The notes beneath the pieces were generated by a model. That model was not told the origin of the DNA. It did no database searches and saw nothing but the letters and a program-made list of their open reading frames with translations. Below are positions 1-48,679 of a stretch of 48,679 nucleotides of DNA, one piece after another. The DNA is taken from assembly GCF_009711975.1 (NCBI RefSeq), contig NZ_VIKW01000003.1, forward strand, positions 1 through 48,679, written 5' to 3'. Each line of letters starts with the position of its first letter. Position 1 is the stretch's first letter. The translations under genes were made by a program, and so were the position numbers. This DNA comes from Anabaena sp. UHCC 0204 (GTDB lineage: Bacteria > Cyanobacteriota > Cyanobacteriia > Cyanobacteriales > Nostocaceae).

Positions 1-27
1 AAAGGTTAGTTTACTATCACTGCTCAT
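1..27 (-). CDS. Possible start of a minus-strand gene running off the window
   Basis: An ATG on the minus strand at 25-27 opens a reading frame (MSSDSKLTF) that continues without a stop to the window edge, 71 bp downstream of the S8 protease stop. Only nine codons are visible, so no family can be assigned, and there is no clear ribosome binding site. It would be the next gene of the same orientation as the protease/ATPase pair. Confidence 0.2.
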
Positions 28-98
28 TTCTACTATGAAACTGTTTCACTGAAAACGGCCAAAGTTTACTAATTAGTTGTCCTTAATACTTCAATTTT

Positions 99-2762
99 TT
101 AGAGTGCTTGCTGAAGTTGTATTTCCTGCTGCGCTCTAAGTTTTGCTTGTGCTTCAGCCTCAGCTTTAATCTCTGCTTCAACAAAAGAAGCATATAACTT
201 GATATCTGAGTTTACAGTTTCAAAACTAACAGCCAGTGCAAAAGGTACATCAGCATTAGTATCCTGGTTCCATCCCGTATGTCCAACTACAGCAATACAA
301 AAGCCTTCGCGTAGCTCATAGGATTTTACAGTCGCCCAATCTTTCTGAACAGTTCCTGTACTTCGGGACAATTCCTTAACGATGCCATCAATACCATTTG
401 GGCGTGTTTGACCCTTAGCTAACTGTCTCTTTCCCAGTGTCCATTGAAACAGCCCCTCATCTTCCTCAGTTTCGTCTGGTGCATTATAATTTTCAAGAAC
501 TCTATCAAGGAAACAATCAGGATCTTCTCCCCGTTTGCTACAAGTCCAATCTAACCAAGTTGATAGATATTTCCTGCGATTGCGTCGGGTACGACGAGGT
601 TCAGCCACATAAGAAAGTGTGATTTCAATCAGAATGTCAAACCCTTCCCCTTGAGGTAGGAAATTTTCTGGCACTTTTACTTGGTAAACCTTAGCTTGTC
701 GAGCTTTAATGCGCTCTAACCCTCTAGTTGTTAGTGTTACACGATTTGGGGAATTGCCCAGAGCGCGATTGATATCTGGAATACCATAACCCATAGTCCG
801 AATGGCATGATAAAGTTCCTTTGCATTCAAACTATTTGTCCAGACTGGTAAACGTGCTGATTGAACTATGAGTGCGCGGTAAAGCAGTGTGCTTTCTTGA
901 GGAAATGCTGCTTCCAAGGCGGCAGCAATATGTGTGACTTTAGGAGCAGCAAATGATGTCCCTACAGCATCGGCACTGACAGCTTGACCACCATCACGGG
1001 TTGAACGAACCAATTCTGGGCAGACTGACTCTGGTGTAGTAAAATTTGGTAAATTTGGAGAGTCAATCACGTAGTCACCCCCATATTCAACCACTTCTGG
1101 TTTAATAGTGTCCCAAATGCCTGGACCTGAGCAGGAGAAAGAAGAAGGATAATTCTCTTTTGCGATCGAACTTAAGGGCGGACTACTATAAGTGTGGTGA
1201 GCAATAGAACCAACAGTTAGAGCTTGAAAACTTTGAGATGGGTTAGCAACTCTTGCAGAAGGTTGCAGCAGATATCGTGGATAGTTACGACCTGCTTGTA
1301 TATGAGCGAAAATTGAAGGGCGTGTGACATAGTTTGCGCGTGCCTCAATATTACCAGCAGAAACAATGAAGAGAACATCATTTTCCCAACTCAGCTTATC
1401 AATAGCTGCTGCCCAAGGAGTCATTGATTGAGTGCGACATGGCGAAATTCCACCTATTGAGTGGTTATAAATTCTGGTTCTAGTTTGGCGATAATAAATA
1501 TCTACAATTTCCTCTAAAACATCAGGCGGAAATAGCAGTCTAGGTAGTTGCTTTCGGTCATCGAGAATCCTGGCATTTTGAAGCCAACACACTGCCTGCT
1601 GACGACCTGTTTTAGGAATGCCTCGTGGGTATAAAACTGCCCCCGCAACCCTTGTTCCATGCCCACCATTTTTAAAATAATCATAATCAGCAGTCATATT
1701 ATTTTCTCCAGGCACCCAAGATGTAGAGAGAGTAGGGTAAATAGCAACTCTCAGTTTAGGGTGAACCTCTTGAATGCCACTGTCGATAATACAGACTTTG
1801 GGTGCGTTTGGCTGAGGTGGTTCTAATTCAAACTGTTCGTGATCTGATCCAGAGGTATTAGGTGTAACGGATGGAGCTATAAATTCATCAGCTTCACTGA
1901 CATCGAATATATATGGAAAGTTGAGGACAAGATCCTTTAAACCTTTACCGAGTATGCGAATCCGGCAGGAAAAGCTATCAGGTAGGCGTGAAATACCCAC
2001 TTCATCACCTAGAATAGACCGCAAAATTTCTCCACGGTATAGTGGTTGTCGAATAAATTTCTCAAACTGGTCTTCTCTCACTAAATACAGATCATCCCAC
2101 TCTTCAGATGTGAGATTATGGTTATCCAACCATTCATCAATCTTTTTTTGAAAATCTGCATCGCTCTTACAGCGTTCCCGCTTAGGACATTTAGAATATT
2201 GTTCTTGAATGTTGATGCAAGAAATACCTACATCCACAATGTATTCTTGATGATCTGAAATCTGATCCCACTGGGATTGAAGACTAGGTGAAAGAATATA
2301 CTCCGGTCGCTTAGTCCCGTCCAAAATTTCCCATATTTCTGGAACCTTGCCACCACCCCTCTGGGAATCAATGAATTGCTGAATCTTTTTTCTGAGTTCC
2401 GACAGTCCTATATCTGCCGATGCTCCAATAATGTAGCCTTCCTCCAGATCAGCAACAATCTCAATCCCGAAACTTTTCAGGGCATCTGCATCAAATAAAT
2501 TGGGATCTATTTGTAAAATGAATGAAACTGCATCTGGGAGATCAGGTTTACCCTCTTCCTTCCTTTTTTCGCGTTCTGCTTCCCAATTTGAGACAATAGT
2601 TGAGATGGAAGACTTTAGCTTGCCACCATGTCCACCAGCATTACCTCGATTCGCCAGAGTTGTTGCAGAGATTTTCCTCCCACCTCCTGTAGGTGGAGCA
2701 GCAGTTCCTTGATTTGTCAAACGTAGAGGTAAATGAGAAAATTGATTCAATTGCTCAGACAT
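99..2762 (-). CDS. S8 (subtilisin-like) serine protease paired with AAA ATPase
   Basis: This 887-residue protein carries a complete subtilase triad: Asp327 in CIIDSG, His368 in GGHGTRVAG and Ser603 in GTSFAAP, with the oxyanion Asn in the VSAGN motif. About 320 residues precede the catalytic domain, and about 220 follow it, ending in an Ala/Glu/Gln-rich helix. There is no signal peptide, so it should act in the cytoplasm, unlike most secreted subtilases. Its start overlaps the end of the upstream AAA ATPase gene by 8 bp, so the two are translationally coupled and probably form a complex in which the ATPase feeds or activates the protease. Such subtilase/AAA pairs recur near defence genes (general knowledge; the role here is inferred). 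The location inside CAST cargo supports a defence or stress function. The substrate is unknown. Confidence 0.88.
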   Translation of the reverse strand: MSEQLNQFSHLPLRLTNQGTAAPPTGGGRKISATTLANRGNAGGHGGKLKSSISTIVSNWEAEREKRKEEGKPDLPDAVSFILQIDPNLFDADALKSFGIEIVADLEEGYIIGASADIGLSELRKKIQQFIDSQRGGGKVPEIWEILDGTKRPEYILSPSLQSQWDQISDHQEYIVDVGISCINIQEQYSKCPKRERCKSDADFQKKIDEWLDNHNLTSEEWDDLYLVREDQFEKFIRQPLYRGEILRSILGDEVGISRLPDSFSCRIRILGKGLKDLVLNFPYIFDVSEADEFIAPSVTPNTSGSDHEQFELEPPQPNAPKVCIIDSGIQEVHPKLRVAIYPTLSTSWVPGENNMTADYDYFKNGGHGTRVAGAVLYPRGIPKTGRQQAVCWLQNARILDDRKQLPRLLFPPDVLEEIVDIYYRQTRTRIYNHSIGGISPCRTQSMTPWAAAIDKLSWENDVLFIVSAGNIEARANYVTRPSIFAHIQAGRNYPRYLLQPSARVANPSQSFQALTVGSIAHHTYSSPPLSSIAKENYPSSFSCSGPGIWDTIKPEVVEYGGDYVIDSPNLPNFTTPESVCPELVRSTRDGGQAVSADAVGTSFAAPKVTHIAAALEAAFPQESTLLYRALIVQSARLPVWTNSLNAKELYHAIRTMGYGIPDINRALGNSPNRVTLTTRGLERIKARQAKVYQVKVPENFLPQGEGFDILIEITLSYVAEPRRTRRNRRKYLSTWLDWTCSKRGEDPDCFLDRVLENYNAPDETEEDEGLFQWTLGKRQLAKGQTRPNGIDGIVKELSRSTGTVQKDWATVKSYELREGFCIAVVGHTGWNQDTNADVPFALAVSFETVNSDIKLYASFVEAEIKAEAEAQAKLRAQQEIQLQQAL

Positions 2763-3810
2763 GGGAAATTACAACGTCTTGAATAGATGCCTCAAAGTGT
2801 TCTTGGATGACAAGTTCTTCTCGATCAAGGATGGCGCGTTTTGCGGCATCTTGAGCAACTCGAACAATCTGTGCAGCTGAAAGTTTATCCAGTTTTTGCA
2901 CAATCGTTTCCCAGTTGATTATGCCAACCTCAACAGAGGAAAGTGTCTGTTTTAATATAGCCTGAATTTCTGCTGTTGTAGGCTTTGGCACTTCAATTAC
3001 ATCATCAAATCGTCGCCATACTGCTTCATCCAGAAATTTAGTCAGGTTTGTAGCAGCAACAAGCAATCCATTCGATGCTTCGTATTCATCAAGTAGTTGT
3101 AAAAAAGTATTAACAACACGCTTAATTTCGCCAACTTCCTGAACGTCTTCTCGTGATTTAGCAATCGCATCACATTCATCAATGAACAACAAACAAGGAG
3201 TTTGAGATGCTGTTTCAAATACTTCACGTAAATTAGTTGCTGTTTCTCCCAAAAATGAAGAAACCATTGCATCGAAGCGTACTTTTACAAGAGGAAGTCC
3301 AGTGTTCCAAGCTAGGCGTTCAGCACCCATTGTTTTACCACAACCAGGAGTACCGTAGAGCAGAATTTTTTGGCGGTAACGTAAACCGTGATGAGCTAGT
3401 CTGTCACGAGCAACATATTCTCTTTCGATACGGCGAAAACGCTCTTCCACAACATCTGAAAGAATCATGTGGTGTCGCAAACGCTCTCTAGGAATCGCAA
3501 CAATGAAGGGATGGTTAAAACGCTGTTTACTTGATAATAAAGTTAGAGAGTGGGCATCAGGTGTTTTTGAAATAGCTTCTCTAGAAGATGTAGACGGAAT
3601 GACACCACGAGATATATCAGGTGAAAGCTCAAGTTTCTCTGGAGGAGATTGACGATTACTTTTGTGAGCAATATTTTGGAGTTGTTCAGCGAGGAGAGTG
3701 TGTCCTTTTTTGCGTTCGTCCTCAACGACTACAGAGAGCATACTTTGGATCGCCGTTTGATCTTCACTGGCGATCGCTCTAAATAGCCGTTTTAACAACT
3801 CTCCTTTCAT
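2755..3810 (-). CDS. AAA+ ATPase partner of the S8 protease
   Basis: This 351-residue protein has one AAA module: Walker A GTPGCGKT at residues 153-160, Walker B LLFIDE ending at Asp211-Glu212, and a WRRFDD arginine-finger region near residue 266. The first 100 residues are helical and then Ser/Pro-rich, with no recognised domain; they may contact the protease. The fold resembles FtsH/spastin-type classical AAA ATPases but lacks a membrane segment and its own protease domain. It is the first gene of a two-gene unit, with the protease start overlapping its end. A plausible minus-strand promoter lies just upstream (3832-3861). A substrate-remodelling or gating role for the protease is inference. 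Confidence 0.88.
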   Translation of the reverse strand: MKGELLKRLFRAIASEDQTAIQSMLSVVVEDERKKGHTLLAEQLQNIAHKSNRQSPPEKLELSPDISRGVIPSTSSREAISKTPDAHSLTLLSSKQRFNHPFIVAIPRERLRHHMILSDVVEERFRRIEREYVARDRLAHHGLRYRQKILLYGTPGCGKTMGAERLAWNTGLPLVKVRFDAMVSSFLGETATNLREVFETASQTPCLLFIDECDAIAKSREDVQEVGEIKRVVNTFLQLLDEYEASNGLLVAATNLTKFLDEAVWRRFDDVIEVPKPTTAEIQAILKQTLSSVEVGIINWETIVQKLDKLSAAQIVRVAQDAAKRAILDREELVIQEHFEASIQDVVISHV

Positions 3811-3831
3811 TATGTTTATTTACCGTACTGT

Positions 3832-3861
3832 AGTATAATCTTGTTTCTTTTTTCTGCACAA
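3832..3861 (-). promoter_or_regulatory. Candidate promoter of the AAA/S8 operon
   Basis: On the minus strand a TTGTGC hexamer (3856-3861) and a TATACT hexamer (3832-3837) are separated by 18 bp, ending about 20 bp before the AAA ATPase start codon. The match to a sigma70-type promoter is reasonable but not exceptional. It is the only good candidate in this gap. Confidence 0.35.
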
Positions 3862-3985
3862 GGCAATATTGCTTGTAAATATACAATTCTCTGTTATCTT
3901 ACATTGTCTTACTGCTTCCTGTAAGTGCCTTTGTGAAATTCTTAATAAGCAGAAAGATAATCACTGTTGGCCTATTGACCCTCAT

Positions 3986-4119
3986 AACCCAAGTTGCTAG
4001 TTATCAAAAAACGCCTTAGAATAAGTACAAAATAACCATAATTTGTACTGCGTAATACTCTAAACATGAGATTCTGTATCAAGGAGATACAATTCTCAGA
4101 GTAACTAGCAACTTGCGTT
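3986..4119. repeat. MITE-like element with about 19-bp terminal inverted repeats
   Basis: The left end (3986-4004, AACCCAAGTTGCTAGTTAT) and the right end (4101-4119) are inverted copies differing at two positions. The interior folds further: AGTACAAA/TTTGTACT near 4015-4050, and an imperfect GAGATTCTGTATC/GATACAATTCTC hairpin near 4068-4097. It contains no reading frame. It lies in the 427-bp gap between the RM operon and the protease/ATPase pair (3811-4237), where I see no gene. A non-autonomous element or a structured RNA are both possible. Confidence 0.55.
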
Positions 4120-4241
4120 AATGCCGAAACTATAGGGTTGCAAAGGATTATTATTTTCCTTGCCTTTCATAGTAACTAGCAACTTGCGTTAATGCCGAAA
4201 CTATAGGGTTGCAAAGGATTATTATTTTCCTTGCCTTTCAT
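4100..4241. repeat. Exact 71-bp tandem duplication at the 3' end of the metallopeptidase gene
   Basis: Positions 4100-4170 and 4171-4241 are identical. Each unit starts with the inverted-repeat terminus of the neighbouring MITE-like element and ends at CTTTCAT, which includes the stop codon of the minus-strand metallopeptidase gene. Perfect identity indicates a recent duplication. Each unit also contains a weak GCAAAGGA/TTCCTTGC stem that might act in transcript 3'-end formation. Confidence 0.92.
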
Positions 4242-4936
4242 AATACGAAGCGACTACCATTTTCAGCTAACCACTGCTTCCTTAATCCAAAGTCGGGCAA
4301 AACACGCTCTATATATTTCCAAAACTGGGTATTGTGATGAGATTCATGTAAATGCACTAATTCATGAACAATAATATATTCTATTATTCGGGGTGGTAGG
4401 AGTATAGTTAACCAGTGGAAATAAAGGTTTCCTTGGCTACCACATGATCCCCAACGAAAACCTAAGTCTCGGATTTTGATGATGCTCGGAGCTACACCTA
4501 GCCTGGGTGAGAATAAATTTACCCAACGTTGTAACCAAAGTTCCGCGTGTTGTGTGTACCAATGAATAAAATGCTTTCTGGCATGGTCTTGTTCATTAGA
4601 CCTAAGCATAAATCTACCTTGGTAAAGGCGTAAAGGAGTGGGAGATTTTGTTGATACTAAGAATAAGCGATAACTGCGACCTAGATAATAAAATCCTTCA
4701 CCGTTGACAAACTCTTTCTCTGACTGATTTTGGGCAAGTAATTCTTTTTCTGCTAATTTCGTGTAAATCCAAAAGCGTTTCTCTAAGGCAATTTGCTCAA
4801 TTATTTCCAAAGGACAATCATAAGGAGCATTGACGATTAATTCTCCACCTCGGTCAATGGTAATACCTACTGTTTTTCGTTTGTTACTCCGATTTAATAC
4901 AAAGTACAAATCATCAATTACCAGGGATTCACTCAT
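4238..4936 (-). CDS. YgjP/WLM-like zinc metallopeptidase (DUF45) associated with type I RM
   Basis: This 232-residue protein has the DUF45/YgjP signature: the zinc motif HELVHL (His191, Glu192, His195) followed by HESHHNTQFW, which supplies the third zinc ligand region, and the family-typical RWGSCGSQGNLYFHW segment at about residues 161-175. The family is SprT/WLM-related and predicted to be a cytoplasmic metallopeptidase; its function is unknown. Its start overlaps the hsdR stop by 4 bp, so it is the last gene of the hsdM-hsdS-HEPN-hsdR operon. YgjP-like genes often accompany type I RM loci, perhaps controlling restriction enzyme turnover (inference). Its final codons lie in the second copy of the 71-bp tandem repeat. 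Confidence 0.88.
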   Translation of the reverse strand: MSESLVIDDLYFVLNRSNKRKTVGITIDRGGELIVNAPYDCPLEIIEQIALEKRFWIYTKLAEKELLAQNQSEKEFVNGEGFYYLGRSYRLFLVSTKSPTPLRLYQGRFMLRSNEQDHARKHFIHWYTQHAELWLQRWVNLFSPRLGVAPSIIKIRDLGFRWGSCGSQGNLYFHWLTILLPPRIIEYIIVHELVHLHESHHNTQFWKYIERVLPDFGLRKQWLAENGSRFVL

Positions 4937-7900
4937 ATTATGGTTAATTTCCCATGAAGGTGTTTGGCTAATTCTAGGATGCGATCGCTCACTGCCTGTT
5001 GTCGAGAAAAGGGTATCACATCTTCGTCATCTAAGAATCGGACAATCCACCCCCGCAATAGGTTTTGAGCATGGGCATTTCTCCAGAAATCAACTATTCT
5101 AATCTCTTGACGGATGTGTTCTACCATTTCTATTGTGATCGCTGCCAGTTTGTTAAGTTCTATATCCAGTAATTCCTGTCCTGGATGAACTTCTTCTACC
5201 AAAATGCCTAAAAATGGCGCTTGGGTTCTGGGGTCAAGGCCAGTTTCATCTGCGGGACGACCTTGGCGCAAATCTTCAGTAAATTGGCGTAATGCTTCTA
5301 CTAATTCTGCCCATTTATCCTGAAACCTTTCTAAAATCTCTTCTAGGCGTTCGCTTAATTTTTTGTAATAAGACGGGTCTTCCTGAAAGTTTTTGCTGAT
5401 ATGGTAACGGGCAGCGTGTTCCATTTCCGATGCTTTGGCACGATCTGAGGTTCGAGAGTTGACAGCACTCTCAAAATCGGCATCCATAATCGAGATTGGG
5501 GGGACTTGAGGATCTATGCCACTAGCTATGATGTATTCGTCTATGAGTTGCCGGACTTTATTTCCTGCACCATAAATATTCAGTTGGAAGTCCCGGTAAA
5601 GATTGGCAGCAGCCTTATTGATATAGCCGAGGATTTTGGCATCTTTTATGTAAGGTAATGCTTCTGGGCGGGGCATGACAATATCTAGACTTTCCAAAAA
5701 TTGCTTTAACTTGACTACAAATTCAGCCCGGATTTTGATATCTCGTAGTAAGTCAATGCAACTATGAACATCGGTAATGTCGGGAATACTCCGACTTTGA
5801 AAAACTGCAAGTACACGCTGATAGCGATCGCTCAATTTGGGTAATTCATCTGTCAGGCTGATTAAAGCCCCTTGGACATCTTCAGCACTATAAACTGCCA
5901 AAGCTTGTTTCAAATGTCGAGCCACGCCATAGTAGTCTACAACCAAGCCACAGGATTTACGGGAATAGGTGCGATTAACACGAGCGATCGCTTGCAGTAA
6001 TTCATGTCCTTGCATTGAGCGATCCAAATACAATACTTGCTCAATGGGGGCATCAAAACCAGTTAGCAACATACTTTTGACGATGATGAAAGCCAAACTA
6101 TCTTGTTTGCTTGGATCAGGATGTAGCAGTGATTTTTTAAATCGGTTGATGTAGTCTTCTACTTTGGATTTATCACTCCACTGCTTCCAAGCCGGATCGT
6201 CATTGTTGCCACTGGAAATGACACTTGCAAACTCTAAACCTTTGATTTGCTCTAATTGCGGATAAATCCGGGTTAAAAACTCAGTTTCGGGATTTAGTGA
6301 TGGTTGAGAAGGGTCAAAACTTTCCAATTGGGCTACTAATTCTTGATGAGCAGCAACAAAAGCCTGTTGATAGCGGACTGCGGCCAGGCGACTACTAGCC
6401 ACAACTTGGGCTTTAAAGCCATTGGGTAGCACTGTTTCTACATAATGGCGTAACATATCCTCTGCCTTGGCTGCTATAAGTTTTGGAGCTTCCAAGACGT
6501 TGCCTTCTGTGGCGTATTTGGCGCGAATTGCTGCTAATTCTTGAGGAGTTCTTTCCCGAAACATATCCTCGAAAAGTTGATCTAGCGATCGCCCATCTGC
6601 TACTTCTGCCTCAGCAGTACGTCCTTCATAGAGAATCGGTACAGTTGCCCCATCTGCCTCTGATTCTTTAATGGTATAGCGATCAATAAACTCCCCAAAA
6701 ATTTCGTAGGTACGCTTGCGGTTTCCTGCCAAAATCGGAGTCCCTGTAAAACCAATCCTGGCACAATTGGGTAAGGCTGCCATCAAGTTAGCGTGTAGCT
6801 GACTAGCTTGGGTGCGATGGGCTTCATCTACTAAAACTAGGATATCTTCTGAATTATTCAAAATCGGAAATTGCTCGGTTTCCGTCACCAGACGAACCAC
6901 TTTTGGATTGAGGTTATAGCTAGAAGAATTTTCTGCCACTTTGCGAACAGTATTCTTGCCCTGACTAGATGGGTATTTTAATATGCTGCTACTGCTTTCT
7001 GTAGTATCTTCATCTCGCTGTTGATATTTCTGAATTGTGGCAAAGATTAAATCTGGACTAGATTGACGCAGCAGGGTTTTGAGTTCTTCAGTATTGATTG
7101 CTTTTAAAACTGTTTCATTGGTGAGACTGGCAGTATTACTAAGTTGTTTTTGTAAATCTATTCTGTCTGTGACGACAACAATTTTAAACCGCCGTAATTT
7201 TGGTAAAGTTCTCAACTTTCGTACCAAAAACACCATTGTTAAACTCTTACCAGAGCCTTGGGTATGCCAAATAATTCCGCCGCGTTGATCACTTTCACCA
7301 TGCTGACTACGAGTTTTACCATTTTGCAAACGGCGCACTGACTCCTGTACGGCTCTAAACTGTTGATAACGAGCCACTATTTTGATATTCTTGCCATCTG
7401 ATTGTTGAAATAGGGTGAAATTTCTAACTATATCCAGTAAGAGGGCTGGACGTAGCATTCCCGCTACTAAAATTTGCTGACTACTGAGTTTTGTTTCTCC
7501 TAATTCTGCTGCTACCTCAGCCATTGATACAGGACTGGTATCTTTCCATTCTAGATAATGTTCATAAGATGCGCCAATTGTTCCTACTCTGGCTGCATGA
7601 AAAAAGGTAGAAATCAAAAATTGATTGTAATGAAATAGTTTTTCTACACCTTCATCGTCTGCAATTTCTTCTCGTTGATTTGTATAACGTCGTAACTGGT
7701 TAATGCCTTCTGCCATTGGTTCTGTGCTAGAAGGACTTTTACATTCTATTACTACTAAAGGAATGCCATTTATAAATAAAACAATATCAGGAATTATATA
7801 ATTTTTACCACCAGGAATATCAACACGAAATTGATTAATAATTAGGAAATCATTGCGTTCAGGATGGTCAAAATCAATGAAGCGAACGGTCTGATCTCTG

Positions 7901-8241
7901 CCTCCGTCCCATTGTGGATCTCCTTCTGTTACAGTTCCTTGAAGTAACAAATCAGTGGCTATTTGATTTGCTTCCATGAGTTTGGCAGTTCCCAACCTTT
8001 CTAAAACACCAATAGCGGTATTGATACGACTATCATCTAGCCAGGGTTGTCCGTTGTCATTAAGGTTAAGTTTACTGATGGCTTTGTGCAGTCTTTCCAT
8101 CAGCAGCACTTCCCGGAAGTTTTGTCTTTCGGTTAGGTAAGGAACATCTATGTCACCCTCGATATATTGCCAACCCATAAGTTGAAGTTGGTTAATCAGA
8201 GGGAGTTCAACCTGGTTATATTCTGAAGGCTTGCTATTCAT
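4933..8241 (-). CDS. hsdR: Type I restriction enzyme R subunit (HsdR)
   Basis: This 1102-residue protein is the nuclease-translocase of a type I restriction system. The N-terminal PD-(D/E)xK nuclease is visible as Asp152 (in PDIVLF) and Glu166-x-Lys168 (IECKSPS). The SF2 motor follows: Walker A HTQGSGKS at 327-334, DEAH at 472-475, SAT-like motif FTGTPI, and motif VI QAIARVNRTYSRK. The C-terminal third is helical and resembles the HsdM-docking region. Its start overlaps the HEPN gene stop (ATGA) and its stop overlaps the start of the YgjP-like gene. Length and motif order match the family, and no frameshift is seen, so it is probably active. Confidence 0.97.
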   Translation of the reverse strand: MNSKPSEYNQVELPLINQLQLMGWQYIEGDIDVPYLTERQNFREVLLMERLHKAISKLNLNDNGQPWLDDSRINTAIGVLERLGTAKLMEANQIATDLLLQGTVTEGDPQWDGGRDQTVRFIDFDHPERNDFLIINQFRVDIPGGKNYIIPDIVLFINGIPLVVIECKSPSSTEPMAEGINQLRRYTNQREEIADDEGVEKLFHYNQFLISTFFHAARVGTIGASYEHYLEWKDTSPVSMAEVAAELGETKLSSQQILVAGMLRPALLLDIVRNFTLFQQSDGKNIKIVARYQQFRAVQESVRRLQNGKTRSQHGESDQRGGIIWHTQGSGKSLTMVFLVRKLRTLPKLRRFKIVVVTDRIDLQKQLSNTASLTNETVLKAINTEELKTLLRQSSPDLIFATIQKYQQRDEDTTESSSSILKYPSSQGKNTVRKVAENSSSYNLNPKVVRLVTETEQFPILNNSEDILVLVDEAHRTQASQLHANLMAALPNCARIGFTGTPILAGNRKRTYEIFGEFIDRYTIKESEADGATVPILYEGRTAEAEVADGRSLDQLFEDMFRERTPQELAAIRAKYATEGNVLEAPKLIAAKAEDMLRHYVETVLPNGFKAQVVASSRLAAVRYQQAFVAAHQELVAQLESFDPSQPSLNPETEFLTRIYPQLEQIKGLEFASVISSGNNDDPAWKQWSDKSKVEDYINRFKKSLLHPDPSKQDSLAFIIVKSMLLTGFDAPIEQVLYLDRSMQGHELLQAIARVNRTYSRKSCGLVVDYYGVARHLKQALAVYSAEDVQGALISLTDELPKLSDRYQRVLAVFQSRSIPDITDVHSCIDLLRDIKIRAEFVVKLKQFLESLDIVMPRPEALPYIKDAKILGYINKAAANLYRDFQLNIYGAGNKVRQLIDEYIIASGIDPQVPPISIMDADFESAVNSRTSDRAKASEMEHAARYHISKNFQEDPSYYKKLSERLEEILERFQDKWAELVEALRQFTEDLRQGRPADETGLDPRTQAPFLGILVEEVHPGQELLDIELNKLAAITIEMVEHIRQEIRIVDFWRNAHAQNLLRGWIVRFLDDEDVIPFSRQQAVSDRILELAKHLHGKLTII

Positions 8242-9644
8242 TGCTTACCTTCATATCTATTAGCATTAGCGTCTGAAAGGAAGTCGGGAAACTGCAAATC
8301 TAATTGTTCCTTTAAAGCGGTAATAGATGTGACTCGTTTAAAATAGTCTTTATCAATCATTTTACGTACTGATAGCCAACCTAGTTTTACCGATTCAGCT
8401 AAGTGGAGAGTTTGACAAAATAGTTGCTGAAATATTTCAGGGATTCCTAACGCAGAATTTATCTGCTCACTATCACAAAATGCTTGTAATACCATCAGCA
8501 TTTGCTCTGAACTAAGTAAGGATGCTACTAAAAGTAAATTTTCTCCATTAGCTTGAACTACTGCATACGAAGAATTTATAAAACTATCAACAACGGATTG
8601 TATATAATCTTTTGTAATTGGTATGATTTCGTTAGGTGATAATTCATGTTGAAAATTTTGAACTAATACTTCAGGAGATAGTTTTTTTACTCTTTCTACA
8701 GCCATATATCTAAGTTCAACTACATTTAAGGCATCAACCAAAATGGTTGTAGCTGCTGCATTAGCAACGTTTTCAATAAATCTTCTGGTTTTTGTTTGGT
8801 GTGCTTCACTTAAAAACTCCCAAGCTTTTATATGGCGTAAATAACTGATCATTTTTGCCCAATTTGGATCACTAACGCCATCGGCAATTTTTGATAACTC
8901 GGTTTTAAGAATATCTTCTGATTCTTCAAAGTACATCTTTGATATTGCCTGGAGCGCAGCAAACTGGCGATTGCGTTCTGTTTTTGGTCTGTCAGTAAGT
9001 AGTAAATCTTTTGTCAATCCAATTATTACTCCACGAACCAAAGGTCTACGAGCGCGAGCTAAAGGACCACTGCGTAAAGTTATAACTGCCTCATCTACAT
9101 CCATTGGGAAAAGTTCAGCACTAATCTGATCCCATATAGTTTTTAGAGCAGCTCTGCCTTGCACTGGAGGATGTTGCAAAAGGTGCATCACGGCATTCCG
9201 TAAATGATAACGTGCTAATTCAGCAGAAGCTTGAAATGTTTCTTCCAGAGACTGCATAGAGGGATGAGCGCATCTATTTCTGTCTTCAAGCAATCTTTTT
9301 AAGTCATAGTATTCTAGAGGAGAAATAAACTCATATTCTTTCAAGGCTAGGTCAGGAACACTTTTTTCAAAAGCAAGGATTTTACTGATGTTGTTATTGT
9401 CTTGATTATTAGCACGTAAATCTTCAAAATCATCTAATTGTTTCTTGGCATTTTTGTGTCCTGTTTGTTCAAGTTGGCGCAGTTTATGGATAAAATCAAA
9501 AACTACTGCATTCCAGGTAGATACAATACAAGAGCGAAAAGCTCCGGCTCGGTAGCAGGTCACGGCTTCTTGGATATACTCTTTTGTAGACTTGTCCCGA
9601 CAACGAAGGACTAACTCGTCTAAATCAGCTAAACGTTCACTCAT
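8238..9644 (-). CDS. HEPN-like protein in the type I RM operon
   Basis: I do not recognise the full 468-residue protein. Its first 150 residues look like a HEPN helical bundle, with an RNRCAH sequence (Arg122 to His127) fitting the Rx4-6H ribonuclease motif, preceded by a helix rich in conserved-looking Trp/Phe (VSTWNAVVFDFIH). The remainder (about 150-468) is all-helical with no motif I can name. It sits between hsdS and hsdR with a 24-bp gap on one side and a 4-bp overlap on the other, so it is made together with the restriction complex. HEPN RNases often serve as toxins in defence loci, so an abortive back-up role is possible (inference). No MNT nucleotidyltransferase partner is present. 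Confidence 0.7.
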   Translation of the reverse strand: MSERLADLDELVLRCRDKSTKEYIQEAVTCYRAGAFRSCIVSTWNAVVFDFIHKLRQLEQTGHKNAKKQLDDFEDLRANNQDNNNISKILAFEKSVPDLALKEYEFISPLEYYDLKRLLEDRNRCAHPSMQSLEETFQASAELARYHLRNAVMHLLQHPPVQGRAALKTIWDQISAELFPMDVDEAVITLRSGPLARARRPLVRGVIIGLTKDLLLTDRPKTERNRQFAALQAISKMYFEESEDILKTELSKIADGVSDPNWAKMISYLRHIKAWEFLSEAHQTKTRRFIENVANAAATTILVDALNVVELRYMAVERVKKLSPEVLVQNFQHELSPNEIIPITKDYIQSVVDSFINSSYAVVQANGENLLLVASLLSSEQMLMVLQAFCDSEQINSALGIPEIFQQLFCQTLHLAESVKLGWLSVRKMIDKDYFKRVTSITALKEQLDLQFPDFLSDANANRYEGKQ

Positions 9645-9668
9645 TTAAATTTATTTCCTCCGAAATGT

Positions 9669-10937
9669 TCATGCACTAATTTTTTGAGAAGTGTTCACTC
9701 GAACTCGACCAGTTAACAGATCATTCATTAGTCCTTTTTTTTGAAGTCTGAATTTTTCGAGATAAGTTTCTTCAGTAAAAATTCTACTGTTATATGTATT
9801 AACAATTTCAATTATAAGCTTTTGTTCATTTTGCGGTGGTATGTGAACTAGAGTTCCCCGAACAATTCCGTAGTTAATACCAACTTGTGCTTCAGCCAAA
9901 CCAATTTTTTTACAGTTCCAATCTTTTTGTACAACTAAAGAACCAAGAGTAAGAGGGGCAAAAGCAGGTAATAACCTGCTAGATGCTTTTAAACGAATTC
10001 TAAAGACTGTATCTGGCATCATAAGATTTGGAGGAGTTGATGCAACATGAACAACTACACCAACTCGATCACGTGGTCCTTTGCGAGTTATGAGAATGTC
10101 ATCCACCGCTACAACCCCTTGTTCCCGTGGTTGTAGACTTGAAGGTAATTTTTTGTTTTCTAGAGGATTATAGCCATTCCAAACGATAGCAGTAGTTTTA
10201 AGTACACCCCATTCACCATCAACCACTGGTTCAGGATCGCACACAGGACTCCAGCCACTACTAAGATTTGCAATATGTTCACCAAATAGCTCAATTTCCC
10301 AATCTTTCGGAATTCTCCCCAGTAGCGAATTTTTAAACTGTTCAGGATGTGCGATCGCATCCCGCAATTCTCCATTTTCATCAAGTCCACGAGTCAGCAA
10401 GTCGTGAAGCAGTCCGTCTTTGATTTGCTTGAGTTTGGCGATAATAGAGGATGTGTGTGCGATCGCTTCATCTATGGTGTCGAGAATTTCAGCAATACAT
10501 TGTTGTTCAGTTTCCGGTAAATAAATAATAGGTAAATTTGCCAGTTCAGCCTTGCCAATTGCTTCAAAAGTCGAACCTTGTGCAACTTTTCTAAGCTCAC
10601 TAGCCCAATAATTCAATAAATGCCAGCCAAACTTGGGTAATGTGCCTTTTTTAAATCGAATAGCAGCAAGTCCCCGACCAATACAATAAACACGATCAGC
10701 TTTGTTTAGTGTACCAACTGGCGCTCTAACACTAATCAGAACATCATTGATTTCGCATATTTTTTGGGGTTTTGTACAGTAAAAGCTATGCTGTGGGGTT
10801 ACTGCTCCGAATTCAGCAGAGCCTTGGAGAAAAGGAATACCATGTCCTGCGTCAGTTACAAATAAAGAATCAGGAGATTGTCCCATTTCAAAACTTGCTA
10901 GTTCTCCAAGCGGAACAGTTTTGAGGTCAGATAACAT
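9669..10937 (-). CDS. hsdS: Type I restriction-modification specificity subunit (HsdS)
   Basis: This 422-residue protein has the two-repeat architecture of HsdS. Target recognition domain 1 opens with [17 protein letters not shown] and ends in a [20 protein letters not shown] helix near residues 150-175. TRD2 opens with [23 protein letters not shown] near residue 212 and ends in a similar helix ([20 protein letters not shown]). The two conserved helices set the spacing of the bipartite DNA site. It overlaps the hsdM stop by 11 bp. TRD sequences vary quickly, so the recognised sequence cannot be read from the protein. Confidence 0.95.
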
Positions 10938-13521
10938 ACCCCAACCCCCTCAAAAACCCATCCAACCGCTTCGCTGCATCATCCCTTTTTGCCTCAATAT
11001 CGCGCAAATTCACCCGATATTTATCCCACCAATTCTCAAGACTAGAAATTACCTGCTGACGATGAGCATTAACATAACGATTTAATTGATTTTCTAAATC
11101 ATCCTTAGCAATATCTAACACCAATCGCTGACATTGTTCCATCATCAACTGCTTTCTAGCATTATCCAACTGCTTAATTAAATCTTCCTTCAACTTAGTC
11201 AAAATTTTCTTAACCTGTAACAATTCCTGCTTGAGTTTCTTAATTTCAGCCTCACTCAATTGCTCCTCATCTTCTAATTCCCCTTCTTCACCTTCTTCAT
11301 CACTCTTTTTAGTCGCTGCTAACTGACTTTCTAAATCTGCTTTTTTAGCTTCATAATCTGCCAACTGTTGTAAATATTTTGGCAATAAACGCACCACCAA
11401 TTTATGACCTAAAGGGTCAGAACCATTACCATTTTTATTATCACTATCCAAATCTGCCCGAATTGTTTCCACCCAACCTTCTATCAAACCATCAAAATTT
11501 TGAGCAGCAACAGTTTTCAAATCATACTGGATTTCATTCCACCAACTAGCAATTACCCCATTAACTTGAAATTCATCCAAAAACAACAGCATTTGTTCTT
11601 GAATTGCTTGTTTTCTTAAACTCTCAGCTTTCGCTTCTATTTCATTTTCTACGAACCCTTTAAAACTTTGATTAGCCACAGAAGTCAAAGTATTTTCATT
11701 ATTCTCTAACCATTGAGACATTGTTACCGCTACTTGGTAAGGTTCGAGAATTTTAATCGGACGCATTGCTTCAGTAAAAGATGTCAGAAAATCAGCACGA
11801 ACTTTCATCAAATCTTTAGTTTCTGGTAACTGCAACAATTGGTTTTCGTGAATTTCCCACCAACTCAAAAAAGCATCCTTTAGCCTTTTTTCCTGCTGTG
11901 CTATACCTGGATATGATTCTACAAAATCTTTAATTTGACTACGTTCTGTGAGAGTTGGTAAAAAATCGAAATAATTTTGATTCCTTTCTATAAAAAAAGC
12001 ACTGGGTTCAAAACCATGAGCAATAAAAGGTTCTTGTTTAGCTGCCACTTCCGCTTTAGGCACACCTCCTAAAAGATGCGCTCTTACATCATGGGGTTCG
12101 GTCGGTGGTGCATTATCAGCATAACGGCGAATATTGCAATTGTAATCATTTTCAGCCAATTGTTGTTTAGTAACTACTGCTGCATAACCAGGAACATTTA
12201 CAAACGCCTCAAAAGAGGAAACAATTTTTTCAATATGCTCAGGTTTCAGGAAATTTTGCGCTCTACCAGATTGAAATTCGGCATCAGCATTAATAAATAA
12301 AACCTTACCTTGACGATCTTGAGGTTTTGCTGCTTTTGAACCTCTCATTACCAAAATACAAGCAGGAATACCAGTTCCATAAAATAAATTTGGTGGTAAA
12401 CCAATCACCGCTTCTAACAAATCATCTTCAATAAATTTCTGGCGGATTTCCTTTTCTACTCCACCCCGAAACAACACACCATGAGGCATTACTGTTGCCA
12501 TCATTCCCGTACTTCGCAACACTGCTACCATGTGTTGAACAAACATCAAATCTGCTTTTTTACCATTTTCAGGACAAAAGCCAAAACGGAAACGCTCGTT
12601 AAACTTTAATCCATCAGTTGAATAATTTTGACTAAATGGCGGATTACTAATTACCCGATCAAAACGCATTAGCTCTCCACCTTCTAAATGTAGTGGATTA
12701 GCAATAGTATCATCATTTTGAATAGCTTTCTCATCAGTAACAATGCCATGCAAAATCATATTCATTTTACAAATTGCCCAAACTCCACCATTAGCTTCTT
12801 GTCCATAAAGACTAAGATTTTTGGCATTACCTTGATGTTCTTCTACATATTCCTTAGAGAGAATTAGCATACCTCCTGAACCTACACAGGGGTCATAAAT
12901 TCGCATTTTCTGTTGTGGTTTGAGTAATCGCACCATTAACCGCGATACGTCACGGGGGGTATAAAATTCGCCGCCTTTTTTACCTGCGGAATCAGCAAAA
13001 TGTTTAATCAAATACTCATAGGCTGCTCCCAACAAATCAGGAAATTCAAAATCCTCATTACGCAGAGGAAGTTTACCAAAATGCCGAATTAAGTCCCGCA
13101 ATTTTTGGTCAGAAACTCTGGTTTTACCTGCTGTTTTATTAAAATCAATGTGGCTAACAACGCCTTCTAAAATTGGGTTTTCATTTTCCAGCGCACCCAA
13201 AGCTTTATTTAAGCCATTACCAACATCACTATGTAATTCTTTTTCGATATAATTCCAACGCGCTCTTTCTGGGACAAAGAAAGTCTTGTCATAGTAAGCA
13301 GATGATTCAGCACGTTGTTTTGCTTCTGCTTCTGTTCTACCTTTAAGTATATTCGCTGCTATAATCTGCTCATACTGCTCCTCAAACACATCAGAACAGC
13401 GTTTTAAAAAGAGCATTCCAAAGATATACTCCTTATACTCAGAAGCATCCATCTTGCCACGCAGAATGTCAGCAGCAGCAAATAGGTGACGTTCTAACTG
13501 AGATAGGGTAATTTTTCTCAT
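10927..13521 (-). CDS. hsdM: Type I DNA methyltransferase subunit (HsdM) with long C-terminal extension
   Basis: This N6-adenine methyltransferase shows the HsdM N-terminal helical domain (residues 1-150), the SAM-binding motif DPCVGSGG (210-217) preceded by [13 protein letters not shown], and the catalytic NPPF (293-296). I place the start at MRKITLSQ (13521), because the in-frame upstream ATG at 13569 adds only a hydrophobic 16-residue stretch not expected in HsdM. The protein is 864 residues, against roughly 500-550 for typical HsdM. The extra C-terminal ~350 residues include a charged coiled coil ([13 protein letters not shown] and following helices). It heads the RM operon and lies about 100 bp downstream of the cvkR-like gene on the same strand, so transcription could continue from that gene. 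Confidence 0.93.
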
Positions 13522-13619
13522 AAAGGCAATAGCCTGGATACTTATAAAAATAAACAAACTCTTGTGCAATTAACAGATTAGCGTAGATGGGAAGCCTTTT
13601 GTCATTGAACAGGAATCTA

Positions 13620-14042
13620 TTAAGCTAACCTACTTGCTAAGTTCTGATAAATAACATCTAACCACACAGGAATCACAGCCTTACCTTCATCCAGGGATGC
13701 GATCGCTCTTTTCCGATCAAATTCTACCAAAGAAAGCGAATCATCCTGAGATAACAACAACATATACCGCTTACCCTCACCCGAAATAAACAACTCTGGT
13801 TCTTGTTCCTTCAGTTGTTTGAGAATAAAACAAGCAATATCAAAACTGATACCCGTAGACAGCCAATATACCAAAGCAGCCAACTCCACCAAATTAGACC
13901 TTGAATAATAAATACTGCGTCCCGTACCCGTATCACTAATTACAGGTACAACAATCCCCTTCTCTCGCCAATACTGAATCTGGCGAAGGGTACAACCTGT
14001 CAATTGAGCCGCTTCCTTACTTGTGAAAAAAGTTTCTTGCAT
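13620..14042 (-). CDS. MerR-type repressor of the V-K CAST (CvkR-like)
   Basis: This 140-residue protein begins with a MerR winged-helix DNA-binding domain (FFTSKEAAQLTGCTLRQIQYWREKGIV, residues 5-31) with the family wing (GTGRSIYYSRSNLVEL). The C-terminal half lacks the cysteines used by metal-sensing MerR proteins. It is divergent from cas12k with 69 bp between start codons. A MerR-family repressor in exactly this position, CvkR, controls cas12k and tracrRNA in Anabaena CASTs (established knowledge), so orthology is likely. It would bind the shared 14043-14111 region, and possibly the tracrRNA promoter, whose hexamers are 19 bp apart. The effector, if any, is unknown. Confidence 0.88.
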   Translation of the reverse strand: MQETFFTSKEAAQLTGCTLRQIQYWREKGIVVPVISDTGTGRSIYYSRSNLVELAALVYWLSTGISFDIACFILKQLKEQEPELFISGEGKRYMLLLSQDDSLSLVEFDRKRAIASLDEGKAVIPVWLDVIYQNLASRLA

Positions 14043-14111
14043 AAAATACTATTTTACAGAAAGCGGCTATAATACAAATATGGTTTTATTAGACAAATTT
14101 GTTTATTAGGT
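14043..14111. promoter_or_regulatory. Divergent cvkR-cas12k promoter/operator
   Basis: The 69-bp gap carries TATAAT (14068-14073) on the plus strand as the likely cas12k -10. On the minus strand TATTAT (14069-14074) with TTGTCT 16 bp upstream forms a candidate cvkR promoter. The two -10 elements overlap, so RNA polymerase could probably serve only one direction at a time. A perfect 10-bp palindrome, ACAAATTTGT (14093-14102), lies between the plus-strand -10 and the cas12k ATG and is a good operator candidate. The plus-strand -35 is weak. Binding by the MerR protein is inferred from known CvkR biology. Confidence 0.6.
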
Positions 14112-16019
14112 ATGAGCCAAATTACCGTTCAGTGTCGTTTAGTAGCCAGTGAAACTACCCGTCAACAACTATGGCAATTGATGGCAGAGAAAAACACGCC
14201 ATTAATTAACGAATTACTCATGCAAATGGGTAAACATCCAGAACTTGAAAAATGGCGGCAAAAAGGTGAACCTCCTAAAGGTCTTGTCAACAAACTGTGT
14301 GAACCCTTGAAAACTGATCCGCGCTTCATGGGACAACCTGGAAGGTTTTACACCAGTGCCACAGCATTAGTAAACTATAGTTATAAATCCTGGTTGACGT
14401 TGATGAAGGATTATCAATCCCAACTGGATGGTAAATTGCGCTGGTTAGAAATTCTCAATAGTGATGCTGAATTAGTAGAATACAGTGGCGTTTCATTAGA
14501 TACTCTTCGTGCTAAATCTGCGGAAATATTGGCTCAATTTGCACTACAAAAAACCAACGGAGATACACCAAGCAAAGGTAAAAAGTCTAAAAAACGGAAA
14601 AAATCTCAAAATATAGATAACGAAAGCAATTTATCAGAATACTTATTTGATACCTACGGAGATACAGAAAATAATATAACTCGTTGTGCTATTAGTTATT
14701 TACTTAAAAATGGCTGTAAAATTAACGATAAAGAAGAAAACCCCGAAAAATTTGCTCAACGTCGCCGTAAAGTAGAAATCCAAATTCAACGCCTCACAGA
14801 AAAACTAGCAGCCCGAATACCCAAAGGACGAGATTTAACTGACACCATAAGGTTAGAAACTCTTATTACCGCCACTCAGACTGTTCCTGAAAATGAAACA
14901 GAGGCAAAATTCTGGCAAAACATTCTGTTAAGAAAATCTAGTCAAGTACCTTTTCCAGTAGCTTACGAAACTAATGAAGATTTAGTGTGGTCTAAAAATG
15001 AATTTGGGCGGATATGTGTAAAATTCAGTCGCTTGAGTGAGCATACATTTCAAATTTATTGTGATTCTCGCCAACTTCACTGGTTTCAACGTTTCCTAGA
15101 AGATCCACAAATTAAGAAAGATAGTAACAAACAACATTCTAGTGCCTTATTTACCCTGCGAAGCGGTCGTATTGTTTGGCAAAAAGGAGAAGGTAACGGA
15201 GAACCCTGGAATGTTAATCACTTAATGCTTCATTGTTGTATAGATACTCGTTTATGGACACGGGAAGGAACAAATTTAGTCAAAGAGGAAAAAGCTGAAA
15301 AAATTGCCCAATCCATCAGCAATACTAAAGCCAAAGGTGAGTTAAATCATAATCAGCAAGTTCATCTCAAACGCAAAAACTCCTCTCTAGCCAAAATTGA
15401 TAAACCCTTCCCTCGTCCCAGCAAGCCTTTATACAAAGGACAATCTCATATCTTAGTGGGTGTGAGCTTGGGTTTAGAATATCCTGCCACCGTTGCAGTT
15501 GTAGATGGTACTACGGGCAAAGTTTTGACATATCGGAATATTAAACAACTACTTGGTGATAATTATAAATTACTCAATAGGCAACGACAACAAAAACACC
15601 TGTTATCCCACCAACGCCATATCGCTCAAAGGATAGCAGCACCAAATCAATTTGGAGATTCAGAGTTAGGAGAGTATATAGATAGATTACTAGCAAAAGA
15701 AATTATTGCGATCGCACAAACATATAAAGCTGGCAGTATTGTTTTACCGAAATTGGGAGATATGCGAGAGCAAATTCAGACTGAGATTCAATCTAAAGCT
15801 GAACAAAAATCAGATTTAGTAGAAGTCCAAAAAAAATATGCCAAACAATACCGAGTAAGCGTCCATCAGTGGAGTTATGGCAGATTGATTGCAAATATTC
15901 AAAGTCAGGCAAAGAAAGCAGGAATCGCTATAGAGGAGGGAAAACAACCAATTCGAGCGAGTCCACAGGAGAAAGCCAAAGAATTAGCAAAAAACGCCTA
16001 TCAATCTCGAAAAGCCTGA
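14112..16019 (+). CDS. cas12k: Cas12k, RNA-guided target-selection effector of the CAST (nuclease-dead)
   Basis: This 635-residue protein matches Cas12k along its length; the opening (MSQITVQCRLVASETTRQQL) and the blocks LKTDPRF-GQP, YKSWL, LDGK-RWLE and LNSDAELVE are family hallmarks. The RuvC-like fold is present but inactivated: motif I reads GVSLGLE near residue 450, with Ser in place of the catalytic Asp, and the segment expected to carry the motif II Glu reads IVLPKLGD. Cas12k therefore binds target DNA through crRNA/tracrRNA and recruits TniQ, TnsC and TnsB instead of cutting. No transposition proteins are encoded nearby; they are expected outside the left edge. The tracrRNA promoter begins at the base after the stop codon. 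Confidence 0.97.
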   Translation: MSQITVQCRLVASETTRQQLWQLMAEKNTPLINELLMQMGKHPELEKWRQKGEPPKGLVNKLCEPLKTDPRFMGQPGRFYTSATALVNYSYKSWLTLMKDYQSQLDGKLRWLEILNSDAELVEYSGVSLDTLRAKSAEILAQFALQKTNGDTPSKGKKSKKRKKSQNIDNESNLSEYLFDTYGDTENNITRCAISYLLKNGCKINDKEENPEKFAQRRRKVEIQIQRLTEKLAARIPKGRDLTDTIRLETLITATQTVPENETEAKFWQNILLRKSSQVPFPVAYETNEDLVWSKNEFGRICVKFSRLSEHTFQIYCDSRQLHWFQRFLEDPQIKKDSNKQHSSALFTLRSGRIVWQKGEGNGEPWNVNHLMLHCCIDTRLWTREGTNLVKEEKAEKIAQSISNTKAKGELNHNQQVHLKRKNSSLAKIDKPFPRPSKPLYKGQSHILVGVSLGLEYPATVAVVDGTTGKVLTYRNIKQLLGDNYKLLNRQRQQKHLLSHQRHIAQRIAAPNQFGDSELGEYIDRLLAKEIIAIAQTYKAGSIVLPKLGDMREQIQTEIQSKAEQKSDLVEVQKKYAKQYRVSVHQWSYGRLIANIQSQAKKAGIAIEEGKQPIRASPQEKAKELAKNAYQSRKA

Positions 16020-16050
16020 TTGACAAAACACCGAACCTTGAAAATATAAT
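16020..16050 (+). promoter_or_regulatory. tracrRNA promoter with 19-bp spacer
   Basis: A perfect TTGACA (16020-16025) begins at the base after the cas12k stop codon and is followed, after exactly 19 bp, by a perfect TATAAT (16045-16050). Consensus hexamers held 19 bp apart, instead of 17, are characteristic of promoters controlled by MerR-family proteins. Transcription would begin near 16057, at the start of the tracrRNA-like sequence. Confidence 0.75.
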
Positions 16051-16056
16051 AGTAAT

Positions 16057-16280
16057 CAACAATAGCGCCGCAGTTCATGTTTTTGATAAACCTCTGAACT
16101 GAGATAAATGTGGGTTAGTTTGACTGTTGTGAGACAGTCTTGCTTTCTGACCCTGGTAGCTGCCCACCTTGAAGCTGCTGTTCCTAGTGAACAGGAATAA
16201 GGTGCGCCCCCAGTAATAGAGGTGCGGGTTTACCGCAGTGGTGGCTACCGAATCACCTCCGAGCAAGGAGGAATCCACCT
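16057..16280 (+). ncRNA. Type V-K tracrRNA
   Basis: The sequence follows the known Cas12k tracrRNA closely: AATAGCGCCGCAGTTCATG at the 5' end, GGGTTAGTTTGACTG...ACAGTCTTGCTTTCTGACCCTGG in the first hairpin region, then GTAGCTGC, GGTGCGC, GTGGTGGCTACCGAATCACC, and a CCTCCGAGCAAGGAGG hairpin before the anti-repeat. The anti-repeat AATCCACCT (16272-16280) can pair with the 3' part of the CRISPR repeat. It lies between cas12k and the array on the same strand, as in other V-K systems. Ends are estimated from the promoter and from homology and could move by several bases. Confidence 0.93.
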
Positions 16281-16342
16281 TAATTATTTATTTTTGGCGA
16301 ACCATAAGCGAGGTCAATTTACCTGGGGGTTCTGCCAAAAGT

Positions 16343-16474
16343 CCAAATCCCTTATCTAGTCTGTGTTTCAGATGTCAAGATGCTTTGATAATGTTCCCTT
16401 AAGAGGAAAATTTAGAGCAAATTTAGGACATTCGCCAAAATTGCTTTTGGAAGTGTCACTAGATAAGGGTTTGG
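16343..16474 (+). repeat. Inverted repeat framing the CRISPR leader
   Basis: CCAAATCCCTTATCTAGT (16343-16360) and ACTAGATAAGGGTTTGG (16458-16474) are complementary over 17 bp with one bulged base, separated by 97 nt. The right arm ends 9 bp before the first CRISPR repeat. The segment between them has no ORF of note. The arms could form a long-range stem in the tracrRNA-array transcript or mark an inserted segment; its role is unknown. Confidence 0.7.
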
Positions 16475-16483
16475 TCGGGCGGA

Positions 16484-16811
16484 GTTTCAACACCCCTCCC
16501 GGAGTGGGGCGGGTTGAAAGCAGCTTTTCCCTTGACCACCACTCAAACTAACAACAGAGTTTCAACACCCCTCCCGGAGTGGGGCGGGTTGAAAGCTGAA
16601 AATTTAGCGGGAATTAAAAAGGAATGGAATGTTTCAACACCCCTCCCGGAGTGGGGCGGGTTGAAAGTTGCAAATACTTTTGCTTCTAGAGTACAAACCA
16701 GAAGTTTCAACACCCCTCCCGGAGTGGGGCGGGTTGAAAGCTTAACCATCTTTACTGTCTCCTTTACTACTTTGGTTTCAACACCCCTCCCGGAGTGGGG
16801 CGGATTGAAAG
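16484..16811 (+). CRISPR. Type V-K CRISPR array, five 37-bp repeats and four full spacers
   Basis: Repeats lie at 16484-16520, 16559-16595, 16631-16667, 16704-16740 and 16775-16811. Each begins GTTTCAACACCCCTCCCGG and ends GGGTTGAAAG; the first four are identical, and the last has GGATTGAAAG, as is usual for a terminal repeat. Spacers are 38, 35, 36 and 34 bp. A further 30-bp stretch (16812-16841) separates the last repeat from the truncated homing unit. Orientation follows the tracrRNA. No Cas1/Cas2 is encoded here, as expected for V-K, so spacer acquisition depends on other loci. I could not match the spacers to anything in the window. Confidence 0.98.
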
Positions 16812-16841
16812 ATGTTTATGCAAGAATATTAAAAAACTTTT

Positions 16842-16874
16842 AGGTGGGTTGAAAGATCGGAAGGTCGTCGGTTT
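16842..16874 (+). ncRNA. Truncated repeat plus homing spacer (delocalised crRNA) targeting tRNA-Thr
   Basis: A 14-bp remnant of the repeat 3' end (AGGTGGGTTGAAAG, 16842-16855) is followed by ATCGGAAGGTCGTCGGTTT (16856-16874). The first 13 bases of that spacer match the minus strand of the adjacent tRNA-Thr gene perfectly (17062 down to 17050), with 17 of 19 matching overall. The target is preceded by GTA (17063-17065 complement), a V-K type PAM (GTN). Truncated repeat-spacer units that send the element to tRNA genes are known for V-K CASTs. The remnant pairs with tracrRNA AATCCACCT over nine consecutive bases. Confidence 0.93.
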
Positions 16875-16919
16875 AATTTGGACAGAGCTTATAATAGTAA
16901 ACAAACTATTGACCGTGAG

Positions 16920-17003
16920 GGACAATAATTTGGCAATGCGGACACCAATTTGGCAATGCGGACACCAATTTGTCAACGCGGTCAAATAATTTGTCAAGTG
17001 ACA
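16920..17003. mobile_element. CAST right end: four 20-bp TnsB-type repeats
   Basis: Four head-to-tail units follow with no gap: GGACAATAATTTGGCAATGC (16920-16939), GGACACCAATTTGGCAATGC (16940-16959), GGACACCAATTTGTCAACGC (16960-16979), and a terminal unit at 16980-17003 starting GGTCAAATAATTTGTCAAG and ending TGACA. Read inward, the tip is TGTCACTTGACAAATTATTT, which has the TGT terminus of Tn7-like elements and resembles known V-K ends. The tip is 59 bp from the PAM of the homing target, in line with the 60-66 bp typical of V-K insertion. The direct 5-bp flank is GTCAA. Confidence 0.88.
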
Positions 17004-17027
17004 GTCAAATATTATTTAATAAATAAG

Positions 17028-17098
17028 GCCAGCAGTTGGATTTGAACCTACGACCTTCCGATTACAAGTCGGATGCACTACCACTGTGCTATGCTGGC
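17028..17098 (-). tRNA. trnT-UGU: tRNA-Thr (anticodon UGU), CAST attachment site
   Basis: The minus strand folds as a full cloverleaf: acceptor GCCAGCA/TGCTGGC, D arm GCAC-AGTGGTA-GTGC, anticodon arm TCCGA-CTTGTAA-TCGGA with anticodon TGT, variable loop AGGTC, and T arm GTAGG-TTCAAAT-CCAAC. CCA is not encoded. Two oddities: the third T-stem pair is A·A, and the base after the acceptor stem (discriminator) reads C. The gene lies 24 bp from the transposon tip, so insertion left it intact. Positions 17062-17044 are the protospacer of the homing crRNA. Confidence 0.92.
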
Positions 17099-17329
17099 GG
17101 ATTTGGTAAGAAGGTTTTTTATTCCCTCACCGATTTCATATTATAGCTTCATGTAAATGATTTGTCTAGAGGGTAAGCAAAATATTTTTTTGGCGGCCAA
17201 AAATCAGCAAAACTAGCCACCATGCTGTAGATCCATGCAAAAATATTTGGTACAGTTCAATTCTGTATTCCTTGTGACACGGCTATGCAAAGGTGCAGAA
17301 AAACATTTGTTCTTTACAGATAATCAAGC

Positions 17330-18250
17330 ATGGCAGCATTGATCGGCAGAGATTTATTAAGTTTAGCGGATCTGAATTCTGGGGAACTGCAAGAACTTCT
17401 GGAATTAGCAACTCAACTAAAATCGGAAAAACTGAAGTTGCATTGCAATAAAGTCTTGGGTTTGTTGTTTTCCAAAGCTTCAACACGCACTAGAGTTAGT
17501 TTCACAGTAGCAATGTACCAACTGGGGGGACAGGTAATTGATCTTCACCCTAATGTCACTCAAGTAAGTCGAGGAGAACCTATCCAAGATACTGCTAGGG
17601 TGTTAGATCGTTATTTAGATGTTTTAGCAATTCGCACCTTTGCTCAACAGGAGTTGGAAACTTTTGCGAAATATGCGAAAATTCCGGTAATTAATGCCCT
17701 CACCGATTTAGAACACCCCTGTCAAATATTGGCTGATTTACTGACAATTCAAGAAAAGTTTGGGAGTTTGGCAGGTTTAACTTTAACTTATGTCGGTGAT
17801 GGTAATAATGTCGCTAATTCCCTGATGTTGGGTTGTGCTTTGGTGGGAATGAATGTTAGGGTAGCTTTTCCGTCTGGATATTCACCAGATGCGGAAATTG
17901 TGGAAAAATCGAGAGCGATCGCTAATAATAAAACTGAAGTTCTATTAACTCATGATCCCGAAGCAGCAGCCAAAGGTGCATCGGTACTATACACTGATGT
18001 TTGGGCAAGCATGGGACAAGAAACAGAAGCTAATAACCGGTTCCCTGTTTTTCAACCTTATCAAATTTCTGAACAATTATTAAGTCTTGCTGATCCAGAG
18101 GCAATTGTTTTACACTGCTTACCAGCCCATCGTGGAGAAGAAATTACTGAAGAAGTAATTGAAGGTTCACAATCACGGGTTTGGGATCAGGCAGAAAATC
18201 GCCTACACGCTCAAAAAGCTTTACTTGCGAGTATTTTAGGAGCAAAATAA
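17330..18250 (+). CDS. argF: Ornithine carbamoyltransferase
   Basis: This 306-residue enzyme joins carbamoyl phosphate and ornithine to give citrulline in arginine synthesis. The carbamoyl-phosphate loop SKASTRTR (residues 48-55), the HPCQILADL motif in the middle, and the ornithine-loop HCLPAHRGEE near residue 265 are all intact. Length is standard for anabolic ArgF. It is the first host gene past the tRNA that flanks the CAST, monocistronic by spacing, with about 230 bp of non-coding DNA upstream. No clear NtcA or ArgR-type site was recognised. A short tandem repeat follows the stop. Confidence 0.97.
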   Translation: MAALIGRDLLSLADLNSGELQELLELATQLKSEKLKLHCNKVLGLLFSKASTRTRVSFTVAMYQLGGQVIDLHPNVTQVSRGEPIQDTARVLDRYLDVLAIRTFAQQELETFAKYAKIPVINALTDLEHPCQILADLLTIQEKFGSLAGLTLTYVGDGNNVANSLMLGCALVGMNVRVAFPSGYSPDAEIVEKSRAIANNKTEVLLTHDPEAAAKGASVLYTDVWASMGQETEANNRFPVFQPYQISEQLLSLADPEAIVLHCLPAHRGEEITEEVIEGSQSRVWDQAENRLHAQKALLASILGAK

Positions 18251-18260
18251 CAGTGTTAAT

Positions 18261-18288
18261 AATTGACAATTGACAATTGACAATTGAC
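18261..18288. repeat. STRR heptamer repeat (AATTGAC)
   Basis: Four perfect copies of AATTGAC follow argF, with degenerate continuation (AATTATTAATTGG). Heptanucleotide short tandem repeats of this kind are characteristic of heterocystous cyanobacteria. Confidence 0.9.
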
Positions 18289-18382
18289 AATTATTAATTG
18301 GTAATGGGTAATTGGTGAAATTCTTATCTGTTACCTATTATCATGAATATTTAATTAAAGCTTGTTAAGGGAAGATTTTTGT

Positions 18383-18396
18383 AGTACCAATGTTCT
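18383..18396 (+). promoter_or_regulatory. LexA box upstream of lexA (autoregulation)
   Basis: AGTACCAATGTTCT matches every constrained base of the Anabaena LexA operator consensus RGTACNNNDGTWCB. It lies 33 bp upstream of the chosen lexA start, and a candidate -10 (TATTAT, 18406-18411) lies between them, so bound LexA would block its own promoter. This position also argues against the in-frame ATG at 18397 as the true start. Confidence 0.85.
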
Positions 18397-18429
18397 ATGG
18401 GCATTTATTATTTACTTCCCGAAAAAATT

Positions 18430-19035
18430 ATGGAACGTCTCACAGATCCCCAAAAACAACTATATGAATGGTTGGTTGAATATATCAGGTTGAATCAACA
18501 TTCTCCCTCAATTCGCCAAATGATGCAAGGGATGAATTTGAAATCTCCTGCACCTATTCAAAGTCGTTTGGAACATTTACGTAATAAGGGTTACATCGGT
18601 TGGAATGAAGGTAGAGCGAGAACTCTTCGCATACTTCATCCTGTTAAACAAGGTGTACCAATTTTAGGAACTATTGCGGCGGGTGGTTTGATAGAACCGT
18701 TCACAGACGCGGTAGAACATTTAGATTTGGCTAATTTATCATTACCTCCCCAAAGCTATGCTTTACGGGTTTCTGGGGACAGTATGATTGAAGATTTGAT
18801 TGCCGATGGTGATGTGGTGTTTTTGCGCCCTGTAGCTGAACCCAATCAGTTAAAAAATGGGACTATCGTGGCTGCGAGAGTGGAAGGACATGGAACAACC
18901 TTAAAACGGTTTTATCGCGATGATGATCTTGTGACTCTCAAACCTGCAAATCCTAATTATCATCCAATAGAAGTATCAGCAATGCAAGTAGAGGTGCAAG
19001 GTTCTTTGGTAGGTATTTGGCGTAATTATAACTAG
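18430..19035 (+). CDS. lexA: LexA repressor
   Basis: This 201-residue protein has an N-terminal winged helix (residues 1-65, LTDPQKQLYEWLVEYIRLNQHSPSIRQ) and an S24 autoprotease domain. The cleavage bond Ala84-Gly85 (TIAAGG), the catalytic Ser118 (SGDSMIED) and Lys159 (TTLKR) are all present, so RecA-stimulated self-cleavage should be possible, unlike in some unicellular cyanobacteria. I start at MERLTDPQ, because the earlier ATG (18397) abuts the LexA box and precedes a candidate -10. The next gene, an SF2 helicase on the same strand, could be read from the same promoter. Confidence 0.93.
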   Translation: MERLTDPQKQLYEWLVEYIRLNQHSPSIRQMMQGMNLKSPAPIQSRLEHLRNKGYIGWNEGRARTLRILHPVKQGVPILGTIAAGGLIEPFTDAVEHLDLANLSLPPQSYALRVSGDSMIEDLIADGDVVFLRPVAEPNQLKNGTIVAARVEGHGTTLKRFYRDDDLVTLKPANPNYHPIEVSAMQVEVQGSLVGIWRNYN

Positions 19036-19070
19036 TCAGTTGTCAGTTGTCAGTAGTCAGTTGTCAGTGG
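19034..19070. repeat. STRR repeat (CAGTTGT type) between lexA and helicase
   Basis: Degenerate heptamers (AGTCAGTTGTCAGTTGTCAG and onward) fill the gap after lexA. An open frame through them gives a false N-terminal extension of the helicase. Confidence 0.85.
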
Positions 19071-19144
19071 CAAATGAAAAACAGGTGACTACTGATTATT
19101 ACGAATTACCAATCACTAATTACCAATTACCAATTTGCAAATTT

Positions 19145-20626
19145 ATGTACCTGACGCAAAATGCAGTATCGAAATTGCCTAAATTTAAACTCAAATTACC
19201 TTATGCGGGTGAGAAAAAGGGCAGTTATCAAGTTAAGCAACTATTACCGGGATGTCCAAAAATGCCTTTATCTCTGCAATTGCGGGGATATCAACGCCAA
19301 GCTGTGACTAGCTGGTTTGCGAATCATGGCAGAGGGACATTAAAAATGGCTACTGGTAGTGGTAAGACTATTACTGCATTAGCGATCGCTTGTGAATTGT
19401 ACCAGCAAATTGGTTTACAAGTCTTGTTGGTGGTTTGTCCCTATCGTCATCTTGTTAGCCAGTGGGGTAGAGAATGTGAGAAGTTTAACTTACAGCCGAT
19501 TTTAGCATTTGATAACTTACGCAGTTGGCAAAGTCAACTTTCTACACAAATCTATAATCTGTGTTCTGGTTCTCAAAATTTCGTAACGGTAATTACCACT
19601 AACTCGACTTTAATTGGTGATGGTTTTCAGACACAACTTAAATATTTTCCCCCAAAAACTTTAATTATTGGTGATGAAGCCCATAATTTAGGCGCACCGA
19701 AATTAGAGGAAAGTTTACCCCGAAATGTGGGTTTACGTCTAGCTTTATCAGCCACACCAGAAAGATATTTTGATGATGATGGAACAGAATCTTTATTAGA
19801 TTATTTTGGAAATATTCTCCAACCTGAATTTAGTTTACAGGATGCCATTTCTCAAGGTGCATTAGTCCATTATATCTATAATCCGGTGTTGGTGGAGTTG
19901 ACGGAAACTGAAAGTATCGCTTATTTAAAACTAACTAAAAAAATTGGGCGTTCTCTCCTGTATCGAGATCGAGATATGGGGGAATCAGGAGATTTTGAAG
20001 ATAATGAAGATATCAAATCATTATTAATGCAAAGGGCGCGGTTAGTTGGCACTGCGGAAAATAAATTAATCGCCTTACAAGAGTTAATGGCTACTCGTCG
20101 AGAAACTACCCATACACTATTTTATTGTAGTGATGGTTCTCAAGAAATCGGACAACGTTCATCTCTGCGTCAACTCAAAGCGGTTTCTCAACTTTTGGGA
20201 GGAGAATTAGGTTATAAAATCAGTACCTATACAGCAAATACTTCTTTGGAAGAAAGGGAAACTTTACGCCGTCAATTTGAAAGTGGAGAATTACAAGGTT
20301 TAGTAGCAATTCGTTGTTTAGATGAAGGTGTGGATATTCCCGCAATTCAAACCGCAGTAATTTTATCAAGTTCAGGAAATCCCCGGCAATTTATCCAACG
20401 TCGGGGACGAGTTTTACGTCCTCACCCTGGCAAGGAAAGGGCAACTATTTTTGATATGATTGTTTTACCGCCAGATTTAGATAGAGAAACTATTGAAGTC
20501 GAACGGAATTTATTAAAGAAGGAATTACGGCGGTTTGTGGAATTTGCTGATTTGGCTGACAATGCTGGGGAAGCGAGGATGAAATTATTAACTTTGCAAA
20601 AACGATATGGGTTATTGGATATTTAA
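19145..20626 (+). CDS. SF2 DNA/RNA helicase (DEAD/DEAH type)
   Basis: This 493-residue protein has a complete SF2 core: Q-like LQLRGYQRQAV, Walker A MATGSGKT, motif II GDEAHNLG, motif III LALSATPERYF, and in the second RecA-like domain IRCLDEGVDIPAI and motif VI QFIQRRGRVLR. It resembles stand-alone restriction/repair-type helicases with no fused nuclease. I start at MYLTQNAVSK (19145), since the upstream in-frame 35 codons are translated STRR and spacer sequence. It follows lexA by about 110 bp on the same strand, so a DNA-damage role is plausible, but no LexA box was seen directly upstream. Specific function unknown. Confidence 0.9.
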   Translation: MYLTQNAVSKLPKFKLKLPYAGEKKGSYQVKQLLPGCPKMPLSLQLRGYQRQAVTSWFANHGRGTLKMATGSGKTITALAIACELYQQIGLQVLLVVCPYRHLVSQWGRECEKFNLQPILAFDNLRSWQSQLSTQIYNLCSGSQNFVTVITTNSTLIGDGFQTQLKYFPPKTLIIGDEAHNLGAPKLEESLPRNVGLRLALSATPERYFDDDGTESLLDYFGNILQPEFSLQDAISQGALVHYIYNPVLVELTETESIAYLKLTKKIGRSLLYRDRDMGESGDFEDNEDIKSLLMQRARLVGTAENKLIALQELMATRRETTHTLFYCSDGSQEIGQRSSLRQLKAVSQLLGGELGYKISTYTANTSLEERETLRRQFESGELQGLVAIRCLDEGVDIPAIQTAVILSSSGNPRQFIQRRGRVLRPHPGKERATIFDMIVLPPDLDRETIEVERNLLKKELRRFVEFADLADNAGEARMKLLTLQKRYGLLDI

Positions 20627-20718
20627 CACAGTCAAAAAAATAGCGTTGGTGAATGAAAGTATGAATTGGTTTTCAGTTTATATTTAATTTTGATCATCTA
20701 CTTATCAGTAAGCCCTAA

Positions 20719-23700
20719 TTACCAAGGGCTACCAATCATTGTAAAAGCAGCCCAATAATAGGGATGGGATAAACTTTTATTAGTTCCTTTTAATTCTGGT
20801 GGTAAAGAAATATCACCTCTTGTACCTCTTAATTCTCCATTTGTTACATTTACTTTATCTTGAATCATCGCTATTTGTGCTTGTCTTAATGCTTCAGATT
20901 TAATTGGTACATTTCTTAATTTCTGATAAAATTCGTTCATTAATCCTAATGTTCCCTCATCACTAACATACCACAAGCTGGCTAAGGCAGATTTGACTCC
21001 AGCTTGTACTGCTAAACCCGCAAAACCTAATTCTACTTGTTCATTTCCTAATGCTGTCCGACAAGCACTTAAGACTAATAATTCGACTGGAGGATTTCTA
21101 AATCCTAAGTTACGAATTTGGTTAATTTTTAATTTTTCTGTTCCCCAAAATTGAATATATGATTGATTAGGATCTTTAATATTAAATTCTCCATGAGTTG
21201 CTAAATGAACTATTTGTGTAACTCTTTGTTGTCGTTGTTTTTGGAGATTATTAATGGTAAATTCTTGATTAATAAAATAGCGATTTTCGCCAAATTCTTT
21301 GGCTACTGTTGGTAATTCTATCTTAACTCCTGGTAAATCATCTTGATTAGAATTGGCAAAATCCGAAGCTCCCATGATTAAAATTTGCGAATTTTTTAAA
21401 GATTCGTAACGAGTATCCATTAAAGACACACTGGGAATTAGTCCCATGTTATATTTTTCGACTAGATAATTTTTACCATCGTATAAAGCTGCAAAGGGAA
21501 GCGATCGCAAGTTATTATCAACGGAAAACAATAAGGTATCTATTTTTTCTGCGGTTAATACTGCTTCGATAGGTGCAATGAGAGAATTATAAAGCTTTTT
21601 CCCAGACTGCTGATAACCAACACTAGAAAGGTCTGTAATTTGGTTACGGAAAGTTTTTACATCAGCAATTATTTGTTTTCTGTCGAATTTGACATTACGA
21701 TGAATTGCTTTTCCAGCAGGTGTAATTACCACTAAGTCTAAAGATTCAGGTTGTGATATGATGTAAACGATCGCTGATTGCTTTCCAGTTTGTAGGGCAA
21801 TTTTCTTTAAAGCTGCGCGGATAGTTTCTGCTGTTTGTGGTTGAGCATTAAGTTCTAATTTTTCTTGATAATATTCTGTATATTCTCCAGATATGAATTG
21901 TTCAATTGAAGAAACTGCACCTGCTATATCACCTTGAATAAGTTGGTTTGATGCCGTTTGCCGAAGAAATTCACTACCAACTAAAAGAGGTTTTAAATTA
22001 GTTACTTCTGTGCCAATTTGTGCAACATTATCGGCTTTATCAATAACTGGAGGTTCTATATCTTCTTCATTCAAGGAAAATAGGCGAATATTTTCTTGAG
22101 TGTAAGTTGATAAAACCGGAAGAGTTGGCATTATAGTATTATTAACACCAGATGTAATTGCTCCGGCTGTACCGTGAATATCAGCATTACCAATAATAAA
22201 AGGAAGTACACCTGGATGATATATAGTAATATCACCACCCCCTAAACCTCCAGCAGTAGAAATAGAGGCACTAATACCATTTTGATCAATAAATGTACCT
22301 GTAGAGCGGAACGTATCTAAGGCGATAATATCAACGTTACCACCAAAACCATTTGTTCCACCTTGAGTATTAATGGATGTAATAATAGTTGTAATTGGGT
22401 CAATTGTGACATTTCCACCGTTACCAATGCTAGAACTAGAATCTATTTGACCAGTAATAATTTGGTTTTGGGCTAAGATATTAATATCTCCTCCACCATT
22501 AGCAGAACTAGAGTTAAGATTATTTGTGGTAATGTTTTGACTAGTTAAAGTTATTTCTTGTCCGTTGGCAGTAATATTGCCTGTGGTAATATTTTGATTA
22601 GTGCGTAAATTCAAACCACTTTGATTTGTATTAAGATCGCCCAATGTTGTATTTCCGATGCCAAAAGTTTGGGTAATACTCGCAGCATTGATATTTTTGC
22701 CAGTGACATTAATAGCTTGATTAATAGCAAGATTTCCTAAAGTTAGATTATTGCCTAAGTCACTATTAAAATTGATATCACCACCTGCACTGAAACTCAG
22801 ATCATAATTACCGTTGATGCTATTGGTGCTAATAGAGTTATCAGCCGTGAGAGTAGTATTATTAATGAGGTTAACGGTATCGTTGAGGTTAATATTTCCA
22901 CCGATAGCTTGAATATTACCATTTAATTCAGTGAGACCAGATGCGTCAGTAGTGATACTTGCGGCGTTAACATTGGCGAAAGATGTTTTTCCACTACTAT
23001 TAATATTTAAATCTCCGAGAGTTTCTATATTCCCAACTGCTTGTGTAAAAATAACGTCAGCACCACCAGCATTAATCGTCAAATTCTTATTACCATCAAC
23101 TGTGTTATTGAAGGTGATCCCATTAGTGGTGATAGTGGAATTATTGGTAAAAATAACTGGGTAATTATAAGTTTGAGGATTAATGGTAGTAATATCTCCA
23201 CCGATAAAAGTGGTAGCCTCAAAAGTGATAGCTGGGGTAGTGATAGAGTTATTTATAGCAACTGTACCAAACAATGGCGATCGCAATATCACCGGATCAT
23301 TAAATATAAGATTATCTGCTAATGTAATTACACCGCTACTATCACTACGTCCAATGATAATTGAGTTAAAACCATCCTGAAGATTGCCTATTGCGGTACT
23401 GTTAAGATTAAAAGTTCCAATTGCACCATTCCCAAGACCAATAGTTGTGTTAGGTGTTAGAGGTTGAAGGGTTAAATTTCCTGTACCTTGCAAGCTAATA
23501 TTAGTTAAATCGAGAGTATCTGTAGTGAGGGTAATATCTCCCGTTTGATTAATAATAGAAGAAAGTGAGCCTTCTCCATAAATTCCTAATTTGGTAGCAG
23601 GAGCAGTTCCAGTTAAGCTAATTTGACCTGATCCTGTGGATGTAATCTGTGTTCCTTGACGAAGTAAAACTGCATAATCTCCATTATTAGTTGCACTATC

Positions 23701-26700
23701 TCCATCAATTGTAATATTCCCTGTTCCACCTGTTGCAACTGTACTATTAAAGAACTCTACAGCAGTATTAACAGATCCTTGTCCAGATACTCCTGTGAAC
23801 GTAATTGAGCCATTGTTGGATGTGATGTTACTATTTTGAACAAGAACTCCATCATTACCTGTATTTATTTCTTCTTGGTCTCCACCTTTTCCACTCAGAG
23901 TAATTTCTCCATTATTGGACTGTATCGTAGAATTATCAATAAAAATTCCTGCAAAATTTCCTGGATTTGTGCCAATTTGATTAGCATTCAAAACAATATT
24001 TCCGCTATCAGTTGTAATACTTGAACCGGAATAAATGTTAATGCTACGAGTCGTATCTAGGTTAATATTTCCAATTCCGGTAGTTTCTAATCCACTACTA
24101 TTAACCAGAAAAATATCATCCCCGGTGAAGTTAATATTTCCGTTGTCAGTTGTAATCCTTGAACCAGAATTTAGGGTAATACTTCTGTTGGCATCAAATT
24201 GAACATTACCTGTTCCTGTTGTGGAAATAGCCGCATTAGAATTAATATCTTGACCTGCTAGAGTAATCTCACCACCACTACCACCAGTATTAGAAACTGC
24301 ATTTAGATTTCCTGTATTGATTGTTCCGGTTGTTGAGAGGGAAATATCACCACCATTACCGTTAAATTGAACCGTATCAGTGGAACTAGAATTTAATGTG
24401 CCAGCACTTGTATCAATATTGCCAGTTCCCGTTACTTCTAGAGTAATATCGCCCCCATTATGCAAACGGGAGGTAGATAATATATCACCTGTATTGATGT
24501 TGCCATTAGCGGTTGTAAGGGTAATAGCACCACCTGATCCATCATTATTAGCCCCTGAGTTGAGACTGCCTCCGGTAGTATTGATATTGCCATTACCACT
24601 ATTGACGGTGAGGAAAATATTACCGCCTTGAGATCCAGTAACTGTTGTATTTGAGAATGTTATGATATTTCCTGTGGTAATGTCTCCATCTTGAGTGAAG
24701 ACAAAAATAGTTCCTCCAGAACCATTTATAGCGGAGGCATCGAGAGTTCCACCTGTTGTATTAATGCTGCCTGTGCTACCTGTGGTATTTAATGTAATGT
24801 TTCCGGCTGTACCAAGCCCATTGAAGATTTCGGTTTTTAACGTCCCAGTTGTAATATTACTTCCACTTGTAATTTGAATTGCTCCGCCGTTGATATTACT
24901 ACCAATTAAGTCAACTGAAGTATCAATCTCACCTGTGGTAATGTTGCCTATTGCATCGAGAGTAACTGTCCGACTGGAGTTGAAGATATTCCCACTGTTA
25001 ATACCTCCAATACCTGCCAAAAGTGTGATAGTTGCATTATCAGATCCAGTAAGTGTAAAACCTGTGGAGTTGATAGAACCTAAAGGCGATCGCACTGTTA
25101 TAGGATCATTAAATGTTGTATTACCCGCAAAGGTAACTGCACCACTACTATCAGCCCGTCCAATGGTAATAGAATTAAAGCCATTAGTAAAACTTGCTAA
25201 TTCTGCATTATTGAGAAATGTGGTATTTGCCGCTCCACCTCCACCAATTGTCATTCCTAAATTGACAGATAGAGGCTGAATCAGTAAATTACCTGTACCT
25301 GAGAAGGAATTATTACTTGGATCAATATCTGTTGTATCTGCTGTCAGGCTTAGATTCCCAATTCCTGAATTAATATTCACTGCAAGAGCAGAAAAATCTA
25401 CTGAATTTGTACTATTTGCGGAGAGACTTAAATTTCCCCCTCCTGAATTGAGGGAAACACTCTCTAAGAAAATACCATCCCCATTCACACCGTTACCAGT
25501 TAGAGTAAGACTTCCTCCTCCTGAATTAATATTTGCTCCTTGGATGAAAATTCCAGTTCCATCACTTGTACCATTCAGAGTAATATTTCCTCCACCACTG
25601 GAAATGCTGGAGGAGTAGTCAATGCTAATTGCCGGAAACTCAGTAGCATCATTATTAATTCCTGTCAGGGTAATATTCCCACCACCTGAATTAATTGTTA
25701 CTGCTTCAAGCTCAACACTGGAATCAGAAGTAGCCCCTCCTCCCTGTAAGTTAATGTCGCCTCCGTTGGTAATGAGGCTATAATTTAAACCATCTTGAAT
25801 TGAACCAATACCATTATTCTCAACGTCGGCAATAATATTTAAACTACCGCCATTGGTTGTGATATTATTCAAAAGAATATAATCACGAGCCTGTGCAGTT
25901 AAGCCCACACCGGGCTGAGTGATGTTAATTCCTGTTTCAAACCAAATACTACCTTCTGCTTGCAGGATGACATTGCTAGTAGCATTATTAATCAAGTCAG
26001 CATTAATGTTAGAACTTATTCCGTCACTATTGGGATTACTAAAAACAGAGACATTAGCAAGAGAAGCACTACCACCGGCAGCAACTATATTAATATCTGT
26101 AGGATCTAGTAGGAGCGTTCCTAAATTTCCGTTAACTGCAAAGGTATTAACCTGACCATTAAAATCCAAAAACTCTTTACCGGATACTTCGACAAAACCG
26201 CCATTACCGCTTGTTGAACCACCTTGGGCGTTAATATTTCCATAGAATCGAGTGGTGTTATCTGCCCAAAAAATAACTTTACCACCATCACCATTAATTA
26301 AGGCATCAGCATTAATTGTTGAGTCGGAATTAACAAAGGTAAATTGTGAATTCGGTACTGTGCCATTACCTTGATAATCTCCACCGATTAAGACAGTACC
26401 ACCACCATTTGTACCAGAGGCGTTAATATTACCGTCAATTACCCCAACTTTTTCGCCTAAAACATTGACTTTTCCACCAGTTTGACCAGAAACATCAATA
26501 TTCCCGGAGGCTATAGTTGTTCCCCCATCAGCAGGTACAATTACCCCAGAACTGGTTAATACTACCTCTCCATTACTATCAACTGTTACCCCAGTAGCTT
26601 GACTGACATTGCCTCCTGTCAATAATTCTGGTAAAGAAAGACCAGTAATATTACTTGGTGCAGAAGTTTGTGTAGGGTTAACTTCTAAACTTAGTAAATG

Positions 26701-27384
26701 TCCTGGTTGAGAAATTTTAACTAAACTTGTACCAGGAACTGAGGCAATAGTAATATTGCCCTCTGGTGCGGTGAGAGTTCCCGTACTAATGACATTACCG
26801 CCAATTAAAGAGAGATTTTGCCCAGTTCCTACTTGCAAAGAACCGGTATTAATAATACTTCCTGGTTGATTAATATTAAAAGCAAACTGACTGGGATCTC
26901 CCAGTAATGTCGCATAATTATTTAAACCAGTAGCATTAAACCAAAGGTTATTACCAAAGCCAATGCCTGTAGCCGTTGTAGCGGTAAAGTTAGCAGGTAC
27001 ATTTAATTGAGAATTTGCACCAAAAATTATGCCTGATGGGTTGATTAAAAATAGATTAGAATTAGCACCTGTAACTTGGATTAAGCCATTAATTATAGAA
27101 GCATCACCGCCAACAACACGGCCGAGAATATTTTTAATTTGCGGATTTGATAAAAAATTAGCAATTTCGTGCTGATTTAGACCAAATTGGGTAAAACTGT
27201 GAAAAAGATTGATTTGATCTTGCGAAAGTGTCCCACCAGTGATGTCAATTTGATTACCATTCTGGTTGATAACTGTTCCTGTCCCGTCGGTAGCTGAAGT
27301 TACAGATTGGGCTTTTACTGATTGTGGGAATAGACCCATTAATAGTATTCCCAATAACAATAATTTTTTCCGTAAAGATATCAT
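20719..27384 (-). CDS. Giant secreted filamentous-haemagglutinin-type protein with C-terminal CHAT protease domain
   Basis: This 2221-residue protein begins with a Sec signal peptide (LRKKLLLLGILLMGLFPQSVKAQS). A TpsA-type secretion domain follows (about 30-170: INQNGNQIDITGG, FHSFTQFGLN, NIFGRV-like ILGRVVGG, NLFLINPSGIIFG). The centre is a long beta-helix of glycine/asparagine-rich repeats (SGGGNITL type), including a duplicated block with FNSITIGRADSSG and FNSIIIGRSDSSG. The last ~350 residues form a CHAT caspase-like domain with the dyad His2064 (LATHGEF) and Cys2108 (LSACRTALG). TpsA proteins are exported through a TpsB pore; none is encoded beside it. The fusion implies a peptidase domain delivered outside the inner membrane. 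Such fusions occur in cyanobacteria, but the role is unknown. Confidence 0.92.
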   Translation of the reverse strand: MISLRKKLLLLGILLMGLFPQSVKAQSVTSATDGTGTVINQNGNQIDITGGTLSQDQINLFHSFTQFGLNQHEIANFLSNPQIKNILGRVVGGDASIINGLIQVTGANSNLFLINPSGIIFGANSQLNVPANFTATTATGIGFGNNLWFNATGLNNYATLLGDPSQFAFNINQPGSIINTGSLQVGTGQNLSLIGGNVISTGTLTAPEGNITIASVPGTSLVKISQPGHLLSLEVNPTQTSAPSNITGLSLPELLTGGNVSQATGVTVDSNGEVVLTSSGVIVPADGGTTIASGNIDVSGQTGGKVNVLGEKVGVIDGNINASGTNGGGTVLIGGDYQGNGTVPNSQFTFVNSDSTINADALINGDGGKVIFWADNTTRFYGNINAQGGSTSGNGGFVEVSGKEFLDFNGQVNTFAVNGNLGTLLLDPTDINIVAAGGSASLANVSVFSNPNSDGISSNINADLINNATSNVILQAEGSIWFETGINITQPGVGLTAQARDYILLNNITTNGGSLNIIADVENNGIGSIQDGLNYSLITNGGDINLQGGGATSDSSVELEAVTINSGGGNITLTGINNDATEFPAISIDYSSSISSGGGNITLNGTSDGTGIFIQGANINSGGGSLTLTGNGVNGDGIFLESVSLNSGGGNLSLSANSTNSVDFSALAVNINSGIGNLSLTADTTDIDPSNNSFSGTGNLLIQPLSVNLGMTIGGGGAANTTFLNNAELASFTNGFNSITIGRADSSGAVTFAGNTTFNDPITVRSPLGSINSTGFTLTGSDNATITLLAGIGGINSGNIFNSSRTVTLDAIGNITTGEIDTSVDLIGSNINGGAIQITSGSNITTGTLKTEIFNGLGTAGNITLNTTGSTGSINTTGGTLDASAINGSGGTIFVFTQDGDITTGNIITFSNTTVTGSQGGNIFLTVNSGNGNINTTGGSLNSGANNDGSGGAITLTTANGNINTGDILSTSRLHNGGDITLEVTGTGNIDTSAGTLNSSSTDTVQFNGNGGDISLSTTGTINTGNLNAVSNTGGSGGEITLAGQDINSNAAISTTGTGNVQFDANRSITLNSGSRITTDNGNINFTGDDIFLVNSSGLETTGIGNINLDTTRSINIYSGSSITTDSGNIVLNANQIGTNPGNFAGIFIDNSTIQSNNGEITLSGKGGDQEEINTGNDGVLVQNSNITSNNGSITFTGVSGQGSVNTAVEFFNSTVATGGTGNITIDGDSATNNGDYAVLLRQGTQITSTGSGQISLTGTAPATKLGIYGEGSLSSIINQTGDITLTTDTLDLTNISLQGTGNLTLQPLTPNTTIGLGNGAIGTFNLNSTAIGNLQDGFNSIIIGRSDSSGVITLADNLIFNDPVILRSPLFGTVAINNSITTPAITFEATTFIGGDITTINPQTYNYPVIFTNNSTITTNGITFNNTVDGNKNLTINAGGADVIFTQAVGNIETLGDLNINSSGKTSFANVNAASITTDASGLTELNGNIQAIGGNINLNDTVNLINNTTLTADNSISTNSINGNYDLSFSAGGDINFNSDLGNNLTLGNLAINQAINVTGKNINAASITQTFGIGNTTLGDLNTNQSGLNLRTNQNITTGNITANGQEITLTSQNITTNNLNSSSANGGGDINILAQNQIITGQIDSSSSIGNGGNVTIDPITTIITSINTQGGTNGFGGNVDIIALDTFRSTGTFIDQNGISASISTAGGLGGGDITIYHPGVLPFIIGNADIHGTAGAITSGVNNTIMPTLPVLSTYTQENIRLFSLNEEDIEPPVIDKADNVAQIGTEVTNLKPLLVGSEFLRQTASNQLIQGDIAGAVSSIEQFISGEYTEYYQEKLELNAQPQTAETIRAALKKIALQTGKQSAIVYIISQPESLDLVVITPAGKAIHRNVKFDRKQIIADVKTFRNQITDLSSVGYQQSGKKLYNSLIAPIEAVLTAEKIDTLLFSVDNNLRSLPFAALYDGKNYLVEKYNMGLIPSVSLMDTRYESLKNSQILIMGASDFANSNQDDLPGVKIELPTVAKEFGENRYFINQEFTINNLQKQRQQRVTQIVHLATHGEFNIKDPNQSYIQFWGTEKLKINQIRNLGFRNPPVELLVLSACRTALGNEQVELGFAGLAVQAGVKSALASLWYVSDEGTLGLMNEFYQKLRNVPIKSEALRQAQIAMIQDKVNVTNGELRGTRGDISLPPELKGTNKSLSHPYYWAAFTMIGSPW

Positions 27385-27707
27385 TATTTTACTACTCTAT
27401 TGGCACTGAATTGTACTGGTGAGATACTTGAAATCCAATGCGGAAATAATACCAAAATATTACCGATTTTAAAAAATAGCTATAAATCTTGTTACATAAA
27501 GACTGCAAAGATTTATGGATAAAATTGATTGAAAAGTTTACAGGCTCACTTACATCCTCTTTAGACTGTTAATCTTGCGAGAATGCCACGTACCACAATT
27601 CCCACGCAAAAGGTACAAGATATGAGTAATATAAAATAGATATTCGTTCTGCATCGCAGACAGTAAATCTCTACTTACTATTCATCAAACCCCTTGGAGT
27701 TAGTTCT
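27385..27707. other. Intergenic region between the CHAT protein gene and psbI
   Basis: These 323 bp are AT-rich with no reading frame I trust. They should hold the divergent promoters of both neighbours. TATAAAAT (27630-27637) is a candidate psbI -10. GGAG (27696-27699) upstream of the psbI ATG is a likely ribosome binding site. No repeats were seen. Confidence 0.5.
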
Positions 27708-27824
27708 ATGTTGACTTTAAAAATCGCTGTTTATATTGTTGTAGGCTTGTTTGTAAGCATTTTTATATTCGGGCTTTTATCTAATGACCCAGCCCGTAAC
27801 CCTGGTCGCCGGGATTTAGAATAA
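27708..27824 (+). CDS. psbI: Photosystem II reaction centre protein I (PsbI)
   Basis: A 38-residue frame begins [20 protein letters not shown] and ends [18 protein letters not shown]. This is the standard PsbI sequence: one transmembrane helix (about residues 4-23) followed by the conserved SxDPxRNPxR tail. PsbI is a thylakoid subunit of the PSII core, next to D1 and CP43, that helps assembly and dimer stability. It has its own upstream region and a downstream hairpin, so it is probably monocistronic. Its small size makes it easy to miss in gene prediction. Confidence 0.97.
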
Positions 27825-27848
27825 AAATACAACAGATCACTCCTAGCG

Positions 27849-27910
27849 GCTGGAAGGTAGAAACAGGCTAAGATATAATTCAACCTTCCGGCTATGTTTT
27901 GTTTTTTGGT
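27849..27910 (+). terminator. Probable Rho-independent terminator of psbI
   Basis: GCTGGAAGGT (27849-27858) and ACCTTCCGGC (27883-27892) form a 10-bp stem with one G·U pair and a 24-nt loop, followed by a T-rich tract (TATGTTTTGTTTTTTGG). It ends about 20 bp before the next gene. Confidence 0.6.
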
Positions 27911-27930
27911 CGGCTTGATTGCCTTAAACT

Positions 27931-30321
27931 ATGTTTCATCCAGTATTGCCGCCTCAGCGACCTCCAACTCTTGAATCATTAAAACCAGTTCATCATCTTA
28001 CTGCTGATGCTGTTGTCAAGGTTGAAGCTGATGAACAAAAATTCATCGTTGACAGTAAAAACCCGGATCATCAGCATCAGTCAAGTACCAGCTTAGTCAA
28101 TGCAGATGATGTGACGAAAACTTTTTCGCCATTATCTCCACCAGAAAACTTAGCTCCTGAATTTTCACCAGCCTCTCTTCAAGTTGCAGATAGAGTTAGT
28201 AATATTACAGGCAACCGGCAAATTTTAGCAGAAGCACCAACCCCCCCAGCAGAACAAAGTCATGTGAATTTACAGGAATCGGGGGGAAATTTTTCTCTGT
28301 CTGTTGGTGAAAAGACACCTGATTTACCACCAATACAAAATATTATTGAGTTTAAACTGCGTGATTCCCAAAATCAACAGTTAACACCTAGCAACCTTGA
28401 AACACCGCCTCTACAAGTTTTACCGGCGCAAATCCAGGGAAATATAACTCCCGGAAGAGAGAGGGTTGTGGAAGTTGTTGCCGATCGCCAGGAGTATGAT
28501 GAGATTAGACAAATTGTTACTGCTGAAGGTAACGTTGTCGTCAGATTTGATGGAGCAGTGATTGATGCCGATCGCCTGCAAATCAATTTGGAGAATTTGA
28601 TTGCGGTGGGAGAAGGTAATGTTGCTTTAACTAGAGGAAATCAGATATTACAAGGACAACGTTTTACCTATAATTTTATTCAAGATAGTGGGGATTTGGA
28701 AAATGGGAAAGGTGAACTTTATATCCCCACCACGGAAACAGATTTTGCTTTTACACCTACGCTACCTACGGATATTACAGCAGGTGGTGTACCGAGTCGC
28801 CCTTTGAGTAATCGGGTTCGCGCTAATCAGCCTGTTGCTGGTGTTAGCAGTCCAGGAGGAATAGAATTTAGTGCTAGTGGTCAGTCAGATGCGCGGAATG
28901 TCGCTCCGGCTAAATCTGGTGGTGTTGTGAAGCGGTTACGATTTGAAGCCGAACGGATTGAATTTTATCCACGAGGTTTTCAAGCGCAAGATGTCCGAAT
29001 TACAAATGATCCTTTTTCACCCCCTGAACTAGAAATAAGAGCAAATAAAGTCACGGTGACGCGGGAAGCACCGTTAATAGATAAAATTAATACTGAGCGT
29101 CAACGGTTAGTTTTTGATCAAAATGTTACTATCCCTATTCCTATTAGCAGTCGGACAATAGATCGTCGGCCGCGACAGGTAAATCCGGCAATTGTCTCTC
29201 CTGGTTTTGATAATGGTCAACGGGGTGGTTTGTTTGTAGAACGCAGTTTTGAACCGATTAATACAGATCAGACCCGTTTGATTATTACACCCCAGTTTTA
29301 TGTGCAGAAGGCTTGGGACGATAGCCAGAATTTGGCCAGTTTATTTGGTGTGAATACTAAGCTGAATGCTGTTTTAAGTCCGAAAACTGTTCTGGAAGGG
29401 ACGGGGGAGTTAACTAGCTTTGATCTCAATGATGTAGAAAATAATTTGCGCGGAAGTTTGCGGTTAAGGCAACTTTTAGGAGATGTGAACCCGCATACAT
29501 TGAATTTAGAATCTAGTTACCGCGATCGCCTCTATAATGGTAGTCTTGGCTTTCAAACTGTACAAGCTAGTGTTGGTGGAGTCATCACTTCCCCAATTAT
29601 TCCTTTAGGCAAAAGTGGTATCAATCTTAGCTATCAAGGCGGCGCTCAGTATATCGAAGCGAATACAGATCGTCAAGATTTACTCTCCCCAGACCGAAAA
29701 AACGATCGCATCTCTCTAAGTCGTCTGCAAGGTAGTGTGGCGTTAAGTAGTGGGATCAGTTTATGGCAGGGAAAACCCTTAGCAGCTACAGCAGAAGCTG
29801 GATTAAAATATACACCTAATCCTGTAGTTCCCTATTTGCAAGCGATCGCAGGTCTAACCGGAACTACTAGCTATTACAGTAGCAGTGACAACCAAAGCAC
29901 TTTAACTGCTACTATCGGTCTGATCGGACAAATTGGGAATTTTTCTCGCCCTTACTTAGATTATACAGCCTTTAATGTTAGCTACTCCCAAGGAACTAAC
30001 AGCGGTTTATCACCCTTCCTTTTTGACCGTTCTGTTGATAACAAAGTCCTAAATGCTGGCATTTCTCAACAAATTTATGGTCCATTCCGGTTAGGATTGC
30101 AAACATCTGTCAACCTCGATACTGGCAAAGAAACCAGCACTGATTATATATTAGAATACAGTCGTCGTACCTATGGTATTACTCTCCGTTATAATCCTGT
30201 ACTAGAATTAGGTGGTTTTAGTATCCGCATCAGTGATTTTAACTGGAATGGTGGCACAGATCCATTCTCTGCTGGAGAGCTTAAACCAGTTGTTGGTGGA
30301 GTCGTCCGTCAAGATAATTAA
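27931..30321 (+). CDS. LptD-like outer-membrane protein (DUF3769)
   Basis: This 796-residue protein has a low-complexity N-terminus (1-170), then an OstA/LptA-type jellyroll segment (about 178-265; VVEVVADRQEYDEIRQIVTAEGNVVVRFDGAVIDADRLQ contains the family pattern), and a C-terminal beta-barrel region (about 400-796) with alternating strands and a terminal aromatic-rich segment. This is the cyanobacterial DUF3769 family, the presumed LptD equivalent that inserts lipopolysaccharide into the outer leaflet. The start at MFHPVLPPQ lacks a classical signal peptide, so the true start or export signal is uncertain. It is monocistronic and faces the sensor kinase operon tail to tail. Confidence 0.83.
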   Translation: MFHPVLPPQRPPTLESLKPVHHLTADAVVKVEADEQKFIVDSKNPDHQHQSSTSLVNADDVTKTFSPLSPPENLAPEFSPASLQVADRVSNITGNRQILAEAPTPPAEQSHVNLQESGGNFSLSVGEKTPDLPPIQNIIEFKLRDSQNQQLTPSNLETPPLQVLPAQIQGNITPGRERVVEVVADRQEYDEIRQIVTAEGNVVVRFDGAVIDADRLQINLENLIAVGEGNVALTRGNQILQGQRFTYNFIQDSGDLENGKGELYIPTTETDFAFTPTLPTDITAGGVPSRPLSNRVRANQPVAGVSSPGGIEFSASGQSDARNVAPAKSGGVVKRLRFEAERIEFYPRGFQAQDVRITNDPFSPPELEIRANKVTVTREAPLIDKINTERQRLVFDQNVTIPIPISSRTIDRRPRQVNPAIVSPGFDNGQRGGLFVERSFEPINTDQTRLIITPQFYVQKAWDDSQNLASLFGVNTKLNAVLSPKTVLEGTGELTSFDLNDVENNLRGSLRLRQLLGDVNPHTLNLESSYRDRLYNGSLGFQTVQASVGGVITSPIIPLGKSGINLSYQGGAQYIEANTDRQDLLSPDRKNDRISLSRLQGSVALSSGISLWQGKPLAATAEAGLKYTPNPVVPYLQAIAGLTGTTSYYSSSDNQSTLTATIGLIGQIGNFSRPYLDYTAFNVSYSQGTNSGLSPFLFDRSVDNKVLNAGISQQIYGPFRLGLQTSVNLDTGKETSTDYILEYSRRTYGITLRYNPVLELGGFSIRISDFNWNGGTDPFSAGELKPVVGGVVRQDN

Positions 30322-30334
30322 TTTCTTTCTTCTC

Positions 30335-30395
30335 CTGACAACTGACAACTGACAACTGACAACTGGCAACTGACAACTGACAACTGACAACTGAC
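30335..30395. repeat. STRR heptamer repeat (CTGACAA) between convergent genes
   Basis: About nine copies of CTGACAA, one carrying CTGGCAA, fill the gap between the LptD-like gene and the convergent kinase gene and run up to its stop codon. Confidence 0.95.
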
Positions 30396-31901
30396 TTAAA
30401 GAATGTGCTGTAAATTTAATGGTAAAGTAACTGTAAATGTCGTGCCAACATTGATTTTACTTACCATATTAATTTGTCCTTGATGGGCATCAACACATCT
30501 TTTAACAATTACCAAACCTAGTCCATTACCTTGAATTGATTCAACATTAGAAGCCCGATAAAAAGAATCAAAAATTTTATTTTGGTCAGATTCAGGAATA
30601 CCAATTCCTTGATCTTGAATTTCAAAAATTGCTAATTCATTTACATAATCACAAATAAGTTCAAACCGAATCTTACCATTTATTGGTGAATACTTAATTG
30701 CATTAGAAAGTAAATTTCTAAATAAGTGATGTAATAATCTTTCATCCATCACCGTATTTGTATTCTGACTATGACAATTAAAAATTATTTCATGCCCGCT
30801 ATCTTCAATAAGTTCAAATTCTTCAATTAGTTCTTGACAAAATTTTTCTAAATTAACTGATTCAGGATTATAAATAAGTTTTCCTGCCTCTGATTTACCC
30901 ATGAATAAGACATCTTTCATGAGTTTTTCCATTGATTCTACAGCACCATAGATGCGTGTTAAATATTTAGTTCTTTTGTCATCTGTTAAATTATTACCTT
31001 GGAGTTCTATTAGCTCGACTGCGGTTTGAATTACACTTAAAGGATTGCGGAACTCATGGGAAACAGTAGAAATAAATAAAGATTTAAGTTGATTGAGTTC
31101 CTGTTCTTTTTTTAAAGCCTTTTCTAAAGATTCTCTTTGACGACGTTCGCTTAAATCCCATAATACAAGCACAACACCACTAATTTCATGAGGTCTTCGC
31201 ATCAACAAAGAAGCACTATTACCTATGGGTAATTTTGTGCCATTTTTAGTAATTAAACAAGCAAATTCTCTTAAATGCAAAGCCTGTTTTTCTCGCAAGA
31301 CTTTTGTCACAGGATTTTCTATAATTTCACCTGTAACTTCATCAATAATTTTAATAACTTCAGATACATTATTACCAAGAGCTTCTGTTTCTTGCCAACC
31401 AGTGATTTTTTCAGCAGCAGGATTAATAAATGTGATTATTCCCTGTTCATTAGTAGCAATAACAGCATCACTCATTGAATTTAATAGAGTTGCTAATTGA
31501 TCTCTACTTTCCCGCAATTCACATTCTAGTTTGTGTTTTAACAAAGCAATTTCTATAGATATACGTAAATCTCTACTCGTAAATGGTTTAACAATATAAC
31601 CAAAAGGTTGGGTAACTTTTGCCCGTTCTAAAGTTTGTTCATCACCATAAGCAGTTAGGAAAACTACAGGTATATCTAATTGTTCATGAATATAATTAGC
31701 AGTAGCAATACCATCCATATCACCTTTGATAATAATATCCATTAAGATTAAATCAGGATGAGTTTCTAAAGCATGGTTAATGGCCGATTGTCCAGAAGAA
31801 GCTTTAGCTGTAACTATATATCCTAATTGATTAAGTTGACTAGCAATAGTTCTAGCCAGAATTACTTCATCTTCAACTACTAAAATTTTAGCTAAACCCA
31901 T
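30396..31901 (-). CDS. REC-PAS-histidine kinase (hybrid response regulator/sensor)
   Basis: The 501 residues contain an N-terminal receiver (1-120) with phospho-acceptor Asp in LILMDIIIKGD and conserved Lys in YIVKPF. A PAS domain follows (about 135-255; MSDAVIATNEQGIITFINPAAEKITGW), then HisKA with the H-box VSHEFRNPLS near residue 280, and HATPase_c with N box NAIKYS and GNGLGLVIVKR. The receiver at the front suggests it is phosphorylated by another kinase, most likely the one encoded 7 bp upstream in the same operon. Its output target is unknown; no DNA-binding regulator lies next to it. Confidence 0.95.
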   Translation of the reverse strand: MGLAKILVVEDEVILARTIASQLNQLGYIVTAKASSGQSAINHALETHPDLILMDIIIKGDMDGIATANYIHEQLDIPVVFLTAYGDEQTLERAKVTQPFGYIVKPFTSRDLRISIEIALLKHKLECELRESRDQLATLLNSMSDAVIATNEQGIITFINPAAEKITGWQETEALGNNVSEVIKIIDEVTGEIIENPVTKVLREKQALHLREFACLITKNGTKLPIGNSASLLMRRPHEISGVVLVLWDLSERRQRESLEKALKKEQELNQLKSLFISTVSHEFRNPLSVIQTAVELIELQGNNLTDDKRTKYLTRIYGAVESMEKLMKDVLFMGKSEAGKLIYNPESVNLEKFCQELIEEFELIEDSGHEIIFNCHSQNTNTVMDERLLHHLFRNLLSNAIKYSPINGKIRFELICDYVNELAIFEIQDQGIGIPESDQNKIFDSFYRASNVESIQGNGLGLVIVKRCVDAHQGQINMVSKINVGTTFTVTLPLNLQHIL

Positions 31902-31908
31902 TTCTTAT

Positions 31909-34707
31909 TTATTCATGCAAAGTGAATTGTGAAAATTGAATATTAAATATAGTTCCTTGATTACGTTCTATCGTGATAGAACCTTCTAGTTGTTCAGTAA
32001 CTAAATCATAAACTAAAGATAATCCTAAAGAAGGAGTAGTATGCCAATCTATATTATCAGCTAAACCAATCCCATTATCTCGAATAATCATCTGAATATC
32101 CCGATTATTGTTATGTAAGCTAATACTAATTTCTCCTGATTCTTGATTGGAAAAAGCGTGTTTTAAAGCATTGGATATTAATTCATTGATAATTAATCCA
32201 CAGGCAATAGCTTGATCAACATTTAAAATAACTGAATTAATATCAGTTTTTAAGCTTATTTGACCAGGTTCTATTTGATAGGATATAAGTATCCCTGTCA
32301 CCAGACTATTGATATATTCTGCAATATCAATTTTACCAATATTAGGATTAGTATATAAATTTTTGTGAATTAAAGATATTGATTCAATACGATTTTGACT
32401 CTCTTGGATAGCTTTGAGAATTTGTGGATCTTTAATTGTTTGTGCTTGGAGGTGTAGTAAACTAGAAACAATTTGTAAATTATTTTTAACGCGATGGTGA
32501 ACTTCCTTTAATAAGATTTCTTTTTCAGCTAAAGCACTTCTTAGCTTTATTTCTGCTTGTTCTCGATGTAGAATTTCAATTTGGGCTTGTTGTAATATGT
32601 TAGATTGTTGAATAGCGATCGCAATTTGTACCGTTAATTGATCAAGTAAATCTAATTGATGTTCTTCCCATTCCCGAAAGTTAGCACATTGATGAGCAAT
32701 CAGCAACCCCCAGGGGGAAGAACCTATATTGTTCTCATTCACTTCTAGTAAAATGGGGACAACTAAATTGGCTTTGACTTCAAATTGTTCTAAAAGTCGA
32801 ATATGACAATCAGTTAAACCAGCTTGATAAATATTAGAAATTGCCCGGTTATATCCTTGATAATAATTTGATATTCCCCTTGATTGGAAACAAGAGTCAT
32901 GAATTTTAGTACCCAAAGAAACTGTCCACTCAGATAATACAGATTCCGCCATAATTTCACCACTCATATCTGGTGCAAACTGATAAATTACAACCCTATC
33001 AACCTGTAATAAATCTCGTACTTCTTCAACAGTTGCATTGAGAATATCTTGGAGATTTAAAGATTGGTGAATTCGCTCAGAAACCTTTCGCATCAATTTC
33101 TCGCGTTCAGCTTGAGCTTTTAACCTTCTTTCATTTTGCTTACGTTCTGTAATCTCTTGGCCAATACCGATAGTGTGTCCATTGGGTAGTTTCACATTAG
33201 TCCAAGATGTATCAATAATAGAACCATCTTTTATATGAGTTATAAAATCATGCCAAACAGGTTGTCCAGACTGAATAAATTCAATCACTTCTTGACGATA
33301 TTCTTCATTAGGATAGAATTCGGACAAAATATTACGACTTTGAAAATCTTGCAAAGAGTATTTTAGAGTTTCTTCAAATTTGTGATTGACCCAGTGAACA
33401 TCATAATCAGCACCAATGAGGGCAATCATTAAAGGAATATTCTGAAATATGGACTGTAAAAACTCATTTTGTTCTTGAAGTTTAACTTCCGAGTTTTTAC
33501 GCTCAGTAATATCATTAAATAATTGTAATACCGCTGGCTCATTATTATATTTTAAATATCGCCAATATGCAATTACCCATAAATTAGTACCATCTGCTTT
33601 ATGTAATTGAATTTCATAATTATGCAAAAATCCGTCATGATTAAATTCTGTTAATAACTTATTCCAATCAGATTTATTGTGATATAAGTCGGAAATTTTT
33701 GTTTGTAATAAATCATCTGGAGAAAATTGAAATGTGTGTAAAAATTCTGGATTAGCATATATAATTATGCCATCAGACACACGAGAAATGACTAAAGGAA
33801 TAGGAATTGCTTGAGAAATTACGCGAAATCTAGCTTCACTATCTTGCAGTTTTAATTCTACTTGTTGACGCGCACTTAAATCACGTATATAAACTAGTAC
33901 AGCATTTTGATTACCATAATTAATATTATTACAAATAATTTCTATAAAAATAACCTTTCCATCTTTATGAATATGTCGCCATTTTCCATAATTACATAAT
34001 CCAGAACGATTTCTAGCAACATAAGCCAGCAACATAGGCATATCTTCCACTGGATGAATGTCAATAATCCGCATTTGTAAAAATTCGGATTTTGAGTAAC
34101 CATAATGAGTTGTGGCTGCTTCATTGACATCTAAAAATTGTAGTGTATTACAATCATAGATCCACATAGGACTAGGATGATGAGTAAATAGTAGCTGATA
34201 ATTCCATTGACTATTTTCCAGAAATTTCTGTTGGTGTAAATCTAAAAATCTGATTACTTGTTTAGCCAAACTTTTTAAAGCTTTTTTTTCTTTAAGACTC
34301 AATGTACGAGGCATATTATCCATAATAGATAACGTTCCTAGAGCAAACCCATGGGCATTAATTAGGGGAACTCCTGCATAAAATCGGCAATAGGGATTAG
34401 AGACAACAAGAGGATTATTTGCAAATTTTGGATCTTGTAAAGTATCTGGAATAATAAAAATTTCTCTTTCCAAAATAGTATAACTACCAAAAGCTAAATC
34501 ACGGGGAATTTCCGAGATAGCTATTCCCACTTTTGACTTAAACCATTCTCGCTGTTCATCAACTAAACTAATCAAAGCAATTGGTGTTTCACAAATATCT
34601 TTGGCTAGTTGAGCAATTTCATCAAATGCTGTCTCCGGTGGGGTGTTTAAAATCTGATATTGATTCAGTAATTTTAGGCGTTGACGTTCATTATTAGGTA
34701 AGAGCAT
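31909..34707 (-). CDS. Cyanobacteriochrome sensor histidine kinase (GAF-PAS3-CBCR GAF-HWE/HisKA_2)
   Basis: This is a 932-residue soluble sensor. Order: N-terminal GAF (about 20-165), three PAS/PAC units (about 170-530), a second GAF (about 555-705), then a HisKA_2 kinase (H-box KEVHHRVKNNLQI) and HATPase (NELISNALKHAF, SLGLSLVYDL). The second GAF has both chromophore cysteines of DXCF cyanobacteriochromes: Cys606 in HDSCF and Cys634 in DCHIRLLEQFEVKANLVVPIL. That predicts covalent bilin binding with a violet/blue-to-green or teal photocycle. There is no PHY domain, as expected for a CBCR. The gene heads a two-gene operon with a receiver-kinase 7 bp downstream. Confidence 0.93.
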   Translation of the reverse strand: MLLPNNERQRLKLLNQYQILNTPPETAFDEIAQLAKDICETPIALISLVDEQREWFKSKVGIAISEIPRDLAFGSYTILEREIFIIPDTLQDPKFANNPLVVSNPYCRFYAGVPLINAHGFALGTLSIMDNMPRTLSLKEKKALKSLAKQVIRFLDLHQQKFLENSQWNYQLLFTHHPSPMWIYDCNTLQFLDVNEAATTHYGYSKSEFLQMRIIDIHPVEDMPMLLAYVARNRSGLCNYGKWRHIHKDGKVIFIEIICNNINYGNQNAVLVYIRDLSARQQVELKLQDSEARFRVISQAIPIPLVISRVSDGIIIYANPEFLHTFQFSPDDLLQTKISDLYHNKSDWNKLLTEFNHDGFLHNYEIQLHKADGTNLWVIAYWRYLKYNNEPAVLQLFNDITERKNSEVKLQEQNEFLQSIFQNIPLMIALIGADYDVHWVNHKFEETLKYSLQDFQSRNILSEFYPNEEYRQEVIEFIQSGQPVWHDFITHIKDGSIIDTSWTNVKLPNGHTIGIGQEITERKQNERRLKAQAEREKLMRKVSERIHQSLNLQDILNATVEEVRDLLQVDRVVIYQFAPDMSGEIMAESVLSEWTVSLGTKIHDSCFQSRGISNYYQGYNRAISNIYQAGLTDCHIRLLEQFEVKANLVVPILLEVNENNIGSSPWGLLIAHQCANFREWEEHQLDLLDQLTVQIAIAIQQSNILQQAQIEILHREQAEIKLRSALAEKEILLKEVHHRVKNNLQIVSSLLHLQAQTIKDPQILKAIQESQNRIESISLIHKNLYTNPNIGKIDIAEYINSLVTGILISYQIEPGQISLKTDINSVILNVDQAIACGLIINELISNALKHAFSNQESGEISISLHNNNRDIQMIIRDNGIGLADNIDWHTTPSLGLSLVYDLVTEQLEGSITIERNQGTIFNIQFSQFTLHE

Positions 34708-34861
34708 AATTTTTATGTATGATTTAAGAAACTATACAAGTAAGTATTTATAGCACGAATTATTTAAGTTATAGTATCAAAATTACTTTATAAAAATCTA
34801 GCTAAAGATAGATGACAATATATAAATTATATCAATAAAGATTATAGAGCATGAAATTATA

Positions 34862-34955
34862 TTAGGACTTACGCACAAGTCACGAAAGAACGAACCACGA
34901 AGGAACGAAGGACACGAAGACAAGAGGGTTTCAGAGATATTTTGCGTAAGTCCTA
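34862..34955. repeat. MITE-like element with AGGACTTACGCA inverted ends
   Basis: TAGGACTTACGCA (34863-34875) and TGCGTAAGTCCTA (34943-34955) are perfect 13-bp inverted repeats enclosing 67 bp of purine-rich sequence (repeated ACGAA motifs). This terminus is a common dispersed repeat in cyanobacteria. It lies between the divergent cyanobacteriochrome kinase gene and phoD, about 35 bp before phoD. Confidence 0.8.
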
Positions 34956-34990
34956 TATATATCTAACGAAAAGACTGTAGTGTATGAGGT

Positions 34991-36613
34991 ATGAAATCCA
35001 TGAAACTAGATATTGTCCCCGCATTAAAGCGTCGTCAATTCTTAATGAAAGCCATAGTAACTACTGGTAGTGTGATGACGGCAAACCTGTGGTCAAAATT
35101 AGCCATAGCCCAGACACCTGCATTTATCACATTAGACAAAAACCGTCCAGGTATACCCTACGGTGTCGCTAGTGGCGATATTAACAGTAATAGCGCGGTG
35201 ATTTGGAGTCGTAGCGATAGCTTCGCTGGCCATAGGCAACGCTCTGCCAGAATGATTATAGAATATGCTACTGATGAAAATTTCCGTAATAGTCAACGAG
35301 TTATTGGCAAAGTTGCGACCAAATACACTGACTTTACTACCCGCACTTACTTAGATAATTTACCACCAGGTCAAGATATTTTTTACCGTGTCACATTTCA
35401 GGATTTAGTTGATACTAACATTTCTAGCGCCCCTGTGATTGGTCATTTAAAAACCGCACCTCTAGGAAAAGGAAAAGATATATTATTTGCGTGGTCTGGA
35501 GATACCGCAGGACAAGGTTGGGGAATTAATTCTGAGTGGGGTGGGATGAGAATTTATGAATCTATTCGTAAACTTAACCCCGACTTTTTTATTCATTCTG
35601 GTGATTATATTTATGCCGATAATCCCATTCAAGCGGAAGTAAAATTAGACGACGGGAAGATTTGGAAAAACATCACTACTGAAGAAAAATCAAAAGTTGC
35701 GGAGACCCTGAAAGAATTTCGTGGTAACTATATTTATAACTTGTTAGATGAAAATATTCAGCGATTTAATGCCCAAATTCCTCAACTTGTCCAATGGGAT
35801 GATCATGAAGTTATAAATAATTGGTATCCTGGACAGATATTAGATGATAACCGCTATCAAATTAAGGATGTTTCCCTATTAGCATCACGGGCAAGACAAG
35901 CATTTTTAGAATATACACCCATTCGTTTTAATTCCCAAAATCCAAACCGGATTTATCGTCATTTTAATCATGGTGAATTGCTAGAAATTTTCATGATCGA
36001 TAAACGCAGCTATAGAGGTAAAAATTCTCCTAATAATCAATCAGTAGCCAGTGAGAAAACAGCATTTTTAGGTAATTCCCAAATCAATTGGTTAAAAAAT
36101 AAATTAAATAATTCAAAATCAACTTGGAAAATTATTGCCAGTGATATGCCAATTGGGTTAATGATCAAAGATGGAAAAACCGACTTTGAAAACTTAGCTA
36201 ATGGTGATGGTAAAGTATTAGGAAGAGAATTAGAATTAGCTGATTTATTGCGGTTTATTAAACAAAATGATATCCGCAATGTGGTTTGGTTAACTGCTGA
36301 TGTCCATTATGCCGCAGCCCATTATTATGATCCTAATAAAGCCCAATTTACTGATTTTAAACCTTTTTGGGAATTTGTAGCTGGACCTCTTAATTCTGGC
36401 AACTTTGGACCCAATCAACTAGATAATACTTTTGGTCCAGAAGTAAGATTTCAAACTGCATCTCCAGAGATAAAACTTAATCAACCACCAAGTTCAGGGT
36501 TACAGTTTTTTGGCATGGTAAAAATTGATGGCAAAACAGAAGTTTTAACTGTTACTTTGCATAATTTGGAAGGTCAAAAACTTTATAGTTTAGATTTAGA
36601 ACCAGAGGTTTAA
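34991..36613 (+). CDS. phoD: PhoD-family alkaline phosphatase, Tat-exported
   Basis: This 540-residue protein starts with a Tat signal (RRQFLMK followed by a hydrophobic stretch, cleavage near AIAQ). The PhoD phosphodiesterase/phosphomonoesterase core follows: SGD..GWGI, FFIHSGDYIYADN, QWDDHEVINNW, and the C-terminal VWLTADVHYAAAHYY with metal-binding His. It releases phosphate from organic esters in the periplasm or outside the cell, usually with Ca/Fe. ATG 34991 or the ATG three codons later (35000) could be used. A palindromic repeat inserted in frame near residues 74-86 lengthens a loop in the N-terminal domain. I saw no convincing Pho box; a MITE-like repeat sits in the promoter region. 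Confidence 0.95.
   Translation: MKSMKLDIVPALKRRQFLMKAIVTTGSVMTANLWSKLAIAQTPAFITLDKNRPGIPYGVASGDINSNSAVIWSRSDSFAGHRQRSARMIIEYATDENFRNSQRVIGKVATKYTDFTTRTYLDNLPPGQDIFYRVTFQDLVDTNISSAPVIGHLKTAPLGKGKDILFAWSGDTAGQGWGINSEWGGMRIYESIRKLNPDFFIHSGDYIYADNPIQAEVKLDDGKIWKNITTEEKSKVAETLKEFRGNYIYNLLDENIQRFNAQIPQLVQWDDHEVINNWYPGQILDDNRYQIKDVSLLASRARQAFLEYTPIRFNSQNPNRIYRHFNHGELLEIFMIDKRSYRGKNSPNNQSVASEKTAFLGNSQINWLKNKLNNSKSTWKIIASDMPIGLMIKDGKTDFENLANGDGKVLGRELELADLLRFIKQNDIRNVVWLTADVHYAAAHYYDPNKAQFTDFKPFWEFVAGPLNSGNFGPNQLDNTFGPEVRFQTASPEIKLNQPPSSGLQFFGMVKIDGKTEVLTVTLHNLEGQKLYSLDLEPEV
35211..35248. repeat. Dispersed palindromic repeat inserted in frame in phoD
   Basis: The segment GTAGCGATAGCTTCGC...GGCAACGCTCTGCC looks like the GATAGCTTCGC-type palindromic repeat family common between cyanobacterial genes (compare GATAGCGTAGCGTGGCGC at 40881-40898). 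Here it is translated as SDSFAGHRQRSA, between WSR and RMIIEYAT, which are normally close together in PhoD. Confidence 0.6.
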
Positions 36614-36620
36614 GAGGTTG

Positions 36621-36645
36621 TTTGATAGCCACGCCAGCTATCAAA
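36621..36645 (+). terminator. Stem-loop after phoD
   Basis: TTTGATAGC (36621-36629) and GCTATCAAA (36637-36645) form a perfect 9-bp stem with a 7-nt loop eight bases after the phoD stop. There is no T-tract, so it may be an RNA-stabilising hairpin instead of a true intrinsic terminator. Confidence 0.5.
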
Positions 36646-36697
36646 TAACTAAGAAATGCTATATTATTCTTTTAGTAAGTATCTCTAACTAGCAATT

Positions 36698-36967
36698 ATG
36701 ACAAAATACATCTTATGGGGAAGTTATTGCGAAGACGTTTTAACTAAACGTGAACCCCACCGTCAAGCCCATTTAGCAGGATTAGCTAAACAGAAAGAAT
36801 CTGGTATTTTAATTACCCTTGGTCCGACAAAAGATGTAACCCAAGTTTTTGGTATTTACGAAGCCCAAGACGAAAACACCGTTCGTCAATTAGTGGAATC
36901 TGATCCCTATTGGCAAAACGGTATTTGGACAGAGTATTTTGTGAAAGAATGGATTCAGGCTTTTTAA
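36698..36967 (+). CDS. YciI-like (YCII-related) small protein
   Basis: This 89-residue protein has the dimeric alpha-beta YCII fold pattern: YILWGSYCEDVLTKREPHRQAHLAGLAKQKESG at the start, GILITLGP in the middle and a VESDPYWQNGIWTEYFVKEW end. The family-typical His (RQAHLAGL) and Asp (VESDPY) are present. YciI-like proteins are suspected small-molecule enzymes of unknown substrate. It stands alone between phoD and a convergent small membrane protein gene. Confidence 0.85.
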   Translation: MTKYILWGSYCEDVLTKREPHRQAHLAGLAKQKESGILITLGPTKDVTQVFGIYEAQDENTVRQLVESDPYWQNGIWTEYFVKEWIQAF

Positions 36968-37103
36968 CCAAAATTACATCAACAGTTTTAGGCTGAAAAA
37001 AGTTGGAGAAGGTGCAAGGAATAAGCGATGAAATCATCAAAAACCTTTCATTTACACAGATTCGAGACTATTCTGATCTCCTGCTAATTCTTCCGCGGTG
37101 ACT

Positions 37104-37126
37104 GGGCGCAGGCCCTGCGCCCCTAC
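37104..37126. repeat. GC-rich palindromic repeat, copy 1
   Basis: GGGCGCAGGCCCTGCGCCC is a near-perfect palindrome; with its flank it is the exact reverse complement of the 23-bp copy at 42306-42328. It overlaps the stop codon of the small membrane protein gene. Confidence 0.9.
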
Positions 37127-37314
37127 CCTTTTAATGCCTTTTGAAAATTGCGCCGATAGGATGGATTTGCTAAAAATAACGCAGGCCATAGTAAAGCCAA
37201 ACCGACACGGTTAGGTAAAGTTTGATTAAAATTAGTTCTGCCAAATCCAGTCCAAAATTTCCATACACCACCGATATAAACCACTATTACTCCAAAAATC
37301 AGGAAATTAATCAT
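37123..37314 (-). CDS. Small membrane protein of unknown function
   Basis: The 63 residues contain two hydrophobic segments: MINFLIFGVIVVYIGGVWKF at the start and VGLALLWPALFLA in the second half, with a basic C-terminus (SYRRNFQKALKG). It looks like a conserved cyanobacterial small membrane protein; no function is known to me. The stop codon TAG is supplied by the GC-rich palindrome that follows. It is convergent with the YciI gene and divergent from the nucleotidyltransferase gene. Confidence 0.7.
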   Translation of the reverse strand: MINFLIFGVIVVYIGGVWKFWTGFGRTNFNQTLPNRVGLALLWPALFLANPSYRRNFQKALKG

Positions 37315-37551
37315 CTTCTACTCCCTTAATACTTTTATTGGCATTGCAGTTGCTTAATTCTAGTTTAAATTAGAATCACCAAGTATAGTATAAATTTAGG
37401 CATTTGAAATATCTTGTCAATGGCTGAAAAGCTGACGCTGGATTAATTTTTAATTTTCAATTGTTTATCATAGATGTTTCTTACGGAAGTTCCTTAAATA
37501 TTAATCTCTGTATGAGACTAAAGGAAGAAGAATATCAGTTTTTGACAGGTT

Positions 37552-37557
37552 AGGAGG
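37552..37557 (+). promoter_or_regulatory. Strong Shine-Dalgarno before the nucleotidyltransferase fusion
   Basis: AGGAGG sits four bases before the ATG at 37562, closer than the usual 5-9 nt, and is the most canonical ribosome binding site in the window. It fixes the start codon. Confidence 0.85.
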
Positions 37558-37561
37558 ATTT

Positions 37562-40090
37562 ATGCGTGCAGTGCTAATGGCAGGTGGTTCGGGAACACGG
37601 TTACGTCCTTTGACTTGCGATTTACCCAAACCAATGGTTCCTATATTAAATCGCCCAATTGCTGAACACATTATCAATCTCCTTAAACGACACCAGATTT
37701 ATGAAGTAATTGCTACATTGCATTATTTACCAGATGTGCTGCGTGATTACTTTCAAGATGGCGGTGATTTTGGTGTACAAATGACCTATGCGATTGAAGA
37801 AGACCAACCCCTGGGAACAGCAGGTTGTGTAAAAAATATCGCTGAACTTTTGGATGAAACTTTTTTAGTCATTAGCGGTGATAGTATTACAGACTTTGAT
37901 CTAACTGCGGCTATTGAATTTCATAAACAAAAACAATCAAAAGCCACTTTAATTTTAACCCGTGTCCCTAACCCAATTGAATTTGGTGTAGTCATTACAG
38001 ATGCTGACGGACGCATTAACCGATTTTTAGAAAAACCTTCTACCAGCGAAATTTTTTCTGATACCGTCAACACTGGTACATATATTTTAGAACCAGAAGT
38101 TTTAGACTATTTACCAGAAAATACTGAATGCGATTTTTCTAAAGATTTATTTCCCCTCCTACTAGCTAAAGATGAGCCGATTTACGGTTATGTTGCCAGT
38201 GGATACTGGTGCGATGTCGGTCACTTAGATGCGTACAGAGAAGCCCAGTATGATGCCTTAGAAAGGAAAGTCAACTTAAAAGTAGCTTATCCAGAAATTT
38301 CACCTAATTTATGGGTAGGACAAAATACTTATATTGATCCTACAGCCAAAATCGAAACCCCCGCAGTTATTGGTAGCAATTGCCGGATTGGGGCGCGGGT
38401 ACAAATCGAAGATGGAACAGTCATTGGTGATAATGTCACCATTGGCGCTGACGCTAATTTAAAGCGGCCGATTATTTGGAATGGGGCAATTATTGGAGAC
38501 GAAGCCCAATTATCCGCTTGTGTAATTTCCCGTGGGACTCGTGTAGATAGACGCGCTCATGTTTTAGAAGCTGCTGTAGTGGGTTCTTTATCTACTGTGG
38601 GAGAAGAAGCGCAAATTAGCCCAGGGGTGAGGGTTTGGCCGAGTAAAAAGATTGAATCTGGTGCAGTTTTAAATATTAATCTGATTTGGGGAAATACTGC
38701 CCAGCGGAATTTATTTGGACAGCGGGGAGTCCAGGGATTAGCCAATATTGACATTACTCCAGAGTTTGCGGTGAAGTTGGGGGCGGCTTATGGTTCGACT
38801 TTAAAACCTGGTTCAATAGTCACAGTTTCCCGTGATCAACGCAATGTTTCGCGGATGGTGACACGCTCTTTAATTGCTGGTTTAATGTCTGTAGGTGTGG
38901 ATGTCCAGAACCTCGATACAACAGCTATTCCTATCGCTCGAACTGTGATCCCGACAATGACAGTAGCCGGGGGGATTCATGTCCGGGTTCACCCAGAACG
39001 CCGTGATTATATCTTGATTGAGTTTATGGATATTAAGGGAATTAATATCTCTAAAGCCCAAGAAAAGAAAATTGAAGGGGCGTATTTTAAAGAAGATATG
39101 CGTCGTTCCCAAAGTCATGAAATTGGCGATGTCGTATATTCTAGCCAATTAATGGATTGCTATGGCAAGGCTTTTGAGAAGTTATTGAATGTGGATACTC
39201 TGCGTAATAGTCGGGCAAAGGTGGTGATTGACTATGTTTACGCTGTGTCTGGGGCGGTTTTGCCACAAATGTTAGATAAGTTTGGGGCTGATGCGGTGGT
39301 GCTAAATGCTAGTTTGAATAAAACGGCAATTTCTAACGCTGATAGAGAAGGATTGCTAACTCAATTAGGCCATGTGGTGGAAGCGGTAAACGCTAATTTT
39401 GGTGTGCAGGTATCGGCTAATGGGGAACAACTGATCTTAGTTGATGAATCGGGGTTTTCTATTCGGGGGGAAATGCTGACGGCGTTGATGGTGGATATGA
39501 TGTTAACTGCAAATCCTCGCAGTTCGGTAGTTGTGCCGGTTCATGCTTCTAGTGCGGTGGAATTAGTCGCCCATCGTCATGATGGTAAGGTGATTCGGAC
39601 TAAGGCCAATCCAACAGCTTTAATGGAAGCTTGTCAGAAAAATCCGAATGTGGTTTTAGGTGGTAGTGGGGAAACTGGGTTTATTTTTCCCCAACTGCAT
39701 CCAGGGTTTGATTCCATGTTCTGTATTGCCAAGCTGATTGAAATGTTAACGATTCAAGAGCGATCGCTCGCAACTGTCCGTTCAGAGTTACCCCGTGTTA
39801 TTCACAGAACCTACACAGTTCGCTGTCCTTGGACTGCTAAGGGGTCGCTAATGCGTTATTTGGTGGAAACGCACCCCGCGCAAAATTTGGAGTTAATTGA
39901 CGGTGTAAAAATTCGTCAGCCCTATGATGATAATTGGCTGTTGGTTTTACCGGATGCCAGTGAGCCGTTAGTCCATCTCTATGTTAACAGCAGCGATCGC
40001 GATTGGGTTGATGAAACTCTCAGAGATTACCGCGCCCGTGTGCAGTATTTTGTGGAACGCGAACAGGAAAATTACCGTTTGGATATCTAG
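37562..40090 (+). CDS. Sugar-phosphate nucleotidyltransferase fused to a degenerate phosphohexomutase
   Basis: The 842 residues start with a nucleotidyltransferase (1-235; [11 protein letters not shown] nucleotide loop, [11 protein letters not shown] metal site, FLEKP sugar loop), then a left-handed hexapeptide helix (about 250-370), then a phosphoglucomutase/phosphomannomutase-like half (380-842). It is usually annotated mannose-1-phosphate guanylyltransferase; glucose-1-phosphate or another sugar is possible. In the mutase half, the phosphoserine loop TASHNP is replaced by [13 protein letters not shown], and the metal loop DGDxDR by [11 protein letters not shown]. It probably cannot catalyse the mutase reaction and may regulate or scaffold. 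It stands alone and probably supplies nucleotide sugars for envelope polysaccharides. Confidence 0.9.
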
Positions 40091-40391
40091 TTTTTGAGCA
40101 TTACAGCGATTTTCGGGTAAATGAACCACATTTTATATCTCACGCAAAGACGCAAAGGCGCAAAGGAAGAAAGGAATAGAAAAATCTGCGTGTGGTACAA
40201 ATACATGAAAGCTGCTGTAATTAGTAGGGGCGAAGCTTTGGGCGATAACCTATCGGTAAAACTATTGATTTTCTGTCCGAATGCTTCCCTCTTATAACTT
40301 CGTGTTTTCTCCTGTTATTGATCGAGATTTTACGGATGTTTACCGCAGTGGATGTATTAATTATCATCCACTAGGAAACTATATAACCGTT
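40091..40391. other. Intergenic region with dispersed cyanobacterial repeats
   Basis: This stretch holds a run of ACGCAAAGACGCAAAGGCGCAAAGG type (about 40141-40167) and a GTAGGGGCGAAGC fragment (about 40223-40235), both of which look like dispersed repeats. An open frame from 40281 continues into the TPR gene, but its first 37 codons look non-coding. No clear promoter was identified. Confidence 0.5.
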
Positions 40392-40748
40392 ATGTCTAAT
40401 TATCATCAAACAGTTGCGCCAGATATCAAGCACTTAGCAGCTATCAATAATATCGCCTTTATCAAATATGAACAGGGAGACAAAGAAACAGCGATTCAAC
40501 AATGGCAACAAGCCGTAAAAATTAATAATCAATCTGCTGAATCTATCTTAGCTTTAGCCGTAGCTTTGTATGGTCAAGGTGAACAGCAACAGGCTTATCA
40601 GTTAGCGGAAACAGCATTAAAGTTAAACAAAAATTTTGCCGATTTTCACGTTATGAAAAAGCATTTTTGGGGTCAAAGTATAATTACTGATGCTCAGAAA
40701 ATGCTATCTACTCCTAAAATGAAAAACTTATTATCACAATTACCTTAA
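40392..40748 (+). CDS. TPR-repeat protein
   Basis: The 118 residues consist of about two to three TPR units (AAINNIAFIKYEQGDKETAIQQWQQAVKINN, then AESILALAVALYGQGEQQQAYQLAETALKLNK) followed by a short helical tail. I prefer the ATG at 40392 (MSNYHQTVAPDI); the frame is open from 40281, but the extra 37 residues have no TPR character. TPRs bind protein partners; the partner is unknown. No genes are coupled to it. Confidence 0.75.
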   Translation: MSNYHQTVAPDIKHLAAINNIAFIKYEQGDKETAIQQWQQAVKINNQSAESILALAVALYGQGEQQQAYQLAETALKLNKNFADFHVMKKHFWGQSIITDAQKMLSTPKMKNLLSQLP

Positions 40749-40773
40749 GCGTTAAAAATTGTCGTTGGGGTAA

Positions 40774-40797
40774 GGGAACAGGGAACAGGGAACAGGA
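40774..40797. repeat. STRR heptamer repeat (GGGAACA)
   Basis: Three perfect GGGAACA units and a partial fourth follow the TPR gene. Confidence 0.9.
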
Positions 40798-40960
40798 AGA
40801 GAGTTTTGGGCGATTTTAATTTTCTTCACATACCTTTAATTTTTTCGGTTCATCTACTTACTTAAACCCTTTCTTTGTCTGATAGCGTAGCGTGGCGCAA
40901 GCCATATCAGGATGTCCAGGATTCTAGGATGTACAGGATAGAAACAGAAATTTACTCACC

Positions 40961-41023
40961 AATTCCCAATTCCCAATTCCCAATTCCCAATTCCCAATTC
41001 CCAATTACCCATTCCCAATTCCC
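40961..41023. repeat. STRR heptamer repeat (AATTCCC)
   Basis: Six perfect AATTCCC units and three degenerate ones end directly before the stop codon (41024-41026) of the ABC ATPase gene on the minus strand. Confidence 0.95.
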
Positions 41024-42271
41024 TTACGGATATATCCCCAAATTGGTTTCTGGGTCAAAAAAATGGAGCTTATCAGGTATGAATGATAGCCAAAGTTGTT
41101 CACCGAGATTGATGAATCTATCTGGTGGAATTCTTGCTTGTAGGGCTTGTCCTTCTATATTAGGTAAATCAGGATCTGTGATTTTTACAGATAGAAAAGT
41201 ATCATTTCCTAAATTTTCTACCAAGTCTACTTTGACTGGTAAATTTTTAGTTGCAGGTACACTCAACAATAGATGTTCTGGACGAATACCTAACATTAAA
41301 GTTTGTCCGTCGTATTTTTGTAATGCAGTTCCCCACAAATCTGGGAGGGTAAAACGAAAGTGAGGATGACTAATTAATAAAGGTGCGTGAAATTCCACCG
41401 GGATAAAATTCATGGGTGGAGAACCGATAAATTCGGCAACGAAACGGTTAGCAGGACGGTTATACAGTTCCAATGGTGCGGCAACTTGCTGGATTTTTCC
41501 TTCTGACATGATAGCAATGCGATCGCCCATTGTCATCGCTTCAGTTTGATCATGGGTGACATAAATCGTAGTTGTCCCTAACTGACGCTGCAATTTGACG
41601 ATTTGAGTACGGGTTTCGGCTCTTAGTTTGGCATCTAAATTAGACAATGGTTCATCCATTAAGAATACTTGCGGATTACGAGCGATCGCTCTTCCCAATG
41701 CTACCCTTTGTCTTTGTCCCCCGGAAAGTTGCTTGGGTAAACGATTTAATAACGCCTCAATTTGTAACAACGCCGCTACTTTTTGCACTCGTTCATTGAC
41801 AATCTTTTCTTTCGCGGAAACATACCAAAATCCCTTGGGTAACTTCCTTGTCAACCCTACCAATAAATTTTTACCCCATTTACTAATTCTTTTTTCCCCA
41901 ACTTCCCCATCACCAAACTGACGACGTAACCCAAAAGCGATATTGTCATATACAGTCATGTGGGGATAAAGGGCGTAATTTTGAAACACCATAGCGATGT
42001 CTCTATCTTTGGGCGGTAAATCATTAATCAGGCGATCGCCCACAGCAATATTACCACCAGTCATCACCTCCAAGCCAGCAATAATCCTCAACAAGGTACT
42101 TTTACCGCAACCTGATGGACCCACCAGCACCATAAATTCCCCATCAGCGATCGTTAAATTAATCCGACGCAAGACACTAACACCATCAGTACCATCTGCT
42201 TGTGTCTTGACTACATCCCCTTTCCGAGAAGGGAAACTTTTATAAACATTTTCTAAGATAACTTGTGCCAC
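41024..42271 (-). CDS. ABC transporter ATP-binding protein, MalK/UgpC type
   Basis: This 415-residue ATPase powers a carbohydrate or polyol importer. Visible: Walker [10 protein letters not shown] near residue 53, Q-loop [22 protein letters not shown], signature [14 protein letters not shown], Walker [14 protein letters not shown]-loop VTHDQTEAM, and a C-terminal TOBE/MOP regulatory region (from about 295). Between the Q-loop helix and the signature lies an extra ~40-residue segment ([20 protein letters not shown]... to ...VSAKEKIV), making it longer than typical MalK (about 360-370). No permease or binding protein is adjacent, so it may serve several transporters from a distance. Confidence 0.93.
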
Positions 42272-42305
42272 GATTGATTATTCACATTATTAATAATTAG
42301 GCTAC

Positions 42306-42328
42306 GTAGGGGCGCAGGGCCTGCGCCC
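42306..42328. repeat. GC-rich palindromic repeat, copy 2
   Basis: GTAGGGGCGCAGGGCCTGCG continues CCC; it is the exact reverse complement of 37104-37126. It sits upstream of the ABC ATPase gene and downstream of the PATAN regulator gene. Confidence 0.9.
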
Positions 42329-42448
42329 TCAACTCCTCAACTCCATCGAATCAACTGCATTTTATCTACGACATTGAACAAAGCGCACAAACTGCGCCCT
42401 CAACTGCATTGTATCCACCAAACAACCACATTGAAATTTGACATTCCA

Positions 42449-43810
42449 TTAAGCCAAGTGCATGAAAATCATTTTTAACAACTCAGCGCGAGTAAAAGGT
42501 TTAGTTAAATATCCAGAAGCACCGACAAATCTAGCCTTCACCTTATCTATAATCCCCTTATTGCTGGTAACAAAAATAATAGGAACAGTTTTAAACATTG
42601 AATTATTGCGGATAATTCGACATAGTTCATAACCATCAATTCCTGCCATATTTAGATCCAGTAAAATCAAATCCGGCTTATGTCTAATAATTGACATCAC
42701 AGCCTTCACAGGTTCATTAATAGTCACCAAAGCAAAATTTTCATCTTCTAAATAACGGCTAATTTCCTTCAGAATAGTGGGACTATCATCTACAGAGATA
42801 ATTTTGTAAGTCTTTTGTGTGGTTTTCGTATTTATTTTGACTTTTTCAGAATCATCATTGATATTTTCATCAACAGTTTTTGGTAACTCAGCAACATCCT
42901 GTACTAGCGGTGGAACTGCTAGATTATCCTCAGCAACAATTGACGTTTCTCTGTGGATATTTGTACTAGGTGCTACATCTAAAGTCAATAACTTACCCCG
43001 CACTAATTCCGTACTATTTTCAGCAGATAATAAGGAATTTACGCAGGTTTTTGGTAATTTATCAAACGGGGGATCTGGTTCATGTAAGACTATCGAACCC
43101 TTAACAATATATGGATATAAACTCAAAGTTAATTGCAATTCATCCTGATTCATAATAATCGCTAGATGACGCAAACTAAAACCCTTCATCCAATTGATGA
43201 GATTTTCCGGGAGTGGTGGTAATCTTTTATCATAAAATTTACTACTAACTAATAAATATGGACGTTGGTAAGGAGAAGAAATATATCTACCCAGATATCG
43301 CCAATTTTGTAACTGATTTTGGCATTGTTCAACAATATTATTGATATCTAACTTACAAATTTTGGGGATATTATTCAGTGGTTCTGCTAGTTCATAAGTG
43401 CCTGTTTTAATCAATAAGAATGATTCAATTACTTCTTTAACTAATTCTTGAATAAGTAATGCTGCTTGAGTAGAAAGAAGATGTTTTTCAGTTATCAGCC
43501 AACTAATCGCTTCATATTCTGGGGATTGATTTGGTAAATGATGATCCTCATTTTCAAACATCAAGCGCATTTGTGTACGCACTTCATTATCTACTAAAGG
43601 AACTTCTTGACTAAGACGACGCATCTGTCGTTCTAATCTATCAAAAGGTTCTACTGAGTGAGTAGCATAAATAATTTTTCCTTGTTCTATATATATCAAC
43701 CAAGATACAGAGTTACTAAATACCTGTAAACAGGTACTTTCATAACAATTAGTTAATTGTCTTAATAAACCCTGTGGAGATAGTCTTGTAAACGTGCCGA
43801 TATTCTTCAT
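42449..43810 (-). CDS. PatA-type response regulator (PATAN/DUF4388-REC)
   Basis: The protein has an N-terminal PATAN/DUF4388 region (from FTRLSPQGLLRQLTNCYESTCLQVFSNSVSWLIYIEQGKIIYATHS) through a helical middle, a low-complexity linker (about 290-330), and a C-terminal receiver with acceptor Asp in LILLDLNMAG, Thr/Ser in IIFVTSN and Lys in YLTKPF. PatA in Anabaena uses this architecture to control heterocyst pattern; relatives act in phototaxis and other outputs, and there are many paralogues, so a specific role is not claimed. I start at MKNIGTFTR (43810); the frame is open to an ATG at 43912, but the extra 34 residues look non-family. No kinase gene is adjacent. Confidence 0.88.
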   Translation of the reverse strand: MKNIGTFTRLSPQGLLRQLTNCYESTCLQVFSNSVSWLIYIEQGKIIYATHSVEPFDRLERQMRRLSQEVPLVDNEVRTQMRLMFENEDHHLPNQSPEYEAISWLITEKHLLSTQAALLIQELVKEVIESFLLIKTGTYELAEPLNNIPKICKLDINNIVEQCQNQLQNWRYLGRYISSPYQRPYLLVSSKFYDKRLPPLPENLINWMKGFSLRHLAIIMNQDELQLTLSLYPYIVKGSIVLHEPDPPFDKLPKTCVNSLLSAENSTELVRGKLLTLDVAPSTNIHRETSIVAEDNLAVPPLVQDVAELPKTVDENINDDSEKVKINTKTTQKTYKIISVDDSPTILKEISRYLEDENFALVTINEPVKAVMSIIRHKPDLILLDLNMAGIDGYELCRIIRNNSMFKTVPIIFVTSNKGIIDKVKARFVGASGYLTKPFTRAELLKMIFMHLA

Positions 43811-43912
43811 GATTTTTACATTTTTTTTTACGGATAAATCAACATACTCTTGGAAAAGATTAAATATCAGGTTGTTCTCCGAGATCACTGGAAAAATTAT
43901 CACCATAAACAT

Positions 43913-44611
43913 TATTGGATGATGAATTTTCCTGAGAAATTATGCTAAGAAAAAATCACAATTTGAATGTAACAATTTTTCATATTTAGCATTTTGAGTC
44001 TTGATCATTTGTCTGTATTAAAATCTCCAGCTTGTTATATTTTGTAGTTATTTTAACTTAATACACCACATAATACTATCAAGGATGCTGAGATTTGATT
44101 GGTAATCTAAATTCATCGAATTTCATACTTATATTTCTCCTCTTCCTAAATTTAACAACGATGAATTTAATTACGTTAAAACAGACAAAATTCCACATAG
44201 AATCTTTAAAAATTCCTGGAGGTAAATGTATATATTGATTATTACTGGAGTTTGCAAGTCAAGGGACTAGAACATATAGGTAAACAACCACGCCTCAAAC
44301 CCGTTTTACTTCTGACTTAGTAAATTAGCAACTCCTGTCCTGAATTCTTCCATTTTAACTTTAGTCAAGATCAATGATGGTAGACACTTTACAACAGATT
44401 AGGATTAAAAATCCTCATAAATTACCAATAACCAATTAGTGATGAGGAATTGCAAAAATATATGGTTAACTTTGCCTAAATCAATATCTTTACTTAAAAA
44501 CTAAAGTATTTACGGCAAAATATCAGAAATTTAGTCATACTCGCGCCAGAAACTATATACTTTGAGTAAAAGGAAAATAAAGCTTTGGACTATAACATAA
44601 CACAAAAAGTT
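43913..44611. other. Long AT-rich intergenic region upstream of the vWA-PP2C-kinase triad
   Basis: About 700 bp without a convincing gene. TATACT (44556-44561) is a possible -10 for the triad, with only a weak -35. I saw no tandem repeats, tRNA or long hairpin. An AT-rich regulatory region serving both divergent genes is the simplest reading. Confidence 0.45.
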
Positions 44612-45286
44612 ATGATTGATACATTTAACCTTGATGAAGTTGTAGAATTTGCGGAAAATCCCGAACCCCGTTGTCCATGCGTACTATTGCTAGATACATC
44701 TGGCTCAATGCAAGGGGAACGAATCGAAGCTCTAAATCAAGGTTTGCTGAGTTTAAAGGATGAATTAGTCAAAAATTCCTTAGCAGCCAGACGGGTAGAA
44801 GTAGCAATTGTGACTTTCGATAGTAGTGTTAATGTCGTGCAGGACTTTGTAACTGCCGATCAATTTAACCCGCCGATTCTCACCGCTCAGGGTTTGACAA
44901 TCATGGGTTCAGCAATTCACAAAGCATTAGATATTATTCAAGAGCGTAAATCCCAATATCGGAATAATGGTATTGCTTACTACCGCCCATGGGTATTTAT
45001 GATTACTGACGGTGAACCCCAAGGTGAACTAGATCATGTTGTCGAACAAGCATCCCAAAGACTACAAGGCGATGAGTCTAATAAGCGTGTCGCCTTCTTT
45101 ACAGTTGGTGTAGAAAACGCGAATATGAGCCGATTAAGTCAAATTGCTGTGCGTAGCCCACTCAAACTAAAAGGATTAAATTTTATTGAGATGTTTGTTT
45201 GGCTGTCGGCGAGTATGTCAGCGGTATCTCATTCCAAGGTAGATGAACAAGTCGCACTACCGCCAATTGGTTGGGGATCTGTTTAA
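44612..45286 (+). CDS. vWA-domain protein, TerY-like
   Basis: This 224-residue protein is almost entirely one von Willebrand A domain with a full MIDAS: DTSGS (Asp28-x-Ser30-x-Ser32), the Thr of TAQGLTIMGSAI, and the Asp of MITDGEPQG. I start at MIDTFNLDE (ATG, 44612) instead of the in-frame TTG 27 bp earlier. TerY-type vWA proteins of the tellurite/stress systems have this size and layout. It is first in a same-strand set with a PP2C phosphatase (53 bp later) and a kinase with zinc ribbon, the TerY-P arrangement (known from comparative genomics). It probably binds a metal ion and assembles the kinase/phosphatase unit (inference). Confidence 0.88.
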   Translation: MIDTFNLDEVVEFAENPEPRCPCVLLLDTSGSMQGERIEALNQGLLSLKDELVKNSLAARRVEVAIVTFDSSVNVVQDFVTADQFNPPILTAQGLTIMGSAIHKALDIIQERKSQYRNNGIAYYRPWVFMITDGEPQGELDHVVEQASQRLQGDESNKRVAFFTVGVENANMSRLSQIAVRSPLKLKGLNFIEMFVWLSASMSAVSHSKVDEQVALPPIGWGSV

Positions 45287-45338
45287 TTAAAATAACAGCT
45301 TGTTGTTTATAGTTAACTAGCTGTGGGAAAGAAAATAT

Positions 45339-46121
45339 ATGAATACATCAAAACAGATTTCTCAATGGCGCATAGTAGCCGCATCTATATGTGGAACTAG
45401 CCATTCAAAAAACCAGCAACTTTGTCAAGATGCTCACCATTGGCAGGTATTAGCAAATAATGTGTTGTTGGTAGCAGCAGCCGATGGGGCTGGTTCTGCT
45501 AAACTAGGAAAGGTGGGATCAATGATTGCTGTAGAAACGGCAATTGAACATCTAGCCATGCAAGAGATTGGCGGTTTTGTACTGGCCAATGATCATCTTT
45601 TGCAGAATCTGCTCACGGATGCCTTATTGGTAGCCAGGAAAGCCATAGAATCTGAGGCAGATGCTGGTAAAAATCAACCCCAGGATTTAGCAACTACCTT
45701 AATTCTGATGATTGCTACGCCACAGATGGTTGCTGTAGCGCAAATTGGTGATGGTTTAGCTGTGGCAAAGAATAGTACAGGCAACCTCATCGCATTAACA
45801 ATACCTAGCAGCGGTGAGTACATTAACGAAACTACCTTTTTAACATCTCCTGATGCCTTAGAGACAGCACAAATCAAAGTATGGCGGGAAGAGATTGTTA
45901 ATGTTGGTGTCCTCACCGATGGGTTACAAATGTTAGCATTGAATATGATTGTTGGTGAACCACACAAACCTTTCTTTTTTCCTTTATTCGAGTTTGTAGC
46001 GAACGCAGAAGATAGAATATTAGCAAAAGAACATTTAGTGAGGTTTTTAAGTTCTGAGAAAATAACTCAGCGCACTGATGATGACTTGACACTAGTTCTA
46101 GCTGCATTTGGCAATCCTTGA
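45339..46121 (+). CDS. PP2C-type protein phosphatase of the triad
   Basis: This 260-residue enzyme shows the PPM/PP2C motifs: NQQLCQDAHHW (Asp31), AAADGAGSAKLG (Asp49-Gly50), VAQIGDGLAVA, LTDGLQML and a C-terminal RTDDDLTLVLAAF. These supply the binuclear metal site. It has no signal peptide or membrane segment. It follows the vWA gene and precedes the kinase, so it most likely dephosphorylates the kinase or a shared substrate. It belongs to the short, divergent PP2C branch linked to TerY-like systems. Confidence 0.9.
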   Translation: MNTSKQISQWRIVAASICGTSHSKNQQLCQDAHHWQVLANNVLLVAAADGAGSAKLGKVGSMIAVETAIEHLAMQEIGGFVLANDHLLQNLLTDALLVARKAIESEADAGKNQPQDLATTLILMIATPQMVAVAQIGDGLAVAKNSTGNLIALTIPSSGEYINETTFLTSPDALETAQIKVWREEIVNVGVLTDGLQMLALNMIVGEPHKPFFFPLFEFVANAEDRILAKEHLVRFLSSEKITQRTDDDLTLVLAAFGNP

Positions 46122-46368
46122 TTCATGGTAATCAGTTATTAAAAAAAGGAGTTAAGAATGGAGGAGTGCAGTAGTTGGAGCATATTTTCACCAAGAGACT
46201 ACATGGTGGTATGAATTATGTTTCTCGCCAAGGCGCAAAGTTTGAGATTGTAACGCCAACTATTGCTTACTATCTGTAAAGTTCCTCAATTCCGATCGCA
46301 TGGCGTAAGCCATAATTTTACTAACTGTTGACCGAATTTTAATAACCCCACATAACCTTAATTCTTCC

Positions 46369-48558
46369 ATGCAGGTACTACGTCGTCTTCCCAACCCCGA
46401 AATTCTCAACATCTCTGTCAGTGTGGGACATGGTGGTGAAGCTTGTATCTATGCAGTGCCATCGGATGAAAATTTGGTAGCTAAAATCTATCACAAACCA
46501 ACTATTGCTTATGCCCAAAAACTCCAGGCGATGCTGGCCAATCCACCGGCTAATCCTACTGCAAATTTAGGACATATTTCTATCGCTTGGCCACAGGAGT
46601 TATTAGAAGCGGCAGATGGTAGTGGTCAGATTGTTGGCTTTTTGATGCCCAGGATTCAGGGAATGCGGCCAATTATGGATTTTTATAATCCAGGAACGCG
46701 CCGACAACATTGCCCTTTATTCAATTATCAATATTTAATGCGGACTGCTCGCAACTTGGCAGCGGCTTTTGCGGCTTTACACGCCAGCCGATATTGTATT
46801 GGTGATGTGAATGAGTCGAATATCTTGGTGAGTGATACAGCGTTGGTGACGTTGGTAGATACAGACTCGTTCCAAGTTCCCGAACCATTACAGAATTTTG
46901 TCTATCGTTGTTCAGTGGGTAAACCTGACTATACTCCCCCAGAACTACAGAATAAAACTTTTGCTGACTATGACCGCCAAAGTCATCATGATGCTTTTGG
47001 TTTGGCTGTGCTGATTTTCCAATTGTTAATGGAAGGAACTCACCCATTTTCAGGTATATTTCAAGGTAGTATTGAGCCGCCGCCTTATGAAGGCAGGATA
47101 CTTTCTGGTCATTTTACTTATAGTCAAAAGAAACAAGTACCTTATTTACCAACGCCGATTTCACCTCGTTGGGATCTCCTACATCCCAGTTTGCAGGAAT
47201 TATTTGTGCGTTGTTTTGAAGAAGGTCATGACCATCCACATTTACGCCCTAATGCTCAAACCTGGTTATCAGCATTAACAGCGGTAGAAGAGAGTTTAGT
47301 GACTTGTACTGCTAATCCCCAGCATCTCTATCATAATCATTTAGATAAATGTCCTTGGTGTGAACGGACTAAGCGATTAGGTGGTAGAGATCCGTTTCCA
47401 TCAGTAGGAGCGATCGCTTCTAAACAACATCTCCAACCCCGTCGCAAATCTAAACGTCGTTATATTCCTACTCCACGGTTTACCCAACCTGTAGGATCAA
47501 ACTCCCCTGTCTATCATTGGCAACCAGTATCTAACCAGCCGTTTTATCATAGTTCATCTGCCAAAAAACACAACTCGAAGGCTTATGGTGTAATTTTTGG
47601 GTTAATGGGAGTCGGTCTTTTGGGCTATTTGGACGTAATGATTAAATTTACTCGTCCTTTTGTTTCCCAAAATCCTTATACTCAGCAAAGTTTGATATCT
47701 CGGAAAGATAATCAGATTTCTGAGCCGACAAATCTCTCTTTTAAAGATTACTCTCAACGCGGTGACAATGCTTATCAACAACAAGACTATCCACAAGCAG
47801 TTGCCAACTTTACGAAAGCTATCACAAAAAATCCTCAGTATGCCAGAGGTTATGTAAATTTGGGTAATGCTCGCTACAATTTAAATGATTTTGAAGGCGC
47901 ATTAGCTAATTATAACCAAGCATTGAAACTGAACCCTCAAGAAGTTAAAGCTTATGTAAATCGCGGTAATGCCTACTATATGTTAGCTGATTATAGTAGC
48001 GATCCTGACAAAGAATATAAACAAGCGATCGCTGATTTTAATACCGCTATCAGCATAGATAAAAATGATGCGGAAGCTTATATTAGAAGAGGTATTGTGA
48101 GATTTGAAATTACCAAATATATCAATAATTCTCTTCAAGAATATCAAAAGTCAATTGCTGACTTTACCCAAGCAATTAAAATCAATTCATCGAAAGTAGA
48201 AGCTTACTTTCAACGTGGTCTTGTGCGTTATCAAATTGCTCAATACAGCAGCAATTATGTAGGAGAATATAAACAAGCGATCGCTGATTTTACCGAAGCC
48301 TTAAAAATCAATCCCCAACTGGTCAAAGTTTATCTAAAACGTGGTATGGCTTATTATGAACTATCACAATATGGGGAAAGTGAATCTGATAAAAACCAAA
48401 TCCAAGCAGTTGCAGATTTACAAACAGCGGCGAAAATCTCCCTTGAAGGAGATGATATGGATAGTTATCAACAAGCTTTAGGTAGCATTTGTATTGTTGT
48501 TGCTAATAAATGTGACAATGTGTTACCCAAATCAACCCTTGTTAGACAAACTAATTGA
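46369..48558 (+). CDS. Protein kinase with zinc ribbon, membrane segment and TPR array
   Basis: The 729 residues comprise a kinase (1-300) with Gly loop VGHGGEACIYAV, ATP lysine Lys39 (VAKIY), catalytic GDVNESN (Asp146, Asn151) and VDTDSF for the DFG metal site (Asp164). A zinc ribbon follows (Cys313, Cys328, Cys331 with His in between; CPWCER), then a basic linker, one transmembrane helix (about 405-425), and at least five TPR units (about 450-700) on the far side. The HRD His is absent (CIGDVN). A kinase-zinc-ribbon protein beside vWA and PP2C genes is the TerY-P combination. The membrane anchor and TPR tail suggest a sensor that reads partners across the membrane (inference). Confidence 0.92.
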   Translation: MQVLRRLPNPEILNISVSVGHGGEACIYAVPSDENLVAKIYHKPTIAYAQKLQAMLANPPANPTANLGHISIAWPQELLEAADGSGQIVGFLMPRIQGMRPIMDFYNPGTRRQHCPLFNYQYLMRTARNLAAAFAALHASRYCIGDVNESNILVSDTALVTLVDTDSFQVPEPLQNFVYRCSVGKPDYTPPELQNKTFADYDRQSHHDAFGLAVLIFQLLMEGTHPFSGIFQGSIEPPPYEGRILSGHFTYSQKKQVPYLPTPISPRWDLLHPSLQELFVRCFEEGHDHPHLRPNAQTWLSALTAVEESLVTCTANPQHLYHNHLDKCPWCERTKRLGGRDPFPSVGAIASKQHLQPRRKSKRRYIPTPRFTQPVGSNSPVYHWQPVSNQPFYHSSSAKKHNSKAYGVIFGLMGVGLLGYLDVMIKFTRPFVSQNPYTQQSLISRKDNQISEPTNLSFKDYSQRGDNAYQQQDYPQAVANFTKAITKNPQYARGYVNLGNARYNLNDFEGALANYNQALKLNPQEVKAYVNRGNAYYMLADYSSDPDKEYKQAIADFNTAISIDKNDAEAYIRRGIVRFEITKYINNSLQEYQKSIADFTQAIKINSSKVEAYFQRGLVRYQIAQYSSNYVGEYKQAIADFTEALKINPQLVKVYLKRGMAYYELSQYGESESDKNQIQAVADLQTAAKISLEGDDMDSYQQALGSICIVVANKCDNVLPKSTLVRQTN

Positions 48559-48594
48559 CATAGTATGGCAAATTGAAAATTAAAAATTGAAAAA

Positions 48595-48633
48595 GATCCC
48601 TGATTTCTGCAAGAAGTCAGGGATCTATTCTTT
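48595..48633 (+). terminator. Rho-independent terminator of the kinase operon
   Basis: GATCCCTGA and TCAGGGATC form the base of a hairpin (48595-48625), with TTTCT/AGAAG pairing further inside around GCA. TATTCTTTT follows. It lies 37 bp past the kinase stop and is the clearest intrinsic terminator in the window. Confidence 0.85.
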
Positions 48634-48679
48634 TCTATATTTATGGCTAGGAGAAGGTGACAGGTAATAGGTAATAAGT

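Follow-up and report, generated by a model that had tools for sequence, protein, structure and literature searches.

The locus raises the question of whether a type V-K CAST that ends beside a tRNA-Thr gene was placed there by its own guide. The window, that is, the whole stretch of DNA analysed, comprises bases 1-48,679 of contig C33 (312,723 bp) from a cyanobacterial genome of 5.74 Mb. From the left edge of the contig to position 17003, it holds most of a type V-K CAST, including cargo genes, a MerR/CvkR-like regulator, cas12k, tracrRNA, a five-repeat array, a truncated repeat (R*) with an anchor spacer, and the left end; to the right of 17003 lies host DNA with tRNA-Thr(TGT) and argF (Table 1). 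With high confidence, we interpret the element as a type V-K CAST whose left end is seen here and which was brought to its present site by RNA-guided homing. The homing arrangement is already known for type V-K CASTs, whose anchor spacer or delocalised crRNA was reportedly described in 2021 by Saito and by Hsieh & Peters, and the window is a well-formed further example of it. The CRISPR-side end is named the left end here, which corrects the first-pass annotation and follows the convention in the available part of PMC9938897.

Table 1. Features of the element and of the adjoining host DNA in the window.
Feature	Position	Strand	Evidence or remark
Cargo, S8 peptidase, IetS-like (anti-phage)	99..2762	-	PADLOC IetS 3.3e-60; Pfam Peptidase_S8; below NCBIfam cut-off
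Cargo, AAA ATPase, IetA-like	2755..3810	-	PADLOC IetA 7.3e-80
Cargo, YgjP-like metallopeptidase	4238..4936	-	Pfam PF01863 1.3e-55
Cargo, type I restriction HsdR	4933..8241	-	TIGR00348 468 bits
Cargo, PD-T7-3-like protein	8238..9644	-	PADLOC PD-T7-3 3.8e-26
Cargo, type I specificity subunit HsdS	9669..10937	-	Pfam Methylase_S 1.1e-18
Cargo, type I methyltransferase HsdM	10927..13569	-	Pfam N6_Mtase 2.4e-105
MerR-type regulator, CvkR-like, divergent from cas12k	13620..14042	-	Pfam MerR_1 3.2e-13; placement matches the available part of PMC9938897
cas12k, 635 aa, intact	14112..16019	+	NF038191 V_Cas12k 947 bits (cut-off 150)
tracrRNA	16054..16279	+	3' anti-repeat TCCACC 16274-16279; A16277 faces repeat position -11
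CRISPR array, five 37-nt repeats, spacers 34-38 nt	16484..16811	+	Last repeat with one changed base
R*, truncated repeat GGTGGGTTGAAAG	16843..16855	+	Position -11 is T, array C
Anchor (homing) spacer, 17 nt, ATCGGAAGGTCGTCGGT	16856..16872	+	16/17 match to tRNA-Thr target
Left end with TnsB-type repeats	16873..17003	+	Tip ...GTGACA at 17003
GTCAA outside the tip	17004..17008	.	Not repeated at C46 right end
tRNA-Thr(TGT), host	17027..17098	-	
Protospacer ATCGGAAGGTCGTAGGT inside tRNA-Thr	17046..17062	-	1 mismatch to anchor
PAM GTA	17063..17065	read on minus	

The cas12k gene of the window is the sole full copy found in a genome search. A short cas12k-like fragment (G000:C1:124075-124188, 24 bits) is perhaps a relic of an older element. 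The tracrRNA presumably resembles that of ShCAST. Its 5' end was inferred from the TSS of Anabaena 7120, 35 nt past the cas12k stop, as given in the accessible part of PMC9938897. Rfam CRISPR-DR15 has five matches at the array, on the minus strand. The last array repeat is altered at one base (GGCGGATTGAAAG) and R* starts 31 nt later (window 16775-16842), thus the anchor unit looks like a sixth, truncated array repeat. R* ends 44 nt past the last array repeat, as in two other elements (L051 and L121), and further away in many. Three of the five array spacers were searched in a plasmid collection: two had no match there, and the third had a weak 25-base match in Fusobacterium (E 0.3) that was taken as chance.

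The components of the homing signal can be read directly at the left end. The first-pass annotation had described a 19-nt spacer (16856-16874) matching tRNA-Thr perfectly over its first 13 bases; the match is real, but it was understated and the spacer drawn too long, since the matching part is 17 nt and agrees with its target at all positions except spacer position 14. The GTA directly 5' of the protospacer on the target strand and the 59 bp (17004-17062) between this PAM and the tip were both correctly recognised, and the tip and flank meet as ...GTGACA/GTCAA at 17003/17004. Across the whole genome, the only sites within 3 mismatches of the anchor are the spacer itself and the tRNA-Thr target, and a reversed control pattern in the same search gave 3 forward and 3 reverse matches. 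R* plus anchor, taken as an exact 30-mer, had no match in a viral contig collection. The anchor length agrees with the 17-bp heteroduplex of the ShCAST structure, as described in the consulted part of PMC9876797. The earlier view that 59 bp fits the reported offset holds in part: the distance falls 2 bp below the range of 61-66 bp that the same portion of PMC9876797 reports for ShCAST, but it is central for natural elements, as described below, and lies inside the 46-82 nt (with a single value of 147) given for natural V-K elements in the available part of PMC9938897.

We compared the window with natural V-K loci from a Cas12k scan that found 115 relatives, the best 80 of which were kept as named loci; 10 of the resulting 81 (window included) had less than 300 bp downstream and were excluded. 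An anchor match, defined as a repeat end followed by a 17-mer that matches a downstream protospacer within 3 mismatches, is present in 55 of the remaining 71 loci (the window and the best 80 of 115 relatives); seven of the 16 loci without one have less than 2 kb of sequence downstream of cas12k. All 55 best matches in this set lie on the opposite strand and have a GTN PAM (GTA 28, GTT 14, GTG 10, GTC 3), and 47 of the targets are inside tRNA genes; when the spacers were reversed, 2 of 390 repeat ends in the 81 loci gave a match. The PAM-to-tip distance has a median of 60 and a range of 28-79, with about five tips (L053, L066, L070, L093, and L120) being ambiguous or wrong, and is exactly 59 in nine loci, including the window. 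Perfect anchors number 37, while 16 have one mismatch and two have two mismatches; 16 of these 20 mismatches fall at positions 10-17 (binomial P 0.003, kinship among loci not corrected for). The element of the window probably homed despite its one PAM-distal mismatch.

The window shares with the V-K anchor layout in the available part of PMC9938897 the presence of Cas12k, the lengths of R* (about 12-13 nt) and of the spacer (17 nt), the target in a tRNA, the GTN PAM, the orientation with the left end closest to the tRNA, and a spacing within 46-82 nt. It differs in its mismatch to the host tRNA, although 18 of the 55 anchors have one or two, and in that no target-site duplication was seen. A close counterpart is the element of Chrysosporum bergii ANA360D (L121), which shares the 17-nt anchor, R*, the repeat, the array-to-R* spacing and the tRNA-Thr target, and whose tip compares with that of the window as TTTGGCAAGTGACA vs. 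TTTGTCAAGTGACA; however, its target is perfect, its distance is 61, and its Cas12k is 82% identical.

What is observed comprises the sequence parts and their spacing, the finding that the target is unique in the genome, and 54 further loci that are laid out in the same way. We infer that the guide is expressed and that it made this insertion, with the protein steps proposed by analogy to those established for ShCAST. The truncated repeat and the 17-nt anchor would yield a short crRNA, which would form a duplex with the tracrRNA and load Cas12k. This complex would recognise GTA and 16 of the 17 bases of tRNA-Thr(TGT), after which TniQ, TnsC, and TnsB would integrate the element at a distance of 59 bp from the PAM, in a single orientation with the left end leading, and the tRNA would stay intact.

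The two ends of the element lie on different contigs, and this counts against the homing explanation. The only rve match in the genome is a tnsB frame on contig C46 (29.8 bits, below the Pfam cut-off of 32.6), which resembles tnsB in 24 of 24 genomes of named V-K loci. A tnsC-like frame beside it has no NCBIfam match and was named by its place, its size, and its conservation beside tnsB in G011 and partly in G009; another frame, a putative tniQ judged by its place and sequence, runs to the contig end with no stop seen. C33 and C46 probably carry the two halves of one element, the connection between these tnsB-tnsC-tniQ genes and the window resting on synteny and copy number and not on sequence. 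The right-end tip, TGTCGTTTG at C46 (reversed) 14743, stands exactly where likeness to a degenerate element in G015 starts; together with ACA at 17001-17003, it gives the TGT...ACA form of Tn7-type ends, and over the last 24 bases it agrees with the left end at 18 (counted by eye). The degenerate CAST in question (L039, 12767-19160) occupies the same tRNA-Thr; its tnsB and tnsC are missing and its cas12k is cut short, its ends are kept, and an older tip lies 110 bp outside its right end.

Tn7-like insertion is expected to produce a 5-bp duplication, and the first-pass annotation had predicted GTCAA at the other end. This prediction failed: the only tnsB-bearing right end found in the genome, that of C46, is flanked by GTTAC. 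The proposal that the position of the element was set by its own guide thus lacks this confirmation, and is supported by the spacer, PAM, orientation, and distance and by the 54 other V-K loci. We surveyed the tips of 27 natural elements, partly by eye (the window, G002, G004, G009, G011, G013, G015, and 20 named loci). Eight of them have exact direct repeats (5 bp or longer) at the tips; this is a lower bound, as stacking of elements may have led to wrong pairing of some ends. The other 19 have none. The repeats measure 8 bp in G002, 7 in L063, 8 in L070, 6 in L078 (whose ends look unlike in type), 5 in L079, 5 in L094, 10 in L119, and 5 in L123 (poly-A); those of 6 to 10 bp, in G002, L063, L070, L078, and L119, exceed 5 bp. 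L072, which matches only with a one-base shift, and L103, with 4 bp, were scored as having no duplication; L081 (tnsB on a contig of other size), L114 and L064 (neither with a recognised right end), and L062 (right end beyond the available sequence) were left out. Since most of the natural elements surveyed have no exact repeat, the missing GTCAA is weak evidence against homing and does not refute it. A 5-bp duplication marks a fresh insertion and does not define the V-K family.

The comparison with a relative lacking the element, which had also been suggested, gave a mixed outcome. None of 15 congeners offered a clean empty site sharing the left flank; on the other hand, in congeners without the left end of the window, likeness on the tRNA side stops at the tip, beginning at 17008 in G004 and 17013 in G012 (compared with window 1-17400). 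These two genomes were rejected as empty sites, as each carries near its tRNA-Thr a 62-bp stretch (L035 18935-18996 and L038 19148-19209, respectively) that resembles the cvkR end at window 13645-13706 and is perhaps the relic of another, lost element. G014 shows no likeness to the window element or to C46 in the 6.5 kb left of its tRNA-Thr and has GTCAA at a similar PAM distance, which is suggestive, but its left flank differs from C46. A match to the C46 flank beside the tRNA in G006 (44 bp, 82%, E 1.9e-6) was given no weight, since the stretch partly recurs at many places.

The unlike flanks of the two ends can be explained in another way, namely that the ends stem from different events, either replicative transposition within the chromosome, with a new, guide-chosen target on the left and old DNA on the right, or recombination of stacked elements; in both cases the guide would still have chosen the left-end site. 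Type V-K elements lack TnsA, and no obvious TnsA was seen among the neighbouring genes viewed beside the C46 tnsB, the gap between C46 and C33 being unread. This explanation is favoured by the frequent absence of exact repeats in natural elements and by cointegrates of ShCAST, reported in the available part of PMC11406308. Stacked elements occur in L052, where, upstream of tnsB, 2 bp separate the new right end from an older left-end tip that has the same tRNA-Val anchor, and in G034 (L168), where a second V-K left end lies between a window-type left end and the tRNA. The synteny of the right flank can be read in two ways. It favours the homing explanation in that, measured from tRNA-Thr, the host side of C46 is found at 450 bp in G003 and, with other DNA between, at about 9 kb in G011 and 17 kb in G002. 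It favours separate events in that the DNA next to the VWA gene is located far from tRNA-Thr in G004, G007, G009, and G013. Against separate events, three congeners have VWA adjoining or close to tRNA-Thr, so this adjacency may predate the element, and three of the five flank bases agree (GTCAA vs. GTTAC), as might result from a true duplication decayed by two substitutions. We regard separate events as a realistic account of the two ends, though clearly short of an even chance.

The mismatch between guide and host bears on the origin of the element. We searched for the guide 17-mer in 217 genomes of the family, 201 from other genera and 16 from the genus of the window. The exact 17-mer occurs in 88 of the 201 other-genus genomes, at most 86 of which have it as a target, since the exact copies in G034 and G028 belong to the anchor of the element itself. 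In the 16 genomes of the window's genus, it is absent except as the spacer of the element; 11 of these genomes have an A allele with one mismatch, and in the other five nothing lies within one mismatch of the guide. Twelve other-genus matches were checked (11 exact, one mismatched) and all are in tRNA-Thr(TGT). The same anchor faces a perfect target in C. bergii (G031) and G109 and a target with one mismatch in G034 and G028, while in G033 the anchor has a changed base and the target is the exact 17-mer; the left ends of the four same-anchor elements are 84-91% alike to that of the window over the aligned parts. Thus, near-identical guides are found in different hosts while the tRNA varies. 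In two of these genomes, G109 (L162) and G028 (L164), a left end, an R*-like repeat, and the same tRNA-Thr anchor stand as solitary anchors, as no cas12k was found in the 40 kb examined. At the same tRNA-Thr, G013 and G002 have V-K elements from a different branch (L004 and L007); their anchor, GTGCATCCGACCTGTAA, has 1 mismatch and is aimed elsewhere in the gene.

As the guide equals a tRNA-Thr allele that is common in other genera, the element probably was either taken up from a different genus, which is the simplest reading, or, possibly, retained since a time before the tRNA allele changed. It is very improbable that the match is a relic, with the insertion made by another guide or untargeted and the anchor fitting tRNA-Thr from an ancestor's stay in another host: an exact 17-mer target is indeed found only outside the genus, but PAM, strand, orientation, and the 59-bp offset all fit this tRNA-Thr, no other genomic site lies within 3 mismatches, and untargeted placement at the exact offset is improbable.

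The anchor repeat differs from the array repeats in a way that recurs across V-K elements. We analysed the 47 loci with an anchor, an array, and a recognised tracr anti-repeat; eight of the 55 anchor loci (best 80 of 115 relatives, with the window) lacked an anti-repeat or array. The pairing tracr segment is a putative assignment, chosen by complementarity and by sgRNA design. At position -11, the base of the anchor repeat departs from the array consensus in 41 of the 47 loci, whereas differences elsewhere number 0 or 1 at each of -1 to -10, four at -12, and 11 at -13; further 5', anchor and array diverge because R* ends. The tracr base facing -11 pairs with the anchor in 43 loci and with the array in six (anchor only 39, both four, neither two, array only two). 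Anchor and array pairing differ by at most one locus at -8, -9, -10, and -12. In 20,000 shuffles among loci, which ignore kinship, the count of anchor pairs never rose to 43, and that of array pairs fell to six in a single shuffle. Two states exist at this position, tracr A with anchor T (24/24) and tracr T with anchor A (19/23). The tracr duplex of the anchor is predicted to be stronger in 39 loci, equal in four, and weaker in four (median difference -3.9 kcal/mol, 47 loci), and array repeats are predicted to fold into hairpins (-14 to -18) in the eight loci shown. Of the loci viewed after the rule was seen, G009, G011, and G005 fit, the last on one decayed repeat; G034 has an array that pairs at -11 and is mismatched at -12. 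The check found no recognisable tracr in G004 and no repeats in G003.

We tentatively propose, at slightly less than even confidence, that V-K elements mark the homing guide by one base: the anchor -11 would be kept complementary to the tracrRNA, while the array repeat is mismatched there and forms a hairpin that R* cannot form, so that the anchor crRNA would win tracrRNA and Cas12k and homing would be favoured over array-directed transposition. Alternatively, the difference may be inherited drift of an old unit with no role in guide choice, a prospect that we also place somewhat below even. A quick tree built from 44 Cas12k proteins requires two changes of the tracr base, five of the anchor, and seven of the array, leaving 1-2 independent pairs, and thus the covariation at -11 is not independent evidence; the array-only, both, and neither loci are exceptions to the rule, and at -13 the array pairs more often than the anchor (46 vs. 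40 of 47). Against drift stand the concentration of differences at -11 relative to -1 to -10 and -12, the constant T of all 24 anchors facing tracr A while their arrays carry C, T, G, or A, and the different forms that the array mismatch takes by clade. The available parts of PMC9938897, PMC11406308, PMC9876797, and PMC12719977 yielded no statement of the -11 difference, which may be in print, the 2021 papers of Saito and of Hsieh & Peters being outside that scope. In type I-F3 CASTs, there are likewise two crRNA classes, the homing one with an atypical repeat; however, according to the accessible part of PMC11406308, guide categories are read there via TniQ and the effector complex, as opposed to the tracrRNA pairing suggested here for V-K.

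The locus is thus a readable natural homing event with one guide-target mismatch, the other form of the target being found in other genera, and it bears both on the crossing of hosts and on the mismatch tolerance of Cas12k in nature. That most of the natural elements checked have no exact duplication bears on replicative transposition in the native host. If true, the repeat/tracr lead would turn the sorting of homing and array guides in type V-K elements into a one-base question.
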